From Sipunculus nudus (lineage: Eukaryota > Annelida > Sipuncula > Golfingiida > Sipunculidae), in the NCBI GenBank assembly GCA_026874595.1, contig CM049319.1:67299917-67363916 (forward strand): DNA of 64,000 nt, read 5' to 3'. Below are positions 1 to 64,000 of the stretch, in pieces. Every line of letters begins with the position of its first letter. Within the stretch, counting starts at the first letter, position 1. Made by a program: the position numbers and the translations under genes. The notes beneath the pieces were generated by a model that saw only the letters and a program-made list of their open reading frames with translations, did no database searches and was not told the origin of the DNA.

Positions 1-1022
1 CGGGTCCAATGTTGGCTAGGACGTGGGGCCAACATGGGTGTACATGTGGGTCCATGGAGATACCGGGTGGGGCCTGTATATGGGGCACACGAATGGCTAC
101 CAATGGGCTAAACAGGGGCAGACACAAGGGTCCTTTGAGGGTTTGTCACTACATGCAAACAAGGGACCCTTGAGGTACATGTCCATGGGCCCTATATGGG
201 CTATCCCCGTGGGCACCCGTGACTTTTTGCTCCCGGGTCCGATGTTGGCTAGGACGTGGGGCCAACATGGGTATACATGTGAGCCCATGGAGGGTACCAG
301 GTGGGGCCTGTATATGGGGCCCACGAATGGCTACCAATAGGCTAAACAGGGGCAGACACATGGGTCCTTGGAGGGTTTGTCACTACATGGAAACAAGGGA
401 CCCTTGTAGTACTTGTCAATGGGCCCCGTATGGGCTAACCCCGTGGGCACCCGTGACTTTTTGCTCCCGGGTCCGATGTTGGCTAGGACGTGGGGCCAAC
501 ATGGGTATACATGTGGGCCCATGGAGGGTACCAGGTGGGGCCTGTATATGGGGCCCACGAATGGCTACCAATGGGCTAAACAGGGGCAGACACATGGGTC
601 CTTTGAGAGTTTGTCACTACATGGAAACAAGGGACCCTTGTGGTACATGTCAATGGGCCCCGTATGGGCTAACCCCGTGGGCACCCGTGACTTTTTGCTC
701 CCGGGTCCAATGTTGGCTAGGATGTGGGGCCAACATGGGAACACATGTAGGCCCATGGAGGGTACCAGGCGGGGTCTATATATGGGGCCCACGAATGGCT
801 ACCAATGGGCTAAACAAGGGCAGACACATGGGTCATTGGATGATTTGTCACTACATGCAAACAAGGGACCCTTGTGGTACATGTCCATGGGTCCCATATG
901 GGCTAACCCCGTGGGCACCAGTGACTTTTTGCTCCAGGGGCCAATGCTGGGTAGGAAGTGGGGCCAACATGAGTACACATGTAGGCCCATGGAGGGTACC
1001 AGGTGGGGTCTGTATATGGGGC
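1..1022. repeat. 234-bp satellite array, about 4.4 copies
   Basis: A GC-rich unit repeats with its landmark 'atgttggctagg' near 8, 241, 475 and 709, and a diverged form near 943, a period of 233-234 bp. The array begins before the window and ends abruptly near 1022. Units differ by scattered substitutions. Because 234 is divisible by 3, long open frames run through it on both strands; they encode only the repeated unit in several frames at once, so I do not call a gene. The unit is rich in CATGGGCCC-type near-palindromes. Confidence 0.93.
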
Positions 1023-1650
1023 AAGTACTTCTGTCGTTATAAAAATAAAACAGTGCTATTAATTGAGTAATCCAGGTGTTGCAGGAACAAAAATATGTGT
1101 TTCTCTACTGTTTCATTGTTTGCGTTTGAGTTTACTTGTCTTCATATATGTATAGTCCCTAATACACATATTTCTTATGCTTTAGATACAATTATTTTAC
1201 AGGGTGAGGCTTTTTTAAAATTAAACTTAATTAAGTTTGGTAATAAGCTATTTTATGTAAGTATGCAGGCATATTATAGGTTTGCAGCACATGATAATTC
1301 TGAAATTAAGTTAGCAAATGGACACATTTCAATCGCAAAAACTTTCTAAATAGTTTCTTATATATGATTTATTTCCCTCAACAGTAATATCATAAAGATC
1401 TGTATTACAAAAACTATTAACGGAGTTGATAAAAATAAAGTTGGATTAAATCAATAAAGGCTTATTTAAATTGATTTTTAAAAAATCATATATAAGTGAA
1501 TTTTACCAGCCCTAGATAATACAATATGTGTTTTGGACAATTTTTCTTTGTTCTTGATACCATGAGCATGATTTATTCGTTTCAAAATAATATGTACAAA
1601 CCTGCCACTTTATCTTACATGAATGGAACAACTGGTCACAAAAACTAACA
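1023..1650. other. AT-rich spacer without recognisable genes
   Basis: Low-complexity AT-rich DNA. An 84-codon plus-strand open frame (1095-1349) has no recognisable domain and a composition like its surroundings. I see nothing else. Confidence 0.6.
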
Positions 1651-1654
1651 CAAG

Positions 1655-1812
1655 GTATTCTCCATGGCAAGGATGGTGGCATGCGGTAATCTGTTAGGGG
1701 GGAGGAACAGGGGGATCTGGACAGGCCACTACAACTCGCTCTCATAGCCACTCGGGATTGAACCCGGGTCACCAGGTGCCAGCAGGGAACGCCAACCGTT
1801 TTACCACTTTTC
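1655..1812 (-). repeat. tRNA-derived SINE head (A and B boxes)
   Basis: On the minus strand there is an A-box-like TGGTAAAACGG (1796-1806) and a perfect B-box GGTTCAATCCC (1754-1764) at normal internal-promoter spacing, inside a sequence resembling the D and T arms of a tRNA. The acceptor stem does not close and a non-tRNA body follows toward lower coordinates. This fits a tRNA-derived SINE rather than a functional tRNA gene. The downstream end of the element is not defined. Confidence 0.6.
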
Positions 1813-1826
1813 TGTTTTCACTGTGT

Positions 1827-2185
1827 AATAAAGTGGTGTTCCGATTAATCGATTGATGACTGGACTTTTTTTTCCAAAATTAAATAATCGATTGCATTTT
1901 GCATAATCGGTTAATATGATTATGCATGCATATACAAAGAATCCTGTCAGAGATATGCGAACACAAAATAACAATCGTCCATCGGCAAGTTCTACTTGTC
2001 TACGGGTTAATGGATTGTTTCATTATGAATAGTGATGTACAAGTCAGACTATTTACTGGGGTCTATATTTATGGTACTAGTATACAGTAGATTACACAGT
2101 AATATAGAAAGTACATAAAATAATCGATTAAATTATCGATCATCGGCCGTTTTTATTTTTTAAACATCGATTATGATTTTAAAAC
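1827..2185. repeat. ATCGATT-rich element, possible MITE
   Basis: Both edges carry clustered ATCGATTA/TAATCGAT motifs (around 1830-1900 and 2120-2175) in roughly mirrored arrangement, with AT-rich DNA between. This resembles small non-autonomous DNA transposons of hAT type, but I cannot define exact terminal inverted repeats or a target duplication. Confidence 0.25.
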
Positions 2186-2199
2186 CATTTCCTACAACT

Positions 2200-2231
<32 letters not shown>
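2200..2231. repeat. (TA)n(CA)n microsatellite
   Basis: A TA dinucleotide run passes directly into a CA run. Confidence 0.9.
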
Positions 2232-2765
2232 TTTGAAAAGCGCAGAGGAAATAGCCCTGCTCACTGGTGATAATTACATATTAACTATATATTAGCCATA
2301 CTAATAATGTGTACTTTTATGGACTATATCAAACGTGCAGGTGTCTCTCATGATCAAATAATTCTAGATGTATCATTATTTCAGCTATGTGACAGTGATA
2401 TGTGCATAAAATAATCATGGAAATGTATGAACACCTGTCATTATAAAACAAGGATAATGTGATTCACATTTTATTTATTAACTGAAATAAAATGCTCCCA
2501 AAACAAAGCATACAGGCCTAATGCGAACCTGTACAAAGTTTGGGAGTATGAATGGAGGTTTATTTTTTTAAATTTAATATTGATCCTCTTATGTCCTGCA
2601 TATCTACCTTCGTCATTATGATTTCAGCAAAATGGACGTTTCGGACCTGCATTTTTCGGCCTAGGAAATTTTAAAACTAGGATGTATCAGTCAGGATATT
2701 TCGGATATGTTTTCTTTTTCTTTGGCCAGGGATGATTATTGGGACGGACGAACGTGTAATTTGGC
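2232..2765. other. non-coding stretch
   Basis: AT-rich single-copy-looking sequence. I see no exon with matching splice sites, no RNA gene and no repeat. Confidence 0.5.
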
Positions 2766-2950
2766 AGCATGGTTTCGGAGAAGAACATTTTTAAATGTTT
2801 AGCCAAGAAATAAGCAAATCCCGATAGAATTTTTTATATGACTAATTTTTTTGCAAAAAAAAAAAAAATGGTGATGCTAGCTCCTGCCCTTTATGAGATA
2901 GCTATGACGCACGACGGACGACGGCACACCATCGCATAAGCTCAGAGTCT
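2766..2950. repeat. interspersed repeat copy 1 (GATGCTAGCTCC family)
   Basis: The segment 'ttcggagaag', then a poly-A stretch, 'gatgctagctcctgcc', 'gagatagctatg', a GACGGACGACGG-like tract and 'caccatcgcataagctc' recurs at 3545-3752. A shorter diverged match ('gatgctagctcc') lies near 3370. It is an interspersed, non-coding repeat. Confidence 0.6.
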
Positions 2951-3544
2951 AGACGTCGAGACGATGTATCTGGAGGTGTAGACTCATTTTCTAGACACCA
3001 GACAGAGTCAGGTCAGTTGCCATGGTGATGTCTGGACCTCACCTGGTTGAACTGAGTGACCTCCCGACTTGGCATGTTGAAACTTGGCATGTCAAATCTG
3101 TTTTCAAACACTGACAGCTTTTTCCAATTGGCTACACTGGCTAAAGCTGCATTTATCCAATCTATTCTTATAAAACTGACAGAACCCTACCATTGGATAA
3201 TTCTTGTAAATTTTAAACCAATCAGCTTAACAGTTTCATCATAAAACTGTATAGGCTAAAAGAGTCTGAAATTACATTTTTGCTTGTAAAAAAAGGTCAA
3301 TGTTAGTGGCGCCACCAATACCTTAATTTAAGATATGACATGTTATAAATCATTGGCATAAAATTTGGTGATGCTAGCTCCAGAAGTTTCTGAGATCGTT
3401 TTAATTTTAGTGTGCGTTTTGGACAGATGACAAAGTTTAACCTCTTGTAAATTGGCCAAAAATCTCCGAACTGGAACCATTCAAACAAACTTGAGAGAGA
3501 TTGTTCAAGGGATAATTTTTGTTAAATATTGGAAAATTTACTTG

Positions 3545-3755
3545 GACAGTTTCGGAGAAGATTCTTAAATCTCTTTAGCGTTTTTCCTATAAAATCTAAG
3601 AAAATACAGTTAGAACAAAAAATAAACAAAATTCGATAGAGTTTTTCAGATGACTGATTATTTGCAAAAAAAAAATTGATGCTAGCTCCTGCCATTTTTG
3701 AGATAGCTATGGTTAACGTACAGACGGCGCACCATCGCATAAGCTCGCAGGTTCG
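3545..3755. repeat. interspersed repeat copy 2 (GATGCTAGCTCC family)
   Basis: Second copy of the repeat at 2766-2950, in the same orientation, with small indels and substitutions and the same ending 'caccatcgcataagctc'. Confidence 0.6.
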
Positions 3756-5650
3756 CTAAAAATTGAAAATGAACATTTTCAAATGAACATAAGCTAAATC
3801 TGATAAGAATACATGTATATTGTACTCACTGTGTAAAACATTAATATTTTGGCCTCTTATCGTTAATAATGGAATCATGAAAAAAAATTATGTGCTTAAA
3901 ATAAGATTGGATAGAGGGAGGAGGAGGGGGAGAGAGAGGGGGGGAGTATTAAACAATGCTTATAGGAAAAGAGTTGATTCAACAAAGATGGACAGATGGC
4001 ACTGGTCCCTTTATGTCACATACTGCTGAGGCAAGAACATAATATGTTTCAATTATATCCTTTCTTTATTACACTGATTTCTTTCTTATTTAAAAAATCC
4101 TTATATATTTGCTATAAAACTAATGGGCAGGTACACAGGTGCAGGGGCTTAATGGCAAGGGGAAGGGGGTGTTAATGGTGAGAGGTGAAATTTAAGGCAA
4201 CAGTACTTACGGGAGGAAATGTTTATTCATAATTGTAACAAATTTTAAAAATAAGACAGAGAGGTGGAAAAACAAAGCCAATCACTTTATTTTATCTTAT
4301 GCTGAGGCAGGAAAATAATGAAAAAAATATTTGCATAAAATCCTCATTCTTTTCATCACATCAATTTTTTTTGTCAAGTTTATAAATATGTTACATTTGC
4401 AATATATCATATATATATCTGAATATATAAGTTGATTTACAATTCCCAATAGCATCTTCATTTATCCCAAATTTTGTCCAAAAATAAGACATTATACATT
4501 CACATGTATAAATTTTTTACCACAAATAAAATATATATTTTATAAATTTGCAAAACAATAAATACCTGAAAATTTAACTTGATTCAGAATTTACAATTTT
4601 AAATTGCACCTTCATTAATCCATAATTTGGCTCATATATTATCGAATTAGGTTTCACATTACATTTGGTGCCGGGGGGGGGAGGGGCGGGTTGAAATGAA
4701 AATTAATGTACACTTGTTACAGCAGGGGATGTCCCAAGTGACCCATTACGAATCAGGTAAGCAGAGAGAGATGCATTGAATGCCCTCCAGTGACCAAAGT
4801 GGGCTGCATGACTATTCAAATGATACAATAAGAGCCTCTAAAAATATTTCAATGATTAGCTTAATTTTGCCATTACACACTTTAGTTTTTTTTTTGCAAA
4901 CCCTTTGTACGGCTGCGTGGCAGAACAACGTTAACCAAGTTGGAACGATCATGTTAGTTAAGCTAGATTGAGCGCGCTTTGCTTCTGGATTGGCGTACAA
5001 AACAGTGTCCAATCTAGAGCACGGGAGGTATAGGGCTATTTCCGATCGTGTATATTTTTGAGACGACGGACCATGGACATGGCTATAGCTCAGATGCCTT
5101 TTAGTCAGCTGAGCTCAACATATAATTATCCCTAGACTGAATGGGAAATTTTCAAAGCAAATAAATCACTCTGAACATAATATTAAGGACTTCATACTTT
5201 ATTGGTGGTTCACCAGAATGTTAATTACAAACATTATTTAGAATTACAAAATAACATGTATAATATACATCTGAAACTTGAAAGTACTATATCTATCAAG
5301 GGATTATTCTAAGCTTTTCAATGGTCCTTTATATATGTGCCACATCCCATCTGAAAATTGTTTTTTTTTCTTTTAACAAGAAATTCACCATTCATCAATT
5401 TAGGCTCCTTTTTGACCCTTTTGAACTTAACAGCACATAAATAATCCTTCTTTCACAAAAAAAGGGATTCTTGAAAGATAGAATAATTCCTGGTATCACT
5501 TAATCTTCCATAAAAAGATTCGAAATATATGTCCGAAAAATTTGAGTTTTGAGGTGTGACTTTCACCTATTCCAACTTGTGCTACTATCCATTGAATCCA
5601 TATAATGAGTGCATTAATGAAGTAAATTTTGTATTAAACTCGTCAACTGT
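3756..5650. other. AT-rich non-coding stretch
   Basis: No convincing exon. Features are a purine-rich tract near 3910-3945, a poly-G run near 4672-4682, and a 'tcagctgagctcaa' repeat end near 5107 of a kind that recurs elsewhere in the window. On the minus strand, AATAAA (complement of TTTATT near 5198) could serve as the poly(A) signal of the candidate gene ending at 5651. Confidence 0.45.
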
Positions 5651-5798
5651 TTAGAACATAGGATCCAGATCCATTGTTATTTTGCTTGCCTGGACTTTCC
5701 TGCAGTGTTCTCCAAAATGACAATATGTATGGGCTTGAATAGGAAGTTGGGTTGAGTTCTCTCCAGGGTGTTTTTTTTTCATGTGTGTTTTCCCATAT
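5651..5798 (-). CDS. candidate terminal exon of a small minus-strand gene
   Basis: On the minus strand a good acceptor (pyrimidine-rich, ending ctgctttag) is followed by one base completing a codon and then 48 codons to a TAA at 5651-5653. The peptide begins YGKTHMKKKHPGENS and contains HTYCHFGEHCRK. The His-x4-His-Pro-Gly-Glu segment resembles the end of a C2H2 zinc finger and its linker, but no full finger is visible. The exon's phase matches the candidate exon at 6594-6658. I do not recognise the protein; the evidence is splice-site and frame agreement only. Confidence 0.35.
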
Positions 5799-6593
5799 CT
5801 AAAGCAGAAAACTTTGTTTTAATATTTTAAATACTTAACTTACAATAGAAACTTGAAAAAAAAACTGACATTTGAAAAACAAATATCATCCATAAAAAAA
5901 ATCCATTTTAATACTATTAAACGATGTGGACTAAATTTTCCCTGTTGTCTGTGAATCTAAAAAAAGCACAAACCATAACATGCATACTATACAAAGACAC
6001 ATGATATCAGGTGTCAGATTTACTAGAATTCTCTGCATGAACTGCTCTAAACCAAACTATTTTCAAAATATATTAATAATATAAAATAATTTAATAAGCA
6101 TATTAATTTTTTTTTATTATAGGGAACTTAATATGAAACTTCCTATTACTGTAGGTTAAAAAAATAAAAGAAACTGAAACCCTAATGTATAGAATTTTTT
6201 TAAATATGGTCATGATGTTACAAATTCTGAATAATAACCAGCCGAATATAGGCCATAACCTAAAAAAATGTGAAAATAATACATGATAAGGCATGATATA
6301 TAAAGTAAAAAAGGCAACATGACAGCCTATTTGCACATCTGCGTAAAAAAAAATTTACATATACTTCTATATACTTACAGTTAAAGTGACATTGTTATTT
6401 GTATAAAAAAATATTAAATTCTAAAATTAACATTGCAGTCTTTAACAATAACACTAACACTAAGTAATAGATAAACCATGTGAAAATGTAACATTATTGA
6501 TTCATTTAAAGAGCATGACGTGATTATTCATGGTCATATGGCATAGTTTGTCAGTAATCAATGGCTCACCATAGCAATTTATTTGCGTCTCAC

Positions 6594-6658
6594 AGGCCCT
6601 CCGACTTCGGACACCGGACATCCCGGAATACAAACCAGCGTCCTTGAGACCTTGACAT
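6594..6658 (-). CDS. candidate first coding exon of the same small gene
   Basis: From an ATG at 6658 the frame reads MSRSQGRWFVFRDVRCPKSE and stops being exonic at a strong donor (CCT|GTGAGA, GT at 6593-6592) after two bases of a codon. The exon at 5651-5798 supplies the missing base, giving a 70-residue product across a 795-bp AT-rich intron. The frame is closed by a TAA upstream of the ATG, so this ATG is the natural start. The function is unknown. A non-coding 5' leader of a longer, different gene is the main alternative. Confidence 0.35.
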
Positions 6659-6659
6659 A

Positions 6660-6960
6660 GCCGTTTTGGCTGACGACAATTCCGTAACTCGCTGCGCTTA
6701 ACCGTTTATCAAACACTGTAGAAAAAGCGTACTCCAGTAATATTATATCCTCTGTGAAAATGAAGTCTATAGAACGTAGAAACTATAAAATTATGAACTT
6801 CTTAACGAAACTTAGTGTTCCACATGCCGAAATATCCCGGCCGCCTGACAGTCCCGCCCAGCAGACGACATGACAATAGTGCACTCTTTCTTATCACTAC
6901 GCGGGCCCACACGCAGCGTGACGTCAAAGAGACCGCGGATTACGCTACACGAAATAGTTC
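6660..6960 (-). promoter_or_regulatory. GC/CpG-rich putative promoter with a CRE palindrome
   Basis: A GC- and CpG-rich island in an otherwise AT-rich area, immediately upstream of the candidate ATG at 6658. It contains the full cAMP-response-element palindrome TGACGTCA at 6919-6926. Island composition plus position suggest a promoter. The CRE is palindromic, so direction is not decided; a plus-strand frame at 6815-7060 has no recognisable domain. Confidence 0.35.
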
Positions 6961-7079
6961 TTTTGTAGTAAGCAAATATGTCGTCAGACTGTGTGCACGT
7001 TATATTCATCAATTTAAATTGCTTGAAATTGCACAGTATAAACAAACGGTCAAGATATAAAACTGACATTTCGAAGATT

Positions 7080-7479
7080 AGTTAAGGGTTTCCTAAAAAT
7101 ATAATAGGCCTATATATTAAAATCTGATATTCGATTAAAGTTGTTCTTATTAAGTTAAATACATATATTCATTTAAAATAAAAATTTAGATAAACTAGAA
7201 ATAAAATTATTTTAATAATATTTTATAATATTCATTTATCTGATTATTTATTTTCAATATGATATTTTTTTAATACTATGAATATTATTATTTTCATTAT
7301 AACTATCATTAGGCCTCTTATTGCAATATTTAGTTATCAAAATTGATCATAAAATCAGAAATAATATATTAATGACATTATATTAAGATATCATTATGTA
7401 ATATAAATAATTATTGTAATTAAAATGATAATTATAATGGAAAAAATAATATTAATAATATTTAAAAATAGAAAATTTG
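7080..7479. other. extremely AT-rich stretch preceding the ~800-bp array
   Basis: Almost pure A/T with repeated ATAATATT and 'atttatctgatta' motifs, the latter also found inside the units of the following array, so this may be a decayed edge unit. No gene. Confidence 0.5.
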
Positions 7480-10253
7480 AATACATATTCAATAATATAA
7501 ATAAGAAATAAATTATTTTGTCAATATTTTATAATATTTATTTATCTGATTATATTCATAATATTCATCATGGTACCATAGTTTCCTATATGTTACTATG
7601 GGGTCTTACTCCTAGCTGTGTTTTTCCAAGAGGCATTGAAAATTAACTATAATACCTCAAATATATTACTAATTAATTTCCTATATTTTACTGTAACCCC
7701 TATAGCTTACTATATATGTATAAAGTAAACTTCAGGATATTTTGGCTCGGTAATGGTTATTATATGGTTATTATCGAGGAACGTGATGTTTATATGGGTA
7801 TTACATGGACTATCCTGGAGGGACCCTTGTGACCCACCTTTCTCCCTCCACCTAATCTTATTTCAGAATTGAAACCTGCGATGAGTTTAAATAGACAAAT
7901 ACATAAAAATACGTCACGTAGAACAATTTCGCAGTTTAATAATTACTTTTAAAAGATTTAATAATATATTATTGTTGTTTATTTTATGTAACGAAACGAA
8001 CATGCCACGTGGGGCCCGCCATGGGCCCACATGTGGAACAATGCAGGACAAACTGGGCAATGTCCTCATGGGCCCCATGTGGGCATTACCTGTGCCCGCC
8101 CATATTCAATAATATGTATTAGAAATAAATTATATTATTAATATTTTATAACAAATAAAAATTTATCTGATTATTTTATTATTAATATTCTATATTATGC
8201 TATATAAAATAATAGTAATATTAATGGAATCTACAAACTTAAAATATACTTTGAAAATTGATGAAAAAAACACTCCACGTTACTAATGTTTCCTGTATGT
8301 GACTATAGACTCCTGCAGTAAATTTAGATTTTTTTATAGGTTTTGAAAATTGACAATAATATTCATCATGTTACCGTAGTTTCCTATATGTTACTATGGG
8401 GTCATATTCCTAGTTGTGATTTTCCAAGAGGCATTGAAAATTGACTATACTACCCCAAATATTTCTAATTAGTTTCCTATTTTTTTTAACACCTTAAAGT
8501 GACTATACATGTAAATAGTAAACTATAGGATATTTTGGCTGGGTTGTACGGACTTAATATGGTTATTATCCAGAAACGTGATGTTTATACTGGTATTACA
8601 TGGGCTAGCCTGACGGGACCCTTTTGACTTAACCGATGGGGCTCCCTCGACCTAATCTTATTTCGAAAGTAAATCCTGTGATGAGTTTAAATAGACAAAA
8701 ACATGAAAATACGTCACGTAGAACAATTTCGAAGTTAAATAATTACATCTCAAAGATTTAATAATATATCATTGTTGTTTATTTTATGTAACGAATACGA
8801 ACATCCCACATGGGACCCGCCATGGGCTCACATGTGGAACAATGCAGGACAATCTGGACAATGCCCTAATGGGTCCCATATGGGCATTACCTGTGTTCGC
8901 CAATATTCAATAATATGAATTCGAAATAAATTATATTATTAATATTTCATAACAAAAAATTATTTATCTGATTATTTTATTATTAATTTTCTATGTTATA
9001 TTATATAAAATAATAGTAATATTAATGGAAACTACAAACTTAACATATGCTTTGAAAATTGACAAAAAATACTCCACGTTACTAAAGTTTCCTGTATGTG
9101 ACTATAGACTCCTGCAGTAAATTTAGATTTTTTTATAGGTATTGAAAATTGACTATAATATTCATCATGTTACCGTAGTTTCCTATATGTTACTATGGGG
9201 TCATATTCCTAGTTGTGATTTTCCCAGAGGCATTGAAAATTGACTATACTACCCAAAGTATTTCTAATTAGTTTCCTATATTTTACTGTAACCTCTATAA
9301 GTTACTATACATGTAAATAGTAAACTATAGGATATTTTGGCTGGGAAAATACGGACTTAATATGGTTATTATCCAGAAACGTGATGTTTATACTGGTATT
9401 ACAAGGGCTAGCCTGACGGGACCCTTGTGACTTAACCCATGGGGCTCCCTCGATCCAATCTTATTTCGAAAGTAAATCCTGTGATGTATTTAAATTGACA
9501 AAAACATGAAAATACGTCGCGTAGAACAATTTCGCAGTTAAATAATTAATTCTCAAAATTTTAATAAAATATCATTGTTGTTTATCTTATTTAACTAAAA
9601 AAGAACATCCAACATGGGACCCGCCATGGGCCCACATGTGGAACAATGCAGGACAAACTGGACAATGTCCTCATGTGCCCTATGTGGGCATTACCTGTGT
9701 CCGCCCATATTCAATAATATGTATTAGAAATAAATAATATTTTTAATATTTTATAACAATTAAAAATTATCTGATTATTTCATTATTAATATTCTATATT
9801 ATGCTATATAAAATAATAGTAAATTAATGGAATCTAGAAACTTAATATATACTTTGAAAATTGATAAAGAAAAACAGACTCCACGTTACTTAAGTTTCCT
9901 ATATGTGACTATAGACTACTGCAGTTAATTTAGATTTTCTATAGGTATTGAAAATTGAATTTAATATTCATCATGTTACCATAGTTTCTGATATGTTACT
10001 ATGGGGTCCTATTCCTAGTTGTGATTTTCCTAGAGGCAATGAAAATTGACTATGATACCCCAAATATTACTAATTTGTTTCCTATATTTTTCTGTAACCC
10101 CTTTAGGTTACTATATATGTAAAAAGTAAACTATAGGATATTTTGGCTGGGTAAATACGGACTTTATATGGTTATTATCCAGAAACGTGATGTTTATACT
10201 GGTATTACATGGGCTAGCCTGGCGGGACCCTTGTGACTTAACCCATGGGGCTT
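7480..10253. repeat. tandem array of ~800-bp AT-rich units with GC islands
   Basis: The landmark 'ttcatcatg.taccatag' occurs near 7566, 8364, 9163 and 9969, giving a period of 798-806 bp and roughly 3.4 copies. Each full unit has ~700 bp of AT-rich sequence and one ~100-bp GC-rich island (near 8000-8100, 8800-8900, 9600-9710) built from CATGGGCCC-type motifs. The last unit ends inside 'cccatggggctt' near 10253. No open frame persists between units, so it is non-coding. Confidence 0.9.
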
Positions 10254-11228
10254 ATCCCATGCAACTTACAAGTAAGCCTCGTTTAATTTCTAAGTTCATT
10301 GAGAATAATATTTAACATATATAATGATATAGTAATATAATAATTTAAAAAAAAATAATTTATACCAGGCTGAATAAACTGTAGCACTTCTAAATCCTAA
10401 ATTACTAGATATGTTCATTCATCAACATACTATTATGCATTCATATTTAAATGAGTGGCCACTATTAGTAATGATATATGCCAGTACTCTTAACTACCAG
10501 AAACTCATATGATTAAAATCAGTACATTTAATTGCCACAAGTATATATATATATATATATATATATACACGATTAATGCAGTTACATGTAATGAACCTGT
10601 CACAAAGAGTCTGAGAATCATACATGGAGCATGTGTGATCACAGTATCAACATCCAATAATAATTTTATATTGTGCACTGTGCAATGTAAAGAATATGTT
10701 TGAAATATTCCTAAACCAGCAAAGGGTGAATTTGCCACCTTTCAGAAACAAGTGATTCATGGGTAATGGTGCTCAGCTGAATTTGACAATGATAGTCATT
10801 TTGTAAAATTTCAACAAATGGAAAAGGGCTTAGTTCTGAAGTTAAATAGTCTGCACGTTAGCATTTGAAAAAGCTCAGAGGAAATGCCCCTTGAAACTTT
10901 GTCCACGGCCAATATAGATTGCTGAACTAAAATTGTGACATGACTCTCAAAACAATAATTAAACTAGCATAAAAACTTTAACATCTGAATTCCAATCTAA
11001 ACTAGATGACTTGGGAATATTCTAATATACATTGGTTGACATTTGGATATCCTGAAGTCAATCAGACAGAAAGTGGACTGATAGAGAGCTGAAGGGCCAT
11101 TGCCATATACATAACTCAGAAGACCTATAGTCAGGTGAGCTTACAGATCATTCTAGCATATACAAAGAATTAATTTTCCTTGTACTAAACTGATTTACAC
11201 CACAACTGTACAAATGAAGGTTATCCAC
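10254..11228. other. non-coding stretch downstream of a candidate terminal exon
   Basis: AT-rich, with a (TA)n tract at 10541-10568 and a repeat-like end 'gtcaggtgagctta' near 11134. On the minus strand it would be the 3' UTR or flank of the exon at 11229-11373; I do not see a clear AATAAA close by. Confidence 0.4.
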
Positions 11229-11373
11229 TTAATCACTCTTATCTTTTTGTTTTCTTGCGATTCTTTTAGCTGCATTAGTCTCAATTTGTTTGCCTACTTC
11301 TAGTTTTACTGTGGTAGACACATCAACCCCTCGCCTTCTGAATGTAATTTCCTCCTTGAGGTAGCAGTGCATG
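11229..11373 (-). CDS. candidate C-terminal exon of an unidentified protein
   Basis: On the minus strand a strong acceptor (long T tract ending ttccag, AG at 11375-11374) is followed by one base and then MHCYLKEEITFRRRGVDVST through KRIARKQKDKSD to a TAA at 11229-11231. The lysine/arginine-rich hydrophilic tail, unbroken frame and strong acceptor are typical of a real last exon. The exon needs two bases from the previous one; the candidate at 12182-12306 supplies exactly two. I do not recognise the family. Confidence 0.4.
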
Positions 11374-11481
11374 CTGGAAAAAAACTTATACAATTACCTC
11401 TTAATAGTCTACATCTAGGTACTTTTTTAAATATAAATATTTGTCCCTCTCTAAGTATTGGTATTTATGCATAGCTTTAAA

Positions 11482-11482
<1 letters not shown>

Positions 11483-11535
<53 letters not shown>
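11483..11535. repeat. (TA)n microsatellite
   Basis: About 50 bp of TA repeats. Confidence 0.95.
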
Positions 11536-11538
<3 letters not shown>

Positions 11539-12181
11539 ATATAAATTCTCTTAAGGAACAAGACTGATTTGAAGATGAAACAGTGAATAAATTGTATATT
11601 ATTTATAAATTTAGGATTTTTATTTAAGCTAAAATTATATAAACAAAATACAATTCTTATATACTATTGGATGGTACGGAGTGGCATGTTTATATGTTAT
11701 ACTTCAGTCTAACCCCCCCCCCCTCTAAAATAATCAAACAATACATCCCCCCAAACACACACACACTCACACACTTGACCCTCTAGGTCCAACCGTGAAT
11801 GCACGTACACATTATGTAAAGATTATCTCATATCTGGCTTAATTAAAAGGAGAAATATGAGGGTACATACAGTGTTTCCCTGGACATTGACTGCCAATGT
11901 AGCACGGTTGGAAGTTCAAGTTCTGAGATGATCCCCTCCCTTCTCCCAAACACTACACCGTGTAGAACAGAAATGATCCGAGCCTATCTGGCTTATGTAG
12001 TCAAAGGGATATTGCAGGTTGAGGTCTTTGTGAAGTAACACTCTGACATTAGAAGTTCCCCGACATGCCATACAGTACTACGCAGATTGAAAGATAGCCC
12101 AAATGTCCAGATAATTGCTGAGCAGGTTCTTATTCAAAATGAAACTGTAAGGCATCCAGTAACAGATCAGAGTAGGATCAC

Positions 12182-12306
12182 ATGCTGATAGTGATATTGT
12201 CAAGCTTGGGGCTGTCCTGCACTGTGGACAGAGCCAGTGCAACAGGTCTGCTGATGATATGAGTAAGGTGGGAGTGTATGCTCAGCTGTGTCCAGTACAG
12301 ACCTGA
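12182..12306 (-). CDS. possible penultimate exon preceding 11229-11373
   Basis: On the minus strand the acceptor 'catatttcag' precedes 41 codons beginning SGLYWTQLSIHSHLTHIISR and ending LDNITIS plus two bases before a GT (12181-12180). The phase joins exactly to the exon at 11229-11373. The donor (CAT|GTGATC) is weak, and the frame meets a TGA right after it. The exon is therefore plausible but could be chance. No domain recognised. Confidence 0.22.
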
Positions 12307-12378
12307 CTGAAATATGTCCCCAAAGTACTTTTAAAGTTTGGTTTTCACTTGTATTTAACACAAACATTAATATTACTG

Positions 12379-12382
<4 letters not shown>

Positions 12383-12420
<38 letters not shown>

Positions 12421-12610
12421 AATTTATTTTATATATTATTAATTATTACATAATTTTGAATATATATTTTATTGAAATAAAATAATTTAATATATTTCTT
12501 TATATTGTACATAAATATTATATAATACAATTAATTATATATATTATACTATAAATTATTACATAACTTATAAAATATAAATACATATATAAATATAAAT
12601 ATATATGTAT

Positions 12611-12660
<50 letters not shown>
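12383..12660. repeat. two (TA)n tracts in AT-only DNA
   Basis: TA runs at about 12383-12416 and 12617-12659 separated by nearly pure A/T sequence. Confidence 0.9.
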
Positions 12661-12662
<2 letters not shown>

Positions 12663-12694
12663 TTAAGTTTAACATCAGTCTTTGGGTATTCAGC

Positions 12695-13737
12695 ACATCG
12701 AGAGTTTGCTGTTACTGTTTATTTAGAATTTAAGAGATCGCATGATAAAATTTGTATTATGCAAAAAATAACCCTTTACATTTTATTTCACATAATTCTG
12801 GTGGTTCACGCCTTTGCCTTTTTCAACCACATGCATGAGAGTGTATGGTGATCCCACAGTGACATCACAGTGTGTTCGCAAAAATGATATATCAAAAAGA
12901 AGTCACAGTGAAGTAATCGAGAGCTCACTGTTACTGTTTATTTAGAATTGATTAGACCACATAAAAAATTGTAGTATGCAATAAAACTCATTTAAGTTTA
13001 TATCACATTATTCTAGTGCTGCATTTCTTTGCCTTTTTAGTCATATGCGTGTGAGTGTATGGTGACCTCACAGTGACATCACAGTGTCGTCACAATATGA
13101 TATATCATTAGGAGGTCACAGTGAGGTAATCAAAAGCTCACTGTTACTGTTTATTTTTAGAACTGATTAGACCGAATAAAAATTTTTAGTATGCAATAAA
13201 ACTCATTTAAGTTTATATCACATTATTCTAGTGCTACATTTCTTTGCCTCTTTAGCTATATGCGTGTGAGTGTATGGTGATCTCACAGTGACATCACAGT
13301 GTCGTCACAATATGATATATCACAACATGAGGTAACAGTGAGGTCATCGAGAGCTCACTGTGTCTGTTTATTTAGCTTTTGTTCAGATCGTATAAAAAAT
13401 ATTATATGCAATAAATCTCATTTAACATTATATCACATTAATCTATAGTGTTACATTTCATTGCCTCTTTAGCTATATGCGTGTGATTGTATGGTGACCT
13501 CACTGTGACATCACAGTTTCGTCACATTATGATACATCACAACATGAGGTCACAGTGAGGTCATCGAGAGCTCACTGTTCTGTTTATTTAGGTTATTCTC
13601 AGATCGTATATAAAATATGATATGCAGTAAATCTCATTTAATATTATATCACATTATTCTAGTGCTACATTTCTTTGCCTTTTTAACCAAATGCATATGA
13701 GTGTATGGTGACCTCACTGTGACATCACAGTGCCGCT
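12695..13737. repeat. tandem array of ~215-bp units
   Basis: The landmark 'gtgtatggtga' recurs near 12840, 13055, 13270, 13487 and 13700 (period about 215 bp). Each unit contains 'gacatcacagtg', a 'gaggtcacagtgagg' variant, 'gagctcactgt' and 'ctagtgctacatttctttgcc'. The array is cut off inside 'gacatcacagtg' where the next satellite begins. No coding potential. Confidence 0.9.
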
Positions 13738-16497
13738 CACATGTCCACTCCTCTAGGTGGCAGTCTTAACACTCAATGCGATGCTACCACAAATTTTACC
13801 CCCTCCCGAATTTTTAGGGTACCAAATAGCTTGTATTTCCGCGTGCGATTCATGGGGCCACTGTGGCCGGCCGCTCACATGTCCACTCATCTTGGTGGCA
13901 GTCTTGACACTCAATGCGACGCTACCATAAATTTAACCCCTCCCGAATTTTTAGGGTACCAAATAGCTAGTATTCCCGCGTGCGATTCATGGGGCCACTA
14001 TGGCGGACGGCTCACAAGTCCACTCCTCTTGGTGGCAGCCTTAACACTCAATGCGATGCTACCATAAATTTTACCCCCTCCCGAATTTTTAGGCTACCAA
14101 ATGGCTAGTATTTCCGCGTGCGATTCATTGGGCCACTGTGGCGGGCCGCTCACATGTCCACTCCTCTTGGTGGCAGTCTTAACACTCAATGCGATGCTAC
14201 CATAAATTTTAACCCCCTCCCGAATAGCTAGTATTTCCGCGTGCGATTCATGTGGCCAATGTGGCGGGCCGCTCACATGTCCACTCCTCTTGGTGGCAGC
14301 CTTAACACTCAATGCGATGCTACCATAAATTTTGCCCTCTCCCGAATTTTGGGGTACCAAATACTTAGTATTTCCGCGTGCGATTCATTAGGCCACTGTG
14401 GCGGGCCGCTTACATGTCCACTCCTCTTGGTGGCAGCCTTAACACTCAATGCGATGCTACCATAAATTTTACCCCCTCCCGAATTTTTAGGGTACCAAAT
14501 AGCTAGCATTTCCGTGTGCGATTCATGGGGCCTCTGTGGCGGGCCGCTCACATGTCCACTCCTCTTGGTGGCAGTCTTAACACTTAATGCCATGCTACCA
14601 TAAATTTTACCCCCTTCCGATTTTATAGGGTACCAGATAGCTAGTACTTCCGTGTGCGATTCATGGGGCCACTGTGGCGGGCCGCTCACATGTCCACTCC
14701 TCTTGGTCGCAGTCTTAACACTCAATGCGATGCTACCATAAATATTTTTCCCCCTCCCGAATTTTTAGGGTACCAAATAGCTAGTTTTTCCGCGTGAGAT
14801 TTATGGGGCCACTGTAGCGGGCCGCTCACATGCTCACTCCTCTTCGTGGCAGTCTTAACACTCAATGCGATGCTACCATAATTTTTACCCCCTCCCGAAT
14901 TTTTGGGGTACCAAATAGCTAGTATTTCCGCATGCGATTCATGGGGCCACTGTGGCGGACCACTCATATGTCCACTCCTCTTGGTGGCAGCATTAACACT
15001 CAATGCGATGCTACCATAAATTTTACCCCCTCCCGATTTTTTAGGTTACCAAATAGCTAGTATTTCCGCGTGCGATTCATTGGGCCACTGTGGCGGGCTG
15101 CTCACATGTCCACTCCTCTTGGTGGCAGTCTTAACACTCAATGCGATGCTACCAAAAATTTTACCCCCTCCGGAATTTTTAGGGTACCAAATAGCTAGTA
15201 TATCCGCGTGCGATTCATGGGGCCACTGTGGCGGGCCGCTCACATGTCCACTCCTCTAGGTGGCAGTCTTAACACTCAATGCGATGCTACCACAAATTTT
15301 ACCCCCTCCCGAATTTTTAGGGTACCAAATAGCTTGTATTTCCGCGTGCGATTCATGGGGCCACTGTGGCCGGCCGCTCACATGTCCACTCATCTTGGTG
15401 GCAGTCTTGACACTCAATGCGACGCTACCATAAATTTAACCCCTCCCGAATTTTAAGGGTACCAAATAGCTAGTATTCCCGCGTGCGATTCATGGGGCCA
15501 CTATGGCGGACCGCTCACAAGTCCACTCCTCTTGGTGGCAGCCTTAACACTCAATGCGATGCTACCATAAATTTTACCCCCTCCCGAATTTTTAGGCTAC
15601 CAAATGGCTAGTATTTCCGCGTGCGATTCATTGGGCCACTGTGGCGGGCCGCTCACATGTCCACTCCTCTTGGTGGCAGTCTTAACACTCAATGCGATGC
15701 TACCATAAATTTTACCCCCTCCCGAATTTTTAGGGTACCAAATAGCTAGTATTTCCCCGTGCGATTCATGGGGCCACTGTGGCGGGCCGCTCACATGTCC
15801 ACTCCTCTTGGTGGCATTCTTAACACTCAATGCGATGCTACCATAAATTTTACCCCCTCCCGAATTTTTAGGGTACCAAATAGCTAGTATTTCCGCGTGC
15901 GATTCATGTGGCCAATGTGGCGGGCCGCTCACATGTCCTCTCCTCTTGGTGGTAGTCCTAACACTCATTGCGATGCTACCATAAATTTAACCCCTCCCGA
16001 ATTTGTAGGGTACCAAATAGCTAGTATTTCCGCGTGCGATTCATGGGGCCATTGTGGCGGGCCGCTCACATGTCCACTCCTCTTGGTGGCAGTCTTAACA
16101 CTCAATGCGATGCTACCATAAATTTTACCCCCTCCCGAATTTTTAGGGTACCAAATAGCTAGTATTTCCCCGTGCGACTCATGGAGCCACTGTGGCGGGC
16201 CGCTCACATGTCCACTCCTCTTGGTGGCAGTCTTAACACTCAATGCGATGCTACCATGAATTTTACCCCCTCCCGAATTTTTAGGGTACCAAATAGCTAG
16301 TATTTCCGCGTGCGATTCATGGGGCCACTGTGGCGGGCCGCTCACGTGTCCACTCCTCTTGGTGGCAGCCGTAACACTCAATGCGATGCTACCATAAATT
16401 TTACCCCCTCCCGAATTTTTAGGGTACCAAATAGCTGCTATTTGCGCGTGCGACTCATGGGGCCTCTGTGGCGGGCCGCTCACATGTCCACTCCCCC
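13737..16497. repeat. 138-bp satellite array, about 20 monomers
   Basis: Monomers share 'gctcacatgtccactcctcttggtgg'-type heads (shortened here), 'cactcaatgcgatgctacc', 'ccccctcccgaatttttaggg' variants and 'ggggccactgtggcgg'. The unit is 138 bp, so minus-strand frames run across several monomers with a 46-residue repeat; each breaks where monomers carry indels. Some variants recur 1503 bp apart (13738 and 15241), showing higher-order structure. Non-coding satellite. Confidence 0.93.
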
Positions 16498-16910
16498 GAG
16501 CTAAGTGGGGGACCGACAGTAAACAGAAAACCACCGATTACCACAGAAAATTACCGAAAATCAACCAAAATCAACAACGTTTCTTGACATTCCTGAATAT
16601 CGTACCAGAATAAAAATTATCAGATTTATATTAAGTTGTAGGGGAAATATTATTTAAATGATAAATAAACAATTAACTAATTTACCCAAATGGAGGATTA
16701 AATATACTTAAACATTATTATTAATGATTATATTATAAAACATTGTAATACAAAGTAATGCATTTAATTAATAATGAAAAAAATATATAATTTAATAGCA
16801 TGACTTTTATACTGTCGGGGAGAGAGATTTCGTCACATGTCGGCAAAGGCAGTTACTAACATTACTGACAGGAGGTTGACAGGAGATAAATAAATGCCAA
16901 ATTAAATTCA

Positions 16911-16915
16911 TATTA

Positions 16916-17008
<93 letters not shown>
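16911..17008. repeat. (TTA)n followed by (TA)n microsatellite
   Basis: A TTA trinucleotide tract (about 16925-16978) runs into a TA tract (about 16982-17007). Confidence 0.95.
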
Positions 17009-19050
17009 GTTCCTGTATTCTCTGGAAAAGGAAGAGGTGTTATCAGTTCTATAAACTTTGTGCCAGTAAAATTTTGGCATCATTGTATAGTGGTTCCAAT
17101 CGAGCCACTATGGGGAGGTCAAACAGTCAGCCCAACACAGGTCATAAGACGTTTCGTCGCATATTGCCCAATGTGACTGCTTTAATAGTCCGACATAAGA
17201 AATGATATATAATATAATTATTATTAATATAAATGAAATAATATATAAACAAGCATATATATAACGAGGGGGTCACGGTTGTTATTTGTTTGATGGAATT
17301 TTTAGGATAGCTCGACAATGATACAAGAAACAATTGATCAAAATTGGGGCCGATCCTTGCGTAAAAAAAATCCCGGAATGAGCTCTGGTGTTTTTTGGGG
17401 GTCCATTGCATATTTGCTCACACTAGGACGTGTAGGTTAGCGCGACCTATTTCCCGGTCTGGTCAGGGTCGGCCCATTTTGTAGCGTCAAGAGTGAGCGG
17501 GCATTAAATATTGCAGGGCAGCAGTAAATTTCAGGGAAAAAATATTTCAGGATGCATACAATATGTATGGCAGGTGGGTGATAGGAGAAATTAAATAAAT
17601 AAAAAAATAGCAGGGTTGGCCTTTCTTTTAAGCTGGAGGGGATTGAAAGATGTATATGTGTTTCTGGGAAATGTCTTGAGAGGTGGCGACATCTAATGGC
17701 AAATTTCAGAAGCTGTCGCTTTCTGTCATATACCGCGAAAATAAGATACTCAACCCCGTTTTCCTGGAACAAAATTGAAGTGCAGGATGTGAGCTTGATT
17801 TTGATGTTTCACATGATGCCAAACACTCGATAGAAAAAACTTTCCCAGAGCCCCCAACATGTGCACCTTATATGATAATATATAGGTCCAGGAAATAGGT
17901 CCCTCTAAACTTTAGCAGGTGAAGATATGACCATATTTGAAGAGTCGTGATGTGATAGAGCACAATGACATAATTGCACGTGTACGTGCCGTTTCCCTGA
18001 AAGGTGTCAGTAAATCAACGTAAAGCAGGGGGGGGCACGGTTTCTTGTCGTTGTTTTTATAGTCCTACGCCCTGTTTTAATAGGAAAGTAAATGACTTAA
18101 GCTCCCCCAAACCCCCAAGCCCACGTGAGATGGGGCCATAAACTCGACATTGGCAAGTTTCGAGGGCAAGTTTCTTCAGTAGTAGCGTGTAAGATTCCTT
18201 ATCTACGGAATATGGAATGTGTGTTGAGAGATTTCATATGAACCTGCACGGCGGCATGCATGTTTTCTCTGTGTTGCCCCTTGATAACATCCGGAAACTT
18301 AAAAATTCGCTACTTGTAGCGATCATTTTTGCAGGATATAAAAGCATTCTGCATGTCGGATCCGCGCATGAGGAATCTCACCTTCATTCCTCAATACGTG
18401 TACCAATTTTATTCGCTTTCCGTATTCCATACATGTAAGAAATCTTAGCTTTAGTCCGCAAATATATTCGACTCTACCTGTTAATTACCTCCATTAAGCG
18501 ACAGGGGTTATTTTTTTACGGGTGTTGGTTTTTTTTGTCTGTTAGCAACATTAGTCAACAAGTTATTGACGGATTTTAATGAAACCTTGATCAAGAAATA
18601 TTTTAAAGGTAAAATGCTGCTTTTCTGGCAGTCCCATATGAGGCTAATGAGCTGACTTTGCGGAGGTCTGCGCTCTCTGAGTGCTTTTCTCTTTATATTT
18701 TGATCGTGAAAAAATAATTTAAAACCGCTTGTTTTTATTTGTTTGAACAATAAAGCATACGTAGTCATAATTCAAAATTTTTACAATGTAAAAATAGTCT
18801 TAATAAATACATAAAAGAGAAAGGCATGTCATATTCCTATTTGCATAGGATTTTTGTCGAAGTAGGTAAGAATTTCACATCTCAGACCATCCCCACCAAA
18901 TTATGACCATTTTGCTCATTCCCCAGGGTTAGTTTAATAATGTATGACTCTGTATATGTGTATAAGTCATTATTTTATAGGCTTATGAATTTGTGAAATC
19001 TGGCAACAGATATCGTGTCGCTTACTGTTATCCTTTCTATTTTTTTTCCC
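17009..19050. other. unassigned stretch
   Basis: No recognisable domain or splice-supported exon. Short open frames at 17142-17411 (-), 17437-17772 (-) and 18217-18438 (+) look like chance frames. A poly-G run lies near 18027-18033. Confidence 0.4.
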
Positions 19051-19054
19051 AGCC

Positions 19055-21560
19055 ATCATCAGCTCCCACTACTGCCACCGTTATCACTACTGCCACAGTA
19101 ATCAGTACCGCCACCGTTATCACTACTGCTAGAGTTATCACTACTGCCACCGTTATCACTAGTGCCACCGTTCTCACTACTGCCACAGTTATCAGTACTG
19201 CCACCGTTACCACTACTGCCACAGATATCAGCACTGCCACCATTATCACTAGTGCCACCGTTATCACTACTGCTACAGTTATCAGTACTGCCACCGTTAT
19301 CACTAGTGCCTATGTTATCACTACTGCCACAGTTATCAGTACTGGCACCGTTATCACTACTCCCACAGTTATCACTACTGCCACCGTTATCACTACTCCC
19401 ACAGTTATCAGTACTGGCACCGTTATCACTACTGCCACCGTTATCAGTACTGCCACAGTTATCACTACTGCCACAGTTATTAGTACTGTCATAGTTAGCA
19501 CTAAGGCCACCGTTATCACTACTGGCACAGTTATCAGTACTGGCACCGTTATCACTACTGCCACAGTTATCACTACTGCCACCGTTATCGCTACTGCCAC
19601 CGTTATCACTACTGCCACAGTTATCAGTACTGGCACCGTTATCACTACTGCCACCGTTATCACTACTGGCACCGTTATCACTACTGCCACTGTCATCACT
19701 ACTGCCACAGTTATCAGTACTGGCACCATTTTCACTACTACCAGCGTTAATTATCACTACTGCAACAGTTATCAGTACTGGCAGAATTATCACTACTGCC
19801 ACAGTTATCAGTATTGCCACCGTTGTCACTACTGCCACCGTTATCACTACTGCAACAGTTATCAGTACCGGCACCGTTATCACTAGCGCCACCGTTATCA
19901 CTTCTGCCACATTTATCAGTACTGGCACCGTTATCACTACTGCCACTGTTATCACTACTGTCGCAGTTATCACTCTGCCACCTTTATCACTACTGCCACC
20001 GTTATCACTACTGGCACCGTTATCACAACTGCCACAGTTATCAGTACTGTCACGGTTATCACTAGTGCCACCGTTATCACTACTGCCACAGTTATCACTA
20101 CTGCCACTGTTATCACTACTGTCACCGTTATCAGTACTGGCACCTTTATCAGTACTGGCACCGTTATCACTACTGCCACCGTTATCACTACTGTCACCGT
20201 TATTACTTCTGCCACCTTTATCACAACTGCCACCGTAATCACTACTGGCACCGTTATCACTACTGCCACAGTTATCAGTAATGGCATGGTTACCACTAGT
20301 GCCACCTTTATCACTTCTGCCAAAGTTATCAGTACTGCCACCATTATGACTAGTGCCACCGTTATCATTACTGCCACCGTTATCACTACTTCCACCTTTA
20401 TCACTAAAACCACCGTTATCAGTACTGGCACCGTTATCACTACTGCCACCGTTATCACTACTGGCACCGTTATCACTACTGCCACCGTTATCATTAATGC
20501 CACAGTTATCACTACTGCCACACTTATCAGTACTGGCACCGTTATAACTAGTGCCACCGTTATCACTACTACCACAGTTATCACTACTGCCACCGTTAAC
20601 ACTATTGCCACCTTTATCACTAAAGCCACCGTTATCAGTACTGGCACCGTTATCACTACTGCCACCGTTATCACTACTGGCACCATTATCACTACTGCCA
20701 CTGTTATCACTACTGCCACAGTTATAAGTACTGGCACCTTTATCGCTACAGCCACCTTTATCACTACTGGAACCTTTATCACTACTGGCACCGTTATCAC
20801 TAGTGCCACCATTATAGCTACTGCCACAGTTATCAGTACTGGCACCGTTATCACTACTGCCACAGTTATCAGTACTGGCACCGTTATCACTGCTGCCACC
20901 GTTTTCACTACTGCCACCTTTATCACTACTGCCACAGTTATCAGTACTGGCACGGTTATCACTGCTGCCACCGTTATCACTACTGCCACCTTTATCACTA
21001 CTGCCACAGTTATCAGTACTGGCAGCGTTATCACTAGTGCCACCGTTATCACTACTGCCACAGTTATCAGTACTGGCACCGTTATCACTACTGCCACAGT
21101 TATCACTACTGCCACAGTAATCACTACAGCCTTCGTTATCACTACTAGCACCGTTATCACTACTGTCACAGTTATCAGTACTGCCACCGTTATCACTAGT
21201 GCCACCGTTATCACTACTGCTACAGCTATGAGTACTAGCACCGTTATCACTAGTGCCACCGTTATCACTACTGCCACAGTTATCACTACTGCCACCCGTA
21301 TCACTACTGCCACCCGTATCTCTACTGCCACAGTTATCACTACTGCCACAGTTATCACTACTGCCACCGTTATCACTACTGCCACAGTTATCAGTACTGG
21401 CACCGTTATCACTAGTGCCACCGTTATCACTATTGCCACAGTTATCAGTACATGCACCCTTATCACTACTGCCACAATTATCACTTCTGCCACAGTTATC
21501 AGGACTGGCACCGTTGTCAGTACTGGCACCGTTATCAGTACTGGCAACGTTACCATTTCT
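19055..21560. repeat. 18-bp minisatellite, about 139 units
   Basis: Variants of GTTATCACTACTGCCACC repeat for 2.5 kb. Unit variants alternate (actgcc/actggc, caccg/cacag, tcact/tcagt), hinting at 36- or 54-bp higher-order units. Because 18 is a multiple of 3 and the unit lacks stops, several frames are open. The longest is 875 codons on the minus strand (19059-21686), a hexapeptide repeat of SSDNGG/STDNCG type; another is an alternating V/A/T-I repeat on the plus strand. The minus frame has no signal peptide or flanking domain. I treat it as a minisatellite, with a small chance of a low-complexity Ser/Asp/Asn/Gly protein. Confidence 0.92.
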
Positions 21561-23351
21561 GTTTTGGACAGGCGTGCCAAAAACAGAATATAAAATGGGA
21601 CTATTTTTTCGAATTCTAATATCTATAAATTGAAGATTATGATAATCCCTTTTACCGTTAAATTGACCAGAAAACACTGATCGCACCTCACACAGGCTGT
21701 TCTTTTAGTTGATATCCTTCTGCTTACAACATGTGGGGGGGGGGTAATCTAAGCACATTCAGCGGGGACACCTGTAGGCACGTCGAACAAACTAGCTCAT
21801 CTGAGTTAAAATTGGGCTGAGCTATAGTGATGGTTTTTTGTTCGTCGTCCGGGCCTTCCATCCGTTTATAGGATACGTTTTGAAACCGTTAGACCTACGG
21901 ATCCAAAATTCAACATACAGTTAGATGTCCCAAAGTTCTACTACCAAATCAAATCTGGGTCACTGCGACATGGTTCCTTCGAGAAATTAAGGAAAAATCT
22001 CAATTTTCCCCGAAATAAATCAATTGTTACACTTCTGGGACCACCAAATATCATTTGATGTTTTTATATACAGATGGTCAGATAATATAACAATTCGTAC
22101 TTACTTTCTCTGTGACATCCTTCAGACCCTGGTGGCGTTAAAAGGGTATATGCGAGGGAAATATCAAGCGCATTAAAAAAAATCAAGCATCGGTCATCAG
22201 TACAGTCATGATTAGGCCGCTGGCCTTTTGCCTGCCATTTATGGGTTCAGACCGCCGTCTGCGCTACGACTCCTTGGCAAAGCCTTTACCACAAGGGTGC
22301 GCTCTCTCGAACCAGGTGTGAATGGGTACCGGTCATATGGGCAGACAAATGTAGAATGATTGACCTTCTAGCTCTTGATATTGCTGCTTGAGTTGTTTGC
22401 TCCCCAGAGAGCCGAAAAAAAGCTACATGAATGAACATGCCCGAAAGACCAGGAAGGCAAAGTGTAAAGCAGAGTGCCTAAGGAAAGATAACGAAACGAG
22501 ATATGCGTTGCTTTTCGGTTTAAAGCGTATATTATTAAGTTTTCTATAATTTATTAGTCAAAAAAGATCTAGAGGGGCCATCTATTTCCTCGGCCTTCCC
22601 TCGGCCTCCCCTCCTACAGCTTTAGTAAACTATTCACCTGCCTTACTTGTTGAATAAATGTGATTTTTGCTTTACCCTGGATTCATATTAATAACTGCAG
22701 GGAATCCTTTTAGAGAAGGTGCCTATAAAGCCCCTGTGACGGGGGTAAAGCCTTCTATATCCACAAGTTGTTCATAAAAACAGTACATGTGCCCATGTTG
22801 AAAAACTGAAAATGTGTCTATGATTAAGAGAATCGTCCTGTTTGGGCCCTAGGTCTCTCACACAGTGTGGAAAGAGATCATTTAAATACTCTACCGCTGT
22901 CCTTTCGAACACTCTTCCTCGACATATCAAGGTTGCCTCAAGTGCCCCCCCCCCCCCCGCTTTTTCATCTAAAACCATGTATCCGCCATGTCCCAGGATA
23001 AAGACGATTGGGATATGTTAAATCCATGACAATATGACAATACTTCCATCTCAATTTTAATTAAAAAACCACGTTTGGGTGGCATGCTGTCGTTATTATT
23101 TTTATAGACACTTTTTTTTAGGGAGTGGGGGGGGGGGGGGAATCTGCGAGATTCACTGTACACATGTACACACCTCTGGCAGTTCACGCATATACGCACG
23201 TGTTCTGAAGAATTTTTACACGCATATACACACATGGGTTCAAGCCTGTTAGCTGTTTCCATGCGCGCGTAGTTCCATATATACGTATATACATGAGAAA
23301 AATGTTAATGAACCCATAGCTTGTGTGCATATATATCTTTATATATCGTTC

Positions 23352-23399
<48 letters not shown>

Positions 23400-25000
23400 C
23401 GTAAACTGACAGAAATGTAAAATGATACATTGGATCTTGAAAGTCTTCCCACTAAAAGGTGCTGGAAAAAGTAATATTTTCCTTGATGCTTTATTCCACG
23501 CAGACCCTACACGGGAAAATCGTTTCTATTGTGTTTCCAGGCATCATGGGCACACAAAAGGCACAGCACAATTTTAAAATTATAGTAGGTATTTATTCTG
23601 CAGATATATACATGAGTATTAGGCATATATGTCATAAAAAGTGTCATTCAGAATATTATTTCGCATTATCTCGTATAACGACCAACAAAGAATGATTTTA
23701 TTTTCAAACACACACAAACAACATAACAGGCTACTTAAGTCAGCTGAGCGTCATGACCCCTTGGTCACTTGTTTTTCCCAGAGCCGTTTACCTATGAGCG
23801 AATTAATTTAGTGATAAGTGCAGTACAGCCAGCATGATCCAATTCTTATTCATGCCATCCACAGTGCGTATATTATCACTCTAAGATTATACATTTAGGC
23901 CCACATAAATTGATTGCTACACTTTTTATGCATTGTCTTAAATGTACTGATATTGTATTTTGCACCAGTTCTGGGGCAAATTGGCACACTGCGTTCATGA
24001 TGGTGCACAAAGGTTAAATGTGTTATTATCATTAGGGTTCTCTGAAAGGCCTACTCTCTAGTTCAATCAGGAATCAGTTTTACCCATAACGTGCGTTATA
24101 TTTCATCTTATGTTGTCTATATAATCTAGTAAACCAAGTATCTGAAATATCTGTCGACATGATGCATCCTTCCTGTTAAAATGGAACTGGGTGTGGCAAT
24201 CTGATTAGCCGCTTGTTCAAATATGTCGCATTTTTGAACTGCCATTTCATCATTTTCAGGTGCTTTAGTATGCGGTTAGAAAAAGACTGCAGGATGACTT
24301 TGGCGTGTACAATGACGTGTTTGGTTTTGTATGAGATAAACATTGCAAGCCATGTAAGACACAACACCATTTGTTGACCACGTTTTTTTTTTTTTTTTGC
24401 TCGGGATACAACTTTAATATCAATGGTACGTTCAGAAATTAATTTCTCCCACATGTTTAGCGTGTTGTAAGTGATATATGCAAAAGGGTAGGCCTTGAAG
24501 CGAGTCTTGCCTGACGCTTTAACATGCACACTTGTCTATTAACTTAAATTACACTCGTTCACGGTTTAAATTGTTAATAACCCGTTCTACCACCTAATGT
24601 CCGCTCAAAATACGTAAACGTTTACCTAATCAATGAAATAATGTGTATATCAATGATTACCCAGTTGTCTTTTATATATAATATGATAATATATGATGAT
24701 GTAAATAAATCCTGATCTACGTAAAATGCCTATATCATTTTATTTTATAATATGAATTTGATAAAATATAAACACATGTATCGGAATTTTATTTCACGTA
24801 ACATTTAACTTCAGAGCCATAAACTCTGTTAGTTAGTAACAATTTTAAAGGAAAGGATTTGTGCAAAGTATGAAAATGTGTAATGTAAAAGACCTTTTTT
24901 GAAAACCTTCACAGAGAAAAAGTATTTTCATTAATTAACTATAATGGCCAAGTGCCTTAACAATCACGAAAATTCTCATGTGTCCGTGTGGACAAATATC
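21561..25000. other. long non-coding stretch with repeat fragments
   Basis: Contains a repeat-like start 'ctgagctatagtgatgg' with a 'gttcgtcgtcc' tract (21815-21860), a weak tRNA-like SINE head near 22200-22335 (B-box-like GGTTCAGACC at 22244-22253), poly-C/poly-G runs near 22946-22958 and 23128-23140, and a (TA)n tract at 23358-23396. No exon or protein domain recognised. Confidence 0.4.
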
Positions 25001-25007
25001 CAAACGG

Positions 25008-25085
25008 AATATATAGTGCGGCGGCTAAGGGAAAAATTGTTCAAATTGTGATAAAAGTTCCAAGTTTGGTACAGTTGTAGTATTG
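25008..25085 (+). repeat. interspersed repeat, partner of an inverted copy at 29972-30052
   Basis: The segment with 'atatagtgcggcggctaa', 'attgttcaaattgtgataaaag' (here split) and 'agtttggta' matches the reverse complement of 29972-30052 with scattered differences. The two copies bracket the 25.6-29.3 kb LINE region. Confidence 0.5.
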
Positions 25086-25617
25086 TACACTGGCTTTCAT
25101 TTAAGAAATAGTTCCACGAAATATTCTTGGTATTTAAGGGGTGGATCTTGCAATTATTTTTGGGGGTACCGATGGATAAATTAAATAATTGATAAATAAT
25201 GTCTAATCAAAAAGTATTCGATCAAGGCCTTTATTTTGCAGCACACGGAATACAGAAGTCTGCTGATGCTCAATTTTTACTTTCAAGTGAAGTTTATTCA
25301 GATTAACAGGCGATCTGCAGTAATTATAATGGAGCAGGATGTATTTATTTATCAAGTATTGGGCAAAACTAACGCGATTTAGCACGCCTTTTTAATTTTG
25401 TTAACATGTATATATCACAAACATGTTTCATTTAAATTATAACACACATAGGCTTACCATTAATTGAATTATTAACTAAATAAAGGGTATGGTGACAGCA
25501 TGAATTATCACATGGATATAATTATAACTATTTATGTTTGTCAATCAGCCTACTAAAGAGCAAGTAAACTATTCAGTAAAAATGTTTAAGAACTCTGCCT
25601 GTCAACTTTTCCTGTTC

Positions 25618-26388
25618 ATATGAGGGCTCTAGACCTATTGAATTACAGACCTGTCTGAATTCCAATATGGCCACCACAGCCCAATCGCTGATTTTCTTTC
25701 GCACAAGATAACTCAACAACAACAACAAACTTCAGCTTTCCCAAATTCACAGGGATGATTGGTACATACGAGGGCTTCAGACCTATTGAATTACAGACTT
25801 GTCGGAATTCCAATATGGCCACCAGATCATAATGGGTGATTTTCTTTCGCACTGGATATCATTTTCTCAGAGATCATTGGTGCCTATGCGGACTCAATCC
25901 CTTTTCAATAACAGACCTGTCAGAATTCAATTATGGCTCCATGAGCAAAATTGGGTATATTCTTTTAAGCGCGATATCTCAACAAGAATAAGCCTGATCT
26001 AGCTCATTTACACAGGGATGATTGGTACCTATAAGGGCTCCATCTCTATCGAATTGCAGACCTGTCGGAATTCCAATATGGCCACCAGATTGATTTTCTT
26101 TCGCAACAATATGCTTGATCTTTCTCAAATTCACAGGTATCATTGGTGCCTATGAGGGCTTCTGACCTATTGAAATACAGACTTGCTCAAAATCAAATAT
26201 GGCTAACAGACTACAGTCCGTGATTTTCTATTGCACACATTATTTCAGACATTATCTTCGTTAATATTATTTACACCAGTGAGATTTTGTCCCTCATGCG
26301 TACGGATAAAAACCTGTTTCTGTTTGTCATATTTTTCAACTTTAACTTTTTCAACCATATGAAAACTAGTCCAGCACTAGCAGAAATG
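25618..26388 (+). repeat. interspersed element with ~147-bp internal subrepeats, copy A
   Basis: Motifs 'gagggct..agacctattgaatta', 'cggaattccaatatggcc', 'gattttctttcgcac' and 'cacagggatgattggta' recur about every 147 bp through this segment. It then runs through 'cctgtttctgtttg' to 'ctagtccagcacta'. The same composition and order occurs in reverse orientation at 51205-52030. A LINE coding remnant starts immediately to the right. Confidence 0.8.
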
Positions 26389-26946
26389 CTAATGCAGAAA
26401 TAGCAACATGGAATGCACACGGACTTAAGAACAGAATTAAATCAGTAGAAGTAAAAGAATTGATAAATAATCACAGTGTCGTATGTATCACTGAGACTTG
26501 TGCAACCACTATGGTTCTATGGTTATGGAACAGTCAGGAAGAGTACAGGGAGAGGAGGGGTCTTAGTTAACGTGCAACAGAAATTAAAGGGTATGATGGT
26601 ACCTTAATTAATGATGATACAGGTTCATCATTCTATTTGGATGAAGATGAAATAAAAGGTATCAACAGGCTGGAAAAATTTATTGGCAGATACTTTAGCA
26701 GAATTTGATGAATTCGATTTAATTCTCCTTGGTGATTTTAATGCTAGAACTGTAAATATAACAGATAAACCAGATATACCAGGAAACTTAATTATGTGTT
26801 TACCTCCTTTTGGCAGCAGTGTAGTTGATTATGTAATTGTCAGTAGCTGTCTACTTCATAAGAAAGATGGATCCTGTGTATTATCAGATGATTCGTCCCA
26901 TCACTTTCCTTTAAGCCGTTCACTTAATATTATCAGACCAAGATAA
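26389..26946 (+). pseudogene. LINE remnant: endonuclease domain
   Basis: In shifting plus-strand frames there are signatures of the AP-endonuclease-like (EEP) domain of non-LTR retrotransposons. They are AEIATWNAHGL and VVCITETCA at the start, LILLGDFNART (the GDFN motif) near 26720-26755, and SDDSSHHFPLS near 26886-26918 (equivalent of the SDH motif). Frameshifts separate them, so it is a decayed copy. RT sequences of the same element follow downstream. Confidence 0.75.
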
Positions 26947-28950
26947 GGGCTTTCTAATGAACACATATGCGAACTGACCAAACGGGTAAAATTTTATCAG
27001 ACCGATGAAGATAAAACAAATAGTTCAAAATCATTAGAACAAACAGAATGTGCGTTACTGTTCAACACATTTAATGAAACCTTAGAAACATATCCGGAAA
27101 GAGCAAGTGAGGCATTGGATTATTTTTATCAAAATATATCCTACAGAAATAAACAAAACTTCAGAGACAACATGAAACTAAAGCAACCAAAATGGTGGGA
27201 AAAGAATGTGAATTTTGAAAAATGAAAAATATAAAGCTTTGAATAACTATAGATGTACAATATCAGATGGCGACTTACTTAATTATTAACAAACAAAACA
27301 GAGGTTTAAAAAATTATGTGAAGAAAAGATCATCCAAGCCTCGGAGGTGCAAAAGGTGATAGGTGCAAAAGACATGAGATTTTTAAATAAAAAGAAAATT
27401 GTTACAACAGTAGAACCGGTTCGTTGGTACAAACATTTTAAAGAACTTTTGAATAAATCAACACATGAAATTAATCAAGAGTTTAAGAATCATACTCTGG
27501 AATATTTAAAAAATGTATTAGAAATTGAAAAAGATACAGAGCTTGATGGACTCATAAAACCATGTGAAGTACAGAAAACCATAAATGAAATGGAAAGAGG
27601 AAAGGCCCCAGGGCCTGACGGGATAACGGTAGATATATTGAAAGATACATGTAGTCTCATATCGTGTTATATATTACAATTATTTAATTGTGTATAAGGG
27701 AATTGATTTTTCCCAGCCTCTTGGAGCAAAGCATTTATTGTACCAATTGCCAAAAAGGCTTCAAACATAGATCCTAAAAAATTATAGAGGTTATTCATTA
27801 CTTATTACCGTGGGTAAACTATTTACAAAAATATTGGCAAACTGAATTCAAAATTATGTTGATCAAGCTGGATTATTATGTGAAGCACAAGCTGGCTATA
27901 GGAAAGGTTATTTAACAATAGATCATACGTTTTCTTTAATGGGGTGTGTGCAGAAATATTTAACAAAAAAGAAAAGAAGGTTTTTTTTACACTTTTATTG
28001 ATTTTTTAACTGCTTTTAATAGTTTCAACATAATTTATTGTGGTATGTTTCAGTTAAATCTGGGATAAAAGGGAAACTCTTATTTTGAATGTACTAACGT
28101 AACTCGACCAGGGTGCATGGTGGATCCCCTTCTGTTTCCTTTATTCATTGATGAATTTTATGAACAAAATAATTAAACAGATTTTCATGGTATAAATATT
28201 GATTAATTTTTGCCAAACTTAATGACGATAATGTACGCTGATGATTTAGTGTGCTTCAGCGATACAATAGGACGTCTCCAAGAACAAAGCAACCAGTTTC
28301 AAGTTTTTTTCTGACAATTATGGCTTAAAAGTTAATTTAGGAAAGACATAAATTATGTTTTTTTTTACACGGGGGTTCATTTAAAAGAAAAGAGAAATAG
28401 CACTATAAAAATACCCAAATTGAAACGGTAAATGACTATAGATACTTAGGGGTAATATTATTTACAAGTACATTGTCATGGTATAAAACAAAGAAAGCGC
28501 AGGCAATGCAGGCTGAAAGAGCATCATCTTCTATCATAAAAAAAAACTTTTATAAGAAAATATAGTTGTTTATCAGTTAGCCAGCTATTTTATCTATTTA
28601 ATTGTATGGATGCACCGGTAGTATTATATGGTTTAGAACTGTGGGGCTGTGAAAGATGTGAAATAATTGCAAAGGTGCAATATAAATTTTGCAAGTACAT
28701 TCTAAATATTAGCTCTTCAGCTCCGAACGCAGCATCATTGGGAGAGTTTGAAAGGCATCCAATGTATGTCGGTCGGTTATTAAGATATGTAAAATACCGG
28801 GCAAAACTAATTAATTATGGTAATAATAGATATCCAAAGCGTATATATAACGTGCTGTTTAATCTGGATATGAATGGAAAACAAACATTGGTTACTCATA
28901 TAAGAAGCAAAATATTCTGCGCAGGTTTTGGGGACGTGTGGATGAATTAA
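26947..28950 (+). pseudogene. LINE remnant: reverse transcriptase and C-terminal region
   Basis: Plus-strand pieces in several frames give ERGKAPGPDGITVDILKD (27592-27645), NYRGYSLL and QAGYRKGYLTIDHTFSL (27780-27945), the catalytic MYADDLVCF (about 28228-28254), and a C-terminal LYGLELWGCERCEI segment (28606-28950). Stops and indels interrupt all of them. Motif wording suggests the Jockey/I/CR1-like broad group of LINEs; I cannot place it more exactly. It is not functional. Confidence 0.8.
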
Positions 28951-29290
28951 GAAGTAGGAGACATTAGAATATTTTTGTCTTAAATAAAGGAAAGAATTAT
29001 TGATATGGCAGAACAAAACTGGTCTTGTGATGTAGAAGTATATACTACATTAAATTAATATGGTAATTTTAAATCCATGGCATGCTCTCAATTAATGGAG
29101 AAAAAAATTACTCTGTGTGAATAATACCAAGCATAAAAAAGCGCTAGCCAGATTGAGATGTTCATATCATGATTTGATGATTGAAAAGGGAAGGTATACG
29201 CAAGTTTGTTGGTTTTCAAGATTTGTTTGTAGAAATAAAACTTTAAAACGTTTTTTAGTTGTACCTTAACGATAACATTTTAAAAGAATG
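28951..29290 (+). pseudogene. LINE 3' remnant
   Basis: Sequence continues from the RT C-terminal region with short broken frames and no poly-A tail that I can define. It ends before a 24-bp direct duplication at about 29294-29341 ('ctgataattaaatatgatcc' twice). Confidence 0.4.
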
Positions 29291-29345
29291 TGCCCTGATA
29301 ATTAAATATGATCCGCCCCTGATAATTAAATATGATCCGCCCCTG

Positions 29346-30895
29346 GAAATTCAGGGGTTTATTTCAGTGCTCATATGGAAATGTCCATAAGCTCATTAAT
29401 ACAAAAAACAGATATTTAACACTAAGAACAATAAAACTGTACCTGATTTTTAAGCACGAAGCAACATACACATTGTATGATGAAATATGTAATAATGTTT
29501 ATACAGTGAACCCACACTACGTAAGTAGTACCCCCCCCCCCCCCATTGCCCTCCCCCACAGTCTCGTATATTCATCAAAGAAGACATCGACGAGATGTTA
29601 ATTGAGTATAGTGATTATACCATACTTTAAAACAGAAGATTTATGTCAAATTTAACAATAAATTAACTTCAGTTAACTACATATAGTTGAATGGCAAATA
29701 GTCATCTTTTAATAACAATTGATAACATTAATGAGATCACAAAGGTTATTTTACATTTCTCATGATGATGTTAATTAAATAGAACCAAATATTCCAAAAT
29801 GTTACCCTATCTATAAGGAATGTATAAGATGTAATGTAACTATGATGATCTTCCGTGTATTTTCAATATAAATTTGAGTACCCCACATTTAACAAAGGAT
29901 CCGCCCCCGTTACACTGAGAAGATTTGGTGGAACTAATAAAAAAATGAAAATGTATTATCCAAACTTCATCTCCACCAAATTTGGTACTTTTATCACAAT
30001 CTGAACAATTCTTCTGTATTTAGCCGTTAACCGCTGCACTAATATAATAAACAAAATAATTTTAGACTATCCGTGTTATTGTGCCGATTCATATACCTTT
30101 TGAAAAAGAATTACGTGATTTCTGACTTCCTTCGCGTATATAATAATGATCTAAGGTAAATTTTGGTTGTGAAAAGTTCTAACATGTACTTCATGAAGGA
30201 TTTATGAACTTGTTTATCAACAAAATAGCAATGTTGACCAACGGGAAAACGTGTAACCTAAGGTAGTAGGTTGCAGATATTCGGAGGTTGAGAGGTCTCT
30301 TGTTGCAAAATGCCATTTGCAAAGCTCTTGCTTATCTTACTTTCTGCTATATGCACTTGTTGAATTTGTTTTGATTATCTTGGCGGGTCTATTCATATCA
30401 TAGACACGTTGATATAAACAAAATAAGTAGCCTGTGTGCGGTGTTATCCACATTTTCTTGCCTATTTGTATTAAAATGACGGTAAAAAAACAAATGTTTG
30501 CCTTTTTACGACCAGATAAAATTAAATCTATGAACAGATGTAGTCTGTATTTAGGTAGAGGCGTCAGGAGAGAGAAGAATATCAGCGTGTTAATTTGCAT
30601 AAAAGTCGGAGTCTTAACCGAGCATTTTTGGGACAGAATATAAGGATAAAAACAAATATTTTATAAAATCTAAAATCTACATTAGAAACCTTTTTACTGC
30701 TCGAATGTTCTTCATGTCGCTTTTAATTTATCTCTGATTACCGGATTTCGATAAAAAAAAACATTGAAACATGGTTATTCGAAGGTGAAAAATTATTGCA
30801 TATACGGTTTCTATTTTGATGTGCCCTGCTGTGTTGAAAAATCGCTCAATTTATCTTGTAAATGAGGTGTTTCCATGGGATGTATATGCTTGTAA
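29346..30895. other. unassigned AT-rich stretch
   Basis: Apart from a poly-C run near 29531-29544 and the repeat at 29972-30052, I see no exon or RNA gene. Confidence 0.4.
29972..30052 (-). repeat. inverted partner of the repeat at 25008-25085
   Basis: Reverse-complement match including 'aattgttcagattgtgat', 'aaagtaccaaatttggt' and 'tagtgcagcggttaac'. Confidence 0.5.
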
Positions 30896-31290
30896 ATCAC
30901 CACCGGAGCATTTTGTACGCATAGATTCGGGGTAAACTGACGTCACTCCACCATCTTTTGGAGGGGAAATCTGGATCATCTGTGATATCGCTGAATTCCC
31001 TTGGGCGCGGGGCGTTGACCGCGGGGGATACGGGCGGGCAGAGCCTTTCCATGCGTTGGTGTTGAGTTGACGTTGCCTGAATAGGATATACCTATCAACG
31101 CGTTCCGCAGAAATCCCTACATGCGCAATTATAGCCGCGCGGTGAACAACCCGCGTGGTAACCGCACGGACACCCGCGTACATGGAAAGGCCACACGGAT
31201 AAAACAGCTGAGGGATGCTGATGGCCAACGCAACGCCATCGCACCGCAGAGAAATCTCGTTCATGGAAAGGTAGACCTAATTGTTACATG
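30896..31290. promoter_or_regulatory. GC/CpG-rich island with CRE palindrome, possible promoter
   Basis: A GC- and CpG-rich island in AT-rich DNA. It contains TGACGTCA at 30938-30945, next to an AAAAGATGGTGG-like (YY1-like) motif on the minus strand, and CATGCGCA near 31119. Open frames exist on both strands (30851-31264 minus; 31121-31321 plus, ending near a possible AAAG|GTAGAC donor at 31271), but neither has a recognisable domain. A promoter or first exon is plausible; direction is unknown. Confidence 0.3.
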
Positions 31291-32600
31291 TATCTGTTTT
31301 ATTATGCGCTTGGCGTTCTGATTCATGTTAGGCTCAAGCCCTAGGCGTCGCTTTAAGAGTCGTTCTGGTTGAACCCTGGCTTGTAGAGACACAGCGCTTG
31401 TTGTAGTCTAGAATTTTCGGGTCTATTCATGCGCTATGGGTGCGTGTGTATTGTTATGTTCTTTGGAATGTTCGTTAATAATGGAAGTTTCTGATCTTCG
31501 GGTGAAAAAGCTATATTTAGAGCCGGCAGAGTGAAAAATACCAGCGGACACGGAAGAGGGTGACTCTCTCGTCAGTTTTGGGACCTTTCCGATAATTACA
31601 GATCTTCTACGGACTTGATATACGGATTGTTTACGATTAAATCAAGGAACAGAATCAAGGAGTATAAGCACAGTGTATTTGCCGATTGAAATAGTCAAAG
31701 TCGAGCTGATTATTAAAGGAATGTCTTGATTAAAAAGTTGGACTTCTTTTAGATTAGTGTTTTGATCAGTTGTTAGACATGAGTGCCAATTTAAACATGC
31801 GGTCTAAAAGAAATCCCTGCCATTGGAGTTTATTCTTAATTATTAAATCGGGGAGCCAGAAAGTGTAATAATACATTGCGCCTGTATCATTAGATTTTAT
31901 AAAATACTTATAGTACCTCAAGGTAAGCCTGTTAGCATAGGTATGTCGATTAAACATACTTCAAAAAAATTAATTTCATAGATGCAAACATGACCAGGTG
32001 GTGTCTTAGTGCATCTTGAATTTATACAAAAAAAACAGAGGATCATGAAAATAACGGGTATGACAAAAGACTGTTTCTATGTATCTCGCTAAAATCGTTA
32101 ATATTTGTATCCATTTGGGATAATGTATCTTCATTTGCATCTGGGCCTAAGATTTTATCGAGACCAGTCTCGCGATTTTTTAACGCAACCTTCTTCAAAG
32201 CGTACTAGTCTACCTTGTTTTTTAAGGTCTCCAATGTTTGCCGTTCTTTTTTATAAAATGGCTGTAAATATAATATGAGAAATAACATTTTTCTTGAAAT
32301 TTTATTTTAATTTATCGTTGATGCTTAAACGCCTTTTTTCGTTTACTCTACAGCATAAATCAGAGGTGCTATAGCAATTTTGAAATGTGATATGAAAAAC
32401 ACAGTAGTGCTTGTGAAAAGGTAAAGAAATTCCTTGATACCTTTTACTATGGACATTGGTCAAGCTATATTAGATATCAGATGCGCCATCTTGCTAAAGT
32501 ACTTGCGACTAAGTGCTTTTAAGGGTATGACCAGGGGCCTCCACCACCAACTATTTCGCTGTCCTGACATTCTTCAGAATAATTTCTTCCCGACGTGCGA
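31291..32600. other. non-coding; includes 3' flank of the EctC-like gene
   Basis: No domain seen. The part nearest 32600 is the 3' UTR side of the minus-strand EctC-like gene. Confidence 0.4.
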
Positions 32601-33060
32601 CTAATAAGAGGAAAAGCTATTTTGTCCATCGAATGTGTGAGTTTCCGTGCAAATCAAAGCGGGAAAGAACACGCATATAGCAATGGCAGGTTTGTTTCCG
32701 GTAAATACAGGCTCGTGTTCGTCGTGTTGGTCCATTAACATCATTGTTCCCTCGCCATCAGCATTGTGGGTAAAATCTTGTCTCGACTGCCCGTCGTTCC
32801 AAATATACGCACCCCTACCATCAACCCAGTATACACTCTCTTTGTGGAATCTATACGCCAAACGTGCCGAACAATTTGGATTGGCCAACGTATTGTGTAT
32901 ACTGACGTTGAATCCGTCTTGTCTGGCCAAGAATCGTCGGCTGCGGCCTCTTTTCCAATCTACATCTCTCTCCGAACCGAACACCTCCGATAACCGCCGA
33001 TATAAAGGTTCGGTAGCTTTCGGCTCACCTTCGGTAGGGATCGTATACACGATATAAAAC
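32601..33060 (-). pseudogene. ectoine synthase-like double-cupin gene, 3' part (C-terminal EctC half)
   Basis: The 151 codons after the insertion point (first YIVYTIPTEG, stop TAG at 32601-32603) match the ectoine synthase (EctC) family along most of its length: GRSRRFLARQDGFNVSIHNT, HKESVYWVDGRG, GEGTMMLMDQHDEH, AICVFFP, CTETHTFDG. EctC closes N-gamma-acetyl-diaminobutyrate to ectoine, a compatible solute, in the cytosol. Counting from the first codon here, Glu73 and His114 correspond to two iron ligands of EctC. The third, a Tyr, corresponds to Met106. Cys128, Phe130, Glu138 and His140 keep the conserved C-terminal pattern. The upstream half of the same frame lies at 43350-43670, beyond a retrotransposon. 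Family assignment is strong; catalytic activity is uncertain, and this copy is physically interrupted. Confidence 0.82.
33057..33060. other. target-site duplication AAAC, left copy
   Basis: AAAC lies directly before the TG of the 5' LTR and is repeated directly after the CA of the 3' LTR (43350-43353). Removing one copy with the element restores an open frame across the site. Confidence 0.9.
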
Positions 33061-33286
33061 TGTGGACGTAGGTCTCGTGCATAAAGCCTCCACGAATCGC
33101 CAGGAGCACCTCCGGCTTTTGGTGTGCCATGTGCCATGTGAATCTGAGGCGAGAAGTGACCCGAGACGTCAGACGGAACCAGAAACCCACCTCGAACGGA
33201 CGACCACCTGCTGGAGACTGAAGTTACCCATTTCCACGGCGGGACAAGTCGAACTCCGTACTGGTGAGTACTGGTTCACTACTACA
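33061..33286 (+). repeat. 5' LTR (226 bp)
   Basis: Begins TGTGGACG and ends ACTACTACA. It is identical in length to the 3' LTR and differs at 6 positions by eye. It contains a TATA-like 'gcataaag' at 33079-33086 and a GTGAGT donor-like site at 33264-33269 that the 3' LTR lacks. Confidence 0.95.
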
Positions 33287-33288
33287 AA

Positions 33289-33299
33289 TGGCGACGAAG
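33289..33299 (+). promoter_or_regulatory. primer-binding site
   Basis: TGGCGACGAAG starts two bases after the LTR. TGG is the complement of the tRNA CCA end. From memory, the next bases fit the acceptor end of an animal tRNA-Ser (GCU type), matching about nine positions. Existence of a PBS here is secure by position; the primer identity is inference. Confidence 0.7.
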
Positions 33300-34645
33300 C
33301 TTGTTTTGCTGTGTAGTGTTTCTTTGCTGTTTCCGACACTTCGCGCGGCGGCTATTTCGCTTCCACGTGCGGTTTGTTGGATCCTCGCCCTCATTCCTTT
33401 TCGCTTTTTCCCTGTTCCTGCTTCATATATATATATTTTTTGTGGTTATTTTTGTTCCTTGCTTCCCGCTCCGTTTTCCTGTTTGCGCATTCTTCCCCTT
33501 TTATGGTGCTTTACTCTTGTTCTCTCCCCCCCCCCCCCGCCCGGTAGTTTTGGTTTTTTGTTTGCTTTGTGGCCCTCGGCCTTTTCCCGACTCGCCCTTT
33601 GCCTTTTCGGCCCGCCTCGTTTCTTGTTTGGCAGGGTTGTTCGTTTCTTGTTTGGCGGGGTTGTTCGTCTTTTTGCGTTTTGTTGCCTATTTCTTTGGCC
33701 TTGGGTGCCGTTTTATGGGCTTTTTGCTTGCTCTCTGTGTGTTTTTGTGTCTGTTTGCGGGCTTGCGCCGTTTTGGGTTTGTGGCCCTATTTCGATTTTG
33801 TGACGTTCCGCGGGTGCTGCCTCCTGGCGGCGGTTTGTGTAACTAATTTTTTTTTTCCATTTTGTGTTTGGGTTGGCTCTGTTTTGTGTGCTGCCCTCTG
33901 CCGGTGTTTGGTACTACTATTTGTGGTTCTGTTTTTTTTTTTTTTTTTCTTGTGTCGCTGCTGCCGTCTGGTGTTGATTTTGTGTACTTTTCTGTGGTTG
34001 TTTTCTTTTGACTTGTTTGCTCTGTTTCTTTTCCTGTTTTTTTTTTTTTTGGGGGGGGGGGGGCTTTTGTTTCTTTTCTTTTGTCTTTTGTTTTTTTTGT
34101 GGTTTTTGCTGGGTTTTTTTGTGTTTTTGGTATTTTTTTGCGGTGGCCTTCTTCATATTTTTTTAAGGGTGTCTCCTTCCTTTTGTTTTTGGGGAGGTGT
34201 GTGGGTGCATGTATTTTGGTCTGGTATCTATGCTTCTTGACGGTGTTCCTTTGGACTTTTCGTGTTGTACTGCTGGTTGCTGACTTGTTTGGTGCCTTTT
34301 TGGCGGAGTTAATGTAGTTTTTTTGCATGTGATCTTGTTCTACACAGTTTGTGTGTTTCCCTGTTTCTGCGTGCATGCTTTATTGTGCTTATGCCCTGCA
34401 TGCTTTATAGTGCATTTTGACTTTTGTTTGCTCTGGGTTTTCCTATATGTTTATGGTTGGGTTGTGCATGTGTGTTGTATTTTGCTGAGTTACATATTGT
34501 ATTTTTTGTTGTTTTGTTCCATTGTCTTACTGCTCGTCTTTTTGACTTGTAATTAGACTTTGTTGCCTTGCCTTTGTGTATCACTGCTGCTTTGTTTTTT
34601 ATTTGGGGGCTCTTTGGGTATACATCCTGTTTGTTTTCCCTTTGA
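33300..34645 (+). other. A-depleted, T/G-rich leader of the retrotransposon
   Basis: About 1.35 kb between the PBS and the gag ATG. The plus strand is T- and G-rich with long T runs (near 33933-33950, 34040-34052), a poly-C run (33529-33539) and a poly-G run (34051-34063), and very few A residues. Long plus-strand open frames (33264-33803, 33569-34240) are a by-product of A scarcity and encode only F/L/C/V-rich low complexity; I do not call them genes. Confidence 0.75.
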
Positions 34646-36577
34646 ATGGCGCTCAATTTGTGTACAGCCAGCTTTAGTGATATGGTTGCATGTTTGCCTT
34701 TTGCTTTGACATGTGACCCTGCTAGGGTTATTGTCGCTTTTCGTGAGTCCCACCCCGGTCTTGATGTTTTGGACTTGGAGCGTTTGGCGGGCTACCCAGC
34801 TTCGGGTTGGTCGAAGTTGTTGCATGATCGGTTCATTGTTCTCGATCCTATTGTTGAGCGAGGTGCTGGTTCTAGCCATGATGAGGGGGGTCCGCCCTTT
34901 CCATCTTCCCCCTCTGGTGGTTACGGCCTCGCGGGTGGCCGCCCTGATGGACCGAAGCGGAGTCCATCTTTTCAGGAGGGGGGTGACCCAGATAGGGGCA
35001 TACATCGGATTATGTCTGTTCTGCCAGTGGATGACATTTATCCTCCTGGTTCGTATGAGCGTACTCGTAATCAGTCCTTTGGTCCTATGTATGGTTACTC
35101 TGACCACAAGTCTGTTCATGCTGCACCATGGCCGCCGATGGATCAGAAGGAAAGTCGCTCGCGGGGACCTGCCAATTATCCTGCCGTTGAGCGCCCGCAT
35201 CGCCTTCCACGGTACGCCGACACTCACCATGGAAAGTGCTACCCTTCTTGTCGATCCGACCGCTATGATGGGCCTTATACTCATGAGCCAGATCGGAAGC
35301 CCGTTCTTGAGCGAGTGAGCCGTCGTGTGGCTGCGGACGACAGGAGACGGTGTTCCCGTCGGGAGTCTTCCTCTTCCGTTTCACCGGATGATTATGGACA
35401 ATATCATTGTGAGGAGTACCGTCGCCCTCCTGAGAATTGGGAAAGGCGAAGGCATTACAGGCAGAGACCTGTAAAGTCCGAAAAACATCATGACCGTGAA
35501 CTTGTGTCTTATGGTGTAGACCAGGACCGAGATTATCGGCATAACCAAAGGACAGTCAAGAGTAACCGATACGATACCTATAAACAAGGTCGAGACAAGT
35601 ATCCAGGCAGGCGAAGACAGCGACGTGATAACAGTTCCTCGTCAAGAAGCTCAAGCAGTTCCGGGAGTGATAGTTCGCCTGAGAGGAGCCACCGACCACG
35701 TAGGCATAGAGGTAAGAGCCCTCCCCCTCCTAAACTGCCCATCTTCAATGGAAATAATTCTTTGCTCGACTTTATCTATCAGCTGGAAAGATATGCTGAC
35801 ATATATGCCTGGTCTAGTCGCAAAAAGGCAGAAAGGTTACTTGACTCATTGAGCGGCAAGGCTCTTGAGTATGTCCGGGAATTACATGTGGGTAATCATT
35901 TTGAGACCCTGAAGGAAAAATTATCAAGACGTTTTGGAGTCAAGGATGCGCCCATAATAGTCGGGAGAGGACTCCCTTTTGTGAAACAAGAGGAACACGA
36001 ATCCTTGGAAGAATTTGGTCAGAGGGTGAACTTCCAGGTGATGGATGGTTTTCCTGGCGCTCATGAGCAAACCATCGAACAGATTAGTGTTGAACACTTT
36101 CTCAAAGGTTGTGTAGATAAACGTGCAGCTGCTGTTGCTATGGATAAAAACCCAAAGCAACTTTACAAAACTATCAAGTATGTGAAAGCAGCCATTAACA
36201 ATCGAAAAGCAATATATGGTAGAACTCCGAGCCAGTCCACTGTTAGAAAAGTCAGTTTCGCTAACCCTGACCTCCACCCATGTGATGAGTCCGATCTCGA
36301 AATCAGAGTAGCGGGAGTTGCCACAGACACTCAGCGACAGAGTAAGTTTGAAAAAGAAATAACTCAACGTATGGAAGGGCTTGAGTTAATGATGAAACAA
36401 CTACTGAGATCCCGTACACCACCCAGATCAAGGTCTCCCTCAACTCCTCCAAGGTCACCTCAAACTTCCACTTGTTTTGGTTGTAATCAGAAAGGACATT
36501 TTGAAAGGGACTGTCCGAACACGAATAAAATGACACAGAAAAGATCATCAGAGGGAAATCTACATTTAAAAGCTTAA
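34646..36577 (+). CDS. gag: Gag polyprotein
   Basis: 643 codons from ATG 34646 to TAA 36575-36577. An N-terminal region of about 100 residues is followed by a long basic, Arg/His/Ser-rich segment (about 100-360). Next is a capsid-like helical region starting near LPIFNGNNSLLDFIYQLERY (Ty3 Gag style), then an SR-like stretch. A CCHC zinc knuckle has Cys610, Cys613, His618 and Cys623. Gag forms the virus-like particle and binds the RNA. No stop or frameshift interrupts it. The extra-long basic region makes it larger than most Ty3-type Gags. Pol overlaps its end in the -1 frame. Confidence 0.9.
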   Translation: MALNLCTASFSDMVACLPFALTCDPARVIVAFRESHPGLDVLDLERLAGYPASGWSKLLHDRFIVLDPIVERGAGSSHDEGGPPFPSSPSGGYGLAGGRPDGPKRSPSFQEGGDPDRGIHRIMSVLPVDDIYPPGSYERTRNQSFGPMYGYSDHKSVHAAPWPPMDQKESRSRGPANYPAVERPHRLPRYADTHHGKCYPSCRSDRYDGPYTHEPDRKPVLERVSRRVAADDRRRCSRRESSSSVSPDDYGQYHCEEYRRPPENWERRRHYRQRPVKSEKHHDRELVSYGVDQDRDYRHNQRTVKSNRYDTYKQGRDKYPGRRRQRRDNSSSSRSSSSSGSDSSPERSHRPRRHRGKSPPPPKLPIFNGNNSLLDFIYQLERYADIYAWSSRKKAERLLDSLSGKALEYVRELHVGNHFETLKEKLSRRFGVKDAPIIVGRGLPFVKQEEHESLEEFGQRVNFQVMDGFPGAHEQTIEQISVEHFLKGCVDKRAAAVAMDKNPKQLYKTIKYVKAAINNRKAIYGRTPSQSTVRKVSFANPDLHPCDESDLEIRVAGVATDTQRQSKFEKEITQRMEGLELMMKQLLRSRTPPRSRSPSTPPRSPQTSTCFGCNQKGHFERDCPNTNKMTQKRSSEGNLHLKA

Positions 36578-36626
36578 GGGGTGTTACTATTGGCCATGGC
36601 TTCACCCCGGACATAGGCTTGGGCCA
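36565..36626 (+). promoter_or_regulatory. programmed -1 frameshift signal (slippery site plus potential pseudoknot)
   Basis: T TTA AAA (36565-36571, spaced in the gag frame) fits the X XXY YYZ rule and lies one codon before the gag stop. Six bases later GGGGTG (36578-36583) can pair perfectly with CACCCC (36603-36608). The loop's TGGCC (36591-36595) can pair with GGCCA (36622-36626), forming an H-type pseudoknot. Slipping -1 enters the pol frame, which is open from well upstream of this point. Pairings were found by eye; function is inferred from the known mechanism. Confidence 0.75.
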
Positions 36627-38577
36627 TTCTTCAATATCAGGACATCAACTCCAAGTAAGTCATGCCCCAACAGTCACTGATTTACCACAGTCAATAATAC
36701 CAGGTAAGAGTTCTTGCACTGTAGATAGCTCAGTATTGTCTGGGGATACAGTAACTGTTAACGCCGTTAGCTTCACGGAATTGATAACTCCATCAGATCC
36801 AGACATGGTCCCATTAGTTGATTTGAGAGAGGAAACTCATAAACCGGTCAATGAATCTGATAGAGAATTCGATCAGGAAGATGTTGCACTCTCCATCACA
36901 GATCCCCCTTTTAAAGAATGTGAAATTGCTAGTACCGGTAACTCTGAGTCAGAAATCTTTATAAGGAAAAGTGAGGGCTTAAGCTTAATCGTGCCAATCC
37001 AAGTCAATGGCATAGCAACTGAAGCAGTTGTTGATAGTGCTGCCCAAGTCACCGTAATTAGTGAAGAACTGATCCATTCCTTACCAGGGGACATTCAAGT
37101 TACAGGTACCTCTTCACTTCGTGGGATTGGGGGACCGGAAGCCTGTATTCCTGCCCAAAAGGTTTCCGGATTGCAAGTCACATTGGGGTCTAAGACTTAT
37201 CCCTGTACTGCTTTTGTTGCCAAAGTGGCCGATCCTATCCTTCTTGGTTTGGATTTCCTCATTGATATCAAGTGCAGTGTGGATTTTGCAAATAGTAAAA
37301 TAACATTACCTGATGAGTGCATCTCTGCTTCCTTAAAAGAAAATGTCTCAAATAGCTCTGAATTAAACTTTGAGGTAGTGGCTACAAGATCCATTGTTTG
37401 CCCTCCTAACACAAAACTATTGATACCTGTTAGAGTAAATGGGTCTGATACTTTTCAATATGTCGTGGAACCAAAGAATGAGATAGATGGATTATTAATA
37501 GCCCGTACCATCATTAACCAGTCTGGATATTTGGATGTCCTGAATGACACAGATAGGTATATGTCCATTAAACATAACCAACCAGGGGGGTCAGCAGTAG
37601 AACTGATTGAGGTTATCACTCAGGAACCATCAAGCATCAGGTCTGCTTGTCTGGGTCCGGCAGAGGAGGGTACTGGGGCGGCTAGCAAGCTAACTCGAGT
37701 GCCTCCTTCTGCTTCAAGCCCTCTGAGCATTCCTGATCACTTGACTGACTTATTTGAAAGAGCAAACAGAAACCTACCAGATAAACATGTTACACCTCTT
37801 AGCAATTTTCTGATAGAATATCAGGATGTATTTGCTCAACATGATCTTGATCTTGGATGTCTATCCGAGATCAAACATAAGATAGACACTGGTGATGCTT
37901 TACCTGTTCGCCAACGCATGAGGAAAACTCCTCTAGGATTTGAGCAGGAAGAGGAGAAACATCTTAATAAGATGCTTGCCGCAGGTGTGATTAGACCATC
38001 GGAATCCGACTGGGCATCAGCACCAGTGTTAGTCCGGAAGCGTGACGGAGGGGTACGTTGGTGCATTGACTATCGTGCATTGAATGAAAAAACAGTAAAA
38101 GACAAGTACCCCTTACTGGATACTCTCTCAGGGACTAAGTATTTTAGCACACTAGATATGGCTTCAGGTTATTACCAAATCCAGCTCGATGAGGATTCCC
38201 CAAAGAAGACCGCCTTTGTTACCAAATACGGACTGTACGAACATACTCGTATGGGGTTCGGACTTTGCAACGCGCCCGCAACCTTCCAACGCGCAATGAA
38301 CCTAGTACTGCGTGGATTAACTTGGTCTGAAGTTTTAGTATATCTAGATGACATCATAGTTTTAGGAGCGACTTTTGAGGAACATTTGAGTAGCCTCAAG
38401 AAGGTACTTGAACGGATGAGAGGGTACCACCTGAAACTCAAGCCCCAAAAATGTGTATTATTGCAAAGGCAAGTTGAGTTTTTGGGTAGGACGGTAAGTC
38501 ATCAGGGTATATCTATTTCACCTGGGAAAGCAGATGCTATAAAGGAATGGCCAGTTCCATCCACTCGGAAGGAATAA
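36572..38577 (+). pseudogene. pol: Pol, first part: protease and reverse transcriptase
   Basis: The frame, -1 to gag, runs to an in-frame TAA at 38575-38577. There is no ATG need if made by frameshifting. An aspartic protease motif VVDSAAQ has the catalytic Asp at 37033-37035, with the flap/IIG-like LLGLDF at 37241-37258. RT blocks follow: SDWASAPVLVRKRDGG, RWCIDYRALN, STLDMASGYYQI, FGLCNAPATFQRAM, and catalytic YLDD at 38341-38352. The stop falls in the RT-connection segment just before YLGYMNYHRAH; the same frame continues after it. It is most simply a nonsense mutation in this copy. Confidence 0.9.
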
Positions 38578-41160
38578 GAGGCTTATCTGGGTTATATGAA
38601 CTATCATAGGGCTCACGTCCAGGGATATGCTGGGATAACTGCCTGCCTATATGAGCTGACTAAACCCAAGAGTGTGTTTGTATGGGATGAAGAGCATCAA
38701 GTAGCTTTTGAACATCTAAAGGATGTTTTGAGCTCCGCACCCTGTTTAGCATTTCCTAATCCGACAGGCACTTTCATATTAGATTGTGACGCGTCTGAGA
38801 AGGCCATTGGTGCAGATTTATCCCAGTTGCAGGGCGATGAGGAACGCACTATTGCTTACGCAAGTAATGTCCTACTTGCCCCTCATCGACGTTACTGTAC
38901 AACTAGAAAAGAATTGCTCGCAGTTGTGAAATTCTGCAGACAATTTCGTCATTATCTCCTTGGTAAGCCTTTCATTGTGCGAACCGATCATAATAGTCTA
39001 GCTTGGCTAATGAGGTTCAAACATATCGAGGGCCAGCGATCAAGGTGGATTGAGGAATTGTCACAATACAATTTCACAATAGTGCATAGAGCGGGATCGA
39101 AACATAGCAATGCTGATGGCCTATCACGAATTCCAGACACATTAACACAATGCAATTGCTATGAGGCAGGGCTAAAGCTTGAAGCCTTACCCTGTGGTGG
39201 TTGTAAGTACTGTAAAAGAGCTCATGAACAATGGTCAAGCTTCAGTGAAGACGTGGATGATGTGATTCCTTTAGCCCTGAATCGCCCTACTCAATTGGCT
39301 CAACCAGATCCTATGTATCTCCTGCGGCCGGCAGTGCTGTCTGCAGGGGCTTCATCTGATCTGGACTATGGGGATACAGAAATTCAGGAGCCTGATCATC
39401 TGAGTGCTCCAATTGGTCCTATGTATCTCCTGCGGCCGGCAGCGCTGTCTGCAGGACCTACGTCGGATCAGGAGCCTCGAGATGTTCTAAATGACCAAGC
39501 TATTAGTAGTCCTCCTACTGATAACGTTGCTGGCAGTTCTTGTTACTCCAGTAACTGGACAGATAGCTATTCACAGGAACACATTTGTAAGTTGCAACAT
39601 GAAGATCCTGATATAGGTCCCGTTCTTTTGTGGATGGAGGACGGGGGGCCGCCTCAGGGCGAGCTGTTCTGTAAAAGTCCTGCAACCAAATATCTATGGT
39701 TAAATAGGGATCACCTGGATATCATAAATGGTATTTTGTATTATACAAGGTTTATAGAAAAAGACTCAACCTTTCAGCACTGTTTAGTGGTCCCAGCAAC
39801 CCTCCGAGGCGAAGTGTTCGCTTTCTGTCATGACCTGAAATCGTCTGGGCATTTGGGAAGGGACATTACTATGCGTCGTTTGCAAAAAGCTTTCTTTTGG
39901 TACCAAATGGCAAAAGACGCTGATCTATACATTAAAACTTGTGACACCTGTAACAAAAACAAAAGGCCAGTCAAGAAGGCCAGGTCTGGTCTGGAAATAT
40001 ATCAAGCAGGTTTTCCCATGGAGAGAATTCATATTGACATTTTGGGTCCTTTCAACCAGAGTAGGGATCGGAACCGTTACATATTAATGGTTTATGACCA
40101 ATTTTCAAAATGGCTAGAGTGTTTCCAAATTCCAAATCAATCTGCGGAAATAGTGGCAGAAACTCTCGTAATGAAATTCTTTGCTATTTTTGGTTGTCCG
40201 TTTGAAATCCATTCTGACCAGGGACAAAACTTTGAGTCTAATTTATTTACGGCCCTGTGTAAAGTTTTAGGCATCTCCAAAACCAGAACAACCCCTTACC
40301 ACCCAGCATCAAACGGACAAGTAGAACGCCAGAACAGGACAATATTGCAAATGATCCGTTGTTACCTTGAGAATGACCTGCATACGTGGGATAGAGATCT
40401 ACCCCTCTTGACCATGGCCCTCCATTCAGCCGTTAACAGAAGTACAGGTTTCACACCTAATGAAATTATGCTGGGACGGGAAGTCTTACAACCTATAGAT
40501 ATGCTAATGAAACTCTTACCAAGGACACCTAAAACAGAATACACTGATACATGGGTCCAGGATTTAAGAAACCGCATGACCCAAATACATCATCAGGTTA
40601 GGAAACAGCTAAAGACCAGTCTAATCCATCAGAAGAGGGATTACGACCTCAGGAAGAAGGAATCACTGTCCGATCCAGGTGATCTTGTTTATCTGCGCAA
40701 TAGGGTCACCAAAAAAGGCCAATGTCCGAAATTACAGGCCATATGGAAGGGTCCATATCTTGTGATTACTTGCAGACATCCGATCTACAAAGTCAGGACA
40801 AAGAAACAGGATAAATTTATACATCATGACAACATGAAATTGTGCGAAGATCGAAACATACCATTATGGCTGCGTAGGGCCCGTAACAAGTTATGGTCAG
40901 AATTAAGCCCTGATGATGGTGAAGAGGTTTGGGCCGGCAGTCCTGAACCCACCCATCTTCAACCACCTACTATCTCCACTTCTGAATCTGACTCCCACAA
41001 TAAGCAGGATCACAGAGCCCCTGGTAATACTGGTCAGGCTGAAACGATCTGGGACTTTCCTGACAATGATGATGACCTGACTCTACATAGTCCTACGATA
41101 ACAACCTCTAAAGGTAGGAAGGTCCGTAGGCCGGCATATTTAAAAGATTATACTACATAA
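38578..41160 (+). pseudogene. pol: Pol, second part: RNase H and integrase
   Basis: This is in the same frame as the first part, separated only by the TAA. RNase H motifs are FILDCDASEKAIGADLSQ, RKELLAVV and RTDHNSLAWL. The integrase zinc module has the His pair around GHLGRD and CDTCNK (39940 on). The catalytic core Asp at 40036-40038, Asp at 40216-40218 and Glu at 40324-40326 keep the D,D(35)E spacing. The C-terminal module shows IWKGPYLVI (GPY/F). No chromodomain follows; the tail is acidic and low complexity. It contains a duplicated 'PMYLLRPA.LSAG' segment at 39311-39350 and 39419-39455. TAA at 41158-41160. Confidence 0.92.
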
Positions 41161-41219
41161 GCTTATATGCATGTGTTAGTTTAAGGGGTTCTTATGCACG
41201 AATGCACTATCGTAGTTAA

Positions 41220-41804
41220 GGTTTTACTATTGTCTCATTGTGGGGCCAGGGGTCCGTACTCATTATTTCAGATAGAGTTAGGGCAGAGTTGGATTCATTC
41301 TCCGAAGCTTTGTTTGTCCCGGATTATGAAGAGGAAAGTCAGGGTGGTGATGATGATGATATACCCTGTGAGAGTAAAGTGTCCTCGGAGGCGAAGGTAA
41401 GATTCTTACCTAATCCTGGAGAAGAGGAAATGATGCCAGAGGTACGATCTAGGGGGTCTCAACGAACAGCTCCTGCTGGAAGGCCCAGGTGGCGGCCGAA
41501 AGCTTGCAGTTTATGTGGACTGGATAAACTGAAACATCTGGGTCGCCACATCATTAAGACCCACCTTCCATGGTGGCTATACATTGAAACAGCATGTTGG
41601 GTCTGCCGAAAACAGGAAGCCTGTAACAACGCTACCTCCAAGTTCCATTCCCATGTAAGTCTAATGGGGAATCTAGGGCCCAACTGTAAGTCTGAGTGGC
41701 AGGAGTGGGTTAGGGGTCTGTTGCGTTGGCTAGCAGATTCTCTCGGTCTACAGACCCTGGAGGAATTGCCAAACTTTGTGGCCCGAGAAGACCTGTATAT
41801 ATAG
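41220..41804 (+). CDS. ORF3, N-terminal part: acidic region and Cys/His zinc-finger-like domain
   Basis: The frame is open from 41220. The first ATG is at 41430; alternatively an acceptor 'cattatttcag' (AG at 41270-41271) could feed a spliced RNA. It encodes an acidic stretch (EEESQGGDDDDIP), then a basic segment, then ACSLCGLDKLKHLGRHIIKTH (C-x2-C ... H-x4-H, finger-like). A second Cys pair CWVC with HSHVS follows. It ends at TAG 41802-41804. The frame continues directly into the TatD-like coding region, so this is probably the first half of one protein. Confidence 0.65.
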   Translation, partial: GFTIVSLWGQGSVLIISDRVRAELDSFSEALFVPDYEEESQGGDDDDIPCESKVSSEAKVRFLPNPGEEEMMPEVRSRGSQRTAPAGRPRWRPKACSLCGLDKLKHLGRHIIKTHLPWWLYIETACWVCRKQEACNNATSKFHSHVSLMGNLGPNCKSEWQEWVRGLLRWLADSLGLQTLEELPNFVAREDLYI

Positions 41805-42794
41805 GACCCGTCCCCCACCAAGTTTCCGTATCTCCTGAATGCTTATTTCTTGGAGTTATCCCGCCTACAACGATGGGACGTGCCAGAGGAAGAAATCCAG
41901 TTCAGACCACCTAATACCATTGTGGCCGTTTTGCATTGGGAGGTTCTCTCCCGGATACTTGAGCGTCTACCATCCGCCAAGAAAGCTGAGGTATGTTCCT
42001 TACAACAGAAAGCCGAAGTAATTGACTCCCATGCCCATTTAGACCGGTTGTTTAGGATACACCATATAAGTTCACTAGATCAGTACAAGGCCAAATCAAC
42101 CCAAGTCGAACTGCGCGGGGTCGTAGCCAATTTTGTTTATCCTGGAAGCTGGAATCTGTACCATCAGGTAAGCTCTAGCCCTTTGATCAAGTGTACTTTT
42201 GGTTTACACCCCAGGTCCATCAAATCAGCACGTGACATCCAAAAGAGAATAACTGAACTGGATGGTTTTATGTCAACACCACAGTGCGTTGGATTAGGCG
42301 AAATCGGTATGGAGCATACCAAAGTCAAGCCCTATCTCATTGGAATTCAACTCCAATTCCTAAGAGAAGCTTTCCGTCTCTTCAAAAAGCACACCAACGT
42401 GCGGGTCCTGATACTCCACTGCAGGGATGCAGGCACCGGTGAAGCCGCTAGGCAAACCCTACGCATGATCATAGAAGAGGGCATCACAGAGCGCAGAATC
42501 CACAGACACTGTCTTTCTGGAACCGTAGCAGAATTGGAGGAGTGGTCAAGGGTTCTTCCTAACTGTCATTTTGGCTTCACGGAAACCCTATTCCGTAGCA
42601 ACAATATCACACCGGCAGTCGCTCATGTGAACATGGACAGGATATTGTTAGAGTCAGACTGTCCTTATCTATCTGACTCTCCTTGGGACATCCTTCCCGT
42701 TGCCTACCGAGTGGCAACCATTCGTGACCTCTCGCTATCTAATGTGTTAGCTCATTGTAACCGGAATGCTTCAGCCCTATATGGACCATTTTAA
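41805..42794 (+). CDS. ORF3, C-terminal part: TatD-family metal-dependent nuclease
   Basis: Same frame as the zinc-finger part, after one TAG. From DSHAHLD (near 42022-42042) the order is FGLHPR, GLGEIGMEH, LILHCRDAG, HRHCLSGT and LLESDCPYL, the full set of TatD signatures. The metal-binding HxH, Glu, His, His and Asp are all present. TatD proteins are TIM-barrel DNases/hydrolases. About 255 residues from the first motif to the end is normal for the family. TAA at 42792-42794. The location between integrase and the 3' LTR makes it part of the retrotransposon, not a host gene. If translated separately there is no in-frame ATG right after the TAG, which argues for readthrough or a nonsense mutation. 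Confidence 0.85.
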   Translation, partial: DPSPTKFPYLLNAYFLELSRLQRWDVPEEEIQFRPPNTIVAVLHWEVLSRILERLPSAKKAEVCSLQQKAEVIDSHAHLDRLFRIHHISSLDQYKAKSTQVELRGVVANFVYPGSWNLYHQVSSSPLIKCTFGLHPRSIKSARDIQKRITELDGFMSTPQCVGLGEIGMEHTKVKPYLIGIQLQFLREAFRLFKKHTNVRVLILHCRDAGTGEAARQTLRMIIEEGITERRIHRHCLSGTVAELEEWSRVLPNCHFGFTETLFRSNNITPAVAHVNMDRILLESDCPYLSDSPWDILPVAYRVATIRDLSLSNVLAHCNRNASALYGPF

Positions 42795-43109
42795 TGTGTT
42801 ATTATGATGTATGTTCTTAACATTCCTGTATTGTGTTATGGTGATTTGTTCACTTTTGGCACGGTTGGCGGCCAGGCGTGCTTCCACTATGCCATTCTGG
42901 GGATAATTCTCTGTAACACTTCGGGGTTTGTTACGTTCATGTTTATATATGATTTCCTGTTTCTAGTTAGTTTAACTTTTTCACTTTTAATGTCATTTTC
43001 TTGAAGTGTTCTAGTGTCATACACTAGAAGGTATACACGATTTAAGCGTTCTGGTAAACAGTGATTTATCCCTAGGCTCCTATATTAATGTTAAGGTGAC
43101 CGAGTCAAG
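42795..43109 (+). other. 3' untranslated region of the retrotransposon
   Basis: T-rich non-coding sequence between ORF3 and the polypurine tract. No env-like frame. Confidence 0.6.
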
Positions 43110-43123
43110 AAAACGGGGAGGAA
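43110..43123 (+). promoter_or_regulatory. polypurine tract
   Basis: AAAACGGGGAGGAA, almost all purine, lies directly against the 3' LTR, the position of the plus-strand primer. Confidence 0.85.
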
Positions 43124-43349
43124 TGTGGACGTAGGTCTCGTGCATAAAGCCTCCACGAATCGCCAGGAGCACCTCCGGCTTTTGGTGTGCCATGTGCCTT
43201 GTGAATCTGAGGCGAGAAGTGACCCGAGACGTCAGACGGAACCAGAAACCCACCTCGAACGGACGACTACCTGCTGGAGACTGAAGTTACCCACTTCCAC
43301 GGCGGGACAAGTCGAACTCCGTACTGGTGTGTGTTGGTTCACTACTACA
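43124..43349 (+). repeat. 3' LTR (226 bp)
   Basis: Starts TGTGGACG, ends ACTACTACA, same length as the 5' copy, 6 substitutions, no indels by eye. The GTGAGT of the 5' LTR reads GTGTGT here. Confidence 0.95.
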
Positions 43350-43353
43350 AAAC
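43350..43353. other. target-site duplication AAAC, right copy
   Basis: Matches 33057-33060; a 4-bp duplication is usual for Ty3/gypsy integrases. Confidence 0.9.
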
Positions 43354-43670
43354 CACGAATCAGCCGTTGCTGCGACGTCAGCGTCCATTTGGCCAGTCAG
43401 AGCTAAAACCTCGTCACTTGCAACCGTAAAACAACGAACGCTGCCATCTTCTAAACGCAATTCAATGTCGGCGTTCCCATTCAGGCAATAGTAAATATGA
43501 TTCCACTCGCTACCTTTGACATCCCTTAAATGACTCAGCGTCTTGCCCTTTGGGATTTTTACATCATAAGTCACGTGACCTACAGAATCCTGCTCCGACA
43601 CCAGCTCAATGCCTTCAAGTTTAGTGTCCTTGCCAAAGGTCAAGGCCGGATTGTGAACTGACTCTTGTTT
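43350..43670 (-). pseudogene. ectoine synthase-like double-cupin gene, 5' part (N-terminal cupin half)
   Basis: The frame reads on the minus strand through FGKDTKLEGIELVSEQDS, VTYDVKIPKGKT, NHIYYCLNGNADIEL and SDEVLALTGQ to ATADSWF at the insertion site, then continues in the same frame at 33060 if one AAAC copy is removed. It parallels EctC (small-residue turn, YC.NG.A.IE, then a final hydrophobic strand), so it looks like a degenerate second EctC-type cupin. There is no ATG in this piece. The frame is open only to 43670, so an upstream exon or a frameshift near 43645-43680 must be invoked; 'atttcag' at 43687-43681 is a good acceptor but leaves a frame conflict. Confidence 0.75.
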
Positions 43671-43869
43671 TCATTGTAATCTGAAATGATCAAAAACCTG
43701 GACTGTTAGATTACATATATTAAATATGATGGTATATTAAACAAGATATTTTACTATACTTTACTTTACTATACTATACTAAACTATACTTTTCTTTTGT
43801 TTTATATCAAATTACATTAAACTATAAATGTTATATTATAAAATAATCAATGCATTTTAATTTCATTAC

Positions 43870-43977
43870 CTTTAGGTTTCGTGCACGCCTCGTGGCACTC
43901 TTCAGGTAAATGAGTTGTGTTGGTTTGTTACAGGTAAACTGAGCCTCGTGTTTGTCGTGTAGGACAAAGGAACACAT
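43870..43977 (-). CDS. possible first exon of the EctC-like gene
   Basis: On the minus strand an ATG with A at -3 opens MCSFVLHDKHEAQFTCNKPT and runs 36 codons to a good donor (AAAG|GTAATG, GT at 43869-43868) in phase 0. The same frame is open upstream to 44052 and is Cys-rich. The orientation and position just upstream of the EctC-like N-terminal piece make it a candidate 5' exon, but the join to 43670 relies on a weak acceptor. It may belong to another gene or be chance. Confidence 0.2.
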
Positions 43978-44117
43978 TTTGGTTCCTTGACAAATGCCAT
44001 ATCGTGTACAGGAAAAGTGCGGGTAGGTAAAATAATGCGTTGTTGTAATTTATGCACTCATGTCATCCACTGTTTTGTGTACACTGTCTTTGTATTTGAT
44101 CCTGGAACAAAACAAAA

Positions 44118-44234
<117 letters not shown>

Positions 44235-44321
44235 GAGATGTATACCTCGAATAAGGTCACATTGACGAATCCAACATCGGTCCTGCTGATTTTGCGATTG
44301 GTATATTCATCCCTTAACCTG

Positions 44322-44355
<34 letters not shown>

Positions 44356-44369
44356 AATGTAGTAGCGTG

Positions 44370-46469
44370 CACATTTATAAAACAACGCAGCTTCAGTCTC
44401 CTGTGTTTATGAAGTATGAACATTTTTCATGAAATATATCATGCAAAGCCGAAGTAAAAGACTGGCGGCAGGGCGTCGTTTGCATTCATATTGTTCTAAT
44501 TACATGTTGTTTAAACATGTGAGCTCAACGTCAAATCATATATCAAAATAATGGTTTGGCCTATACAATAGACTTGCCATATGTATACTGTGTTAGAATG
44601 AGATAGTTTTCAGACATACAAGCAAATCATAAATATACAAACAAAAATACTCACCGGGTGTTATTAAGCGACATATAAGTATGTATGCTACACTGTTTTA
44701 CTGTGCTGTTTTCAACACATTCGTATAAAGGATGAAAAAGTATTTTTCTTTAAATATTTAATTTATTTCACATTTGCTTTTTGATTTCATGATTAGAATT
44801 TTAGTCCACATACAAAATAAGTTATTTGCTATTTAAAACTTAAATCCTGTAAAATTGGAAGATTTCTAGATTTATAGCATCTGCTAGCGTGGTACCAAGG
44901 AACTTTTAACGGTGGGTCGTTTTGATTAAGTAATTTTAAGGGGAAATAATTGTTGGTTTGTCGTCATTAAAAGGACACACTGAACGGTTTTCAGTAAAAT
45001 TTTATTTTCAAGATGCCATACATATATATTCTGAAGTATTCAGATTTTAAACAGCTTTTCCATCATATTTCTGTATTATCATATTGTTGCAGGTTTTGTT
45101 TTTTTTTTTAATTAACTGAGAAATGTACACAATGGAATTTAATGACATTTTCTTCTGAAATACGATCTAAAGCATTCATATTTATCACATTTTCTATGGG
45201 ACATCTCTGCCGTTGAATATGATAAATTCCTCTAACAGAAATGTGAATGCAGACACTCTAATTAATTTAAGATTGTAATTATGCTTAAACCTATAATTTA
45301 ATCTGTTATTTGTAATCTAAAAAGTATTTTATCTTGTGAGCATATCCTAGACACCCGTTATTTCCCACTTTTAACCTTTCATTTGTGTATTTATACAAGA
45401 AGAACATTTATTTTTTGTGTGGGAGTAGATGGGGTTTCTCTTGCCGTGAATTCACGACTCAGTAAGCATTTATACTGGACTGGTAAGCCTAAATGAGTTG
45501 ATACAAGCCCTAAGTGGGAATGTATTGCAAGGCCATCCATCCTGCATTGACATCATGAACTCAAAAACCAACATGTGTCGTCCATCGTATTGTTTGTCGT
45601 CTCTGTGGTAACAAGTCATTTCCTTCGTCGCGACCATGTGAATTGCCTGCCGCTCAGTAACCCACGCGAGCCGTGCCTGAGTACATGCGGTCAAAAATTC
45701 AACAAACATGCATGCAGAGGGATTTACAATATGTTCAGTTAATACGGAATTTTCTCGCATAGTGTAGGCGGTTTTAAAAGATATACTAAAAAAGTTAACG
45801 ATTGGTAGGAAGTGTGTCAAGTGACTGGAAGGGCCATCTACAATATAAGATATAGAGGCACTCTTACGCTCTTATGCGTGTATTCCGAAATGTCACCAAA
45901 GTATCTCCTGATTAATTAAAAAAATGTGATCTTCTTAAAATGTTTATATTTGCCTACATTGTCTAACACTGATGCCAAGGACTTGTATAAGAATTGATTT
46001 TACCATGCTGAATTGAGTGTACAACTAAATACTTTCAGGAACAAGCACTTGGCTTGTAGAAGATTTAACCATTACCTACGATACAGAACATAGTAACTGT
46101 GTAACAGCATTGTGTTCTGGTATAAATTTGATTAAATATTATGGAAGCCTCTTAATTTTTAGTTTGCAGTTGTCAATAGCATGTTAATGACATGACCTTG
46201 TGACAAAAATGATTCATGACGATATTGAGTACCTTTTTCTAATTTTGATTTCCCCACATTTTGATGTCCATACCCAATCTCGATCGGGATTTAGGCTGGA
46301 CCATATCCCGATCTGGAACTGGTCTCCAACCTAAACAACAAAGAAGATGACTTCCTGACTAATCAGCTTTTCTACTTACCAACATCATGTTAATTTTATT
46401 CATCAAGTTTAGCTTACAGTCTAACCTCTTTCATTCGCCATTTATTTCAAATGAAATATATAAATAAAT

Positions 46470-46539
<70 letters not shown>

Positions 46540-46683
46540 TTTGAAATATATAAATACCAGAATTTTTCTCAGAATAGTGAGGGGATGATAACATTGACCA
46601 TCCCCCTCTTGCCAAAAACTGCATGGGGGAGGGGGACATTTACCCTCTTTCCTCCTATATTGACGCCCCTGAACATTTAGTGT

Positions 46684-46755
<72 letters not shown>

Positions 46756-47847
46756 CAAGCCCACTTTGTCTCATATCGGTTAATAGAAAATCCCGTTTAT
46801 TGTCACATAAATCTGAAATCCCAAACCATTTCCTATAAAAACAATGGTAAATCTGACCGTTTAATATCATGGAATATTGTCATAATCCCGTTTATTGTCA
46901 TGCTTTGAACCCTTGACAGTGATACCAGTTCGCAGTTAATATCACATCAAACGCCGACACGGCGATCAACGAGGCCAAGAGCCTAAAATCGGTCAGGCGT
47001 ATCAAACGATCGTATCTCCCACCTGTGTTCGGCAGGCAAATGCAGTATAGCTGCTACACGGCTGTTACGAAGCGAGCAGGTACTTGTAGCACTAATGCAG
47101 CAATGCTTGCGGGTCACTCCCCGTCACTTAGCTAATTAACATCTTAAGATACCACGGTAATCCAGATCATTGCGTTTCTTTAAAGATTAACAAGGGCGAT
47201 GTTTACGATCACATATCATACATAATTAACTTATGGCCTTTGAAAGGCCGCTGTTTACACCTCAGTGACATTTTGCCGAGATGATATGAAGCACAAGCAC
47301 GTTGCTTACGACTGGAAATCCCATTTAAGGGTCATTGAAAAGCTGGAGGTTTTGTGAGCACTGGAGGAGATAACCGGTCAAAAACCTCAATCGCGGTGAA
47401 ACTTCAGAAAGTTGACAATGGCATGACGATGTCCGCTCCCTGAACAGTCCTATCACACGAAGGTCATGGAAGTTTGAGTCATCAATAAGATATAAGGAAA
47501 ATAAGGCGCAATAGTCGAGGTAAGAATTATTTAGTAAAATAGTTTGTTATAAATAACCTTATAACCGTGCCGCATATTTTCAGATATTTTACTTCATGAC
47601 CATGACGCTACGTCTCTTTCTGTTGTCAAGTCGGATTTTTGCCAGTTATTGCGGCATACGGCACAAAACTTACAGGAAATAAATTGTCAGTTGTGCATGA
47701 AATTGATATGCCGTTGTGCAATAAAAATATCCATATACTTTTCTGTTTCCTGTTATTGACGATTTATTTAATATCATTTGAGCCATAACGCTTCTTCTAT
47801 GACTCAAAATGTATCGATGTTGAAGCCCGGATAATGTCACATCCCGG

Positions 47848-47893
<46 letters not shown>

Positions 47894-48270
47894 CGACTTA
47901 TTTGACCTTGAAGATTTCGGTCCAGGTAGCCGGTTTTCGAACTCGCCCAAGATATTAATAGACACAATTGAAATTTAAAATTTTTAATGTTGAGTGATTA
48001 AAATATTATTGCGTTCACAGGAGAACGGGGACGACCAAACACTATGTCTCCTCGCCTCCATGAAGGGGACGCACAATTCAATTAAACAAACGCCTAGCTA
48101 TTATATTATGATATATGATTTAATGTCGAGCTCACATGTTTAATCATAGAAATTGTATGCGCACGACGCCCCTGTGCCAGTCTTTTACCTCAGTTTTGCA
48201 TTAAATATTTACTAAACAAATATAATTGTGGAATGGCTGCATAGTCATACATGCATCTATACACAAATAT
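44370..48270. other. AT-rich stretch with microsatellites
   Basis: (TA)n tracts at 46471-46538, 46684-46752 and 47849-47890. A 116-codon minus-strand frame at 45470-45820 has mixed composition and no recognisable domain. The motif 'cgatcgggat' with 'ggctgga' near 46280-46300 recurs near 48930-48955. A relatively GC-rich patch at 46940-47130 shows no coding frame I can support. Confidence 0.45.
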
Positions 48271-48277
48271 TAATACG

Positions 48278-48405
48278 TGTCAGTTGGACGAGCGCCAGTT
48301 GGATGGGGTCTCAGTTAGACGGTCCCATTTCGACGGGTCCCAGTTTGACGGGTCTTAGTTGGACGGGTCCCATTAAGACGGGTCCCAGTTGGATGATTCC
48401 CAATA
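48278..48405. repeat. ~16-bp minisatellite, about 8 degenerate units
   Basis: Units of the form CAGTTGGACGGGTCCC (variants with TAGACG, TTTGACG, TTAAGACG) repeat roughly every 15-16 bp. Confidence 0.75.
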
Positions 48406-48593
48406 CGCGCTATGTTATATTTACGTAAGTAGCCGGGGATTTATGCTTTAATAATAAAGAAAAAAAAACGAAATTTAAAAATATAACTTCATATCTGTTG
48501 ATCAAACACGGTATAAGTATGAAATTTAATGCAAGTCATAAAACCTATGTACATGAATTACTATTCAAAGAGCTTCAGGTTTTTCACCTTAAC

Positions 48594-48609
48594 CCCCCCC
48601 CCCCCCCCC
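48594..48609. repeat. poly-C tract
   Basis: Uninterrupted C run; similar runs occur at many places in the window. Confidence 0.9.
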
Positions 48610-48731
48610 TTATGACGCATAAACCTGTATCCTGACATGGTCACTGCACTTTCAAAGGGAAGCTTTCCCTTCGAAGCTAGGTCTCTAAATAATTAACAAA
48701 TCGTTTGAATATAACGGGAGTAAATTTAGCA

Positions 48732-48737
48732 TCTCTC

Positions 48738-48812
<75 letters not shown>
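48732..48812. repeat. (TCTG)n(TC)n microsatellite
   Basis: TCTG tetranucleotides pass into a long TC run. Confidence 0.95.
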
Positions 48813-48813
<1 letters not shown>

Positions 48814-49580
48814 TCAGGTGACCGACTGTGGCGGATCCACAGGGGATAATTTTGGGCTTGAGTTAGGGCTTGACAAGAGCCCGATGTGGGTTTGGCTGGA
48901 CGAAACCCTGATCAGGATTCTGACCAGTCCCTACCCCGATCGGGATCTATCCAGCCCAAATCCTGATTCAGCCCCGGGGTTGACATAATGCTAAATAACG
49001 CCTTCGGCTACTTCTGATTAAACTACTTCTACTGTTGTCATGACAAAATCTTACATAGCCATGCCAAACTTAGAGTAAGGGTCGAACAAGAAAATATAAG
49101 TAGGACTGATACCTGACATGAATTTACAAATGGAATTAAAGAATACTACTTTGTGGCGTATCTTTACCCTTGTTAATATTTGAAATACAAAATTCAGATG
49201 TAACATTTGGGTAAAAAAACACCTGGCGGATGGCGGATAGCGAGGTTGGCAAATGAACAAGGTAAATTAGTAGTAAGGAAATCGGGACTTTGTCATTTGT
49301 TGGGCGAGGTTGGCGGATATATATGATATATATTTCAGGTTTTTATAGATTTACCAAATTTATACTGTATTTGGTTGAGGCTCTGAGATGATAATTTTAG
49401 ACATACAAGTACAACATAAATATCACAATGAAACACCAATCGGATACAAGTAGTTATTACACAACATATACATGTGTGCTATACAAAAGATATACCTTTA
49501 AATAAAAAAAACTATAGTTAAAAAAGAAACCGCACCAAAGAAACAGATCTGTCAGCCCCACGTCCCTCACGTTACCGGCA
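48813..49580. other. non-coding stretch
   Basis: Contains a short degenerate duplication of 'gatcgggat'/'ggctgga' motifs and two 'ggcggatagcgaggttgg'-like segments near 49225-49320; a related 'ggcggatagcgagtttg' recurs at 52153. No gene. Confidence 0.4.
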
Positions 49581-49584
49581 AACA

Positions 49585-51180
49585 TAGGAATAACACCAGG
49601 TAACATTGATATTTATAACACCGGGTAACTTCGAAATAACACCCGGTGACATCGCAATACAATCGACGGCTAACATTGGAATAACAAAAGGTAACATCGC
49701 AAAAACGCCGGGTTACATTGAAATAACACGTGGTAATATCGCAATAATACCGGGAAACTGCGAAATAACACCCGGTAAAATCGCAATAACGCCGGGTTAC
49801 ATAGGTAAAACAATAACACCAGAAAACATCGAAATAACACCCGGTAACATCGTAATAAGGCCGGGTAACATCGGAATAACACCCGGTAACATCGCAATAA
49901 TACCGGGAAACTGCGAAATAACACCCGGTAAAATCGCAATAACGCCGGGTTACATAGGTATAACAATAACACCGGAAAAGATCGAAATAACACCCGGTAA
50001 CATCGTAATAAGGCCGGGTTACATCGGAATAACACCCCGTAACATCGCAATAATACCGGGAAACTGAGAAATAACACCCGGTAAAATCGCAATAACGCCG
50101 GGTTACATAGGTATAACAATAACACCGGAAAACATCGAAATAACACCCGGTAACATCGTAATAAGGCCGGGTTACATCGGAATAACACCCGGTAACATCG
50201 CAATAATACAGGGAACCATCGAAATAACACCCGGTAACATCGAAATAAGGCCGGGTTACATCGGAATAACACCCGGTAACATCGCAATAATACAGGGAAC
50301 CATCGAAAAAACACCCGGTAACATCGTAATAAGGCCGGGTTACATCGGAATAACACCCGGTAACATCGCAATAATACAGGGAACCATCGAAATAACACCC
50401 GGTAACATCGTAATAAGGCCGGGTTACATCGGAATAACACCCGGTAACATCGCAATAATACAGGGAACCATCGAAATAACACCCGGTAACATCGTAATAA
50501 GGCCGGGTTACATCGGAATAACACCCGGTAACATCGCAATAATACCGGGAAACTGCGAAATAATACCCGGTAAAATCGCAATAACGCCGGGTAACATAGG
50601 TATAACAATAACACCGGAAAACATCGAAATAAGACCCGGTAACATCGTAATAAGGCCGGGTTACATCGGAATAACACCCGGTAACATCGCAATAATACCG
50701 GGAAACTGAGAAATAACACCCGGTAAAATCGCAATAACGCCGGGTTACCTAGGTATAACAATAACACCGGAAAACATCGAAATAACACCCGGTAACATCG
50801 TAATAAGGCCGGGTTACATCGGAATAACACCCGGTAACATCGCAATAATACAGGGAACCATCGAAATAACACCCGGTAACATCGTAATAAGGCCGGGTTA
50901 CAACGGAATAACACCCGGTAACATCGCAATGACACAGGGAACCATCGAAATAACACCCGGTAACATCGTATTAAGGCCGGGTTACATCGAAATAACACTC
51001 CCGATAACATCGCAATAACACATGGTTACATCGGAATAACACCCGGTAACATCGCAATAACACCGGGAAACATCGAAATAACACACCGGTAACATCGCAA
51101 TAACTTCGGGTTACACTGGAAATAACACCAGGTTACATCAGAATAAGACAAATTAACATCGTAATAACACTCAACTAGAT
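49585..51180. repeat. 21-bp minisatellite with 84-bp higher-order units
   Basis: Units such as AACATCGGAATAACACCCGGT repeat for 1.6 kb. Four variants (gaaataacaccc / gtaataaggccg / ggaataacaccc / gcaataatacag) cycle as an ~84-bp higher-order repeat in the middle; some cycles contain an inserted 'gtataacaat' variant. 21 is divisible by 3, which creates a 446-codon minus-strand frame and a 153-codon plus-strand frame; both are repeat artefacts in my judgement. The same unit family reappears at 59966-60330 and 62098-62465. Confidence 0.92.
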
Positions 51181-51204
51181 GTGGTCAGACAATGGTCCTC
51201 AGAG

Positions 51205-52030
51205 GGCTCCACATTTCTGATAGTGCTGGACTAGTTTACATGTGGGTGAAAAATTAAGTTAAATTTGAAAAATATGAGAAACAAAAACAGGTTTTTATCT
51301 ATATGCATGAGGGAAATAGTCCTACTGGATCAAATAATATTAAAGAAGATATGTCTGAAATAATGTGTGCAACAGAAAATCACCAAATGTATGTTGGCCA
51401 TATTTGATATTGAGCAAGTCTGTAATTCAATTGGTCTGGAGCCCCCGTAGTCACCAATGATCCCTGTAAAGCTTCAGTAAGTGGTTGTTGAGTTATCGCG
51501 CGTGAAAGAAAATCAGCGATCGGGCTGTGGCAGCCATATTGGAATTCCGACAGGTCTTTATTCACTAGGTCTGGAGCCCTCATAAGAACCAATCATCCCT
51601 GTGAATTTGGGAAAGCTGCAGTGTGTTGTGGTTGAGTTATCGCACACGAAAAAAAATCAGTGATCGGGCTGTGGGGGCCATATTGGAATTCCAACAGGTC
51701 TGTAATTCAATAGGTCTAAAGCCCTCATAGGTACCAATTATCCCTGTGAATTTAGGAAAGCTGCATTAGGTTGTTGTTGAGTTATCGCACACGAAAAAAA
51801 AACAGTGATCGGGCTGTGGCGGCCATATTGGAATTCCGACAGGTCTGTAATTCAATAGGTTTGGAGCCCTCATAGGTACCAATCATCCCTGTGAATTTTG
51901 GAAAGCTGTATGAGGTTGTTGTTGAGTTATCGCGCGCGAAAGAAAGTGTCACTGACGGAAGGACGAATGGACGGAAGGACGGACTGACACGGTGATCACT
52001 ATAGGGCACTGCTTGTCAAGCGGAGCCCTA
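51205..52030 (-). repeat. interspersed element with ~147-bp internal subrepeats, copy B (inverted)
   Basis: Reverse-complement counterpart of 25618-26388: 'tagtgctggactag', 'aaacaggttttta', then subrepeats with 'ggtctggagccctcat', 'ccaatcatccctgtgaatt' and 'gccatattggaattccgac' near 51424, 51557, 51702 and 51849. This copy extends further, to a 'ggacggaaggacgg' tract and 'gcggagccctaattatt' near 52030, which may be the true end of the element. Confidence 0.8.
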
Positions 52031-54375
52031 ATTATTGATTGATTTATTGATCATTATTTTCCCCCATGCTGGAGAGCTGGGATTGGTTTAGGTCGCTAAT
52101 TGATCATTAATTAATCATCAGACATGAAAGCAAACCAGATTTCCGGGAATGGCGGATAGCGAGTTTGACGGATAAAAGAGGTATGTATAAAGAAGGGAAA
52201 TCGTGCGTTATTTGTATACACACATATGTCGTTGAGGTCTCTTGTACGCTTAACGTATAGCTGCTTATGTGAAATAAAGATAGGATCAGAAAAATATATT
52301 CCAATAGTATCAAATTTTTGGTTTCAGTACTGTAAATTGTCATGGAATTAGCAGGTCTGATGCAAAATTCACAACTTTCCCAGATAACAAGAAATCAAGT
52401 TGATACATTTCGATGAAAGCATTTAGCAAAGAAACCACTTCACCCTTCGTCCGTTGCATTGTCTTTCAGCAAATTAACGCAAAATGTAATATACAGATTA
52501 TGCTGAAAATTTGTAGAGGCGTAGAGTAAAACTGAATCCGTAACCCATTAAATTTTTGAGGTAATCGGAATCACCATAATATATTTTTTTTCTTAAGTGC
52601 CTTTATCACAATTCCACGAAGGAATACTTTTAAGGTACTATTCCTTTGGATAAAGACAAAATGGTGGGATGGTGAGTTTCCAACTTGTATCACATACAGT
52701 TACTGATGCATGTTGCTGACAATGTTCCAAGACCAGTTTGATGATAGAAGCCTTTATTCAACAGCAAGCGATTTGGAATCTGAGAGAACCGCCCAGTCTC
52801 TCCTCAAAGCGCGCACTACAGATAGTTTTGTTACAAAGTTGTCATGTGACTTATGAGACATACATATCCATATTTCTACATTTCGTCATAAAAGCTAAAC
52901 CTTATTGGATGACCCAATGTAGGTCACAATAACATCGGAGTTGTAAGTGTACTTTATAAATTCACCTGATTCTATTAGCTGAAAGTATTCTGGAAAATCC
53001 CAAGTCTGCCCCGACATATATCCAGTTATAGACTGAGCTGCAGTGCTATTTCCAAACTCATATAAACATGATATGATGATCCAATTATAAAAACAAATTA
53101 AGAGCTAATTTATGAGAGTACATTGAGGCTCTACAAACATACTGAATTACCATTAGATACTTGGTTGTCTGATGAACCATTAATATTTTTTGGCTCTGTC
53201 TGAATATCAGTCCTCATCAATGTCTGACACTGATCTTAATGTTTGTCACTCAAGGAATTTTAAGTTTTAGTTTAAAGTTACCACTCCATAACAATATCAA
53301 TAGTCCACTTCATTTTGGAGGTTATAAGAATCACCACAATATATATTTTCTTATAAATCATTATGGCAAAGGACCATTCCTTTGTCCCCGTGTGTAAGCC
53401 ACGCGTTCGCATTATTTGTTCTGCCACTCGCAAGGTGAACTCGTGTTACTGAAGCATGACAGTGTTCACACATGAAACGCATACACGAAACACATGACTG
53501 ATGTTAAAGGAGATTCTGATGGAGGTCTGTACGCCCTGACTACAGATTCTAGTTTGTTAGCAATTTAAAGATGTACTGGTGATATTTTTTATGTTATGCT
53601 GTCCCTACAGACAACGGATCTTATAAAATATATGTGAACCCCCCCCCCCCCCCCCGACCCCACCCTACCCAACCCGAATGATAATTAAGTTATTGGGCTT
53701 CTTTTTGAAGAAAACTTCATAAAACACATGACTTGGCCGAACTTTTGAAAAGAGGATTATAATGGAAAGACATTTGTGAATGTATAAAAATCAACATGTA
53801 ACCCATAACAAATTTTATCAAACGGTGCCCAGAGTTGACAAAACTGAAAAGGGCTCGCACTGAAAGCGGAGTCATGTGGTCTTTGGATTAAAATCTTTTA
53901 CTTCCTTTTGAGAGAGAAAATACCTTTAGAGGCGTTACAATGGATATGGGAGATCAATGGGGATTATAGTGGACCCGCTTGACAGCGTATTGCACGGAAA
54001 TGCCTTTGGGAAGGACATGCGCTCTGGCCACGGTCTTAAGAGGCCAGTGAAAATCCCCGAGGCGCCGACTGAAAAAGCGTCACAGGCGTGGGGGACCTTG
54101 CAGCACAAAAGAAATAGGTGTACCTTATGGGGAAATATTAAAATTATTGATTATTCAGCTTAATAGGGCATAATCGCGCAAAATAAACTTGTCCTAGAAG
54201 AGCACACAACCGATACGTCTGCCGAATTGGGAGTGTCAAATCGAAACGTAGGCAGGTAAACCGTGGTCTAGAAAAAAAAGAACAACTACCACATGTCATT
54301 ATCTTATACAGACAAAATATTTTGGGAAACATTTCATGCAAAACGCAAGTACAAGATATGCGCAAGATAGTGGTC

Positions 54376-54377
<2 letters not shown>
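52031..54377. other. unassigned stretch
   Basis: No recognisable domains. A poly-C run at 53639-53655. The 68-codon frame at 53957-54163 (plus) has GC-richer, protein-like composition but no splice or homology support. Confidence 0.4.

Positions 54378-54436
<59 letters not shown>
54378..54436. repeat. (TA)n microsatellite
   Basis: About 58 bp of TA repeats. Confidence 0.95.
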
Positions 54437-54438
<2 letters not shown>

Positions 54439-54639
54439 GAGTAAATGTCTGTGTATAATTAAATGTACTGGGAAGGTTGAGACTGGTAAATGATCTTTAT
54501 CATTATTGATATATTATTAATATATTTAACAAATTAGTTAACAAAAGCGCTTTACATGACACAAAGCACAGTTTTACTAAACATAAAATGTGAAGTCCTA
54601 CTGAAGCAAAGATTCCTAAAAGAAAATCTAAATTTCTAA

Positions 54640-55050
54640 GAACTACCAAAAGCTAATATAAAAAAGTAAGTTTTAAGAATCCTTTATAAGAAGCTAAAGA
54701 TGGTGAAGCTCTGATTGAGTGCGGAAGTTCATTTCACAACCTTGGTGCCACAGCTGAGAAAGCTCTCGAAAGACATCTCAATTCGTGCTTTTTGAATCTC
54801 TAAAAAGCCCCTGGTCAGATGACCTAGGCTGCCTGACTGAAAAAAAAAGTTAAGAGGTTCCAAATAAAAATTATCGATTGACCATTTATGGCTTTGAATA
54901 CTAATAATATTTTTTTTTAAATCAATGCGCAGTCGCACCGGGAGCCAATGGAGTTCTTTAGGTATTGGTGTAATGTGGTCGCACTTCTTGGCACCAGTTC
55001 CAAGCGTAGCAGCTGCATTCTGCACTCTCTGTAGCCGGCCCAGTAACTTG
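54640..55050 (-). pseudogene. LINE fragment: C-terminal end of a reverse transcriptase ORF
   Basis: On the minus strand, LQRVQNAAATLGTGAKKCDH and ITPIPKELHWLPVRLRIDLK match the well-known C-terminal segment of many animal LINE ORF2 proteins (QNAAARL ... HWLPV..RI.FK). Weaker downstream matches follow (SLGHLTRGFLEIQKARIE, then a broken continuation to about 54640). The open frame 54729-55205 extends upstream into unrelated poly-G-containing repeat sequence, so its N-terminal part is not LINE protein. Truncated and non-functional. Confidence 0.75.
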
Positions 55051-55109
55051 CACACAGCAGAAATCTTCATATATGTCTCCGCCTGAGTTCTCGAATCCAT
55101 ATGCATGCC

Positions 55110-55209
55110 CTCCCCCCAGGGCGTAGCCAAGGGGGGCCGCAGGGGGCCATCCCCCCCCCCCCGCCCCGGTCTCATCCAGTACTCGCCGTCCTTTCGGAAT
55201 TTCACTTAA

Positions 55210-55289
<80 letters not shown>

Positions 55290-56740
55290 ATATATATGCA
55301 TTAAATGAGTGGCGGATATATGCTATCAATAGCGGATCCAGAGGGGGCGCCTTCGGCGCGCGGCCCCAGTTGAGCTGCAAAATCTCTCATTTTATCTAAT
55401 TTCCGATTTTCGTGATTAATTGTCGTTTATCATATTTCTTTTTATTAATAAGCAATGAGACTTCATTTAAGTTATCTGCAGTTACAATTACTTTCAAATT
55501 TATTAGCTGAGTATAAGGATATTTATGAACAGCTTGCAGAAAACTTCAGATCGATCGAGCACCGGGCCCTGGTTGGGACCGACCGTGAACAATTTTACGG
55601 CTCCTCTGGTGATACCGGTACTCAAACTATCGATCTGTGCTGAGCTCTTAGGAGTCCTATGTGCTGTCGAGACCACGGAACCCGGTAAAATGCAAAGTTT
55701 AACATAATTATTCAGCTTATCAGTTATTTCACCACGAGCATTACATTTAAAAGATAATATTTTGATAGTTACAAGCGTGATTACGCTTTTGCGCCATGAT
55801 TCTCTTGAAAAAGATTGAAATTTTATATCCTGAAGAAATATAAATTTATATTTTATATATTGAAGAAATATAAATATTGTTAAGAAGACAAATAAATGAG
55901 GGGAAAATCCTGGGTCGATCCCGGTTTTGAACCCAGGTCGGTGGCATACAAGTCCGGCGTCTCAACCGCTTCGCTAGAAAAGTTCGATCCGCTTTTATGT
56001 CACCCCGTAACACACCCCCTCTTAAGAGCGTTCTGCTATCAGAACAAGACCAATTATCCCAGGAGTCACACTTTGGTGAGCTTATTCCTGGGCCACAAAG
56101 TTAACTGTCACGTTAGACGAGCACCCATTTTTGTTACGAAGACAAATAAATGAGGGAAAAAATCCTTGGCCGATCCGCGAGTCGAACCCAGGTCGGTGGC
56201 GTACAAGTTCTGCGTCCCAACCGCTTCGCTAGAAAAGCAAGCTTTACTAGCGAGACAGTTCGGTCCGCTTTTATGTTACCCAATAACAATATTACATATT
56301 GAACCTCTCTTCAGTTTGACTACATAACGCAAAGACAAAAGGGAACAGTTTTTCAGGAAAAGGAAATCCTCATTTTTTTGTGAAAAGTGCCTCAAAATTT
56401 CCTCTTTACATTGAATATTCAAAAATTTCCATATATGTGAGGGGGAAAACCTCCCCATGTACCTGTAACTAACCTTAATTAAACCATTGTTCATCATTGA
56501 AAATAAAAAAAAAATTATATTTTCATACACCATAATATATAAAGTATAATAATAATAATAATAATATACATATGTATATACTTGTATATATTACCATTTT
56601 CATATTACCCATACATGCATTTAAGCGCCCCTATCCCCCCCCCCCCCCCCGTTTTCGAATTTCTTGATCCGCCACTGAATATGGCCCCCTCCCCTCCCTG
56701 AATCCTGGCTACGCCCCTGCCCCCCCCCCCCCCCCCGAGT
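55110..56740. repeat. composite repeat with mirrored outer and inner boundaries
   Basis: The left side reads GGGCGTAGCCAAGG (55118-55131) then poly-C; the right side reads CCTGGCTACGCCC (56704-56716) then poly-C, the reverse complement. Inside them, GCGGATCCAGAGGGGG (55332-55347) mirrors a 'cttgatccgccac' with poly-C (56635-56675). The mirrored pairs suggest nested insertions or an element with inverted ends. (TA)n tract at 55213-55298. Confidence 0.4.
55891..56290 (-). repeat. two tRNA-like SINE heads in a 250-bp direct duplication
   Basis: On the minus strand, two copies (about 55909-55983 and 56162-56240) read like a tRNA D arm (TAGCGAAGCGGTTG), an anticodon arm (ACTTGTA) and a T arm with B-box. 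The B-box is GGTTCAAAACC in the first copy; in the second it is GGTTCGACTCG, one mismatch. The anticodon position would be TGT. Acceptor stems do not close, so these are tRNA-derived repeats. 'gacaaataaatgaggg' precedes each copy, 250 bp apart. Confidence 0.55.
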
Positions 56741-58540
56741 CCGAGTAAAGGTCAAAGAGTCCAGGGCTCTGGAATCCTAGTATCCGCAATACGTACTATA
56801 AGTGAACAGGCTGACTGATACCGTGCCATATAAAGTAAAGGGGTCTATTTTACTCCCTGGATCAGCTTTTTGCGGTACAGTTGAAAGCGTCTTCATATAA
56901 AGTATAGTTGAGCGAGACCAACACAGGTTAAATAAAATTTCCCCTCGCTATCTTCCGCGCAGGGTTTTCGTCCCCATAACGGACGCTTTTAAATTTTTTT
57001 TAGGTGGAGCAAATCATATCTGATTCATAATCTAATTATGTAAACCTGCAAAATTCCAATTCAGTTTGGGTCTTCGTGACAGGGAGATTTTGCACTCGCT
57101 TCCTATTATATTATATCTGAATCCTTGTGGCACCGAGGCCCGGTGTCTACCTCACCTGCGGGTCATGGATGTTTAATCAACCCCTTTACTGGTTCATATC
57201 GCCGAGGAACCCCCCCCCCCCCCCAAAGGCGTACTCGTTTGTGAGTAATTAAGCCTGAAGAGCGCTCACAAAGGGCGGGAGCCGACCGGGAAAATCTCAC
57301 CGGCTCGGCTGAGAGTGGAACTAACGACCTCCCTGCTTTGAGTCATTTACTCCACTCATTTGAAAATATGTTATATGGGGGTGCTCCTATCGGCTGTCTC
57401 ACGGCTTCGTCTTGTTGTAATTGCTTGTTGAACATTAACAGTTTTTTTTATAATTTATGAATTGTTAATAACTTGGGGATATAGAAGGATTTTAAGGTAT
57501 ATAAAAGCCGAATTATAGGTTATGTTGCCTTGACTCCGAAAATGTGAATATGAGCAGTAAAGTAGGCAACCTCCGACAAGAGGCGCCACCTGTCACACTG
57601 TAAACGAAACAACACCAGCGGTGATAATTGAACGAAATACATGTACTTTGACATCTCCGGGATATACCGGACCCCTCTTTTTCACCCGAAGCAACCTTTT
57701 TTAGGGGGTTTTAGACATAATTTTGCGGCCTGGACCCTCCCTTTTCCAGACCTGATGACCTTTTTTTAAGAAATTTCATTAGTCCTCCTGGGTTGGACCC
57801 CCCCTTTTCCTAAATCCTGGATCCGCCCCTGATATCGATTATTCCTGTTGTGGTTGCCAAGCTTTGACAAAAACAGTATTGGTATGATCCTTTTGGAATA
57901 CTAACTATTCCCGCACGGTGGAAATAAGTATATGTAAATTTATGTAATAATTACGAGTGGACTTAGGTAAAGGTAAGGTTAGAGGGGGCTCATATTGCAA
58001 AACTAAATCTGGCGCAGTTATATCGGCATTTAACATGCATTGCAGGGTATTTTGAAAAACATTTTTGAACTGCACATATTTGTTAATAGGTGTCTTCCGT
58101 TAGTTCAAATGATCGGCCAATCCATAAGGCATAAAAAATTAGCCAAAAATGAACCATTAACGCTTATCATGATACATATGTATTCAAACCAAAATATACA
58201 TCTATTAAAATGAAAGTAAAACAAAGTTATTACCCAAACATAACAATTAGTACTAGTGTCAATGATGATATGATTAATGGCCTTAATAAGAGTGGCTGAT
58301 GAAATTCAATTATAAACTCATATTCCTAAAAGTATGAGTAAATAAAAGTTACATGTTTATTTAATCTGTGACGGGAACAAACACTTTTAATTTAATACTG
58401 CACAAATCAAGGATTACAACTGCACACAAAAAAAACAGGTAGGATAAATGCTTGATGTGCTGGTTTTTTCACCGTATCTTTAAGGTTTATCTTTAAGGTC
58501 GAAAAACGACGCGCTAACACCCCTACCCCCATCCCCGTCC
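56741..58540. other. non-coding stretch with C-rich repeat fragments
   Basis: Poly-C near 57211-57224; 'ctggatccgcccctg' near 57821-57836 is another copy of the short boundary motif seen at 29328-29345 and 55332. A weak tRNA-like segment lies on the minus strand near 57290-57355. No coding sequence recognised. Confidence 0.4.
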
Positions 58541-58544
58541 CCCC

Positions 58545-59047
58545 TAAATCCGCCTATTTTTTTCTCTTAGTTACCTAAACTAAAAATAGATTTCAGTTGA
58601 ATTTCAACAGGATTTTTTTAAGTCAAATAAGGAGCAACCCCCCCCCCTAAATTGTCCTGTACTTTCTCTTGGTTAATTCACTATTAAGGCTGTATTTCAA
58701 CAAGATCTTTTAGTAAAAAGAGGACCCCCCCCCCTCTCTCCCCCCCCCTCTTCTTCTCTCAGTTACCTCAACTAACAATAGATTTTAGTTGTTGAAAAGT
58801 TACCTCAACTAACAATAGATTTTAGTTGTATTTCAACGTGATCTATAAAAGGGTAAAAAAAGGAGGCGCCCATCCCCCCCCCCCCCCCTCCTAAATCCTC
58901 CTCTATTTCTCTCCGTTACCTCAGCTTACAATAGATAAAGTTGTATTTGAACAAGGAAGGAGCCCCCCTTCCGTGTCCTCCTCTTTATCCACATGTATTT
59001 CACACAGTTACCTGAATTGACAATAGATTTAAGTTGTGTTTCAACAT
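58545..59047. repeat. degenerate ~110-150-bp C-rich tandem repeat
   Basis: Five diverged units share 'tctctcagttacct.aacta', 'caatagattt.agttg', 'tatttcaaca.gat' and a poly-C run. The following 2.13-kb duplication starts inside the last partial unit. Confidence 0.75.
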
Positions 59048-59079
59048 GACTTATTTAAATAAACTATCTAACAAATGGG

Positions 59080-59143
<64 letters not shown>

Positions 59144-60641
59144 TTGTATTTCATCAGGTCTTTTAGGTTAAAATCTTTCTTTTTGTATTTTAAAGGCGGT
59201 AAATGTCATTGTAAATAAACTATATCTGTTATATATAGAGGGTGAGGGAAGTTCCCTGCCATGACTACTGTTTATGTCACACGTTCAACTGATCTTCTAT
59301 AAAGACAGTTAAGAAAACAATATATGCAATCTGAATTTATGAAATTAATTGCAGGTTAGTAAATTTTTCTGAAATAAAATTGCGAGAAGTGCAGAAAAAA
59401 ATCCATGATTTTAAAGCTTTATAAAATGCAGTAAATTCATGAATTAATTGATCCTTATTTCAGCTGTTTTCCCCAGTATCACCTGGTTAATGGTTATACA
59501 GTTTACCTGACACAGTGTCACAATATTGCTCTTGACACAGCGCTTTATCTTGATCTATTGTTTAGAAGCTTTAGTTTTTTCCTCTCCCTCGGGAGTGTAA
59601 AGTGATCATGCATGCAGGCTGATAACCAATTTTAAGGCCAATTGATTTCATTGTTGTGTAATATGGCACAAATGTCAATGGTCGTCATTATCATACAAAG
59701 CTTGTCTAAACCGAGCCGCTGTTTGACGTGTTACGGCATATTTATTCGTCAGTTTAAATTACAGTCATAGATAAATTTGTCTGTATCCTGTTCTACCACA
59801 TGGGGTCCACTCAAACCCATTTGTGTTTCGATGTGTTCCGATGTGTAACGGATGCCCCCCCCCCCCCCCGAAGTGTACCGATGTCCCCCAGATTGTACGG
59901 CCCTGATTCCGCAAGTTTGATCATGCTCCTCAACATGCTCCCAGGAAACATTATTACTGGCAAATATCGGAATAAAACAGTTTAACATCAAAATAACACC
60001 GGTTAATATCGGAAAAACACTGAATAATATCCATATAACAACGGGTAACATCGGAATAAAACCGAGTAAGATCGCAATTAAACCGGGTAACATCGATATA
60101 ATACCGGGAAACATAGGAATAATTCCGGTAAACATCGGGATAACACCGTTAAACATGGCAATAACACAGGGTAACATCGCAATAACCTCGGGTAACATCG
60201 GAATAACACCGGGTAACATCGGAATAACACCGGGTAACATCGGAATAACACCAGGTAACATTGGAATTACACCGTGAATTATCGAAATAACATCGGGGAA
60301 ACATTGGTGTAACATCGTGATTACGGCTGCGTAACATGATTAACATCGATGTGACTTGTCCTTTACAGTGTCTGTACTAAGCAGAGAAATATACATTATG
60401 GTTAAAAACAGCAGATGTTTATATTATTGTTCATGAAATCATTTATTGATTCACCCAAATAAGAGAGTTTGTTTTTTTCAGCTGTCACGGGGGATTGTCT
60501 TCAATCATTTACAATACATCATGAATAGAGGCTAGATTAGAACCCTACTGATTTTTATAGAAACGTATATAATATTTAATCTAAGATACGGTAATCAGAA
60601 TTTGTAATTGTGCATTATAAATGTAATCATAGTTTCTTATC

Positions 60642-60690
<49 letters not shown>

Positions 60691-61180
60691 CCGATTATAC
60701 AATCGCTGAATTTATGTGTAAATGGTATGTGCCTCTGTTATGTCCACCTAGTAAACGGCAGGTTTTAAAACATACAGTTTCTTCATGTAATTTCAATACG
60801 ATACAATATAGATCATCAAATTAGATGTGTCAGCAAGGTCAAATATGCATTACCTTTATTCTCCATCAAATGTTAGAAAGCGCCACTCTTCAGAATAATG
60901 TTTAATCATCCATATCCACAAGCAAGATGTCAAAGCCTCGAGAAGCTGAAACTTGCCACGAACACAGTCAGGAAGGTTTGGCCTGTCGTCACCCGTGATC
61001 GTCGTCGTCGCCCCATTTAATTTTCAATACTTCATACCAATATCTCAGAAAAATCTGAAAACCGTTGATTGATTCTTCAAGGTCAAATAAGCCGTAATAT
61101 ATATATTTTTGTGACAGCTGTAAATTTTGAAATACTCAATATATTTTTCTTGGAAATTTACCCTCGATTTGTTTCAGCAA
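59048..61180. repeat. 2.13-kb tandem duplication, unit 1
   Basis: Starts at 'gacttatttaaataaac'. Contains, in order, a (TA)n tract (59081-59140), single-copy-like sequence, a poly-C run (59855-59868), a 21-bp minisatellite (59966-60330), a (CT)n tract (60650-60683) and a closing segment to 61180. No conserved gene. The minus-strand frame 59749-60315 is minisatellite-derived. Confidence 0.95.
59966..60330. repeat. 21-bp minisatellite (same family as 49585-51180)
   Basis: Units like AACATCGGAATAACACCGGGT; the last few are nearly perfect, the outer ones are diverged. Confidence 0.9.
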
Positions 61181-61212
61181 GACTTATTTAAATAAACTAT
61201 CTAACAAATGGG

Positions 61213-61278
<66 letters not shown>

Positions 61279-62777
61279 TTGTATTTCATCAGGTCTTTTA
61301 GGTTAAAATCTTTCTTTTTGTATTTTAAAGGCGGTAAATGTCATTGTAAATAAACTATATCTGTTATATATAGAGGGTGAGGGAAGTTCCCTGCCATGAC
61401 TACTGTTTATGTCACACGTTCAACTGATCTTCTATAAAGACAGTTAAGAAAACAATATATGCAATCTGAATTTATGAAATTAATTGCAGGTTAGTAAATT
61501 TTTCTGAAATAAAATTGCGAGAAGTGCAGAAAAAAATCCATGATTTTAAAGCTTTATAAAATGCAGTAAATTCATGAATTAATTGATCCTTATTTCAGCT
61601 GTTTTCCCCAGTATCACCTGGTTAATGGTTATACAGTTTACCTGACACAGTGTCACAATATTGCTCTTGACACAGCGCTTTATCTTGATCTATTGTTTAG
61701 AAGCTTTAGTTTTTTCCTCTCCCTCGGGAGTGTAAAGTGATCGTGCATGCAGGCTGATAACCAATTTTAAGGCCAATTGATTTCATTGTTGTGTAATATG
61801 GCACAAATGTCAATGGTCGTCATTATCATACAAAGCTTGTCTAAACCGAGCCGCTGTTTGACGTGTTACGGCATATTTATTCGTCAGTTTAAATTACAGT
61901 CATAGATAAATTTGTCTGTATCCTGTTCTACCACATGGGGTCCACTCAAACCCATTTGTGTTTCGATGTGTTCCGATGTGTAACGGATGCCCCCCCCCCC
62001 CCCCCGAAGTGTACCGATGTCCCCCAGATTGTACGGCCCTGATTCCGCAAGTTTGATCATGCTCCTCAACATGCTCCCAGGAAACATTATTACTGGCAAA
62101 TATCGGAATAAAACAGTTTAACATCAAAATAACACCGGTTAATATCGGAAAAACACTGAATAATATCCATATAACAACGGGTAACATCGGAATAAAACCG
62201 AGTAAGATCGCAATTAAACCGGGTAACATCGATATAATACCGGGAAACATAGGAATAATTCCGGTAAACATCGGGATAACACCGTTAAACATGGCAATAA
62301 CACAGGGTAACATCGCAATAACCTCGGGTAACATCGGAATAACACCGGGTAACATCGGAATAACACCGGGTAACATCGGAATAACACCAGGTAACATTGG
62401 AATTACACCGTGAATTATCGAAATAACATCGGGGAAACATTGGTGTAACATCGTGATTACGGCTGCGTAACATGATTAACATCGATGTGACTTGTCCTTT
62501 ACAGTGTCTGTACTAAGCAGAGAAATATACATTATGGTTAAAAACAGCAGATGTTTATATTATTGTTCATGAAATCATTTATTGATTCACCCAAATAAGA
62601 GAGTTTGTTTTTTTCAGCTGTCACGGGGGATTGTCTTCAATCATTTACAATACATCATGAATAGAGGCTAGATTAGAACCCTACTGATTTTTATAGAAAC
62701 GTATATAATATTTAATCTAAGATACGGTAATCAGAATTTGTAATTGTGCATTATAAATGTAATCATAGTTTCTTATC

Positions 62778-62826
<49 letters not shown>

Positions 62827-63316
62827 CCGATTATACAATCGCTGAATTTATGTGTAAATGGTATGTGCCTCTGTTATGTCCACCTAGTAAACGGCAGGTT
62901 TTAAAACATACAGTTTCTTCATGTAATTTCAATACGATACAATATAGATCATCAAATTAGATGTGTCAGCAAGGTCAAATATGCATTACCTTTATTCTCC
63001 ATCAAATGTTAGAAAGCGCCACTCTTCAGAATAATGTTTAATCATCCATATCCACAAGCAAGATGTCAAAGCCTCGAGAAGCTGAAACTTGCCACGAACA
63101 CAGTCAGGAAGGTTTGGCCTGTCGTCACCCGTGATCGTCGTCGTCGCCCCATTTAATTTTCAATACTTCATACCAATATCTCAGAAAAATCTGAAAACCG
63201 TTGATTGATTCTTCAAGGTCAAATAAGCCGTAATATATATATTTTTGTGACAGCTGTAAATTTTGAAATACTCAATATATTTTTCTTGGAAATTTACCCT
63301 CGATTTGTTTCAGCAA
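61181..63316. repeat. 2.13-kb tandem duplication, unit 2
   Basis: Near-identical to unit 1 over its full length; differences I see are tract lengths in (TA)n, poly-C and (CT)n, and a substitution (gatcatgc in unit 1 near 59604, gatcgtgc here near 61740). Unit 2 and unit 3 share the G. Confidence 0.95.
62098..62465. repeat. 21-bp minisatellite, copy inside unit 2
   Basis: Same order of unit variants as at 59966-60330. Confidence 0.9.
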
Positions 63317-63348
63317 GACTTATTTAAATAAACTATCTAACAAATGGG

Positions 63349-63420
<72 letters not shown>

Positions 63421-64000
63421 TTGTATTTCATCAGGTCTTTTAGGTTAAAATCTTTCTTTTTGTATTTTAAAGGCGGTAAATGTCATTGTAAATAAACTAT
63501 ATCTGTTATATATAGAGGGTGAGGGAAGTTCCCTGCCATGACTACTGTTTATGTCACACGTTCAACTGATCTTCTATAAAGACAGTTAAGAAAACAATAT
63601 ATGCAATCTGAATTTATGAAATTAATTGCAGGTTAGTAAATTTTTCTGAAATAAAATTGCGAGAAGTGCAGAAAAAAATCCATGATTTTAAAGCTTTATA
63701 AAATGCAGTAAATTCATGAATTAATTGATCCTTATTTCAGCTGTTTTCCCCAGTATCACCTGGTTAATGGTTATACAGTTTACCTGACACAGTGTCACAA
63801 TATTGCTCTTGACACAGCGCTTTATCTTGATCTATTGTTTAGAAGCTTTAGTTTTTTCCTCTCCCTCGGGAGTGTAAAGTGATCGTGCATGCAGGCTGAT
63901 AACCAATTTTAAGGCCAATTGATTTCATTGTTGTGTAATATGGCACAAATGTCAATGGTCGTCATTATCATACAAAGCTTGTCTAAACCGAGCCGCTGTT
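63317..64000. repeat. 2.13-kb tandem duplication, unit 3 (cut by window end)
   Basis: Repeats the first ~684 bp of units 1 and 2 and runs out of the window, so the array is at least 2.3 copies. Confidence 0.95.

Follow-up and report, generated by a model that had tools for sequence, protein, structure and literature searches.

Ectoine synthase (EctC, PF06339) is regarded as the enzyme that marks an organism as an ectoine producer (PMC5924519). EctC relatives in animals have been published before: EctA- and EctC-related sequences are on record for Branchiostoma and Saccoglossus (Harding et al., via PMC5924519 and PMC5796728), and PF06339 is on record for corals (PMC11639872). Our literature searches returned no report of a bicupin form of EctC. 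Among the matches listed for ectoine synthase combined with animal groups, none named ectoine synthase, and none was found for "L-ectoine synthase-like" or for ectoine synthase together with tryptophan-type and acyl-CoA dehydrogenase genes.

The window analysed here (a 64-kb stretch of the Sipunculus nudus genome) is located on contig C14 (68.3 Mb) of a 1.43-Gb assembly. It carries an EctC-related gene that we consider, with a probability of roughly 70%, to be a broken member of a small eukaryotic bicupin family. The source of this family would be a bacterial EctC-like gene acquired by horizontal transfer long ago, which then duplicated internally and changed in its active site. Its features are as follows.

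32604–33060, minus strand: C-terminal cupin half, EctC-type domain (PF06339); stop codon at 32601–32603
33057–33060, no strand: target-site duplication AAAC, left copy
33061–43349, plus strand: Ty3-type LTR retrotransposon, 10,289 bp, antisense to the gene
33061–33286, plus strand: 5′ LTR, 226 bp
34646–36577, plus strand: Gag-like ORF with weak PNMA and zinc-knuckle matches, under cut-offs
36529–41160, plus strand: Pol, with protease, RT, RNase H and integrase in that order; one in-frame stop at 38575
41805–42794, plus strand: TatD-type DNase ORF within the element, after pol (117.5 bits)
43124–43349, plus strand: 3′ LTR, 226 bp, six mismatches against the 5′ LTR
43350–43353, no strand: target-site duplication AAAC, right copy
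43350–43671, minus strand: N-terminal cupin half, a degenerate EctC-like domain in which the EctC metal ligands are missing
43648–43674, minus strand: start block with the conserved MKTRVSSQ (ATG at 43672–43674), in a frame that differs from the rest in this copy
43922–44093, minus strand: degraded 3′ fragment of a further EctC-like copy, immediately upstream of the gene

The sequence-only reading had proposed an EctC-type gene on the minus strand with a cupin-like continuation, and profile comparisons bear out both halves. The C-terminal piece matches the Pfam profile Ectoine_synth (PF06339) with 68.3 bits (E 9.8e-19; curated cut-off 27 bits) and the ectoine synthase structure 5onm (E 7.8e-11), which places it in the EctC family and not in an unrelated cupin family. 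The NCBI ectoine-synthase subfamily NF009806 gives 73.6 bits, below its 128-bit cut-off. The N-terminal piece (43350–43670) has no Pfam match when searched alone; over 84 columns it is 38% identical to the N-terminal half of a relative, P0001 (E 4e-14), and the profile of this N-cupin family matches EctC (hhalign 95.8%; PDB 5ono, E 2.8e-7). Against A2, a small C-cupin profile of the bicupins, the same N-cupin profile reaches 0.4%, i.e. no match. With the window pieces, P0001 and P0002, hmmscan reported Ectoine_synth only, plus a weak Cupin_2 match for the C-terminal window piece. The upstream remnant aligns with a score of 83, compared to 52 for the best of 200 shuffles. A protein search with the C-terminal piece alone gave eight candidates, none at E ≤ 0.001, and tRNA and Rfam scans of the 64-kb window found none of either. 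A chance open frame is ruled out by the Pfam match (~1e-18), by open copies elsewhere and by the relatives.

The genome contains four copies, on two large contigs, each scoring 66.4–73.1 bits with PF06339. Three of the four are open across both cupins and encode 259–260 residues from the conserved methionine. One of these open frames, on contig C6 (88.9 Mb), lacks the insert and aligns with the window copy through the junction (2,420 columns, 95.9% identity). The dN/dS between the two paralogue types is 0.24, and the paralogues are under purifying selection. Contaminant DNA is ruled out by the position of the gene on a 68-Mb contig with eukaryotic repeats and by the four copies on two large contigs. 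A molluscan haemocyanin search gave no match, with no signal from its controls either.

The insert has the hallmarks of a Ty3-type element: LTRs with TG...CA ends, a short target duplication, and the protease–RT–RNase H–integrase order. That a retrotransposon splits the gene, as first proposed from the letters of the window, therefore holds, and so does the proposal that removing 33061–43349 and one AAAC rejoins the halves in frame, as the C6 copy confirms. The claim that no codon is lost or gained stands for the insert junction. Just upstream, the start block is in frame in the other three genomic copies; in the window copy a small deletion, seen by comparison with C6, has put it out of frame. 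A gene intact except for the insert is thus ruled out. Nor is the insertion clearly young, since the divergence of its LTRs (2.7%, 95% CI 1.0–5.7%) is about the same as the substitution divergence of the window flanks from C6 (102 of 3,720 aligned bases, 2.7%). As such, the insertion is an unremarkable case of gene disruption. A literature search for TatD in Ty3/gypsy LTR retrotransposons found none among the matches listed.

In the intact copies, the protein is a 260-residue bicupin, with two cupins in one open frame, and its relatives P0001–P0012 have the same layout where they are complete. The predicted structure of one of them, P0006, consists of two barrels (pLDDT 91.5, pTM 0.90). The first cupin resembles EctC but has none of its metal ligands; in the second, the Glu and His ligands are present and the Tyr ligand is missing. 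Equivalents of Glu-57 and His-92 are present in all ten bicupin rows of the alignment, and the equivalent of Tyr-84 is found in 0 of 10 bicupin rows versus 41 of 41 single-domain rows, being replaced by Met in the window copy and absent also in the nine related rows. The bicupins thus do not have the full Glu, Tyr and His set of a bona fide EctC. Substrate-contact residues are largely kept in the ten rows (Ser-23 in 10, Arg-25 in 9, Thr-40 in 10, Tyr-52 in 9, Glu-57 in 10, and Phe-106 in 9 with one gap). At residue 38, nine of the ten bicupin rows carry His, compared with 4 of 6 canonical-type and 0 of 35 solitary-type rows, these types being assigned by sequence. The shifted-Trp motif W-x-x-G-x-S occurs in all 35 solitary-type rows and in none of the 6 canonical-type rows. 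Eight of the ten bicupin rows have it (the window included); the two exceptions are P0006, which has an insertion there, and P0010, which has no Trp. Scans of genome contigs and viral contigs with the bicupin C-domain alignment gave 45 and 41 pattern matches, respectively, none of them confirmed.

For phylogeny, the bacterial loci were the 80 closest to P0015 among 266 confirmed. From 90 extracted loci, the 51-row tree drops those more than 75% identical to a retained row, and it leaves out P0008, P0009 and P0011 (C domain incomplete) as well as P0020. Among the six canonical-type rows, L082, L083 and L089 adjoin ectA and ectB; for L088 the annotated flanks show no such neighbours. The bicupins form one clade (support 100/99 with 51 rows, 100/100 with 59 rows), and this clade falls among the solitary-type rows, joined to P0017 (97/93 and 98/91, respectively). 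The comparison with bacterial EctC suggested from the sequence thus puts the bicupins beside solitary-type EctC, but the AU test does not reject joining them with canonical EctC (p 0.357 with 51 rows, p 0.084 with 59 rows). The sister row P0017 is odd in that it keeps Tyr and is missing the Glu and His ligands, and long-branch attraction may play a part.

The sequence-only reading took the window copy for the disrupted allele of an individual. An empty-site copy does exist; yet it may be a duplicated locus, because it is on another large contig of an assembly where CDC45 turned up at a single place among the candidates scored. If the window and C6 copies were alleles, the end of C14 would be a retained alternative haplotype and the individual heterozygous for the insertion, a reading we hold only tentatively and find somewhat less probable than its opposite. 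Across roughly 60 kb on C14 and 39 kb on C6, the two contigs share blocks in inverted order, the longest at 92–96% identity and others down to 80%, the gene flanks differ by only 2.7% substitutions, and on both contigs a type A gene is followed by a type B gene. Such agreement has to be set against the opposite orientation of the copies, the large size of both contigs, the finding of CDC45 at one place only, as expected of a haploid assembly (contig C7, two exon matches, 66 of the 176 candidates having been scored), and positions 1–22471 of the window, which have no match within the 80 kb of C6 compared. The question concerns the locus and is compatible with any of the functions considered below.

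Ectoine synthesis, which the sequence-only reading had implied, is not borne out: the Tyr ligand is replaced, the subfamily cut-off is not reached, and the search for partner enzymes elsewhere in the genome detected no EctA and no EctB above its cut-off. EctA, searched six-frame and exon by exon, gave no match at E ≤ 0.001 in the assembly, bacterial-looking contigs included, although an EctA split into small exons could be missed by such a search. EctB gave 34 matches, none above the cut-off (best 177.8 bits versus 552.2). Alternatively, the intact copies could be working ectoine synthases that turn N-gamma-acetyl-diaminobutyrate from diet or symbionts into a host osmoprotectant, with no EctA or EctB of the host's own. 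The bacterial-looking contigs in the assembly, membership in PF06339, the retention of most substrate-contact positions in the ten bicupin rows, and the ectoine obtained when the solitary EctC of P. syringae was expressed in an H. elongata ectC mutant (PMC5924519) all fit such a role. We nevertheless consider it unlikely in view of the Tyr iron ligand missing from all ten rows, a ligand whose Tyr-84 to Ala exchange leaves P. lautus EctC with 15.1% activity (PMC6344544), the score below the NCBI cut-off and the absence of EctA matches and of any EctB above its cut-off. Slow ectoine formation may nevertheless occur, because that variant retains some activity. A role like that of (S)-ureidoglycine aminohydrolase, with ureides or other small molecules rich in nitrogen as substrates, may be suggested by the resemblance of the whole-bicupin fold to that enzyme; with a sequence identity of only 12–16%, hmmscan matches to Ectoine_synth and weakly to Cupin_2 only, and a bicupin fold so common that sharing it proves no function, we regard this as highly improbable. 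EctC chains are absent from the best 50 rows of the fold comparison, which is uninformative on family because whole-length bicupins rank first.

We find a modified enzyme that came from bacteria likelier than ectoine synthesis, and, judged from their sequences, the intact bicupins are probably not ectoine synthases. A bacterial EctC-like gene would have moved into eukaryotes by ancient horizontal transfer and duplicated internally to give the bicupin, whose second cupin keeps Glu and His and lacks Tyr. In the intact proteins these two residues may hold a metal, probably Fe2+, within the C-terminal barrel, and the proteins may catalyse the cyclisation, dehydration or hydrolysis of a small amino-acid-derived substrate, with the N-terminal cupin as a putative structural partner in place of the second EctC subunit. 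The window copy itself is broken by the frame-shifting deletion and the Ty3-type insertion, with open copies remaining elsewhere. Counting against this overall reading are the residual activity of the Ala variant, the ectoine obtained with the P. syringae enzyme, the His at residue 38, the AU result, the odd sister row P0017 and the failure of the N-cupin profile to match A2. The fuller version, in which one ancient transfer supplied eukaryotes with a bicupin enzyme whose metal site was remodelled and whose substrate is new, and which spread over many lineages, duplicated in tandem and was maintained by selection without any link to ectoine, has in our view about an even chance. A PF06339 match in an animal should not be taken as ectoine synthesis, because this eukaryotic EctC family has a changed metal site and EctA and EctB are undetected in the genome. 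The family suggests an enzyme of bacterial ancestry that has yet to be characterised, and its intact paralogues make the question testable through one small protein.

The horizontal acquisition or under-described animal family proposed earlier is likely as to bacterial ancestry and apt as to the family, but EctC relatives had been described from animals before (PMC5924519, PMC5796728). Those of Branchiostoma and Saccoglossus and that of corals likewise belong to the EctC family; the available portions of the sources describe no bicupin layout or ligand loss for them, and the comparison with them here is by these descriptions. The (S)-ureidoglycine aminohydrolases (DUF861 bicupins) share the overall bicupin fold predicted for P0006, but differ in sequence (12–16% identity) and have no counterpart among the profile matches. 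EctC itself (PF06339; P. lautus 5onm) shares the cupin family by sequence, the Glu and His iron ligands and several substrate-contact residues, but has ~130 residues compared to ~260 in the bicupin, which lacks the Tyr ligand, has a shifted Trp and occurs in a genome where EctA was not detected and no EctB exceeds the cut-off. The bacterial solitary-type EctC-like proteins have the shifted-Trp motif seen in most bicupin rows and form the nearest group in the tree, but, unlike the bicupins, consist of a single domain and carry the Tyr ligand in 35 of 35 rows.

With a probability of roughly 0.7, the gene in the window is a genuine member, broken by a transposon, of an under-described family of eukaryotic bicupins (two-cupin proteins) of EctC (ectoine synthase) ancestry, and is most likely not an ectoine synthase itself. 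The features of the locus are as follows.

Features of the bicupin locus in the window
32604–33060, minus strand: 3′ half of the gene, an EctC-type cupin (stop codon 32601–32603)
33061–43349: LTR retrotransposon of Ty3 order, 10,289 bp, splitting the gene
41805–42794, plus strand: TatD DNase ORF (117.5 bits), after pol and inside the element
43350–43671, minus strand: 5′ half of the gene, joining the 3′ half in an open frame
43922–44093: decayed tail of a further EctC-like copy

The 3′ half matches PF06339 in a Pfam profile search (68.3 bits, cut-off 27) and structure 5onm (E 7.8e-11), which bears out the EctC-type motifs placed at 32601–33060 by the sequence-only reading; the 5′ half alone has no Pfam match in this search. 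Scripted removal of the insert leaves a frame that is open throughout the junction, and the joined flanks align across the insertion point with a gene copy on another contig, C6:67.13 (2,420 columns, 95.9%). A natural empty site therefore exists, and the two halves are one gene that rejoins in frame, as had been proposed. The family's conserved start, MKIRVCSQ in the related protein P0001 and MKARVVSQ in P0006, reads MKTRVSSQ in the window and lies in a frame that differs from that of the remaining gene; compared with the C6:67.13 copy, a small deletion close to the start shifts the frame of the window copy.

That a retrotransposon sits inside the coding sequence is equally clear from its 226-bp LTRs with TG...CA ends, which differ at six sites, and from the flanking AAAC target duplication. 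Within the element, a gag-like ORF whose matches stay below cut-offs is followed by protease, RT, RNase H and integrase, i.e. the Ty3 order, with one internal stop in the pol frame at 38575. No report of TatD in a Ty3-type retrotransposon was found among the papers listed in the literature searches. Elsewhere, the window holds a tandem array of a 138-bp unit (13732–16494, ~20 copies) and two long minisatellites (19067–21552 and 49615–51170) of 18-bp and 42-bp units, with long open frames on both strands. Segments 59749–60339 and 61900–62475, ~2.1 kb apart, are near-identical and each contain a 21-bp minisatellite; a further copy runs past the window end (63406–64491 in continued coordinates).

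The window lies on contig C14 (67,299,917–67,363,916) of a 1.43-Gb genome. A PF06339 search of this genome gives four loci, namely that of the window, C14:67,366,503 (minus strand), and C6:67,112,038 and C6:67,129,732 (plus strand). The three copies outside the window have frames open over both cupins, 259–260 residues from the conserved Met. Nearest to the window copy is C6:67.13, of type B of the two paralogue types (97% over 127 C-domain columns). Their coding pieces differ at nine positions; five changes fall on the window branch, four of them protein-changing, though these are small numbers. The dN/dS values, 0.24 between type A and type B copies and 0.41 between the two type A copies, point to purifying selection.

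The insertion had been called young and the window copy a disrupted allele. LTR divergence (6/226, 2.7%; CI 1.0–5.7%) is similar to that of the window flanks from C6 (102 differences in 3,720 aligned bases, 2.7%), so the insertion is not clearly younger than the split of the C14 and C6 copies. Blocks in inverted order are common to C14 (~60 kb) and C6 (~39 kb); the longest are 92–96% identical, others as little as 80%, and indels are numerous. Window positions 1–22471 find no counterpart in the 80-kb stretch of C6 compared. It is possible that a haplotype was retained near the end of C14, which would make the window and C6 copies alleles. However, CDC45, the single gene used here, was found at one genome place only (66 of 176 candidates scored), as in a haploid assembly, which suggests two loci. 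The empty-site copy stands, but it is somewhat less likely to be an allele than a second locus.

The read-through query retrieves P0001 (258 residues, E 6.4e-40, 95% covered) and P0002, and an alignment-based search yields 20 proteins at E ≤ 0.001. The first 12 have two cupins or look like fragments of two-cupin proteins, and P0013–P0019 are single-domain (125–131 residues). We infer from the shared layout and contigs of up to 1.04 Mb that the bicupin relatives are eukaryotic. In a 51-row tree, the ten bicupin rows group in a single clade (100/99) adjoining P0017 (97/93) inside the solitary-type (single-domain EctC-like) rows, and canonical-type EctC rows form a separate clade (100/95); a 59-row tree with the own-genome copies gives the same placement (100/100 and 98/91). 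P0017 is single-domain and EctC-like, with the Tyr iron ligand kept and the Glu and His ligands absent. The donor is unsure, since joining the bicupins to the canonical type is not rejected by the AU test (p 0.357 for 51 rows, 0.084 for 59 rows), the bicupin stem is long and P0017 has odd ligands. When one genome per prokaryotic species (84,980 species) was scanned with bicupin C-domain patterns, tblastn confirmed no relative, which, with two short patterns only, is weak evidence of absence.

Could the intact copies be ectoine synthases? Their function is read from residues only, and we consider this unlikely. In its favor are the odd sister row P0017 and the solitary EctC of P. syringae, which, according to PMC5924519, yielded ectoine in an H. 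elongata ectC mutant; the same paper allows that solitary EctC proteins may serve another function. EctA and EctB had been suggested as genes to look for elsewhere in the genome. A six-frame, exon-wise search gave no match for EctA and 34 for EctB, the best scoring 177.8 bits where the cut-off is 552.2, so within the limits of this search the pathway is seen neither in the host nor in contigs C60–C136. The latter account for 29 of the 34 matches, which look bacterial (open frames of 409–479 residues, several copies identical); two more are exon-sized and lie on C1. Contigs C60–C136 (loci L113–L120) are small, and their aminotransferase genes are of bacterial type, long and unbroken, with several present as identical copies, as in symbiont or contaminant genomes.

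Bacterial solitary-type genes (L001–L080, L084 and L085, from Actinomycetota, Pseudomonadota and others) frequently have biosynthetic neighbors. In the 80 loci analyzed, those closest to P0015 out of 266 confirmed, the flanks of ≤6 kb contain no EctA or EctB match at E ≤ 1e-10; the same queries recover all four annotated ectABC loci (L081–L083 and L089, of which L089 did not supply a query). Neighbors in these 80 include acyl-CoA dehydrogenase (62), AMP ligase (62; both in 59), carrier protein (60), tryptophan-type genes (38) and ketosynthase (34), and 13 loci match none of the queries. The neighborhood is apparently a biosynthetic cluster without EctA or EctB.

The proposal of an under-described family is supported for the eukaryotic bicupin form: neither an EctC bicupin nor a lost Tyr ligand is reported in the accessible parts of the open-licence literature searched. 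It does not hold for animal EctC relatives as such, which are already known from Branchiostoma and Saccoglossus (Harding et al., as relayed by PMC5924519 and PMC5796728) and from the listing of PF06339 for Seriatopora and Favites (PMC11639872).
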